Origin: a virus
Virus record (IMG/VR): IMGVR_UViG_3300020001_000004
Location: 1-32,173 of that record
Strand: one strand, 5' to 3'
DNA: 32,173 bases
Part shown: positions 1 to 32,173 of the stretch, piece after piece
How the letters are laid out: the number at the start of each line of letters is the position of its first letter
Position numbering within the stretch: position 1 is the first letter of the stretch
Notes under the pieces: generated by a model
Seen by the model: the letters and a program-made list of their open reading frames with translations, nothing else
Told to the model about the DNA's origin: nothing
The model's database searches: none
Program-made: the position numbers and the translations under genes

Positions 1-2599
1 TTGTTAAAAGTGCTCCAACATTAAAATTTTGTATGGAGGTAAATGAACCAGCAATTGTAGATCCATTAGTCCGCAAGTTTATTCCTCCTGCTGCGAGTGA
101 AGCGTCAATATAAACATCCTGGCCTGCAACCTGCATACTCATTCCCATCACACCAGAGGATGAGTTTATTGCAATATTCCCAAGTACCTGTAGAAGATTA
201 CTTGCTCCTGATGAAGCCCCGGTGGCAATTAATAATTGCCCCGTAGATGTAAAATTGGCAATTTGTGTATAAGCTGCCCCATTAATACTCGATCTTAATC
301 TCCATAACCCCGTTGGGTTTGCTGCCCCTTGTACTGGAAGAACATCGGCTATGAACTTAACTGATTGACTAGCCACTGGTGTAGTTGCCCATCCCTGTCC
401 TTCCCATAGTACCCCACCTGATATTTGTTGCGCTCCTGCCGCTGCGGCCGTAGCATTTTGAATCCATAATCCCTTTCCGTCAATCGAGGTTACTCCCAAT
501 GTTGGAGTAAGAAATTTCAATGTATTGGCTCCTGTGGTGGTCTGATCAATTACGACCGCACCGGTAAGCGTGGAGGTTCCGGTAAGTAGCCAACTCAATC
601 CAGCGGTCTGTACCGTAGCGTCTATATGTGCAGAAGTTATCTTCCCCCAGGAGTTGGCTGTAGTTACTCCACCCGAGATCAAGGCGTTACCAGTAGCTAC
701 TGAAGCAATACGTACCGGTGCACCCGCTGTAGTGCCTTGAATAAGGTCACCTACTGCGGTCATGGGGTTAGTCATGCCGCCGGAAGCCGATAAATCAATA
801 ATAACTCCAGATGGTAGTCGAATTGTGGGGTGAGAAGCATTTGCATTATCACTATAAAGTAAAAAGCCACCCGTAGGATTGGTGGATGGATTACTATTCG
901 AATCTCCGATAAATATTACTTTTGTTCCTCCACCATAAGAAGTTGTTGATTGTGATAAGAGAGAAATATTTCCATTGGTAGATCCGCCTATATTGTAAGT
1001 AGAAAACAAGTCGGCTGTTAATGCTGCACCGGCGCCTTGAAAGTTAATAATACCTCCTGCACCCAGTGTCATGTTTATTGGAAATGTACCATTAGGGTCC
1101 TGGTGATATAGGCCGACCGTGTTAGTACTACCGGTTATTTTAATATTTCCTGTATAGGCTGTAGAAAATACAGAAGTCGTGACGCTACCAAAATTAATTC
1201 CATTGTTTCCCTGTGTGTAAACATCAAACTCACTAAGTCTAGCACCTTGCCCCATGATCCAATAATGCGCACCGGGACTTGTGTCGTCAATAAACATGTT
1301 ACCACCTATTAAGGTAGTAATAGAATAGGCTAAAACCGTCCCATTAGTTGGAAGGGTTAAATTTGTGGTCGCTGTGGTGGTTAATGTTGTAGCAAAGGCA
1401 CCGGATGTTATTAGATTACCCCCTAGTGTAATAGTCTTAGATGTATTCGCAACGCCGGTACCACCATTCGCACCTGGCAATATTCCGGTTACCCCACCAG
1501 TTAACGATACATTGGTGATCGTGTTATTTGTCCCGTTGATTGTTTTATTTGTAAGTGTCTGCGTGAACGCCTCTGTTACCATCACGTCATTGCCGGTAAG
1601 AAGCGGTAAGGTTAGGTTGCGATTAGCAGCAATTGCTGACCCGACAAATGTGTATCCAAAAGTTGCCGCGGGGTTCTTGAGAATTATGCTAGATGATGGA
1701 AAGGTCTGAACACCTATGTAGGTTTTAACCCCAAGAACGTATTCTACATCAGTCAACGAATGCAATTGCGTTACATATCCTGTAGCCGCATATTCCAGGC
1801 CTTTCAACGATGCTCTGGTATCGGTAAATAATGCAGAAGTTCCTGTGAGGTCAAGTTTGGTGATATTAGCACCACTTAATCCACCTGAACCTCCAGCTAT
1901 ATGAACCCCAGTGGCATCTAGAAGAGTTTCCGCACTAGTGGTTAGACTTGGATCAACGTGAGTAAGTTGAAGAACATTAATATTTGCTAGTAACTTAGAA
2001 AATTGTGTATAGCTCGAGTTGCCGGCTACGACGTCGAAGATTCCGAGTGGCACCGTGGTGTCTCCCCAACGAACATTGAAGGCACCGTCGATATTTAAGT
2101 TTTGAGTAAGGATGTTGGTGCCTTGATTGAGGGCGGACCCGCCACCGCCTCCACCAATTATTTGAAAGTTTGTTCCATCGTAAAAGATAACCATCGCTTG
2201 TCCAGCCGAAATATCCCCCGAACTCAAAGCCATGCTTCCATTCTTTTTTAATGGTATGGCTCCAATGCTGCCTATGTTTATAGTGGCCGGTCCGGTATTG
2301 GCATTGTTGAATATAACAAAGAATTTTTGATATGACGCATAGGCGGTTAATCCAAGCGGAGCAGATCCGACATAGGTATCAGTCCCGGTGAGAGAAATTG
2401 CATCTTTAACCGATAACTTACTGTCTGACGAAAATTGATAAGCATCGGCAACACGCCCCTTCGTGTTACCCCCAGGTATTGTTTCGTTCCTGATTACATC
2501 AAAGATGGTTTTTAGTTCTGCATTCGTCTTTGGATTTGCTTGTCCGTATCCATTGAGCCAGATTAAACCAAAACTTAAAATGATTAATAATTTTTTCAT
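1..2599 (-). CDS. Tail-fibre-like virion protein with N-terminal signal peptide, 3' end outside window
   Basis: The reading frame is open from ATG at 2599 to the window edge (866 codons, no stop). It begins MKKLLIILSFGLIWLNGYGQ, a typical Sec signal peptide: two lysines, a hydrophobic core and a GYGQ end as in many Bacteroidota exported proteins. A globular part (about residues 20-140) ends in a run of six glycines. The rest is low in charge and rich in Gly, Thr, Ser and Asn, with a TLTNKTING phrase common in phage fibre shafts, which suggests a long beta-rich fibre. It starts 1 nt after the stop of the gene at 2601-3215, so it belongs to the late operon. The fibre role is inferred from composition and position; an exported adhesin is the alternative. 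The signal peptide is unusual for a virion protein. Confidence 0.75.
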   Translation of the reverse strand, partial: MKKLLIILSFGLIWLNGYGQANPKTNAELKTIFDVIRNETIPGGNTKGRVADAYQFSSDSKLSVKDAISLTGTDTYVGSAPLGLTAYASYQKFFVIFNNANTGPATINIGSIGAIPLKKNGSMALSSGDISAGQAMVIFYDGTNFQIIGGGGGGSALNQGTNILTQNLNIDGAFNVRWGDTTVPLGIFDVVAGNSSYTQFSKLLANINVLQLTHVDPSLTTSAETLLDATGVHIAGGSGGLSGANITKLDLTGTSALFTDTRASLKGLEYAATGYVTQLHSLTDVEYVLGVKTYIGVQTFPSSSIILKNPAATFGYTFVGSAIAANRNLTLPLLTGNDVMVTEAFTQTLTNKTINGTNNTITNVSLTGGVTGILPGANGGTGVANTSKTITLGGNLITSGAFATTLTTTATTNLTLPTNGTVLAYSITTLIGGNMFIDDTSPGAHYWIMGQGARLSEFDVYTQGNNGINFGSVTTSVFSTAYTGNIKITGSTNTVGLYHQDPNGTFPINMTLGAGGIINFQGAGAALTADLFSTYNIGGSTNGNISLLSQSTTSYGGGTKVIFIGDSNSNPSTNPTGGFLLYSDNANASHPTIRLPSGVIIDLSASGGMTNPMTAVGDLIQGTTAGAPVRIASVATGNALISGGVTTANSWGKITSAHIDATVQTAGLSWLLTGTSTLTGAVVIDQTTTGANTLKFLTPTLGVTSIDGKGLWIQNATAAAAGAQQISGGVLWEGQGWATTPVASQSVKFIADVLPVQGAANPTGLWRLRSSINGAAYTQIANFTSTGQLLIATGASSGASNLLQVLGNIAINSSSGVMGMSMQVAGQDVYIDASLAAGGINLRTNGSTIAGSFTSIQNFNVGALLT

Positions 2600-2600
2600 A

Positions 2601-3215
2601 TCAGTAGTTGTCAACTTTATAGAAATAACCAAGGTCGGTCAATTCCAATTTCACTTGAGTATCAAATCCTTTGATCAATCCTACGTTTAGTAATTGTATT
2701 CCTTCATTCACCCTCACATTGAAGATCACCCGACCCATGATCACGCTTTCTGCATCCTGCCCCATTGGGTTTGCAATATCCAATGCTTCACTCAATGTTG
2801 TGCTTAATGATGGTGGATCAAATCCTAACGTTCTGTATTGCGTATCTTCTAAAATCGTCCTGCATACCCCAAGTATCTTTTGCATTTTAATCATTGACTT
2901 GGCATCACCCCTTATCGCTCCGCTACCCGCTGCCCCTGATTTGGCTACTGAATAGCAATCAACACTATATTTGTAGATACCTGTCGATTCTTCTGCGTCC
3001 CATGCCGTAAAGTCTCCGCGAAAGAAATTAACATTCACCGCAGGCATTTCAGTGTGATTGAATGGAATAAATCTAGAATTCCAAACAGTCAAATCCAAAT
3101 CATTATCTCCGAAACGATTGAATTGATTTCTAATTTCATCCGCAAGAATCTCCCCAATCCGATCACGAATCAATTCAAAGTTACTCCGTGGTATTTGTGT
3201 GTTAATTAAACTCAT
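2601..3215 (-). CDS. Putative tail terminator or head-tail completion protein
   Basis: This 204-residue protein follows the capsid genes and overlaps the preceding gene by ATGA. It opens with an amphipathic helix (IRDRIGEILADEIRNQF) followed by mixed alpha/beta segments such as FNHTEMPAVNVNFF and IYKYSVDCYSV. This outline, a helix and then a sheet carrying a request for local input such as 'YKYSVDCY', resembles tail-terminator proteins of the lambda gpU and Mu gp37 type, which cap the finished tail. The position after the capsid and a small connector candidate agrees with this. I see no decisive motif, so the role is an inference from position and general shape. A minor head or tail protein is the alternative. 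Confidence 0.5.
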   Translation of the reverse strand: MSLINTQIPRSNFELIRDRIGEILADEIRNQFNRFGDNDLDLTVWNSRFIPFNHTEMPAVNVNFFRGDFTAWDAEESTGIYKYSVDCYSVAKSGAAGSGAIRGDAKSMIKMQKILGVCRTILEDTQYRTLGFDPPSLSTTLSEALDIANPMGQDAESVIMGRVIFNVRVNEGIQLLNVGLIKGFDTQVKLELTDLGYFYKVDNY

Positions 3216-3625
3216 TCAAGGTCGCCTAAAATGAAAACTATCAATCCAACCGTTTCGTCTGGAAACCATTCCCGTACCACATAAAAACAAACGGTTCCTG
3301 TGCTATCCTTAACCGCCACTTGATGATCACGCATGGCCACTTCATGTTTTGAATCTCTAACCACATATCCAGCATCATCAAAAAACTTTTCTGAAACAGT
3401 GACGCTTGCATTTTTTGTGTTTACCCTTCGTTGATCTTCCGTTATTCCTAAATGATGTTTGGTATGCAGTCCATTCAACGTGACCATCATTGTATCATTT
3501 AACCTTGGATCAAAAGTCAAATCAAATGTCCCGCCTGGTACCACAAAAGTTATTGGAACAGCCCATTCATTCAAGTTTGATGTGATCTTTTCAATGTCGG
3601 CCTTGGCTTGTGCTATTAATCCCAT
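3212..3625 (-). CDS. Putative head-tail connector protein
   Basis: This 137-residue protein lies directly after the major capsid gene, where lambda-type phages carry connector genes such as FII. The N-terminal helix (QAKADIEKITSNL) is followed by beta-rich sequence including FVVPGGTFDLTFD and a segment with repeated valines and charged residues. Small beta-barrel connector proteins have this kind of make-up. The start codon comes right after the T-run of a strong terminator-like hairpin, so the hairpin may reduce expression relative to the capsid gene. The end overlaps the next gene by ATGA, which implies coupled translation. I do not recognise the family with certainty; the function rests on position. 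Confidence 0.5.
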   Translation of the reverse strand: MGLIAQAKADIEKITSNLNEWAVPITFVVPGGTFDLTFDPRLNDTMMVTLNGLHTKHHLGITEDQRRVNTKNASVTVSEKFFDDAGYVVRDSKHEVAMRDHQVAVKDSTGTVCFYVVREWFPDETVGLIVFILGDLE

Positions 3626-3628
3626 ATT

Positions 3629-3663
3629 AAAAATGCCCCTTCACTTTCTAAAGGCGAAGGGGC
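3629..3663 (-). terminator. Intrinsic terminator between capsid gene and connector gene
   Basis: The arms GCCCCTTC (3635-3642) and GAAGGGGC (3656-3663) pair perfectly, and an inner CTTT/AAAG adds to the stem. On the minus strand the stem is followed by A and then five T residues. It lies 36 bp after the capsid stop codon and directly before the ATG at 3625. The plus-strand side also has a T-rich tail, so it could act in both directions. It probably lowers read-through from the highly expressed capsid genes into the connector genes and fibre. Confidence 0.75.
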
Positions 3664-3698
3664 TTTCTTTAAATCGCCCATGGCAGAGCAAATATCTT

Positions 3699-4754
3699 CT
3701 ACGCTACTACTTGCAGGGTATAGATCGTATCCACCGCTATCGGGATTGCTACCCCGGCAGATTGAATGTCGAAGTCATGAACCGCCTTGCGTTGGTCAAT
3801 GAATTCACCAACCTTGTAGGCTCCCTGAACCGGCATTTGCCCTGGTTCGCCAATGAGTTGTGGCACCGCCGCGAAGGCAAGTTTGAATCTTGGATTCAAC
3901 GGAACGATGGCAATCTTCTTTGGATTCCAATAGGGCTGTGACACCCCATTAGCATCATCATAGAACTGAGGATATCCCCACAGTTGGAACTTATATGCTC
4001 CACCGGTCACCGTGCCATTGAAGGTCATTCCCGCTGCACCCCTTGCCGGTCCTTGAACCGAATCCAACGCCATGTTGAAAAGGTTCTGTCGTGCTAAGAA
4101 TTTCGTATTGGTCAAAAGATCGGCCAAGGCTGTGGATCCGATAATGACATTATACAATGCATCGGGGGAACGTCCTACTTTACGCAAGAAATCTGCACCG
4201 GCTGCCAAATCAGCGAAAGGGTCAACTGTGCCGGTCGCCCAATAAGCACCCGCTCCCTTGTCCACCATGCTTGCTGCCTTGCGCTTGAAATCAATGTCGG
4301 TGGCTGATTGTAACAATACCTTACCTGTTTCCAAAACCTGTGCTGCCTGAATCTCATAGGCCCGTTCAATCTTGTCTTGAAGCAAACTCATGCGATCTGC
4401 TACCGATTGGAGTAAGGCCGTGAACAATGGCACCTGGGCGTTGCCCTGTGAACCCAACACGCGATCATAAAGATCAAGTTGAGTTGCGTCGAAATATTCC
4501 CGATAGATCGGTGGGATAAAGATTTTCTCTGTGCTTTTGGAAAACGTATTCCGATTTCCTTCTGTACCGCGAACTACGTCAACGGCAACCTTTTCGCCCA
4601 TGCGTTCCACCTCAATCGAAATTTCTTTCGTGGGTGCCGTTACAGTCGGGAAGAATGACCGAAGAAAAGCGGTGGGCCTGATACGCTCCTGATATACATC
4701 AATGAGCATCTTGGTAAAGAGCGCCCTTGCATCGGTGGTCGAAATTTCTGCCAT
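3699..4754 (-). CDS. Major capsid protein, lambda gpE type
   Basis: This 351-residue protein forms the icosahedral shell. It has the usual features of the gpE family: an N-terminal FTKMLIDVYQERIRPTAFLRSFFP segment rich in aromatic residues (shown here in part only as a landmark, residues 13-36), a PPIYREYFDATQLDLYD stretch at about 78-94, and a C-terminal part with MPVQGAYKVGEFIDQRK. The length fits the family (lambda gpE has 341 residues). It follows the decoration protein by 27 bp, the lambda order C-D-E. A strong hairpin terminator follows its stop. The family is recognised from motifs and from the gene order protease, decoration, capsid. Confidence 0.88.
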   Translation of the reverse strand: MAEISTTDARALFTKMLIDVYQERIRPTAFLRSFFPTVTAPTKEISIEVERMGEKVAVDVVRGTEGNRNTFSKSTEKIFIPPIYREYFDATQLDLYDRVLGSQGNAQVPLFTALLQSVADRMSLLQDKIERAYEIQAAQVLETGKVLLQSATDIDFKRKAASMVDKGAGAYWATGTVDPFADLAAGADFLRKVGRSPDALYNVIIGSTALADLLTNTKFLARQNLFNMALDSVQGPARGAAGMTFNGTVTGGAYKFQLWGYPQFYDDANGVSQPYWNPKKIAIVPLNPRFKLAFAAVPQLIGEPGQMPVQGAYKVGEFIDQRKAVHDFDIQSAGVAIPIAVDTIYTLQVVA

Positions 4755-4781
4755 ATACTTAGTTTTTTATGATCCCCTTTT

Positions 4782-5225
4782 TTAATTATCGAAGTCTGTC
4801 ATTTCCGTACCGGGAACGAGTTTGATACCAACGGTATCACTTCCGATACGATCATGCAATGTCCTACCTGCCACAACGGTACTCATGTTGTTTCCGGTCC
4901 AGAATATAACCTTTTCTTGAGCCACATCACCTGATACACAGATCGCCACTTGGTCGGTTGCTCCGGCTGAAAGGGTAATGTCTTGTGCTAAAATTCCTAC
5001 GGGAAATTGGCTACCGTCCAACTTTGAAGCATCCAACGGAACCAGTACGTTGGTCGCTGCAACACGGCCCATCAACGTTCCTATCTTTAGTGTCAATGGA
5101 TCGTAATTAGAGTTGTTCACCCAATTATCATTCTCATACCGATTGTTGAGAATGAATATCTTCGACAAGTCATAATCGGTTGTCGCTTGCGAAGGGGTAT
5201 TGAGACGTTGATTTACGGTACTCAT
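4782..5225 (-). CDS. Head decoration protein, lambda gpD type
   Basis: This 147-residue protein is expected to bind the expanded capsid as trimers and stabilise it against the pressure of packaged DNA. The sequence is beta-rich, with an LKIGTLMGRV segment (about 46-55) near the N terminus, followed by FPVGILAQDITLSAG (about 74-88), the layout of the gpD family in which a 'fully loaded' statement of G-rich strands precedes the core. It sits between the protease/scaffold gene and the major capsid gene, exactly the lambda order. The unordered N-terminal arm (residues 1-40, rich in Asn and Asp) could anchor it to the capsid. It is somewhat longer than lambda gpD (110 residues). Confidence 0.8.
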   Translation of the reverse strand: MSTVNQRLNTPSQATTDYDLSKIFILNNRYENDNWVNNSNYDPLTLKIGTLMGRVAATNVLVPLDASKLDGSQFPVGILAQDITLSAGATDQVAICVSGDVAQEKVIFWTGNNMSTVVAGRTLHDRIGSDTVGIKLVPGTEMTDFDN

Positions 5226-5255
5226 ATTTCCGGTTATTTAAAACTTCTTTTTCTT

Positions 5256-6236
5256 TTAAACTCCTGCCTTGATCGCTTCCGGTGATTTGCTTTTCTTCAA
5301 GCTGTTCTTTACATCATCAGCGAAATCATTCACTTGTTTGTCCTTTTCGGTTTTATCCTTTTCGGTAACTGCCCCGGTTTTAACCTCACCGGTAGAATCA
5401 CTGGCAAGTTTTTTTAACGCATCTGCGCTCATGGATTTCAATCCGAATTCTGCCATTTGCTTTGCACTCAATGGCTTGCCCGATTCGATGGCTGCCTTAA
5501 CCCCGGCAGGATCAATCTCATTGAAAACCAAACAGGCTTCAACCCGATCTTTCTCTTGTGAAACTCCTGCTAAAATCCCCAAAGCAAATATTTCATTGTA
5601 AATGTTTGGATGTTGGGCTTTCAATTCTGCAAGTGTCATGATATTGGGATTTGAATTTGAATTTTCGTTTGTTGGTTTGTATTCGGCGGCAACCTTGTAG
5701 ATCATTTCATTGAAAGCCTTCATTTCGGTAGGGTTCACTTTGGTGATCTTTTGGATAAGGCCGATCTCCTTTGCTTGCCGTGCATTAAGAAATACATTGA
5801 CTTGTTTTTTTGAATCAAACATTTCGTCAATTGTCATGCCTGCGACCTCTTTGAATTTTTCTTCATTCAATCGCATCTTCATTCTCGAACGTAAATCCTT
5901 ATTCACATTATCCAAAAACTTTTGCATTTCAACATCACCTTCGGCAACATACATATCGGCACGATGCAGGATGAATTTAGTAACGTCTAAAGATTCAGAT
6001 GATTTGGAATAAAGATTCAAATTAGCCGCCATGGATGCTGCTATCCCATCGTTCTTAATGTTTACGTTTCCATGCTCTTTTATTTTTGCTATCATCCCCC
6101 AACCGGCAAATACTGAACCACCACCACTATTCACTCGCATATCCACTTCATCATCCATCGCATCATTCAGGCGATTGATAACATCCTCTGCTGTGAAGTC
6201 ATAAATTCCGGTGTATAAAAGGATTTCCTTTGGCAT
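5256..6236 (-). CDS. ClpP-like prohead protease with C-terminal scaffold domain
   Basis: With the start at 6236 the protein has 326 residues. The N-terminal half is a ClpP-like serine protease: RVNSGGGSVFAG (34-45) forms the oxyanion region, Ser68 in GIAASMAAN is the likely nucleophile and His91 in FILHRAD the likely base. The C-terminal third is rich in Lys, Glu, Asp and Ser and looks like a scaffold. An internal ATG at 5639 (MTLAELKAQHPN) would yield a free 127-residue scaffold, as Nu3 arises within gene C of lambda. A longer frame up to 6395 exists, but it would run through the divergent promoter and operator at 6278-6316. The protease matures the prohead by cutting scaffold and itself. 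Confidence 0.85.
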   Translation of the reverse strand: MPKEILLYTGIYDFTAEDVINRLNDAMDDEVDMRVNSGGGSVFAGWGMIAKIKEHGNVNIKNDGIAASMAANLNLYSKSSESLDVTKFILHRADMYVAEGDVEMQKFLDNVNKDLRSRMKMRLNEEKFKEVAGMTIDEMFDSKKQVNVFLNARQAKEIGLIQKITKVNPTEMKAFNEMIYKVAAEYKPTNENSNSNPNIMTLAELKAQHPNIYNEIFALGILAGVSQEKDRVEACLVFNEIDPAGVKAAIESGKPLSAKQMAEFGLKSMSADALKKLASDSTGEVKTGAVTEKDKTEKDKQVNDFADDVKNSLKKSKSPEAIKAGV

Positions 6237-6277
6237 TTCGAATGTGAAAATTGGAATAGTGGGGCGCTTAAAAAATG

Positions 6278-6302
6278 TTTTTCCCCTTGAAAGGGAAAAA
6301 AT
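6278..6302 (+). promoter_or_regulatory. Inverted-repeat operator, copy 1
   Basis: The element reads TTTTTCCC, CTTGAAA, GGGAAAAA, an 8-bp inverted repeat with a 7-nt centre, plus AT. The same 25 bases occur once more, on the minus strand at 20543-20567. The -33 TTG of the promoter for the regulator gene at 6321 lies inside it (6287-6289). It lies between two divergent genes, the protease and the regulator. The likely ligand is the ribbon-helix-helix protein encoded just downstream, which would make this an autoregulatory site. Binding is an inference. Confidence 0.7.
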
Positions 6303-6316
6303 AAGTCTTACATTTG
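6287..6316 (+). promoter_or_regulatory. Bacteroidota-type promoter of the regulator gene
   Basis: TTG at 6287-6289 and TACATTTG at 6309-6316 are separated by 19 bp, matching the -33/-7 pattern (TTG and TAnnTTTG) known for primary sigma factors of Bacteroidota. Only four bases separate the -7 element from the ATG at 6321, so the message should be leaderless or nearly so. The -33 element lies in the operator. Confidence 0.65.
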
Positions 6317-6320
6317 ACCT

Positions 6321-6518
6321 ATGAGTAGACCATTGAAGGGTGATCAATACCTGGATAACGAAATTAGGGTGAAAGGAATCCCCCCACAAACCCATAGCGA
6401 TTTAATAAATATCTCTCAAAATTTAGGCATTTCATTATCGGCACTACTGAAGCCAGAATTACGAAAAATAGCTGATAGCTATTCTACTGAATTAAAAAAT
6501 TCTCCTACTAAAGATTAA
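6321..6518 (+). CDS. Ribbon-helix-helix (Arc/MetJ-type) transcription regulator
   Basis: This 65-residue protein is the only recognised gene on the plus strand. The pattern NEIRVKGIPPQTHSDL (13-28), LGISLSALLKPELRKIA (35-51) fits the ribbon-helix-helix fold: a DNA-contacting beta strand at about 13-19, helix A at 22-34 and helix B at 38-52. Such proteins bind as dimers or higher forms to inverted or tandem repeats. Its promoter contains the operator at 6278-6302, and the same element lies at the tail-module promoter, so it probably regulates both itself and the tail genes. The start ATG is fixed by the promoter four bases upstream. Its end overlaps the end of the convergent portal gene by four bases. 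Whether it represses or activates cannot be read from sequence. Confidence 0.8.
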   Translation: MSRPLKGDQYLDNEIRVKGIPPQTHSDLINISQNLGISLSALLKPELRKIADSYSTELKNSPTKD

Positions 6519-8152
6519 GCGGTTGCCGGTTTTGGGGCTATTGGTGGCGCAATGGGAATGATCTTCAATTTCTTACTATTCTCCAATTCCTCCGCATACT
6601 GTTCCATATTAGAATCTGAATCTCCACCGTTCAAGGTCTCTGTCGCTGCCTCCACCGTTGTTAAAGGAAGGCTTGCCCCGGTGTCTCCTAATTTCAGCCG
6701 TTCGGCCATGACTTCCTTTAAAGGATCAATGTGAGGAACCGGCGCTCCCACCCACCGTGTATTACGATAAGCCTCCAATACCATGTAATTGTTCTGTGCC
6801 CTTGCAAGGATGTAACCTGGGGCTGTGATCTTGTTCTTGAGTATTTCAATCTCAAGCCAAAAATCGAAAATAGGTTGGTAGAATTGGGATGCAAAATCAT
6901 CACGGATCACCGATAAGGTATGTTCCCAATCCTTGAGCGCCGCCCGGCTTGCGGAAAAATTGCTATTGTATTTTGACATTGCTACCTCCGGTGGTATGCA
7001 TAGTGCCGAACATACAAGGTCAATGTTCACACCGTAAAAGTCTTTGAAATACAATTCGTTCTTGCTTTCAACCTGCTTCATTTCAGCACCATTAGGCAAG
7101 TTGTAGGTCTGCTTATTTGTTGAGGCTGCAACCCTGTCGGCCAATTGATTGCCCTCTATAGTGGTCGGTAACTGTTCATTCAATGAGGCATCCATATCAT
7201 GAGCAATTGCAAGTTGTTTGGTTAATGGACTTTCTCCCGTTCCACCTAATTCATGAACGATCTGCAAGACTATCTTTTGCCGTTCCTCTGCACTGCCCAC
7301 TGTAGCTTCCTTGTAGCGTTCAAGTTTCTTTAGGGTTTCAAGCACAACCGAAATTAATGGAATGCCCCTCACGTTATCTATCCGGTAGTCCATCCCATAA
7401 ACCAAGAATGCCATGGTCAATCCTGATTGCTCCCCCTTGCATGGAACTCTGGTTGTCTCGAAGGCCATCCCTGGTTTACGAACGTAGTAGGCGATGTGTT
7501 CATTGGATGGCGAAAGTTCAATACCGTTTACGATCCTGTTGCCATTAGCAAGGACTTGTGGGAAGAATTCATTTCCGTAAAGTGGAGATATGATATGTGA
7601 ACCATCCACTAATTGAACGTTCATCATTTCTTTTTCATATCGAAGAATCACCAAAACATCCCCACCTACTTTGGCATTTATAAATGCTTTCTTAGCAAGG
7701 TATTTCAGATTGCGCATTCCTGAATAATCTGAGGTTTTTGATTTGGTGAAAAGTTGGAACCGTGTCTCAACTGCATCACAGAACTTTTCACTATCAAGTT
7801 CTTTGATCCCTTCCGAAATTAAAACCTCATCCACCGGTTCACATTGCAATTTCAATCCTTTGCCTACAACCCACGTTGAAAATTTATTCAGAACAGTTTG
7901 AGTGATTTCACTTTCAAGATAGGATTGCCACGATCTTAACCGAAGCGCTTCATAATCGGGACTTAGTTCTTTGATAGGACCGATCTCTCCAAGATTCTTT
8001 TCCCCGTTCCAGCTTTGTGTGAACAAGGTCCGGTATTGTCCATATCCGGTGAACTGCTGTTGTGGCTGTGGTTTGGAAATTCCATTCTTTGGGGCTACAC
8101 CGTTTACCCTTCGCTTAAATAGCTTTGTAAAATCTGCCAATTCCAATGCCAT
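6515..8152 (-). CDS. Portal protein, lambda gpB type
   Basis: The 545-residue protein (start ATG at 8152) should form the 12-subunit ring at one capsid vertex, through which DNA is packaged and ejected. Recognisable parts are LRLRSWQSYLESEITQTVLN and VVGKGLKLQC in the N-terminal quarter, a central GNEFFPQVLANGNRIVNGIELS strand region (given as landmark, about 204-225 region), YGMDYRIDNVRGIPLISVVL, and YNSNFSASRAALKDWEHTL near residue 400, typical of the lambda portal family. The longer frame to 8197 would overlap the preceding gene; ATG 8152 lies 7 nt after its stop and is preferred. The gene is converging with the regulator gene at 6321. It is separated from the terminase genes by about 21 kb, which is unusual. 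Confidence 0.88.
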   Translation of the reverse strand: MALELADFTKLFKRRVNGVAPKNGISKPQPQQQFTGYGQYRTLFTQSWNGEKNLGEIGPIKELSPDYEALRLRSWQSYLESEITQTVLNKFSTWVVGKGLKLQCEPVDEVLISEGIKELDSEKFCDAVETRFQLFTKSKTSDYSGMRNLKYLAKKAFINAKVGGDVLVILRYEKEMMNVQLVDGSHIISPLYGNEFFPQVLANGNRIVNGIELSPSNEHIAYYVRKPGMAFETTRVPCKGEQSGLTMAFLVYGMDYRIDNVRGIPLISVVLETLKKLERYKEATVGSAEERQKIVLQIVHELGGTGESPLTKQLAIAHDMDASLNEQLPTTIEGNQLADRVAASTNKQTYNLPNGAEMKQVESKNELYFKDFYGVNIDLVCSALCIPPEVAMSKYNSNFSASRAALKDWEHTLSVIRDDFASQFYQPIFDFWLEIEILKNKITAPGYILARAQNNYMVLEAYRNTRWVGAPVPHIDPLKEVMAERLKLGDTGASLPLTTVEAATETLNGGDSDSNMEQYAEELENSKKLKIIPIAPPIAPKPATA

Positions 8153-8159
8153 AAAATTC

Positions 8160-8474
8160 TTATTGAAATCTTCGTGGAAAGTTTTTACCGTCAACAAGTC
8201 TTACCATTCTGCCGTTCAGTCTGTTGATATACATTTGCCTTATCCCCTCCCAATACCTCATGGCGGTAGCAATCCCCACCCCTCCTTTATAGATCGTTTT
8301 TATTATGGTTTGACCATCGTTTAATGAATATTCTTGAATTGAATCATTTATGGCCATCGTTTCCCCAGAAAGAATAAGGGCATCTATTACCTTATCAATT
8401 GCAGTGATCTTGTCCTGCAAGGTCTTTTGGGATTGGATGTAAAGGCCACAACTGGAAAAAATAATCTGTCCCAT
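8160..8474 (-). CDS. Small gpW-like head-tail joining protein (candidate)
   Basis: This 104-residue protein lies directly upstream of the portal gene. It has a helix with QDKITAIDKVIDALILSG, a short strand pair around SIQEYSLNDGQTIIKTIY, and a second helix with YWEGIRQMYINRLNGR. Helix, beta hairpin with a 'Y-S-L-N-D-G' turn, helix is the arrangement of the gpW family, which plugs the portal and joins head to tail; lambda W also lies just before the portal gene B. The start ATG at 8474 comes four bases after a TACATTTG promoter element. Sequence similarity to gpW is weak by eye, so the call rests on shape and position. Confidence 0.5.
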   Translation of the reverse strand: MGQIIFSSCGLYIQSQKTLQDKITAIDKVIDALILSGETMAINDSIQEYSLNDGQTIIKTIYKGGVGIATAMRYWEGIRQMYINRLNGRMVRLVDGKNFPRRFQ

Positions 8475-8478
8475 ATTT

Positions 8479-8511
8479 CAAATGTACTTAAATTTTGGGC
8501 TTAATCCCCAA
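8479..8511 (-). promoter_or_regulatory. Candidate promoter of the head module
   Basis: On the minus strand TTG (8511-8509) and TACATTTG (8486-8479) are 22 bp apart, slightly more than usual for Bacteroidota promoters. The -7 element is identical to that of the regulator gene and also ends four bases before its ATG (8474). A short inverted repeat TTGGG/CCCAA with a 7-nt centre covers the -33 region. It would start transcription of the gpW-like and portal genes. Confidence 0.45.
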
Positions 8512-8595
8512 TACCTTTTCCTTTACGAAGTAGAATCCTACCCGACACAAAGCCACAATGACTTTCCAAAGCGCCTTATTTATGCCATTCTCCAT
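8488..8595 (-). CDS. Possible 35-residue membrane-type small protein
   Basis: A frame from ATG at 8595 to TAA at 8488 codes for 35 residues, with the hydrophobic stretch ALWKVIVALCRVGFYFV (8-24) and a basic C terminus, KEKVLGIKPKI. It overlaps the last 20 bases of the zinc-binding protein gene in another frame and fills the gap between that gene and the gpW-like gene, as other small overlapping genes do in this window. Position and membrane-like composition suggest a real small protein, perhaps linked to lysis or membrane contact, but no family is recognised and a chance frame cannot be excluded. Confidence 0.4.
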   Translation of the reverse strand: MENGINKALWKVIVALCRVGFYFVKEKVLGIKPKI

Positions 8596-8812
8596 TAGTT
8601 AACGTCCTATGGAATCCACATTGGCAAATAGTCGAAGCGCTCAACGATAAAGTTTCTTCATTGAAATTAGTCTTATCGGAACATGCGTGAACCAATCCAC
8701 ATTGAGGGCATTTCAAAATTAACCCTTTAGTTCCGTCATTCCGGCTAAACACACTTGCCTCCCCCGGTTGATACTGATCCACATTGTCGTATTCTGTGAT
8801 AAGCGTTATCAT
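8576..8812 (-). CDS. Small zinc-binding protein, DUF6527-like
   Basis: This 78-residue protein has KCPQCG at about 34-39 and CQCGFHRTLTNGEWHK at its C terminus. Two CxxC/CxC groups and a conserved FH-LT-GEW ending match the DUF6527 pattern seen in many phage genomes, whose function is unknown. The cysteines probably hold one zinc ion. The gene overlaps the preceding baseplate gene by ATGA, so it is translated together with it, although there is no evidence that the product is part of the virion. Confidence 0.65.
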   Translation of the reverse strand: MITLITEYDNVDQYQPGEASVFSRNDGTKGLILKCPQCGLVHACSDKTNFNEETLSLSASTICQCGFHRTLTNGEWHK

Positions 8813-9306
8813 AGTGTTTTCACTTCATTAATCTTAGCCGCTGAAATATCAATACTAATCGTCCCGGGTGTATAGGTCCCTCCGCCGGCCACAATTCCTG
8901 CGGCGATCAAAACAAGTTGAGCCTGAATATCTGCCGCTAATTTTATCATTGCTTGATTCAGGGGATTGAATCGAATAGCGTTATCCTGGGTTCCACCCAA
9001 TTCCAAAGTTCCATTGTCTTTGAGCCAAATATAAAATTGCTGATCTCCATTGCTATTTGTGCAGTAAAGGCGTACTTCTCCTGGGGAGGCTAATTGTTTG
9101 ATATTAATATATCCCACAATCACTTTATTCCCCTTAGTTTCCGTATCTGAATAGATGGCCACCATTCCATTAATCGGATTACTATCAACTCCATAAGGTA
9201 ATGCCTCTGCTGCTGTTTGAATATCAGTTTTTCCAAAGCGACGAACTTTCACGAATCTCCGTTTAATTGAATCAAGTGCTGTGGATATGACGCGAGTGAG
9301 TACCAT
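8809..9306 (-). CDS. Baseplate puncturing spike protein, Mu gp45-like
   Basis: This 165-residue protein follows the hub protein gene, as gp45 follows gpP in Mu. It contains EALPYGVDSNPINGMVAIYS (about 34-53), VIVGYINIKQLASPGEVRLY (about 62-81) and a GTLELGG turn (about 98-104), which match the OB-fold part of the gp45/gpV spike family: a 'pure core' of short strands, a GE-RLY motif and then a repeat-free apex. The last 35 residues are rich in Ala, Gly and Ile and end without the His-x-His pair that holds iron at the tip of gpV, so the tip may differ or be supplied by another protein. Expected role: piercing the outer membrane upon sheath contraction. Confidence 0.7.
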   Translation of the reverse strand: MVLTRVISTALDSIKRRFVKVRRFGKTDIQTAAEALPYGVDSNPINGMVAIYSDTETKGNKVIVGYINIKQLASPGEVRLYCTNSNGDQQFYIWLKDNGTLELGGTQDNAIRFNPLNQAMIKLAADIQAQLVLIAAGIVAGGGTYTPGTISIDISAAKINEVKTL

Positions 9307-9327
9307 TAAATGCGGCTTTACCTGCTT

Positions 9328-10479
9328 TCAGTGCAAATTTATGCCCTCCCAAATATATTGAGCAGGTTGACCGTTATAACATTCAGGAAGTACACATTTC
9401 AAATTTGCCGTTTCTTTTTTGCTGTCATTGGTCAATTCTACTTCTTCTATTAACCAGTTGGTTTTTTTATACAAATAGATTTCCGGATTTGTTACACTGA
9501 TCAATTTACCAGGACGTACAATTTTCCCATTTAAAATCCACCTATCAATTTTAATATTCAATTCGATATTTTTAAGTTCCTGCGCTAAAGCATTCTTTGC
9601 TGCCAACTTAGTATCATCGTCCCCACTTCCTCCACGACCCCTTGAACTTTGAACAATAACCTTTGGACGAAATACTGTATTAATTACATAAGGATTCCTC
9701 TTCATGTTGTCTACTGAATTAAGATCATCTATATCAGCTTGAGCAACCACTTTAATATGGGAGTGCATTCCCTGCCCATTAAAGGAAAGGCCCATATTTA
9801 TTCCAGGCAACGTCTTATCAAAATGGAAAATTGCTTTCTGGAAGGCTGGTGCTTGGGTGAATACCAATTGTCCTTTCTCATTATGACTAATTGTAATGTT
9901 CTTTTGTGTCGCCAATTCAGTCAAATAAGACTTAATGTTCTGTGAAATTCTTGCCTCTGTTTCATCAAATTGCTCTTCCATTCTCGCCGACACGATAGGA
10001 TCAATTACCATGCTTAATCCAAATGGTGCAATTGCTTTTTGCACAATCTCTTTAAAAGTAAGTCCATCGGTTTGAAGCGATACGGCCATTGCATCGGCTT
10101 CGGCCTGTGGAATGAATTCTTTCCATTGCCGCGATAAAGCAGATAATTCTGACGTAACCGGGTCACCGGTCATGATCTCACAATCTTCTAATATACCCGG
10201 CAATGAATATCCACCAATGGTTACTAATTGCCTTGAGCTTTCACTATTGAATACTTCTGATATAATTTGCCCTGTAAGTAGGGTTTCATTATTGTGTTTG
10301 ATTGTACATAAATGGTAATGGCCGATACACGCCATTTCTTTATGTTCTATATTCTCAGGATTGAAGTAAAACTTGAATCCAAAAGTTGAGTGGGTGGAGT
10401 CATATTTTAGGCTTGCCCTGAATTCATTAAAGAAATTAATTTTTCTGGTCCTGATCCTATCATTGATAAAAAGTTCCAT
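9328..10479 (-). CDS. Baseplate hub protein, Mu gpP / gpD type
   Basis: This 383-residue protein should form the trimeric baseplate hub that links tail tube and spike. Family features include IGGYSLPGILEDC (about 86-98), a FKEIVQKAIAPFGLSM helix (about 141-156), SYLTELATQKNITISHNEKGQLVF (here as landmark at about 184-207) typical of the Mu gpP and P2 gpD fold, and a late strand GKIVRPGKLISVTNP. The short LITINDRI-like N terminus fits as well. It lies between the gpN-like and gp45-like genes, the order N-P-45 of Mu. No lysozyme domain is present. Confidence 0.8.
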   Translation of the reverse strand: MELFINDRIRTRKINFFNEFRASLKYDSTHSTFGFKFYFNPENIEHKEMACIGHYHLCTIKHNNETLLTGQIISEVFNSESSRQLVTIGGYSLPGILEDCEIMTGDPVTSELSALSRQWKEFIPQAEADAMAVSLQTDGLTFKEIVQKAIAPFGLSMVIDPIVSARMEEQFDETEARISQNIKSYLTELATQKNITISHNEKGQLVFTQAPAFQKAIFHFDKTLPGINMGLSFNGQGMHSHIKVVAQADIDDLNSVDNMKRNPYVINTVFRPKVIVQSSRGRGGSGDDDTKLAAKNALAQELKNIELNIKIDRWILNGKIVRPGKLISVTNPEIYLYKKTNWLIEEVELTNDSKKETANLKCVLPECYNGQPAQYIWEGINLH

Positions 10480-10482
10480 TCC

Positions 10483-11733
10483 TTAAACGTAATAAATAAT
10501 TTTACGCCCTTTGTTGATTTGAAGTAATTCTAAAAGACCAATGCTGTTGTTCTTTATCAATGTATCTATCGTACTATCATCAGGCAATAATCCATAGAGC
10601 CGATGTGCAAGCAGAATCACATTTGTATCTTTTTCACAATATAGTGTTCGCTCCTGTTTAGAGTTCAATGAAATATCAAATAAGTTGGATAGGGTGAAAT
10701 TAATTAAATCATTTAATGCAATGAGCGATCCCGCATCAGCCACATAACTGTCTGGCGTGCTATTGTTCAGGCTCTGAAATGTATCAATGTCAGTCACATA
10801 GAGATTATAATTCATGTTAATTAAATCCATAGAGGCCATCACATCAGCCCGATTATTATAATCCATTTGCGTAATCGAACTCACGGCCATTGAAGAAATC
10901 ATCATCGCACCATTATTCTCATAAGCCTTTTTCGAAATCTTATTGTATAATGGCGATCCTGTATTCAATAAATTAGTTATTGCTGTTCTTAACGCATTGA
11001 ACTGTGCGGTCAATACATTCAGCCTGACCCTAACCGAATTAGTGAATTGTGCAGGAGCATTAAATAAATTCTGGATTTGCAGAGTATTTCCTTGAATATC
11101 ACTTCCTATCTTAATAGCCGCGGCGTTCGCGGTATTGAATAGATTGAAGTATTTCTCCGCATCCAAATCCAATTTGATTGAAGGTATCCCGAGTTTATAA
11201 GCTGATGACACATTCTGCGTTAATTGATTAGTGAATGGAGGAAGTTCGGTGGGCTTAAAGGATTCATTAAAAGCGGCCTGAGCAAACACATCGTCCATAT
11301 TGCTTTTCATGAAATTTATTTCATCCACCGGATCAACATTGCCTTTGGGTTTATCTTCTGTGATTGTTTCAATGACTACTCCGGTGATCTTTGAAACATT
11401 GTATTTGCTATTATCAAAAACTAAAGCAATGGGTTGAACAATCAGATTCCCATAGAAAGGATGTTTCATCGTCCATGCGCGTGGATCATCAGCCGAATTC
11501 TCGAACTTCTGAGCATCTTCAATACAGTTATCCCCCTGAAAATAAAGTTCAAGATTATATTTTCTTCCCTTTGGAAGATTCCTGAAAATCAAAGTGCCTG
11601 ATTGTTGAATGAATTCAAAATCAGAAACATTATATTCCTTTTCCTTACTGGCATTGATCCAATTAGGCTTGAATGTCTCTCCATCGCCCGTGACAATGAT
11701 TAGATCGTTTTTAATTTTGTCAAGCCAACTCAT
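10483..11733 (-). CDS. Mu gpN-like baseplate/tail protein
   Basis: This 416-residue protein precedes the hub gene, the position of Mu gene N (a baseplate protein named for a 'DNA circularisation' domain). The N terminus (MSWLDKIKNDLIIVTGDGETFKPNW) is short beta-rich sequence like the N-terminal domain of that family, followed by AWTMKHPFYGNLIVQPIAL (about 88-106), equal in kind to the gpN segment that demands a request-like 'HP-G' turn. A helical middle (about 140-330) rich in Asn, Ala and Ser follows, and the C-terminal KDTNVILLAHRLYGLLPDDS (about 362-381) region precedes the end. It overlaps the preceding gene by ATGA. The call rests on these features and on order. Confidence 0.65.
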   Translation of the reverse strand: MSWLDKIKNDLIIVTGDGETFKPNWINASKEKEYNVSDFEFIQQSGTLIFRNLPKGRKYNLELYFQGDNCIEDAQKFENSADDPRAWTMKHPFYGNLIVQPIALVFDNSKYNVSKITGVVIETITEDKPKGNVDPVDEINFMKSNMDDVFAQAAFNESFKPTELPPFTNQLTQNVSSAYKLGIPSIKLDLDAEKYFNLFNTANAAAIKIGSDIQGNTLQIQNLFNAPAQFTNSVRVRLNVLTAQFNALRTAITNLLNTGSPLYNKISKKAYENNGAMMISSMAVSSITQMDYNNRADVMASMDLINMNYNLYVTDIDTFQSLNNSTPDSYVADAGSLIALNDLINFTLSNLFDISLNSKQERTLYCEKDTNVILLAHRLYGLLPDDSTIDTLIKNNSIGLLELLQINKGRKIIYYV

Positions 11734-12464
11734 TTGGTCAATCTAGAAATTTGTTTCTGTGCTTCAATTATATAGAATTGTTCCAGTTTATTCGCGCTCT
11801 CAAAACTTGCCCACCGCATAAATCCTGTTTCTCCAACATTGACTGAGCGCCCTTGCTTATAGGTATAAAGTCCGGTTTTCTTTATTATCGTTTGATTCCC
11901 TATTCTTGATATTGAATCCACTTTCCAAAGTTTCTGTTTTGGATAGTTCCCTAGAACGAATCCTCCCCGACCGGCTTTTATTGCTGCTCTTACAAATGCT
12001 GCTCTGGTGCTTGGCCCAACAATATTGGCAGAATTAACTATTCCTTTGATCTCGGTCAATCGGTTCATTGGCCTTACCGGTCTTGCTTGGCTTGCCCCTT
12101 GCCGGGATTCATCCAGTGGTATGAATGATTTGGCTTCAATTCGTCCTCCGTATTCCTGTTGCTCCAAATCATTTACCGCAAAGTTACTGGCCCCTATTCT
12201 CAAGTTTTCGGAAGTGAATCCGACAATAGCTTGCATGGTCATAATATTCCATCCCTTCGCCATTTCTACTCTGCTATTGGCTTTGAAAAAATTGGGCTGT
12301 CTCTGGACGAAGCGTTGGGCGCTCTTTGGCATGGTGTGCTGCTTAACGTCAAAGGCTGCGCTATTGAGGGCCGTGCGGATCGCTACCGGTAAGGCTGATT
12401 TATGCAGCTTTTCGAGTTTGTTGGTAAAAACGACAACTGCACTTGAATTGATATTTAGGATCAT
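11730..12464 (-). CDS. Tail or head completion protein (gene-10-like), function uncertain
   Basis: This 244-residue protein has a basic N-terminal half with helix KLEKLHKSALPVAIRTALNSAAFD and a stretch rich in Gln, Arg and Lys. A GASNFAVNDLEQQEYGGRI (about 91-109) part recalls the 'E-GG' motif of neck and tail-completion proteins, in which Gly-Gly lies after an acidic helix. Its position between the fibre-like gene and gpN is not the usual one for a neck protein. Overlaps with both neighbours (ATGA) imply coupled translation. It is likely to be a virion or assembly protein; the exact role is open. Confidence 0.5.
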   Translation of the reverse strand: MILNINSSAVVVFTNKLEKLHKSALPVAIRTALNSAAFDVKQHTMPKSAQRFVQRQPNFFKANSRVEMAKGWNIMTMQAIVGFTSENLRIGASNFAVNDLEQQEYGGRIEAKSFIPLDESRQGASQARPVRPMNRLTEIKGIVNSANIVGPSTRAAFVRAAIKAGRGGFVLGNYPKQKLWKVDSISRIGNQTIIKKTGLYTYKQGRSVNVGETGFMRWASFESANKLEQFYIIEAQKQISRLTK

Positions 12465-13312
12465 AAATACCTATAATTCACTCCATCCAAATCAAATGGA
12501 ACTGCGGTCCAGGCATTCAAGACTAAACTTCCATCTGTATGAACTTCCAATATTTGTACGCCACCCCCTCCCATGTTACAAATTGGAACAAATAAATTTG
12601 CGCTGGACGCTGGAACTAATGCCGGGGTAGCTCCCACAAATCCAGCCGCAAGGCCACCATTAATTTGTCCACTCAATTCAATTTTTCCGCCTGATTTGCG
12701 GTATTGAGGAACCGGTGTACTTAGAGCAGTCCATGAATTTATTAGGGTTAGATTAGTCCATCCTGTTGAACCATTTAGTTGAATCCATCCCAACCATATA
12801 TTAGCGGTCTTAACGTTGAAATAAACTAACTGAGTATCAGTGATAAAAATTTGACATTCTTCGTTGGGACTTGCATAAACATCAATCAGTGCACCACTCT
12901 GTCCTGCAATTGGAACATTTAATGCCCCACTTGAAACGGAATAAAATCCTCCCGGGGGTGCTGAGTCTTGTGTTCGCAATAATTGAAGATCATGCCCACT
13001 TACTATGTTTTTTGAACCTCCACCTAATCCATCACCATTATCGACTCCCCCAATACCAATAGAGACTATAGTCTTTTTCAATAATCTATTCAACGCTTGA
13101 TTTAATTGAAATCCTGAGTAAGCGTTCTCGGGTAGGTTATTCATCGCCAATCCTGAATCAAGCATCAATTTTTCAAAAAATTGCATAACATCCCCGACAA
13201 GATTTTCATCTACAGGTGTACCTGACCTATCGCCAGGATTATTTCTGACCTGCCCAAAGGGATAATCAGAATCCGGGGGATTGATGTTGAGTTTATTTCT
13301 TAATGCTCTCAT
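12461..13312 (-). CDS. Baseplate-attached tail fibre or receptor-binding protein (candidate)
   Basis: This 283-residue protein follows the gp48-like gene, where tail-fibre genes usually lie. The N-terminal part, with YPFGQVRNNPGDRSGTPVDE (18-37) and a helix VGDVMQFFEKLMLDSG, looks like a baseplate attachment domain. The remainder is rich in Gly, Ser, Asn and Thr with beta strands, including GGGSKN and MGGGGVQILEVHTDGSLVLN, as in fibre tips. It starts 2 nt after the stop of the gene at 13315-14397 and overlaps the next by ATGA. A receptor-binding role is likely but is inferred from composition and position. Confidence 0.55.
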   Translation of the reverse strand: MRALRNKLNINPPDSDYPFGQVRNNPGDRSGTPVDENLVGDVMQFFEKLMLDSGLAMNNLPENAYSGFQLNQALNRLLKKTIVSIGIGGVDNGDGLGGGSKNIVSGHDLQLLRTQDSAPPGGFYSVSSGALNVPIAGQSGALIDVYASPNEECQIFITDTQLVYFNVKTANIWLGWIQLNGSTGWTNLTLINSWTALSTPVPQYRKSGGKIELSGQINGGLAAGFVGATPALVPASSANLFVPICNMGGGGVQILEVHTDGSLVLNAWTAVPFDLDGVNYRYL

Positions 13313-13314
13313 GG

Positions 13315-14397
13315 TTAAATATAATTAATGAAAAGTAAAGCGATTTCTTGCACTGGTTTTAATTTTAGGACTAGCTGGCGAAATTCATCTTTTCTATTTT
13401 TATCTATATTAGCTATTGTCCCAATTGGTGTTCCTCCGATAATGAAAGTGCTTTTTAAATTAATTCCAATATTAAAAATTTCATCTAATGATTCCTCAAT
13501 GTGATTTGCAATCAAGTTATTTACCTGACTTGATTCCCCTAATTGAAAATCTCCAAGCTGTGCATCGCCAAGTTGAATAGATTGTGATGAAAAATAAATC
13601 TCAACGCTCCCTGATGATGGTGTCGTAGGAAGTCCACATAATATTTCAACATATCTCCCCGGACCATTAGTCATGGTAAAAATACCAGTTTCATTATATT
13701 CATTCGGAGAGGTCAATCCGGAAAAAGAATTGGCATTGTCACATGGATTCGATAATGGATTGTTTGGATTACCATCCCAAAACCTGACTGCTACATAATA
13801 AATTCCTGGATTAACTATTCCTATTGTCTTTATTTTAAATGAAAAAATGACCGTTGTTCCTTGTGGAATTGTTAATGGCAATAATTGAGCGGCACCCATT
13901 GATTGAAAAATTGATGCACTTGCGTTCTTGGCTAATTTTATAAACGTTTTATCGAATGGAAGATTAGCAATTTCATCAATCCATGAAGTGGGGGGTAAAA
14001 ATGTAATGAATTGTAAATTCACATTTTCAAAAACATAGACATTGAATCCCGCTGCCTGAAGTTGCCCTTGAACATAGAGATAATTTTGTCTGGCTTTTAT
14101 CGTCCCTGGATGATTCATCTTCCGCTTAATTGCTAAAATCCTATTGGATAAGGAAACCGCATTGTTAGTTATGAGTCCTAATCTTCCTTCCCATGCTGTT
14201 GCATCGTCAACTGCAAAATTAGAATTATCCGGCAACGCTGAATCAAGAATTGAAACAGCATCTTGATAGGCTCTTGCCTCCGAAGCGCCCAAACCAATAT
14301 GAAGTTTCTCCAATATGCTCTGAAAGAAAATCCTAACCGCCCTACCTGTGGAGTAAAGTTGTTTGGTGAGATTAAGTATTTTATCAGCTATGGCCAT
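13315..14397 (-). CDS. Baseplate protein, Mu gp48 (DUF2313)-like with extended C terminus
   Basis: This 360-residue protein directly follows the gp47-like gene, as gp48 does in Mu. The N-terminal helix LTKQLYSTGRAVRIFFQSIL and the sequence SILDSALPDNSNFAVDDATA, WEGRLGL (about 48-75) match the gp48/DUF2313 pattern, in which a 'DSALPDN..' turn precedes WERRLGL. The rest is longer than in Mu gp48 (about 190 residues) and contains a beta-rich region (about 165-290) that may be a carbohydrate-binding-like insertion, with SVEIYFSSQSIQLGDAQLGD as its last part. The short repeat AQLGDFQLGE is noticeable. Expected role: joining of baseplate wedge and fibre. Start overlaps the preceding stop by 1 nt. 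Confidence 0.65.
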   Translation of the reverse strand: MAIADKILNLTKQLYSTGRAVRIFFQSILEKLHIGLGASEARAYQDAVSILDSALPDNSNFAVDDATAWEGRLGLITNNAVSLSNRILAIKRKMNHPGTIKARQNYLYVQGQLQAAGFNVYVFENVNLQFITFLPPTSWIDEIANLPFDKTFIKLAKNASASIFQSMGAAQLLPLTIPQGTTVIFSFKIKTIGIVNPGIYYVAVRFWDGNPNNPLSNPCDNANSFSGLTSPNEYNETGIFTMTNGPGRYVEILCGLPTTPSSGSVEIYFSSQSIQLGDAQLGDFQLGESSQVNNLIANHIEESLDEIFNIGINLKSTFIIGGTPIGTIANIDKNRKDEFRQLVLKLKPVQEIALLFINYI

Positions 14398-15575
14398 TAG
14401 GCGTAAGTTACTGAATTAAAATATGGAATATCCCCATTGATAAATTGCCATGAGGTTTGCGCTACTCCATTTACTGAAAATGAAACCACTCCAAATTGGC
14501 TGCCGGGTCGGGTTAACAAAATGATTGAAACAATCTGATTAATATCAAAAATGTCGTTTTTATTAGCTACTACATCCGCTGCCGCCACAAAGGGACGAAT
14601 TAAATTTACACGGTTTTGAAGAGCCGTGAAGATCAGGGCTTGAATGGCTGGGGTTAATCCCACAAATCCATAAATGACGACATCAATCGTTTTAATTGTC
14701 ACTGGCAGATAATGAACCGCAAAAACGCCTAATGGACGACGACCCCGTTCATTCAGCGGTTTGCTTGTATCCGGATCGAATTCTATTACCGCCTGAACTG
14801 CGGCCAACATCGCAGGGGATGGAGTTCCTTTCCCATCCGTTGATCCCCCCGCGATTGCCTCCACGAAAAGATTAATTTCATTGGCCGCTCCTGTTTTGGC
14901 ATAAGGATAGGTTTGCTGAACCCCAGGAACGTCGAATGCCCATAAGCGGTAATCTGAGGCGGCACCTCCTTGAGGTTCCAACCTATAGGCATCTATGGCC
15001 TTCTGTCGGTAATCCTCCAGATTCTCTGCATCTAATGGCTGGATAGCTTCACTTCCCACCACAGCCAAGGCATCTACGCCTGCAATAGGGGCCGTAGCCG
15101 TGAGTTTGTCTGCGGCGACCAGTTTACTACCATTACCCCCTACCAGTGCCCTGACGGTAATAGAATCGCTCGTAGCTATTAGATTGTGGGCTACATCTAA
15201 GACATATAACATTCCAGGAGAAATGGAATCATCATTACTTTTGAAGGTCATCCCGGCCGGAACGGTAGATCCCGCAGTTCCGGTTATTAAAATTACATAT
15301 TGTCCAGCTTGTGCTGGGAAGGGATTCCGGCCCAACTTAATCAATCCAAATCTTTCCAGTGTACCCCCGGATGCAACCGGTTCGGCAGTATCTACAAAAA
15401 TATTCTTTTGAAGATTCGCAATGGCCAAATAATACAATTTCAATTTACCGGCTTGTACTCCGGCGAGCATTCTTAAAAAGTTTTTACCAAATAAGGGGAC
15501 GGGCGATCCAAAGGATGCTTGTAGATCACCTAAAATGGCTGTATAGAGTTGGTTTATGGTGGGGATTGTGATCAT
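14397..15575 (-). CDS. Baseplate wedge protein J, Mu gp47-like
   Basis: This 392-residue protein is recognised as the baseplate J family: an N-terminal helical part (INQLYTAILGDLQASFG), the hallmark GTLERFGLIKLGRNPFPAQ region at about 67-85, a GTAGSTVPAGMTFKSND strand-turn part at about 93-109, AVVGSEAIQPLDAENLEDYR (about 170-189), and GGAASDYRLWAFDVPGVQQ (about 201-219), then a C-terminal strand region with VDVVIYGFVGLTP-like sequence. It forms the baseplate wedge together with the gp46-like protein encoded just before it. Order gp46, gp47, gp48 is kept as in Mu. Confidence 0.88.
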   Translation of the reverse strand: MITIPTINQLYTAILGDLQASFGSPVPLFGKNFLRMLAGVQAGKLKLYYLAIANLQKNIFVDTAEPVASGGTLERFGLIKLGRNPFPAQAGQYVILITGTAGSTVPAGMTFKSNDDSISPGMLYVLDVAHNLIATSDSITVRALVGGNGSKLVAADKLTATAPIAGVDALAVVGSEAIQPLDAENLEDYRQKAIDAYRLEPQGGAASDYRLWAFDVPGVQQTYPYAKTGAANEINLFVEAIAGGSTDGKGTPSPAMLAAVQAVIEFDPDTSKPLNERGRRPLGVFAVHYLPVTIKTIDVVIYGFVGLTPAIQALIFTALQNRVNLIRPFVAAADVVANKNDIFDINQIVSIILLTRPGSQFGVVSFSVNGVAQTSWQFINGDIPYFNSVTYA

Positions 15576-15580
15576 TTTTT

Positions 15581-16105
15581 CTATTCAAATTCTTCCGCAA
15601 AACTGAAATCAAAAATCCTCGATGGCGCCCTACCCGGCGCTATTACCACCGGAGTAAGTTCTTTTATGGTTGCATCCCAAATATAAATGAATTGCGTGGA
15701 TTGAAGATTGTTTGGTTTTTGAAGTGTGATCGCTATTTCTAATCTATCGGTTGCTGTGATTGCCGTCTCCACTGTCACATTCACGAAAGGGGCCATGACT
15801 TGAAGATCGGTTTTAATCGCACTCTCAATTAAAATCCTTCCAGCGCTTGTTAATGGAATGATGTTTAATGCTCTCTCCGTTTCAGAATTGAATTGAATAT
15901 CCTGGTTGTTTGGCATAAACAAATTATTACCCCACCAATCGAAGGCTTGTTGTGTTGCCAGACGTTGTGATGGTGTGGATTGTTCTTCATTTCCTCCGAA
16001 CATTGCCAAATATGGCATATTCTCAAATCCATAAAAAACTCTCAAGTCACTACCTACATTGACCAAATCACCTCCATTTCCTGTTTCGATTAATGCTAAG
16101 TCCAT
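15581..16105 (-). CDS. Baseplate wedge protein, Mu gp46-like (gp25 relative)
   Basis: This 174-residue protein begins MDLALIETGNGGDLVNVGSD, and has MPYLAMFGGN (about 31-40), the two marks of the Mu gp46 family. The middle part contains ERALNIIPLTSAGRILIESA, similar to the gpW/gp25 wedge domain that starts sheath assembly. It lies between the tape measure and gp47-like genes; in Mu, genes N, P and 45 come between them, so this baseplate is in a different order. Spacing is 2 nt to the tape measure stop. Confidence 0.78.
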   Translation of the reverse strand: MDLALIETGNGGDLVNVGSDLRVFYGFENMPYLAMFGGNEEQSTPSQRLATQQAFDWWGNNLFMPNNQDIQFNSETERALNIIPLTSAGRILIESAIKTDLQVMAPFVNVTVETAITATDRLEIAITLQKPNNLQSTQFIYIWDATIKELTPVVIAPGRAPSRIFDFSFAEEFE

Positions 16106-16107
16106 CG

Positions 16108-17964
16108 TTATTTATTCCAAGCCTCATGTGTTGAAGTCCTGTTTATTTTAATCCAAGCACTGTCCGCCTCCGCCTCTACTCTTCCCTTCGGATCATTAAT
16201 GAATAATCTCACATTCGCATCCTGTTTTGCCATTCTATAAATAAATTCAGTCTGCGCAGTTTGTGGATTCAATGCTTGTTTTGCAATATCTTCTTCTTCT
16301 TTAGATTGCTGTCCAAACATTGGCCTTGGTTTCCCTTGTTCATCATATATAGCATTCAATACCATTTTTTGTCTAAATTTTTCAATCCCCGCGACGGCCT
16401 TATCTACCCATTCAAATCCGGTAAGTTTTGAAATAATCTCTAGAACGGTCTGAAGTGGACCAAGAACATAATCCAGAATGACCACGCCTAATCCCCTGAA
16501 GAAATTTTCTACTTTAGTGTCCCATCCAGACGAAATCATTCTTTTTTCCCAATCGGAATAGATTTTACTTGCAGCCATTACCGCACCGATAAAAGCCGTT
16601 ATGGCTATGATAATTATACCAATAGGATTGGCTGCAAGCGCAGTATTCCATAACCATGTTGCCGCTGTCACAACTTTCATCCACACAGCATAAATCCCAG
16701 CAACAATATTCCAAGAAATGATAATCGCTTTCAGGGTAATCAGTGCAACTGCCACCCATTTTAAAACATTTAACCAAAATAATAATGTCTTAGCGTTGGC
16801 TTGAGTGCCCTTATCCATTGAATTGAACTCCTGAGTTGCTATCTCATTACCGTTCACCAAAAGTAAAACGCCCCGTAAGGTCTGATTCAATCTTTTAAGA
16901 AAATGTGAATAAGCCCCCGTGCCATCATCAATGGAAAGTATCAATCCCTGATAGGCCGCTTTTAAAAGCGTGACTGATCCGATATAAGTATCCAGCCTCT
17001 TCGATGCAATAATATTTGTATATCCGGATTGAACTTGTTGTAGAACTAATGTTTCGGCTTCTACTTGTTTTAAATTTCTAACCAATATCTGTGCGGATAC
17101 CGCAGTCCTCCTACCGAATTTATTAAATGCCGGAGTAAGTGTATCTACATGTTTGGCAATATTTTCAAGAACCTGGCTATAGGTATGTCCCTTACGTCTA
17201 CTGTCAATAAAAATGTTTCTCAATGATGTAGCACTCATGTGCGCATCAATTCCAGCATTGGCCAATGCTCCCAATAATGCCACTGTTCGCTCAAAGGAAA
17301 TACCTACAGCATTCGCCGCTCCTGCCACAATAGGCAACGAAGTCTCCAGTTTAGTAAAACTCAACGCCGTATCGTTTGATCCTTTTGCAAGCACATCCAT
17401 AATGTGTTGGGTGTCACTCCCATCCGTTCTAAAGTTTTGAAATGATCTTGTCATTGCTCCCGCCAATAATGCGGTTCGATCAAGAGCAGCATCCAGGGCA
17501 ATTGACCCTGATACAATAGCTGCGGACATATTTAAGATTTGTGGTAATTCGAATCCAAGTCGAGCTAATTCGATTTGAAGCCCTACTACTTCTGTGGCTG
17601 TCTTGGCGGTGGTAAGACCCAACATTTTTGCTTGATCTGATAGGGCTTTATTTTTCTCAACGGTAGAACCCATGATGGCTGCAAGGTTTGCATTGGCTTG
17701 TTCAAACTGCGAGAATATATCAATTAAATTCCCAACCAATCGAAAGAGTAAATAGCCGCCTATATAAACTCCAAATCCACGAAGCATATTATTGATAGTA
17801 GTCAATGGGGACATGAGGGATCGGAATCCACGTTCGGCCCTGGCCAATCCTATTTCTGCCTTTCCTGCAAAGCCATGAAGATTCCTGGACATTTTACCAA
17901 TGACTCCTGACATTTTATCTACAGCGGTAAAAATCGTGGGTATTGTAAATTGTCTTCCGGCCAT
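16108..17964 (-). CDS. Tail tape measure protein
   Basis: This 618-residue protein sets tail length and is ejected with DNA. It has an N-terminal helical part with repeated small residues (MSRNLHGFAGKAEIGLARAE), a TP901-type core with LGLTTAKTATEVVGLQIELA and AGAANAVGISFERTVALLGA (about 204-223), and a hydrophobic block of two to three membrane-type segments at about 390-465 (for example AANPIGIIIIAITAFIGAVM). The size would correspond to a tail roughly 90 nm long if the usual ratio of about 0.15 nm per residue holds. It begins 1 nt after the -1 frame of the tail chaperone ends, the usual arrangement. Confidence 0.88.
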   Translation of the reverse strand: MAGRQFTIPTIFTAVDKMSGVIGKMSRNLHGFAGKAEIGLARAERGFRSLMSPLTTINNMLRGFGVYIGGYLLFRLVGNLIDIFSQFEQANANLAAIMGSTVEKNKALSDQAKMLGLTTAKTATEVVGLQIELARLGFELPQILNMSAAIVSGSIALDAALDRTALLAGAMTRSFQNFRTDGSDTQHIMDVLAKGSNDTALSFTKLETSLPIVAGAANAVGISFERTVALLGALANAGIDAHMSATSLRNIFIDSRRKGHTYSQVLENIAKHVDTLTPAFNKFGRRTAVSAQILVRNLKQVEAETLVLQQVQSGYTNIIASKRLDTYIGSVTLLKAAYQGLILSIDDGTGAYSHFLKRLNQTLRGVLLLVNGNEIATQEFNSMDKGTQANAKTLLFWLNVLKWVAVALITLKAIIISWNIVAGIYAVWMKVVTAATWLWNTALAANPIGIIIIAITAFIGAVMAASKIYSDWEKRMISSGWDTKVENFFRGLGVVILDYVLGPLQTVLEIISKLTGFEWVDKAVAGIEKFRQKMVLNAIYDEQGKPRPMFGQQSKEEEDIAKQALNPQTAQTEFIYRMAKQDANVRLFINDPKGRVEAEADSAWIKINRTSTHEAWNK

Positions 17965-17965
17965 T

Positions 17966-18136
17966 TTATTTTTTGTCTTTCAATTCTTTAATCTGCTTCT
18001 CAATGTCATTGTACCAAAATTCAATTCCTTGATAGTCTTGTGCATCAATAAAAAGGTCGCCTATTATTTCGGGCGACCATTTGGTATCTCTCACAACGGA
18101 CTTAATGACGTTCTCCAGGCTTTCTTCGTCTATAAA
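17966..18136 (-). CDS. Frameshift extension of the tail assembly chaperone
   Basis: A -1 shift on the run of nine T residues at 18142-18134 (minus strand AAT TTT TTT TTA TAG) replaces the stop by 56 more residues, beginning FIDEESLENVIKS and containing WSPEIIGDLF and GIEFWYNDIEKQIKEL. The extension ends at TAA 17968-17966, directly before the tape measure ATG. The phase, slippery site, length and position are those of the G/GT pair of lambda and similar pairs in other long-tailed phages. The long form would bind the tape measure and tube subunits during assembly. It has no start codon of its own. Confidence 0.82.
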   Translation of the reverse strand, partial: FIDEESLENVIKSVVRDTKWSPEIIGDLFIDAQDYQGIEFWYNDIEKQIKELKDKK

Positions 18137-18540
18137 AAAAAATTAGCGATTGATTGCCCCACCGAAGAATCTTCCGAGTCCAATAATTTTATTATCGTTT
18201 TTGCTTGATCTGTCAATGCTGAAATTAGGGCGATGGGGAGCGCATACAAATCGGTCAATTTCGTTCCCTGTAAACAAGCCTGAATTTGCGCAGTGCTTAA
18301 TCTTGGTTTATACTTCAGTTCTTCCAATTCTACTTTTCCTGATTCATCTTTGATCGGAAATTTTAATTTTTGAGTTATTGTTCCTCGATCATCAATTGTC
18401 AACATCCCCTCGCAGATAGCACCAATCATTGAATCAATGCTATCTTTTTTATCCTCCCTTTTTTTTTCACCAATCTTTTTTAAGTCCAACCATTTGTTCA
18501 CCTCTGCCGTGGCTACTTCAGTTGCGATTTTTATATCCAT
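18130..18540 (-). CDS. Tail assembly chaperone, short form
   Basis: The 136-residue short form starts at ATG 18540, one base after the tail tube stop; a longer frame from 18570 would overlap the tube gene. It is helical and charged, with a KKIGEKKREDKKDSIDSMIG stretch (about 21-40), and ends QSIANFFL at the slippery site. Chaperones at this position (between tube and tape measure) coat the tape measure before tube assembly. It is made together with the longer frameshifted form. There is no sequence similarity that I can recognise; the assignment rests on position and on the frameshift. Confidence 0.75.
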   Translation of the reverse strand: MDIKIATEVATAEVNKWLDLKKIGEKKREDKKDSIDSMIGAICEGMLTIDDRGTITQKLKFPIKDESGKVELEELKYKPRLSTAQIQACLQGTKLTDLYALPIALISALTDQAKTIIKLLDSEDSSVGQSIANFFL

Positions 18541-18541
18541 A

Positions 18542-18955
18542 CTACCCTGATATTTTTTTGAGTAAGCCACTGCCAGAAAGTTTTAATTTAATGGTAGCTG
18601 AGTTTGCATTCAATTGAATGTCTCCTACTGGACTTCCAACTCCTTTATAAACCGTTCCGTTGATGTGAGAGACGGTCCATGTTGCATCAACCGGATCCCC
18701 CGACATGGCATTAAGTTTTTCCAGGTCTAATCTTGAATTCATATCCCCGGCGATGGTGCATTCCAAGGACCAACGATTACGATTCAATTTCTTGATAATC
18801 TGCCCTGCGCCATCGATCATATTTGAATCGTCCTCATTACGGAATCCGCCTGGATCATACGTACTATCCTCATTGGCTTTCGGGAAAAGAACGCCCTGCC
18901 CCAACGTTGGATGGTTGAATGTGAGTTCGATAATATCCCCGCCTACAGATGGCAT
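18542..18955 (-). CDS. Tail tube protein
   Basis: This 137-residue beta-rich protein follows the sheath gene. Landmarks are VGGDIIELTFNHPTLGQGVL at the N terminus, a loop with YDPGGFRNEDDSNMIDGAGQ (33-52), the LNRNRWSLECTIAGDM strand and the final strand NSATIKLKLSGSG. A small protein with this arrangement directly after the sheath is the inner tube of a contractile tail (Mu gpM, T4 gp19 role). It begins 11 nt after the sheath stop and is followed by the chaperone gene after 1 nt. Confidence 0.75.
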   Translation of the reverse strand: MPSVGGDIIELTFNHPTLGQGVLFPKANEDSTYDPGGFRNEDDSNMIDGAGQIIKKLNRNRWSLECTIAGDMNSRLDLEKLNAMSGDPVDATWTVSHINGTVYKGVGSPVGDIQLNANSATIKLKLSGSGLLKKISG

Positions 18956-18966
18956 ATTCTTTTATT

Positions 18967-20493
18967 TTAAAGTGTCCCGAAATTAAATCCAGCCTGTGCT
19001 GTTGTGCTGGCAATCCGTACAAATCCACTTCTTTTATATCGGAAGAAAGTTTCTAATCTATCCGGATTGACTGTACTGATTGCAACTGTAATGCTGGCTT
19101 GCATGAATGAGGCCTGAACAATCAATTGACGAGCCGATAGATCATCCGCATAAGCGTCAAGGATTGATTTCCACATTTTCGGCTTCACCACATTTTGTGC
19201 CGTAACAATATCTGCATCATTGGCTATGGAGTGATTTTCTACATTGATTGCTTCAAGTAGATGATACCCAAACTTTACATTCCAATCAATGTTTAAATTA
19301 CGGCAATAGCGGAATTGAGGTGGATTTTCTCCAAGAGGGTGATATGTTGTTACGAAATCTTCAACCTTATATAACCCGGTTGTCAAATTAACAGTGGAAC
19401 ATCCTTTCTTAACAAATGCATCCCGATTGTTGTAGGTAGCCATACTACCAATTTGCAATGTTGCTGGCACTGGCATATCAGGATAGAATGATCCGGCCAC
19501 GTCCAAATTGGGATTGTTTTGTGCTTGCAGACTAAACAGATAGGCCATATTAGCGGCTGCTTCGAAGGTGAATCCTGCACTCGCAGGTGCTGGGGCCAAA
19601 GCAATCGTGACGTTGAGAGATCGCGCGTCTGTAATTGCTGAAGGATCATCGACTATAGAGCCGGTAATGGCAATCAATGGCTTCATAATGATCCCTGCAT
19701 ATCTTCCCGTAGGATTGATTGGATCCGGAATACCATTAAAGGCTTCAAGAGTGGCCATCGTATTTGAATCCGTTGAATACCCATTGATCACAATTGTATT
19801 CCAATCTCCACCGAATAAAGCAAGAGCCGCAGCAATGCTGGGCGTTCCACTTCCGGACGCGGTGGTTACAATCGAATAACTCATGCCCAATGAATTACCT
19901 CCATTGTCCATTGTGATAATCAACTCATTTGAGGTAAGTCCTTTCCACTTGGAAGTAAAGATTGCTTCATACCCGGCATTATAACCAATGACAGGGGCAC
20001 CCACGGCTGCATTAACTGCATCTTGCATTTTTTGTGCAATGGTGGAGGATGTATCGGTAGTAACAATATTGATTGCATAAGAAACACCATCCATATTTTC
20101 ACGCCCGGCAATATTCAAATAATGTGTTCCGTTTGCGTTGGGTGTACCAATGGCAGTAACCGTGATCTGTTTTGCTGTAGCCCCCGGAGCGGCAGCTTGT
20201 GGATAAACAACTGTGGGAATCCCTCCTACTCCATCCCCGGCAAGAGGTGGGCGAAGGATACGCATGATGTGATAAATTGGTGAGCCGTATCCATAAAGGA
20301 CTCCGGCTTGTTGTGCGCTTGTTACTGCAACTGGATTAAGTGAAAGAGTAGATTGATTGGCATCATTTGCCTCGGCTAATATTGCAATTCTTTGAGGAAG
20401 ATTTGGGGTTACCTGGCTAAAATTACCTTTCGTGATTTTGTACCCTACAATTCTGGATATGCGGTCGAGGGTTACTGCGTCAGATAATGCCAT
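18967..20493 (-). CDS. Contractile tail sheath protein, Mu gpL-like
   Basis: This 508-residue protein forms the contractile sheath. The N terminus has the strand ISRIVGYKITKGNFSQVTPN (about 12-31), followed by RIAILAEAN, and the YGYGSPIYHIMRILRP segment (about 67-82) that is typical of Mu gpL-like sheaths. Later landmarks are ALFGGDWNTIVINGYS (about 226-241), FSLQAQNNPNLDVAGSFYPD and FRYCRNLNIDWNVKFGYHLL (about 399-418), and the C-terminal strand SGFVRIASTTAQAGF. It is the first gene of the tail module and has its own promoter and operator about 35-75 bp upstream. Its start lies 16 bases after a small hairpin in the leader. Confidence 0.88.
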   Translation of the reverse strand: MALSDAVTLDRISRIVGYKITKGNFSQVTPNLPQRIAILAEANDANQSTLSLNPVAVTSAQQAGVLYGYGSPIYHIMRILRPPLAGDGVGGIPTVVYPQAAAPGATAKQITVTAIGTPNANGTHYLNIAGRENMDGVSYAINIVTTDTSSTIAQKMQDAVNAAVGAPVIGYNAGYEAIFTSKWKGLTSNELIITMDNGGNSLGMSYSIVTTASGSGTPSIAAALALFGGDWNTIVINGYSTDSNTMATLEAFNGIPDPINPTGRYAGIIMKPLIAITGSIVDDPSAITDARSLNVTIALAPAPASAGFTFEAAANMAYLFSLQAQNNPNLDVAGSFYPDMPVPATLQIGSMATYNNRDAFVKKGCSTVNLTTGLYKVEDFVTTYHPLGENPPQFRYCRNLNIDWNVKFGYHLLEAINVENHSIANDADIVTAQNVVKPKMWKSILDAYADDLSARQLIVQASFMQASITVAISTVNPDRLETFFRYKRSGFVRIASTTAQAGFNFGTL

Positions 20494-20508
20494 ACACTCT
20501 TAATTTTA

Positions 20509-20527
20509 GAACGAAAATCATTCGTTC
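20509..20527 (-). promoter_or_regulatory. Perfect inverted repeat in the leader of the tail module
   Basis: GAACGAA and TTCGTTC are perfect 7-bp arms around a 5-nt centre. The repeat lies just after the -7 element at the likely start of the tail transcript. It has no T-run, so it is not a terminator. It may be a second operator or a stabilising 5' stem in the mRNA. Confidence 0.5.
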
Positions 20528-20558
20528 CAAAGTCAATTTTTAATTTTTTCCCTTTCAA
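20528..20558 (-). promoter_or_regulatory. Promoter of the tail module
   Basis: On the minus strand TTG (20558-20556) lies 20 bp before TGACTTTG (20535-20528), close to the TTG / TAnnTTTG pattern of Bacteroidota; only the second base of the -7 element differs. The -33 element is within the inverted-repeat operator, as at the regulator promoter. The leader to the sheath ATG at 20493 would be about 30 nt. Confidence 0.55.
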
Positions 20559-20567
20559 GGGGAAAAA
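20543..20567 (-). promoter_or_regulatory. Inverted-repeat operator, copy 2
   Basis: The 25 bases are identical to those at 6278-6302 but on the minus strand. The flanks differ, so this is not a larger duplication. The stop codon of the last glycosyltransferase gene (TGA at 20557-20555) and the codons before it lie inside the element, so it serves both as coding end and as regulatory site. It is probably bound by the ribbon-helix-helix protein encoded at 6321-6518. Confidence 0.7.
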
Positions 20568-21331
20568 AGACTCGATAATCCAAACAAGTCTGGCACTATC
20601 TTAATTTTCTGTCCTCCCATATCTTTGATTATAAAGCCTTCTGGATTGGCTTCCAGTTCGGGAGAATTGTAATCTGATAATAGTCCTTGTAATTTATTAC
20701 CATGTTGACCGGCACTCGAATTACGAATTTTACGTTCAATATCTTTTCGAACCCAAGAATAATGGTGCATGGGCTGACTTAATCTAACCACATCGGATTC
20801 ATTGATTACTCGCGTAGGATCGCAATAATAAGGGTAGGTTGATCGGCCTGCTTTAGTGTCACTGCGTAATTCATGAATGAATGGGACAAAGTATCCATCA
20901 ATTTCTTCTAGCCTCCACACAGGACGTTTAAAGTATGTATAAATTGGGCAAACTGATCCGGAGTAGCCTGCTTGAACATATTCCTCTTTAAGCGCACAAA
21001 AATTCTCATAATATTCATCACAATCAACATGAAGAAAATGTGAACATTTGTGTTCCCTCGCAATGTCCAATCCAATGTTTCTTTTTCGAACTTCATTTAT
21101 TGTTCCTCCTAATTCGAAATTGGGTTTATATTCTGCTAAGATTATTTTATTGGGTTCATTAAATCCTGATGGATCAAAATCCATTAACGGATTATATCTC
21201 TCTCCAAAGTTTGAAACTTTCTGAAATATTATTATCACCAAATCAACATGCTCGATCATGCTATTGATTGATCCAGGCAATAATTCCATACTGTCCCATG
21301 CGTTGTAAATTGCAGCTAATCGCGTTTCCAT
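20555..21331 (-). CDS. Glycosyltransferase, GT-A fold, GT2/GT92-like
   Basis: The 258-residue protein begins with a variant nucleotide-binding strand and has HFLHVDCDEYY at about 98-108, where Asp103 and Asp105 form the DxD metal and nucleotide-sugar site. EVRKRNIGLDIAREHKCSHF (80-99) is the helix typical of GT2-like enzymes just before DxD. A PMHHYSWVRKDIERKI motif follows near residue 190. No membrane segment is seen, so it acts in the cytosol. It is the last gene of the cassette, and its stop lies in the tail operator. Donor and acceptor are unknown. Confidence 0.75.
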   Translation of the reverse strand: METRLAAIYNAWDSMELLPGSINSMIEHVDLVIIIFQKVSNFGERYNPLMDFDPSGFNEPNKIILAEYKPNFELGGTINEVRKRNIGLDIAREHKCSHFLHVDCDEYYENFCALKEEYVQAGYSGSVCPIYTYFKRPVWRLEEIDGYFVPFIHELRSDTKAGRSTYPYYCDPTRVINESDVVRLSQPMHHYSWVRKDIERKIRNSSAGQHGNKLQGLLSDYNSPELEANPEGFIIKDMGGQKIKIVPDLFGLSSLFSP

Positions 21332-21337
21332 ATAAAC

Positions 21338-22063
21338 CTATAAATGTACCAATGCGTTGTTTACCATTTCAGAATAAACGCTCGGTGTCATTGTGCCTTT
21401 GATGTCATCTGTGGATAGTCCGAACAGTGTCTTGCCTCTTTGTAGAAAATTGTTTCTTCCTTCTTCAAACCATGCGTCTGACCGTTCGTAAATTTTATCC
21501 TTAACACCACCATCGGAGTAATGGTTGTGCTTGAACTTCATTGGAGATACCGTATTCCTATTTACCAGTTCAGCAACAAGTGTCATTTCGGTATCACACC
21601 AGGCATGTTTGTAAGATGGGTGATAAACATACCCGAAACGATTGAAGTAAACCCAATCCATTATTGGTAATGTGATCACCCAATCCTGAATCCCATCATC
21701 TGTTTTTAATATCCAATCAATTTTACCGTCCATTATAATTTGGAGGCTCTTTGCCCACCCTTCAGGACATTCAAAGTCATCTGAAATGACGATAAGAAAA
21801 TCCCCAGGCTCTCCCCGGTATTTAGAATACCACTGAGCCACGACATTGATCGCGTCAATGGCCGACCTATTTGGATGGATGAAGGTTGAAAAGTTAAGTG
21901 TTGGGAACTTATTTGAATAGTTCCATAATTCAGGATCGTCACCGTCAAGGCTTAGGATGTATTCGATTTCAGTTTCAGGAACCCCTGAGTTTGCAATCCA
22001 TTTCCTACCCGTCTCAAGAGCAAGCTGTGGCCTTCCCCTGCTCGGATGAATTACAGTAACCAT
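21338..22063 (-). CDS. Glycosyltransferase, GT2-like; paralogue of the one at 26862-27575
   Basis: The 241-residue protein has SRGRP (8-12), VISDDFECPEGW (92-103) as the acidic metal site and the phrase GYVYHPSYKHAWCDTE (144-159). The same three motifs in the same order occur in the enzyme at 26862-27575 (SRGRP, MSDDMLFVLEGW, GYIYHPSYKSFSCDAE), so the two are paralogues. The start overlaps the preceding methyltransferase by 13 nt, exactly as the paralogue overlaps its own upstream gene. The cytosolic GT-A fold is likely; substrates are unknown. Confidence 0.75.
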   Translation of the reverse strand: MVTVIHPSRGRPQLALETGRKWIANSGVPETEIEYILSLDGDDPELWNYSNKFPTLNFSTFIHPNRSAIDAINVVAQWYSKYRGEPGDFLIVISDDFECPEGWAKSLQIIMDGKIDWILKTDDGIQDWVITLPIMDWVYFNRFGYVYHPSYKHAWCDTEMTLVAELVNRNTVSPMKFKHNHYSDGGVKDKIYERSDAWFEEGRNNFLQRGKTLFGLSTDDIKGTMTPSVYSEMVNNALVHL

Positions 22064-22542
22064 AAATCAGGATTAATAAAGTTTGAAACCGACGTAGCCC
22101 ACGCTCCATCACTTGCCCAATCTATCATGTATTTGTATTTGGTAAGCTGAGGCCTCATTTGATAGCCGTGTTCCGCCGCAGGTTCGGTATCATGTGCCAC
22201 GACAACTTTTGCATGATGCAATAGTCCTAAACTTATTTTACGGTGTTCCCCAGGCGCTTCATCGACTAAGGCAACCCCCCATTCCTTTCGCCATGGAATG
22301 TTATCCCAATTTTCAACATGGGTACTTCCATATTTATCGGCCCATTCTTTATTGGAATCGTAGGTGAAAAACTCAAGCCCTTCATCTTTGCAATATTGGC
22401 GAAGGTATTCAGTCGATCCAATCCCACATCCAAGTTCAAGGACCGGGAGTTTAAATTGCTTTGTCGCTTCGAGTGCGGCCCAAAGTAGGTAGCGATGATT
22501 CGACCAATTACCAACTACCGCTAGGAATTCCTCTTTTTTCAT
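22051..22542 (-). CDS. SAM-dependent methyltransferase, class I
   Basis: The 163-residue protein has the motif I sequence PVLELGCGIGSTEYL (33-47), the glycine-rich loop that binds S-adenosylmethionine, and an acidic end of strand 2 (FFTYDSNKEW). Another strand, WGVALVDEAPGEHR, would be motif IV. It is shorter than most of the family and appears to consist of the Rossmann core only. In this cassette it may methylate a sugar or a peptide. It overlaps the preceding gene by ATGA. Confidence 0.72.
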   Translation of the reverse strand: MKKEEFLAVVGNWSNHRYLLWAALEATKQFKLPVLELGCGIGSTEYLRQYCKDEGLEFFTYDSNKEWADKYGSTHVENWDNIPWRKEWGVALVDEAPGEHRKISLGLLHHAKVVVAHDTEPAAEHGYQMRPQLTKYKYMIDWASDGAWATSVSNFINPDLWLL

Positions 22543-23021
22543 AATAAATTTTTCACAAGTGCCATACGCCCGAAGGCATTGATTTCATTCTTGCCTGTTA
22601 ACGGAAGATTGTTCGTAAGCAATAATAATTCGTTCTTACTAATCATGTATCTGAATTCTTCAAATATTTCGAATGGCTCGCCTTTCGCTTTCTTTGCCTG
22701 AAGTGCATTCAAAAATGTATGAGGATTAATCCCCCAATCAATATTACCTATTCGAATGATGTTAAAGTTTTCAAAAAATTGCTGCACTAACGTCTCCATC
22801 CTTTTCTTGTGTTCAATGTATGGCGACCATGAATAATATCTTGAAATGGTGCTGAAATAAAATAGGCATTTGTCTCTTGGTTGCGCTAATAAGATTTTAC
22901 TCTCTTTTGCGAATTGATATTCATCCCGGCAAGAACTATTCGAAACACCAGAAGCAAAGAAGATTGCTCCCTTCCTATCTTTCAATGCTTTTGCAATGTC
23001 TCCGTTTCCTATTATTGCCAT
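22539..23021 (-). CDS. Compact NAD-dependent epimerase/reductase-like protein (SDR type)
   Basis: With the start at 23021 the protein has 160 residues. AIIGNGDIAKAL (2-13) is a Rossmann glycine motif, and YFSTISRYYSWSPYIEHKKR contains Ser57/Thr58 and Tyr68-x3-Lys72, the catalytic YxxxK pattern. IIRIGNIDWGINPHTFLNAL follows as in dTDP-sugar epimerases and reductases. At 160 residues it is half as long as the usual extended SDR enzyme and lacks most of the substrate domain, so it may be a reduced enzyme or use a partner. A longer frame to 23048 overlaps the upstream gene by more and lacks support. Confidence 0.6.
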   Translation of the reverse strand: MAIIGNGDIAKALKDRKGAIFFASGVSNSSCRDEYQFAKESKILLAQPRDKCLFYFSTISRYYSWSPYIEHKKRMETLVQQFFENFNIIRIGNIDWGINPHTFLNALQAKKAKGEPFEIFEEFRYMISKNELLLLTNNLPLTGKNEINAFGRMALVKNLL

Positions 23022-23569
23022 TTCGGTAAGATAAAAAGTGAGTCCCAATAATTGAATCCTGCACCATGGCGTGTTTCGTAATAATGTTGAGTGAATTTAT
23101 AGCCCAATGCTCTGAGTTTGTTTTCCATCATGTTCATTTCAAAAAGTTTGTAAATGCCAGTATGAAGATGAAATTCAATTGAAAGCTGTCTAGCCGGGGG
23201 CTTCTCAAGGGTCATAATGATCTCATATTCGCTTCCCTCGACATCCATTTTTATTAAATCCCACAATCCTTTGATTGTTTTTTCGCTATAGCTAGCGATT
23301 GTGTATGACCGGACTTCATTGCCAAGCTTGATTCTTGTTGCTTGAGGATCGGCATTTTTCTCAACTCCAACCCATCCTGTTTCTCCGGTGATCGCACAGC
23401 GATCATAATTTTCTTCCTGCCCAAGAAACAAATCAATGTCTACCGGATAAACGTTGTGGCCCAATTCCCGCATTTTGTCCGTGAACCCGAAACCACGGCA
23501 TCCAATATCAAGAATGTTTGCCCTCTCTGGAAGTAAGTCAAGGTCCACCGAATGTTCTGCTATTATCAT
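23012..23569 (-). CDS. FkbM-family methyltransferase
   Basis: Starting at ATG 23569, which overlaps the preceding stop by ATGA, the protein has 185 residues; a longer frame up to 23611 would overlap by 46 nt. The SAM-binding motif is NILDIGCRGFGFTDKM (18-33), and LIKMDVEGSEYEIIM (105-119) is the hallmark of the FkbM family. These enzymes methylate oxygen atoms of sugars and other small molecules. It is probably one of the sugar-decorating enzymes of the cassette. Confidence 0.75.
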   Translation of the reverse strand: MIIAEHSVDLDLLPERANILDIGCRGFGFTDKMRELGHNVYPVDIDLFLGQEENYDRCAITGETGWVGVEKNADPQATRIKLGNEVRSYTIASYSEKTIKGLWDLIKMDVEGSEYEIIMTLEKPPARQLSIEFHLHTGIYKLFEMNMMENKLRALGYKFTQHYYETRHGAGFNYWDSLFILPKWQ

Positions 23570-24222
23570 TTGAAATGTTTTTTGATAAACATTGGATTGT
23601 CTTGTATGCAATATCGTACCTGATATGCTCCCTGTGGTTCAATGCCGTGCATATACATTGCAAGCGCCATACAGGTTTCATCATTGCGATGGCCATTGAT
23701 CTGTTCGGTTGTTGCCTCTTTTTGACTACCGAACAATCCTTCCTGTTCGGCTTCCATCCATTGTTGGAAAACTCTCAATGGTTTTGTTCTTGTGAAATCA
23801 AAATAATAAAGACTCCCACCAACCAAATGCCAACCATAGCGCTCAATCATTTCGCCTGTCAAGCCATAATAAGCAAGACATTTATTCGATACCAAGGGGC
23901 TATCTCCTGTCTTGTGAAGTTTGTTGTCATCCTTCACCGCCACTATTGGAAATTGAAATAGGTCATCTATTTTGTCTGCCAAGACCATTGCAGGATCAAG
24001 AAAAATAACCTTCGGGAATCCTGCCTCCACTGCTGCTAAAATTGCATGTGGTTTAAATCCATAAAGTGATTCATAGAAGTTTCGCGCTCCTGGTGGAAGT
24101 TCTTCCGTCCAAAACATAATGTTTGCTTCGGGATAAATTTTTTCAATAGATTGTCTCAGCCTGCGCTGCTGCTGAACATAGATTTCGCCGAAGGCATAAG
24201 AAACAAAGCAAACGTCTTTCAT
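23566..24222 (-). CDS. Glycosyltransferase-like protein, GT8-like
   Basis: The 218-residue protein begins DVCFVSYAFGEIYVQQQRRL, and has KVIFLDPAMVL at 71-81, where a GT8-type DxD site would be; here the second Asp is replaced by Ala (Asp76-Pro-Ala). LVGGSLYYFDF (about 133-143) and HRNDETCMALAMY (about 179-191) match the later GT-A motifs seen in cassette neighbours and in GT8 enzymes. The incomplete DxD suggests altered metal use or loss of activity. Overlaps with both neighbours are of the ATGA kind. Confidence 0.62.
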   Translation of the reverse strand: MKDVCFVSYAFGEIYVQQQRRLRQSIEKIYPEANIMFWTEELPPGARNFYESLYGFKPHAILAAVEAGFPKVIFLDPAMVLADKIDDLFQFPIVAVKDDNKLHKTGDSPLVSNKCLAYYGLTGEMIERYGWHLVGGSLYYFDFTRTKPLRVFQQWMEAEQEGLFGSQKEATTEQINGHRNDETCMALAMYMHGIEPQGAYQVRYCIQDNPMFIKKHFK

Positions 24223-24314
24223 TTATTTAGCATTTTTTTAATTTTTCTTTCCTGCCACCATGCTAAAAACAAACCCAATAGAAATGGTAAATATTGAAAA
24301 ATTAATTCCTTCAT
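24219..24314 (-). CDS. 31-residue single-pass membrane protein
   Basis: The frame from ATG 24314 to TGA 24219 codes for 31 residues: a hydrophobic segment IFQYLPFLLGLFLAWW (5-20) and a basic tail QERKIKKMLNK. It overlaps both the upstream and the downstream gene by ATGA and thus fills an otherwise empty gap of 88 bp exactly. Both overlaps and the topology (N-out, basic C-in) make it credible despite its size. No family is recognised. It may anchor the soluble enzymes of the cassette to the membrane. Confidence 0.65.
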   Translation of the reverse strand: MKELIFQYLPFLLGLFLAWWQERKIKKMLNK

Positions 24315-25105
24315 TTATTCAGGAGTTTATAAAACTCATAAGCATAATCTGCGAACCACCCAAAATTATCCGGCCATATCCCATGCAATAATTGCATTGT
24401 CTTGCCCATGTTCTCTGGAAGCCACCCTTGCCTTAACAAGTGAGCATCAATTAATTCAGGATGGTGTAAGGTCCATGCTGACCGGTCAACCCTGCCTACT
24501 GGATAGCCATTAGGAAGAATCCCCCGATTTACAATTAATTTTCCTGATACACCATTCAATTTTTCTGTGATCAAATCCTGATCCACTACCCACCGTTTTA
24601 CCTGATCTTCGCTTTGCGCATTTGGTAAAGTCTCAAGATCACGTTTAATAAGACTATTGTAATCCTTGGTTCCTATCTTCATTAACATCTGCCAATCAGT
24701 CCGGTGCATCCCGATATAGCAAATTGGATAGTGTTGAAAGCCGGTAAGATCATGACCCCAAATAGTTATTCTATTTTTGTTTGGCTCCCAATAATCTGAA
24801 AGAGGCAGCATGTCTATATCGCTAGTCATTAAGTAATCTCCACCATCGGCAACACATGCACCATAAAGCCTTGATACTTGAGCAATAGTGTCGGACCGGT
24901 AGCCTTCTATTTCATTTAATGGATAAGGCCACATCTTTTCCAGTTCTGGATGATCCATCACGAACTCAAAAATACCTTCGTATTTCGCTCCCTCAACGAA
25001 CAAAAGTGGTTCCCACCCGAACTTTCGCCATGCCCATATTATCAGTGGCACGTAAAATAAATATTCTGGATTCTGATTTACCGAAAGGACTATTCGCTTA
25101 TTCAT
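24311..25105 (-). CDS. Glycosyltransferase, GT-A fold
   Basis: The 264-residue protein has GDYLMTSDIDMLPLSDYW (89-106) with the DxD pair Asp96 and Asp98, the metal-sugar-nucleotide site. The N terminus RIVLSVNQNPEYLFYVPLII is a strand and helix typical of such folds, and ENMGKTMQLLHGIWPDNFGW lies near the C terminus. No membrane segment occurs. Start and stop overlap neighbours by ATGA. Family within the GT-A enzymes is uncertain. Confidence 0.7.
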   Translation of the reverse strand: MNKRIVLSVNQNPEYLFYVPLIIWAWRKFGWEPLLFVEGAKYEGIFEFVMDHPELEKMWPYPLNEIEGYRSDTIAQVSRLYGACVADGGDYLMTSDIDMLPLSDYWEPNKNRITIWGHDLTGFQHYPICYIGMHRTDWQMLMKIGTKDYNSLIKRDLETLPNAQSEDQVKRWVVDQDLITEKLNGVSGKLIVNRGILPNGYPVGRVDRSAWTLHHPELIDAHLLRQGWLPENMGKTMQLLHGIWPDNFGWFADYAYEFYKLLNK

Positions 25106-25872
25106 AGATTCCAGTAAAACAAATTTTTATATTCTTTTTCTATTATATCAAACTTCCACTGATATAAATCAAAGCGCTTAAAAAACCTGATCATTTCCAG
25201 TTCAACCACACCAGGACTACCTACGTGTCTACATGTCAGATTGCTTTCCCAAAATCTCCTATCAACTTGTGGTAAACTCATTATCGGTAATTTACTCACA
25301 TCCTTTGAAAGCAGGAGATCATCTTTAATTTTTGGAAGTATTTTTTGATTCAAAAGGTGTTGATCTGATCCTCGCTGTGAAAGATCGAATCCTGCCACCA
25401 TTTCCTCCCAAGAATTCCAGCCCATAATGGCCTTTAATCGCGCTGTGTCGAACCCCACCATTCCACCCATCAAACCACCATGGGCGGGATTATCGTGCAT
25501 GGCATGGAACGGGGCACCGGTTTCCAGCCAATCCTGTACCACCTGTGCTTCGTTGTAGGTTGTTATCGCATCAGCATCTCGGCAAAGGACATGGGAAATG
25601 TCGATTGTCCAGATCGGCTTCATGCGCCAGAGCATGCCTTCACAAAGCAATGGAGTTGCTTCATTAATGTGAAGATCAAGGGTGTTATTCTCTACAAGCC
25701 AATCAAAAAGTTTCTGGTAATCGGTATAAATTTTCCGGTCAATTTCTAAATGAGTGCGAAAATCTGGATATATGAAAAAATTCATTCTGCTGTTCCAGTA
25801 AAAAGTTCGAATGTAGGCCATCATTTCAAAGTGATATGCGCCACTGAAAAGACTGTAAGAAATAACTTTCAT
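25102..25872 (-). CDS. Glycosyltransferase-like protein, GT-A fold
   Basis: The 256-residue protein contains ISHVLCRDADAITTYNE (92-108), with Asp99 and Asp101 as DxD, and PFHAMHDNPAHGGLMGGMVG (121-140), a His/Gly-rich acceptor-site loop. The sequence RGSDQHLLNQKILPKI (about 166-181) resembles the catalytic base region of related enzymes. It lies among glycosyltransferases and overlaps the membrane protein gene at 25869 by ATGA, which may point to functional pairing. Substrates are unknown. Confidence 0.68.
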   Translation of the reverse strand: MKVISYSLFSGAYHFEMMAYIRTFYWNSRMNFFIYPDFRTHLEIDRKIYTDYQKLFDWLVENNTLDLHINEATPLLCEGMLWRMKPIWTIDISHVLCRDADAITTYNEAQVVQDWLETGAPFHAMHDNPAHGGLMGGMVGFDTARLKAIMGWNSWEEMVAGFDLSQRGSDQHLLNQKILPKIKDDLLLSKDVSKLPIMSLPQVDRRFWESNLTCRHVGSPGVVELEMIRFFKRFDLYQWKFDIIEKEYKNLFYWNL

Positions 25873-26123
25873 TTTATAGATTTTAATGAATCAATCTGAT
25901 CTTGCATTATTTCCATTTGATCAATTATATCCAAATACATATTGCCAATTCTTTTCCTAGTATTGGCTCCGACCTGTGTTTCATTCATTATTACTTTAGC
26001 TTCAATTCTGAGTCTGTGAAATCTTTTCTTTGTCTCTAGCCTTTCTAAATTAATCCAAAACAGGATATAGACACAACAAATCAACACAACAATAATTCCA
26101 TTAACAATTTCTTGCTTTTTCAT
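25869..26123 (-). CDS. 84-residue membrane protein with cytosolic coiled coil
   Basis: The protein has one strong membrane segment, IVNGIIVVLICCVYILFWI (6-24), followed by a charged, helical C-terminal part with LERLETKKRFHRLRIEAKVI and MYLDIIDQMEIMQDQIDSLK, which looks like a coiled coil. It overlaps both neighbouring glycosyltransferase genes by ATGA. It resembles no known family that I recognise. The layout suits a membrane tether or an oligomerising scaffold for cassette enzymes. Confidence 0.7.
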   Translation of the reverse strand: MKKQEIVNGIIVVLICCVYILFWINLERLETKKRFHRLRIEAKVIMNETQVGANTRKRIGNMYLDIIDQMEIMQDQIDSLKSIK

Positions 26124-26713
26124 AATGCGTGTTTTGGTTGGCCGTTGAAGTAATGGTAAATGATCTCAGGAATTGGATACATCGTTTTGAAAATCCCCGC
26201 ATCACGCATGGCTTCAGATTGCTTTCCATCCTCACCGAAATTCTGGTCAGGGAAAGGAATGTCTTTCACTAAGGATAGCTTTTGAAAGTTCAAGTGATTG
26301 ATTTGTCGATAATAAAACTGGTTATCCTGCCACCATTCTATTTTTCCGGTCGCTGGATTAACGCAATCAATGAAATGATGGAATGGATTTCCTTTCTTGC
26401 CGCTGAAGTATATTTGACCCCACAATTCTCCGCAATCCATTCCGCTATTGGCTACATCAAGACCTCTTTGAATGTAGGTGTCCCCTAATAGGTCGTCATC
26501 ATCAATAAAGGAAATATATTCAGCTTCACTTCTAACTGCCGCCAAAACAAGTTCGTTTCTTTTTTGTCCTATAGTTTTTTGACGTTCATCTTCGTTGAAA
26601 ATAATTTTAATGCTATCGCTCGGCAGGATTTGCCGTTCAAGTTCCTTTTGCAAGCGATTCCTTAATTGAATTCGTTCTTCGAGTGTTGGAATGAGAATGG
26701 CTAGTTTTATCAT
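26120..26713 (-). CDS. Glycosyltransferase family 2
   Basis: The 197-residue protein starts LAILIPTLEERIQLRNRL, the first strand and helix of GT2 enzymes, and has YISFIDDDDLLGDTYI at 66-81 with the acidic metal site (Asp71-Asp74). NFGEDGKQSEAM at about 158-169 holds the likely catalytic ED base. FHHFIDCVNP lies between these. It is small but complete for a minimal GT2 fold. ATGA overlaps join it to the small membrane genes on both sides. Confidence 0.82.
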   Translation of the reverse strand: MIKLAILIPTLEERIQLRNRLQKELERQILPSDSIKIIFNEDERQKTIGQKRNELVLAAVRSEAEYISFIDDDDLLGDTYIQRGLDVANSGMDCGELWGQIYFSGKKGNPFHHFIDCVNPATGKIEWWQDNQFYYRQINHLNFQKLSLVKDIPFPDQNFGEDGKQSEAMRDAGIFKTMYPIPEIIYHYFNGQPKHAL

Positions 26714-26865
26714 TTTAGATCATTACTGATTGTCATGAATAAAATAGCGAACCCCAATGTGTGAATACTTCCCATCATGTCGCCCATTAACATTTGAACG
26801 AACTGACCAACCATCGCACCTATGGCACAATATTTCGCGGCAATTCTGTAATTGTGTCTTGTCAT
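26710..26865 (-). CDS. 51-residue membrane protein
   Basis: The frame from ATG 26865 to TGA 26710 codes for MTRHNYRIAAKYCAIGAMVG followed by a Met-rich loop (MLMGDMMG) and a second hydrophobic segment LGFAILFMTISN. It fills the 148-bp gap between two glycosyltransferase genes exactly, with ATGA overlaps on both sides. Two weak membrane segments or one hairpin are likely. No family is recognised. It is the third very small membrane protein of the cassette. Confidence 0.65.
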   Translation of the reverse strand: MTRHNYRIAAKYCAIGAMVGQFVQMLMGDMMGSIHTLGFAILFMTISNDLK

Positions 26866-27575
26866 TTTCCTAAATGTTGAGCGAATGGAATTGGCGTGTC
26901 TGGTCCGTGGGATTCATCGAAATACCGGTTAAGACGCTCCCAATAATTTTTTGTATCGGCTTCAGTAGCTAAAGCATTTCTTCGATAGGTGTCATCATTC
27001 GGAACTGGTCTGTTGGCAGGATGTTGGTGAACAAACAGTTCGTCATCGAAATAATGGTGCCTCCCGCGCATGATGGCAACATAGTATGCTTCAGCGTCAC
27101 AAGAAAATGATTTATAGGAAGGATGATAAATGTAGCCGTCACGCTTGTAGTAATCCCTGCCCATGATGCTCATTGTCGCCAAGGCATCTTTGGCATAGCC
27201 ATCATTGAAGTGGGCAAAGAAGTCAAAGGAATAACCCCAAATGTCCCTGATCCTTCGCTCCATCATCCGATCCCAACCCTCCAGAACGAAAAGCATGTCG
27301 TCACTCATGTTCACAAGAATGTCCCATTCTCCGGCTTGATCCATATCCCGGTTGATCGCATCAATCTTGCTTTCAGAATGTCCATAAACTATAAATGTAT
27401 TTCGTGAACAATCAACAAATGCTTTGATCTCAGGATTATTCATTGAATGATCATCAAGATCGGCAGTAACTAAAATTTCGAAGTTTTGGGTCTTAATTGT
27501 GACCAAAATATTCTCAACGGCCTTCTTAAACCAAAGTGGCCGACCTCTCGAAGCGAATTTGATCAGGAAGCGCAT
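26862..27575 (-). CDS. Glycosyltransferase, GT2-like; paralogue of the one at 21338-22063
   Basis: The 237-residue protein has FASRGRPLWFKKA (7-19), LVNMSDDMLFVLEGWDRM (87-104) with the acidic pair Asp92/Asp93, and GYIYHPSYKSFSCDAE (147-162). These motifs recur in the enzyme at 21338-22063, in the same order and with similar spacing. Its start overlaps the HNH endonuclease gene by 13 nt. A soluble GT-A enzyme is likely; substrate unknown. The pair may use different donors or act on successive residues of one glycan. Confidence 0.75.
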   Translation of the reverse strand: MRFLIKFASRGRPLWFKKAVENILVTIKTQNFEILVTADLDDHSMNNPEIKAFVDCSRNTFIVYGHSESKIDAINRDMDQAGEWDILVNMSDDMLFVLEGWDRMMERRIRDIWGYSFDFFAHFNDGYAKDALATMSIMGRDYYKRDGYIYHPSYKSFSCDAEAYYVAIMRGRHHYFDDELFVHQHPANRPVPNDDTYRRNALATEADTKNYWERLNRYFDESHGPDTPIPFAQHLGK

Positions 27576-28078
27576 ATTTTATTGAGATTAGCAAATTCCG
27601 CATGAAGTTCTGTGGCTCTTTGATTATAGGCAATAGCGGCTTCAACCTCTGTTTCAAATATCCCTATATAAATCTTTTTGCCATTATTGCCAGCGGAAGC
27701 CTCCCATTTTTTGTTTTTTTTATGCCATGAAACACCCAAATATGCTGAAGTCTTTCCTTTTGCTGGTCTTTGATTGCTGCAATTTTGCGAAGTATTGCAT
27801 TTTCTCAAATTATTTTTTTGATTGTTAAGCGTGTCATGATCCTCATGATCTATTAATATTTTGGGATCATTGATGTTCATTATCAATCGGCTCATTCTGA
27901 CCATAATGGTTTTATACTTCCCGTTAATTTTTCCAACGTAATTACCACGTACAGCATAATAATTATCCCGCTTTTTTAAAGGATACCATTTGAATTGATT
28001 CAAATACTCAAAATCTTCATCATCTACTTTTGTAAAAAATTGCCCATACTTACTTATAGATAATTTTATTTCTTTCAT
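27563..28078 (-). CDS. HNH endonuclease with AP2 domain (homing type)
   Basis: The 171-residue protein has a DNA-binding N-terminal part, then ILIDHEDHDTLNNQKNNLRK (74-93) with His78, Asn85 and Asn90 of the HNH nuclease site, and an AP2/ERF-like DNA-binding domain at about 112-167, including SAYLGVSWHKKNKKWEASAG. This combination is typical of free-standing homing endonucleases of phages. It is not related to sugar chemistry and probably invaded the cassette. It overlaps the upstream gene by ATGA and the downstream glycosyltransferase by 13 nt, so it left the coupling chain intact. Confidence 0.82.
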   Translation of the reverse strand: MKEIKLSISKYGQFFTKVDDEDFEYLNQFKWYPLKKRDNYYAVRGNYVGKINGKYKTIMVRMSRLIMNINDPKILIDHEDHDTLNNQKNNLRKCNTSQNCSNQRPAKGKTSAYLGVSWHKKNKKWEASAGNNGKKIYIGIFETEVEAAIAYNQRATELHAEFANLNKICAS

Positions 28079-28581
28079 AGTGGTTTATAAAAAACGGCTG
28101 TAGTCCATTGTGAATGATTCGGTTGTTTAAAAAGCTGTTTCTTCCATCCCTCTAATAATATTTCCGTTCTACTGACCATTTCCGGTGTAAAATCCTCACC
28201 TAACCAATTGTCAATAATCAAAAATCCTCCTCTTTTCAAGAAATTAATGCAATAGTTCAGGCATTTTTCCCGATAGTCGCCGTCAATAACAACACAATCA
28301 TATTCATGTCCATCATTAATGGCTGTGACATAGGTTGTTTCTGTTTTGGCCAACCATGCCCCGGCAGCCGTTGCCCAATTGTCATCCCCATCGACATTTT
28401 TCAAGAAAGCGCTATTAACCCTCCACCAAATTGAAGAATAACCACCGCCATATTCAAAAACATGCCATTGACTCACATCCATAGTCTTTAACCATTGCAA
28501 TGTGGGTAGGGTGTACCATGGCATCACCAGTTTTGTTTCCGTGTCGATGTAGGCCCATCCAAGGTTTGCTTCCTGTATCAT
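28075..28581 (-). CDS. SAM-dependent methyltransferase-like protein
   Basis: The 168-residue protein has HVFEYGGGYSSIWW (40-53), a motif I variant with GGGYSS, DCVVIDGDYREKCLNYCINF (95-114), which holds motif IV, and RGGFLIIDNW (117-126), the motif VI strand. These fit class I methyltransferases, near the group that acts on small polar substrates (Methyltransf_24 type). It is soluble. In the cassette a sugar methylation role is likely. Its stop overlaps the HNH gene by ATGA and its start lies 1 nt after the preceding gene. Confidence 0.62.
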   Translation of the reverse strand: MIQEANLGWAYIDTETKLVMPWYTLPTLQWLKTMDVSQWHVFEYGGGYSSIWWRVNSAFLKNVDGDDNWATAAGAWLAKTETTYVTAINDGHEYDCVVIDGDYREKCLNYCINFLKRGGFLIIDNWLGEDFTPEMVSRTEILLEGWKKQLFKQPNHSQWTTAVFYKPL

Positions 28582-28582
28582 T

Positions 28583-29254
28583 TCATGGAATGTTTACCGC
28601 TAATTCAATGTTGGGGACCGGAACCGTTGAATAGAAATTATAACTTTCTTCATCCAAAGTTTCTTTCAAAAATCCGTTGTCAGAATTAACATACCGATCA
28701 AGCATATCGAAATGAGCGAACCCGCCAACTTTTCCAACATTGTGTTTGATCCCGACTGAAATTATTTTCTCCGGCTTGAAAACTTTCCCTTCTTTGAGAC
28801 AATACCACAAATGAAGATCGCAATAAGGATCGTGGTCCTCTCCCCAATCAAGTTTGTCAAGGTTTGGCCGAATGAGCGTGTTCATCGCGCTTGCCCGTTG
28901 CTCGTGGTGGAAGGTGAAGTGTTTTTTCAGCTTCAGATGGTAATAAATCGTGTAATTGGTGCCAATAATAGGTGGTTTTCCTAATTCTAACCACTTTTTA
29001 GCCATTGTTTCAAGGTAATCTGGCGCATAATAATCATCGTTTTCCCAAAAGGCAATCAGGTCAAGGTGTTTATCTTGAAGCTTTTGATAGCCTGTTCTGT
29101 ACCTCCAAGCTATGTCCACGGCATCACTTTTCGGTGGATCGGCGATTAATTCAACAAATTCTGGCTGCAATGTCTGATTTTTCACCATGCGCAGGCAATT
29201 CGCTAAGAAAAGCGGTCGATCTCCACGGTCCGGTATGATTACTCCGATTCTCAT
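28583..29254 (-). CDS. Glycosyltransferase, GT2-like, first enzyme of the cassette
   Basis: The 223-residue protein opens RIGVIIPDRGDRPLFLANCL, like GT2 enzymes, and has LIAFWENDDYYAPDYLETMA (66-85), in which Asp73/Asp74 are the metal site. GEDHDPYCDLHLW (about 138-150) may hold the catalytic base. A soluble GT-A enzyme is likely; substrates unknown. The start overlaps the stop of the small protein gene by ATGA, which links the cassette to the terminase operon translationally. Confidence 0.72.
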   Translation of the reverse strand: MRIGVIIPDRGDRPLFLANCLRMVKNQTLQPEFVELIADPPKSDAVDIAWRYRTGYQKLQDKHLDLIAFWENDDYYAPDYLETMAKKWLELGKPPIIGTNYTIYYHLKLKKHFTFHHEQRASAMNTLIRPNLDKLDWGEDHDPYCDLHLWYCLKEGKVFKPEKIISVGIKHNVGKVGGFAHFDMLDRYVNSDNGFLKETLDEESYNFYSTVPVPNIELAVNIP

Positions 29255-29421
29255 TTTATGATCCTTAATTCATTTTTAAAATAATATGCAGTTTTAAAAG
29301 CGGCAGGATTTTTAAGTGGTTCATCCAACTGAACACCAAATCTAGTAACCCTACTAAATCCTTCTTTCGAAGTTATTATTCCGGCTCCATGTGGAGTTTC
29401 AACTTTATTTCCAATTCTCAT
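29251..29421 (-). CDS. Small beta-barrel (SH3/KOW-like) protein of unknown function
   Basis: The 56-residue protein (start ATG 29421, ATGA overlap with the terminase stop) has RIGNKVETPHGAGIITSKEG (2-21) and FGVQLDE, a pattern of short strands around G-V/I turns that resembles SH3- or KOW-like barrels. The longer frame from 29454 begins inside the terminase gene and is less likely. It bridges the terminase and the sugar cassette. A DNA- or protein-binding role is possible but not shown. Confidence 0.55.
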   Translation of the reverse strand: MRIGNKVETPHGAGIITSKEGFSRVTRFGVQLDEPLKNPAAFKTAYYFKNELRIIK

Positions 29422-31451
29422 TTCTGCAAAATTAATTTCACCAAATCGTGCCATCCGAAATGAATAGCTTTTTCATCTTTAGGTAAGTCTTTTTTTGTCA
29501 AGTCCACAAGAATATCACGCAAGGCCATATTGTAAACCCTGCAATCCCAACTATGATTTTGTGAAGCGCTTGTTTTCTTCACCCACCGTGCCTGGATTGG
29601 ACTTCCTTCCTTAGTTTCGATCACCCGATGCTCACTTTCAAAGTGTTCGAAGTAATTTTTGAATCCATACAGTCCTTCCGATGGTGTTGGGAAGTTCATG
29701 AAGCCTACTGGTTGAATTCCATCGCCCCGGTCCCATTTCAACTTCATTTGTTCCGATAAATCGTCTTTAATCCGGTTGACTTCAACCAAATATAGATTAC
29801 TGCGCTCTTTGGCGACATGAAAAGCAGGAAAATCGCGTCCTAACTTGAAATATTTCTCAACATCCTTGCCTTTTAAGCCAAAAACATTCAGTCCATAGTT
29901 GTCTTTTGCCTTATCTAAAAAAGCGTAGGCATAGACCGAATGATAACCGCAGTCAATTCCAGAAATGAAAATTTGCATTCTCCTACCCGTATCGGTCTTG
30001 TAAACGTCCGAAAGTACCCTTTTTACCTCTCCCCAAACGTTTAATTGATGCGATTTGTCATAACTCCAACGTTCCCGATCCTCTTTTACTCTTTTTGAGC
30101 CTTCCATGGGAATAAAAGTGCCGATGCTCCCATGTCTCACGCTATAAGTTGTTCCTGTTTCACTCCAAGCAACAATTTCGTAATCCAGTCGTGCATCATG
30201 CTCTGTTCCGTTCAAGTCACAGGCACAAGTGAGTAAAACTATTTTTCCGTTGCCATCTTTTACTGAAAGTCCCTCCGGCACAATGCCTATTGGATAATTT
30301 CTTGTGTTTCCCTGAAGATCATTGGCCTTTGGTGACTCTCCCTGCTGCTCAAATGTCTCACCAAGGACAAGATTCACGAAAGTTTTCACTAATTCTTCCT
30401 TCGGCTTGACCCCAGGTGGGTTGGCTTCCATGAATTGACGAACGTAATGTTCCCAATCGTACATCCCCGGTGGAGCGTAAAGACTTGAAATATGGTAGGA
30501 ATATTGATCGCTTTTTGTGGGTTTTGCTGTTGGCCTCCACTCACCGGCAAGATTCATTTCATATTTTTCGCTATCATCGAAGAATCCACCGCAGTTCTGG
30601 CAGACGTAGCCCACCGATCCTTCGATTAATTCATTGTGGTCATTCGTTTTCCATGTGATCCCTCCTTTTTCTTTTCCACCTGTCCCTTCAATGTCTTTTT
30701 CCCAATACAGTGCAATGTATTCACCGCAGCAAGGGCAAGGAACGAAATACCGGCGCTGATCGCCCTGTAAATAAAGTGGTTCGATGTTGGAAGTGTTTTT
30801 TAACTCAGGGGTTGAAATGTAAAACAACTTCATCTTGGCAAAATAGGCTGCAAACCGTTGCTCGATCATTCGGGTGGTACTTCCTGATTCCTTGGAACTC
30901 TTTTTGGCTGCATCAAAGTCATCAATGAACCCATATCTTACTGAGCGCTGTCGTAGAAGTTTGTGGTTCGATGCTGATCCTGCGATTAAATTACCACCTG
31001 GAAATTCTTTGCTCTTGTTCGTATCGCCGGTGCGCATGTTCTTTGCGCGAAGCACATTTGGCCTGATCATCTTACGAAGTCCACAACTATCAATCATTTG
31101 ATCAATTTTTGTATTCATCGCTTCCTCCACTAAGTCTGAATGACCGGTAAGAAACAAAATATTGCCTGGGTTCTGTGCAATGATCCATCCAATGCCTGCT
31201 TCGATAACTCCGGTGGAAAATCCTATTTGACTGCCTTTCATCACTGTAATCACACGCGAAGGATGGTAAGGTGAAAGACAATCGACTACTTCACGCATGT
31301 ACGGCGTTCGTTCGTAAGTGAATTTGCCGGGGAATGGCGATACATCAGTGGTCATGATCCGGTGGGCCTCTGCCCAATCGGAAGGGTTCACATCGGAAAG
31401 GAGTGTCCGTGAACTCTCAAGAATGTCAAGTGTCTGATCCCAATAGTTCAT
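29418..31451 (-). CDS. Terminase large subunit, lambda gpA type
   Basis: The 677-residue protein cuts and packages phage DNA at the portal. MKGSQIGFST (71-80) holds the Walker A-like motif, RYGFIDDFD (172-180) Walker B, and HKLLRQRS (163-170) lies just before it. Four or five cysteines at 239, 241, 242, 284 and 287 form the zinc-binding insertion seen in gpA relatives. The C-terminal nuclease half has CACDLNGTEHDARLDYEIVA and ISGIDCGYHSVYAYAF with the conserved aspartates. Length fits (lambda gpA 641). A gpA-type enzyme predicts cos-type or related packaging. It is preceded by the small ORF at 31459. Confidence 0.9.
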   Translation of the reverse strand: MNYWDQTLDILESSRTLLSDVNPSDWAEAHRIMTTDVSPFPGKFTYERTPYMREVVDCLSPYHPSRVITVMKGSQIGFSTGVIEAGIGWIIAQNPGNILFLTGHSDLVEEAMNTKIDQMIDSCGLRKMIRPNVLRAKNMRTGDTNKSKEFPGGNLIAGSASNHKLLRQRSVRYGFIDDFDAAKKSSKESGSTTRMIEQRFAAYFAKMKLFYISTPELKNTSNIEPLYLQGDQRRYFVPCPCCGEYIALYWEKDIEGTGGKEKGGITWKTNDHNELIEGSVGYVCQNCGGFFDDSEKYEMNLAGEWRPTAKPTKSDQYSYHISSLYAPPGMYDWEHYVRQFMEANPPGVKPKEELVKTFVNLVLGETFEQQGESPKANDLQGNTRNYPIGIVPEGLSVKDGNGKIVLLTCACDLNGTEHDARLDYEIVAWSETGTTYSVRHGSIGTFIPMEGSKRVKEDRERWSYDKSHQLNVWGEVKRVLSDVYKTDTGRRMQIFISGIDCGYHSVYAYAFLDKAKDNYGLNVFGLKGKDVEKYFKLGRDFPAFHVAKERSNLYLVEVNRIKDDLSEQMKLKWDRGDGIQPVGFMNFPTPSEGLYGFKNYFEHFESEHRVIETKEGSPIQARWVKKTSASQNHSWDCRVYNMALRDILVDLTKKDLPKDEKAIHFGWHDLVKLILQK

Positions 31452-31458
31452 CTTAAAT

Positions 31459-31614
31459 TTATTTCCTTTCCCATTCCCCCCTGCCTCGTTTTGCAGAAAA
31501 TTCTGTTATTATATTCTTTAAACTCTTTTGGCTTATCCTGATACTTTGTGATACCGCTTCGTTGATTATCGTCATGAGTTTTTTTCTCAATCCTATTATT
31601 TCATCCCTGCTCAA
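31459..31614 (-). CDS. 51-residue basic ORF, possibly read as extension of the small terminase
   Basis: The frame opens at TTG 31614 (TTGA overlap with the terminase stop) and ends at TAA 31459, just before the large-subunit gene. It encodes SRDEIIGLRKKLMTIINEAV, a short helix, then a tail rich in Lys, Arg and Glu (AKRGRGEWERK). The run of ten A residues before the stop of the small subunit (minus strand, 31625-31616) allows a -1 slip into exactly this frame, which would give a fused protein of about 208 residues. Whether it is made alone, as a fusion or not at all is not known. Confidence 0.5.
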   Translation of the reverse strand: MSRDEIIGLRKKLMTIINEAVSQSIRISQKSLKNIITEFSAKRGRGEWERK

Positions 31615-32081
31615 CTTTTTTTTTTCGAAACCTCGATTAACAAGTTCTCGCCTCCCTGCTGAAAAGAAACAGTAATGCTCTTTGAGTGTTGTGCGAATAT
31701 CTGCTTTACTATATCAACAGGAATTAAAAAGGCTTCCAGTTTCTCTCTTTTTGCGCGAAGAATTTCTATTTCTTCCGTGGTTTTTGAAATCTCTAACTCC
31801 TTTATTTTTGAATTGAGTTGAGTGCGCCTGTCAGCTTCTTTTATCTTACGATCAAAATCCTCTCTTTCTTTTTTTGTCGCCGGTGGCGGCTTAACTATGA
31901 TCTCAATGTTCTTCTTTCCAACCTTATCATCCCTATTTTCTAAGAACTCTTTATTTTCTGCTATGGTATCATCAATCTTTTTACCGGTCATGGTCACCTT
32001 GCCCCTGCTAATATAAACCGATAGTTCCCTACTGGTAATTCCACATGCCTTACTAAACTCAATTCTCGTCCTTAGCGCCAT
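31611..32081 (-). CDS. Terminase small subunit, Nu1-like
   Basis: The 156-residue protein (ATG 32081) has an N-terminal winged-helix DNA-binding part, IEFSKACGITSRELSVYISR (7-26), similar to the Nu1 domain that recognises the packaging site. A long charged helix (about 75-115) and a C-terminal part with VDIVKQIFAQHSK (about 120-132) would hold the large subunit. A frame from TTG 32093 exists, but a promoter element ends at 32091 and favours ATG 32081. It is followed directly by the 51-residue ORF and the large subunit. Family assignment rests on position and the helix-turn-helix. Confidence 0.72.
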   Translation of the reverse strand: MALRTRIEFSKACGITSRELSVYISRGKVTMTGKKIDDTIAENKEFLENRDDKVGKKNIEIIVKPPPATKKEREDFDRKIKEADRRTQLNSKIKELEISKTTEEIEILRAKREKLEAFLIPVDIVKQIFAQHSKSITVSFQQGGENLLIEVSKKKS

Positions 32082-32082
32082 A

Positions 32083-32114
32083 ATAGGCAACAAACATAGG
32101 CAACAATAGGCAAC
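32083..32114 (-). repeat. Three direct repeats of TTGCCTAT at the small terminase start
   Basis: On the minus strand GTTGCCTAT occurs at 32114-32106, 32104-32096 and 32091-32083, with offsets of 10 and 13 bp. A copy of GGCAAC in the opposite orientation lies at 32160-32155. Iterated sites next to a Nu1-like gene recall the R sites of lambda cos, where the small terminase binds, or an operator. The repeats overlap the promoter. Confidence 0.7.
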
Positions 32115-32122
32115 AAAAGCAA
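32091..32122 (-). promoter_or_regulatory. Candidate Bacteroidota-type promoter of the terminase operon
   Basis: TTG (32122-32120) and TATGTTTG (32098-32091) are 21 bp apart on the minus strand, fitting TTG / TAnnTTTG. The -7 element ends nine bases before the ATG at 32081, so the leader would be only a few bases long. A TTGACA box at 32144-32139 lacks a good partner. Confidence 0.5.
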
Positions 32123-32173
32123 CTTTTTCCTAAAAAAGTGTCAAGACTGGCTTTGTTGCCGCTTCGCATGTAT

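Follow-up and report, generated by a model that had tools for sequence, protein, structure and literature searches.

An identical 25-bp inverted repeat occupies two distant promoters in the DNA of an uncultured, contractile-tailed Bacteroidota phage, one in front of the gene for a 65-residue ribbon–helix–helix (RHH) protein and the other upstream of the tail-sheath gene. We consider the repeat to be, very probably, the operator of the adjacent RHH protein. A more specific form of this proposal, in which the protein is an autoregulated repressor with the tail operon as its main second target, is one that we favour with moderate confidence. Judged from the DNA, the regulator appears to control both itself and the distant tail genes, and protein and switches seem to co-evolve. 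Throughout, the window denotes the whole stretch of DNA analysed, a linear 32,173-base IMG/VR contig, and copy counts refer to that contig.

A 25-bp inverted repeat at two promoters

The 25-mer, TTTTTCCCCTTGAAAGGGAAAAAAT, is present in two exact copies, R and S (Table 1), each of which contains the dyad TTTTTCCC-N7-GGGAAAAA (8-N7-8). A sequence-only reading of this DNA had described the pair as identical, distant and on opposite strands, with flanks unlike each other, and all of this was borne out. No further copy was found elsewhere in the window with up to three mismatches allowed; the chance expectation for the pair, taken as the mean number of matches in shuffled sequence, was 0, and R and S were the sole pair listed among perfect inverted repeat pairs of this length in the window. 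A looser dyad, TTTCCC-N7-GGGAAA with up to two mismatches, likewise matched only these copies in the window. Many scattered copies, the pattern which the same reading had named as speaking against its proposal, were looked for, and the window holds just the two promoter copies. Copy S overlaps the stop codon of the gene upstream of the sheath. An exact search of IMG/VR with the 20-base core of the 25-mer returned no record besides the window's own, a result that we attribute to turnover of the operator sequence between phages. The dyad was also considered as a transcription terminator and rejected, since on either strand the stem has T before it and A after it and consequently lacks a 3′ T-tract.

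Both copies lie on promoters of the Bacteroidota primary-sigma type, for which the published consensus is TTTG/TANNTTTG (PMC6847099). The elements of this type, a −33 TTG and a −7 TAnnTTTG separated by about 19–21 bp, are present at R and, with one mismatch, at S. The dyad is centred on the TTG at both copies, in keeping with the earlier claim that the inverted repeat covers the −33 element of such a promoter. With the −7 element numbered as in PMC6847099, placing its G at −5, transcription of the RHH gene is predicted to start on the A of its own ATG (6321), which would make the message leaderless, and the sheath transcript is predicted to begin with a leader of about 30 nt ahead of its ATG (20493).

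Table 1. Positions of the operator copies, promoter elements and genes discussed (window coordinates unless a locus is named)
Feature	Position	Strand	Remarks
ClpP-like head maturation protease	5256..6236	−	PF00574, E=4e-12; divergent from RHH gene
Operator copy R	6278..6302	+	25-bp dyad centred on −33 TTG (6287-6289) of RHH promoter
−7 element TACATTTG	6309..6316	+	RHH promoter; 6/6 to TAnnTTTG; 19 bp from TTG (N19)
RHH regulator gene	6321..6518	+	65 aa; antisense, between portal and protease genes
Portal protein	6515..8197	−	PF05136, E=2e-34; convergent with RHH gene
Tail tape measure protein	16108..17964	−	
Tail tube protein	18542..18955	−	PHROG 4699, E=3e-39
Tail sheath	18967..20493	−	PHROG 165, E=4e-75; first gene of putative regulated tail operon
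−7 element TGACTTTG	20528..20535	−	Putative tail-operon promoter; 5/6 to TAnnTTTG; 20 bp from TTG (N20)
Operator copy S	20543..20567	−	Same 25-mer, upstream of tail-sheath gene; centred on −33 TTG (20558-20556)
Glycosyltransferase-/methyltransferase-like gene cassette	20555..29254	−	Terminase-to-sheath interval; labels by sequence inspection, some family-tested
Third operator copies	L174:9529-9553; L178:1844-1868; L147/L148:9517-9561		Before g8474-portal genes

Besides the tail genes listed in Table 1, the window phage encodes a gpA-type terminase, capsid E and baseplate proteins. Its genes run tail-first, from terminase and cassette through sheath, tube, tape measure and baseplate to portal, protease and capsid. 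The cassette is absent, co-directional or divergent among relatives, suggesting an exchangeable cargo slot; in the window it includes an AP2-domain protein (27563-28078; PF00847, E=1e-6, below cut-off) that is possibly homing-endonuclease-like. A scan of genome contigs with the sheath, for a prophage or host, yielded no confirmed relative.

The antisense ribbon–helix–helix gene

The earlier description of the RHH gene as the lone plus-strand gene holds, as no other plausible plus-strand gene was found in the window. That its product adopts the RHH fold is well supported, if not proven. A profile built from 15 RHH members matched the VapB antitoxin at E=3e-4, its best natural match, and gave weaker matches to ORF56, AvtR and some designed proteins. 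An AlphaFold2 model of the monomer (pLDDT 78) comprises an extended segment and helices at residues 22–35 and 39–53, and RHH proteins (ORF56, CopG, VapB and Arc) make up nearly all of its top Foldseek matches, none of which is below E=0.1. Profile, model and Foldseek all point to the RHH (MetJ/Arc/CopG) fold, a DNA-reading N-terminal strand and two helices in about 45–50 residues, and uphold the class to which the protein had been assigned. No Pfam model passed its cut-off against the window protein; the best Pfam score, obtained with the RHH protein of a relative, was to RHH_5 (E=6e-4, 20 bits against a cut-off of 26). The DNA-reading strand residues of the window protein are E.R.K (NEIRVKGIP). 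Tandem RHH-like domains in a single frame, reminiscent of AvtR, are encoded by the RHH genes of G014, G018, G019, G035, G058 and G069. Searched against a collection of cultured phages, the window protein found no match and the 39-bp RHH promoter just weak, chance-level ones.

A small antisense gene occupies the same place between portal and protease in all of the first six relatives. Wider counts were drawn from 80 portal loci found with a portal alignment. The antisense RHH gene is present at this place in 47 of 53 dereplicated tail-first contigs and missing from 6, as against none of the four head-first contigs in the same set (Fisher p=5e-4); nor does it occur in further head-first IMG/VR contigs (G024, G026, G028, G029, G033 and G034) or in the phage FCV-1. 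The portal–protease gap in the tail-first contigs lacking the gene is 54–71 bp, indicating true absence of the gene at this position, and none was found elsewhere in those records. The regulator is tied to the rearranged, tail-before-head gene order. Two RHH-bearing contigs (L199 and L200) have a different order, with a divergent glycosyltransferase gene upstream of g8474-portal.

Matched sites and dyad geometry in related phages

We used the RHH promoter region of each RHH-bearing phage as a query and scored its ungapped match to each 200-bp window elsewhere in the available sequence, which comprised whole records for 13 phages and, for the others, the loci with portal and sheath. In 20 of 24 phages, the site upstream of the sheath was the best match to the phage's own RHH promoter; some of these records are mutual relatives (G019/G035 and G022/G036), so that the independent cases are somewhat fewer. 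Within these 20 phages R-versus-S scores ranged from 15 to 90, whereas between phages they were mostly 9–16, which is background, except among close relatives. The shared sites differ from phage to phage, as illustrated by TTTGTCCCTTTTGGCGGGAATATTT (G003), ATTCCCCTCGGCGGGGAAT (G016), AGTCCCAAACTTTGGGACT (G067) and TTCCGTTGATAACGGAA (G052); as 5-N7-5 dyads, the operator reads GTCCC-N7-GGGAA in G003 and TTCCA-N7-TGGAA in G004. A pair that is identical inside a genome, with a sequence that turns over between genomes, is what would be expected of a regulator of changing specificity with two targets. The proposal of a circuit linking regulator, own promoter and tail promoter, made originally from the window, is thus strongly supported by matched pairs of other sequences in many phages.

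Not every phage conforms. Matches are weak in G014, G022 and G036, and G064 has an RHH gene and no clear match. G057 (L145) retains matched sites, with a 35-bp match between its portal–protease gap and the region upstream of the sheath, yet no RHH gene is detectable in its 39.5-kb record; a recent loss of the gene or an undetected distant regulator could account for this misfit. Another tail-first locus with no detectable RHH gene, L153, keeps a dyad in its portal–protease gap. G004 (L006:11847 region, L010:1409 region) has two different dyads, TTGTCTA..TAGACAA and TTCCATTTCAAATGGAA, each of which is common to the RHH and sheath promoters.

Perfect 5-N7-5 dyads were found in 19 of 46 non-redundant RHH promoter regions, compared with 2.0 in mononucleotide shuffles. 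Spacers of 3, 5 and 9 are enriched as well and even spacers are at background, a pattern as would be produced by dyads nested around a single central base. In promoters with a full −7 box, the centre of the dyad lies 13–27 bp upstream of it, that is, in the −33/spacer region, the exception being L006/L007, where a second dyad lies at 39 bp. We also compared the exposed strand residues with the operator bases. When the third exposed residue is K or R, the operator has C/G at ±4 in 7 of 11 cases, as against 0 of 8 for other residues (one-sided Fisher p=0.0065, phylogeny ignored). The table behind this comparison combines the automatic dyads with the window and G016 and was assembled once part of the set had already revealed the pattern; given this, the disregard of phylogeny and exceptions such as G014, we treat the link between residue and base as supporting evidence.

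Regulatory readings and related systems

We infer binding of the RHH protein, repression rather than activation, and an influence on the timing of tail genes. RHH dimers, which in this fold insert a two-stranded sheet into the major groove, would bind the half-sites TTCCC/GGGAA over the −33 element of their own and the tail-sheath promoters, and the bound protein would block RNA polymerase at both. It would in this way keep its own level low and delay the tail operon. Late transcripts made from the other strand would traverse the antisense RHH gene and may help to shut it off.

The position of the operator bears directly on the sign of regulation. In the window it is centred on the −33 TTG at both promoters, the classical position for blocking. 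In several divergent-cassette relatives where the sheath −7 box can be named, however, copy S lies about 35–40 bp upstream of that box, next to the −33 element, a position that is activator-like and unlike simple blocking of the sheath promoter in those phages. The same operators could then serve a late-gene switch in which the protein represses itself and activates the tail promoter, and a precedent exists in the RHH protein AmrZ, which both activates and represses (PMC3325190); we judge such a switch unlikely. The identity of the second target can be weighed in a similar manner. The upstream neighbour of S is a divergent cassette in many relatives, where the copy near the sheath also sits on the leftward promoter of the cassette; in most of these phages it points the same way as the RHH promoter. 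G007 and G065 even carry the entire RHH promoter, −7 box included, copied as that leftward promoter, so the cassette is probably a target there too, and the tail operon may not be the sole target in divergent-cassette relatives. It is distinctly unlikely, in our estimation, that the variable glycosyltransferase cassette is the main second target and that proximity to the sheath simply follows from the cassette promoter: the window cassette, like those of G003 and G063, runs the same way as the sheath and leaves no leftward gene to control, and among the phages with the terminase directly upstream of S (G014, G016, G064, G066 and G069) the site is kept in G016, G066 and G069 and, weakly, in G014. 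The sheath is the constant downstream neighbour whatever adjoins upstream, which identifies its promoter as the constant partner. The regulon can also reach the head operon, as a few relatives (G066, L178 and G058) have a third operator copy before the g8474-portal genes. The third copy in G058 is an 11-bp direct repeat (ACGAGTACCTA), present at the other two sites as well.

Two further explanations dispense with regulation by the RHH protein. In most relatives the copies are direct repeats, some of them 69–90 bp long, as after recent copying, and they might be scars of recombination or duplication around the sheath-to-portal block. This is very unlikely given that the copies match inside phages and differ between them, that the dyads sit on promoters beside the gene for a DNA-binding protein, that the shared sequence shrinks to the dyad in many phages, the window included, and that G014, G016 and the window carry their copies in inverted orientation. 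The promoters at the two sites belong to the same sigma type, and a repeat arising by chance or purely from an AT-rich promoter context might be imagined; its probability is negligible, as the expectation is 0, the promoter consensus accounts for the TTG alone, and a check for recurrence observed matched pairs with other sequences in other phages. The repressor reading with the tail operon as main second target remains the one that we prefer.

A broader interpretation, which we offer tentatively as possible rather than probable, is that the operator pair has been selected to diversify between co-infecting phages, much as in immunity groups, with the reading strand switching together with both operators. 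Such diversification might come about partly when the second site receives a copy of the entire RHH promoter. If this were true, the repressor of one phage would not silence the tail genes of another. Sequence by itself suffices to read the two-site circuit, and about two dozen natural variants, whose protein and operator have changed together, are suited to testing how RHH strand residues read DNA. They also offer small repressor/operator pairs, apparently orthogonal, for use in Bacteroidota. As far as our searches of the open-access literature showed, late-gene regulation in contractile-tailed Bacteroidota phages is undescribed, and no description of an RHH protein regulating the tail genes of Bacteroidota phages was found there.

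The closest cultured relatives by portal are the Flavobacterium phages FCV-1 and FL-1 (Ficleduovirus; 39%), and the FCV-1 sheath is 51% identical. FCV-1 is head-first and lacks the antisense gene between portal and protease, whereas the window phage is tail-first and has it. Among characterized regulators, Arc and Mnt of the temperate phage P22 are small RHH repressors with short dyad operators overlapping promoters, and both work in its immunity region. Foldseek returned Arc among its matches to the model of the window protein, and no sequence similarity of Arc or Mnt to the RHH profile was detected in the profile search. The RHH antitoxins VapB, MazE6 and RelB have the fold in common with the phage protein, and MazE6 is autoregulated through an 18-bp operator on its promoter (PMC9477884). 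Unlike these, the phage gene has no toxin gene beside it, its neighbours being portal and protease, and it does not classify as a type II antitoxin.

SvtR, from the archaeal virus SIRV1, is a small RHH autorepressor that acts at its own promoter. It also binds a tail-fibre gene promoter and has been proposed to prevent premature expression of that structural gene (PMC5569661). It was absent (2kel) from the matches of the RHH profile up to E=10, which gives no sign of sequence kinship. SvtR acts in an archaeal host on TATA/BRE promoters, with four known sites, whereas the promoters of the window phage are of the Bacteroidota type; neither a co-diverging operator pair nor an antisense location between head genes is known for it. 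SvtR is the nearest working analogue of the window circuit, in which matched sites lie at the regulator's own promoter and at that of a structural gene, and binding to them is predicted.
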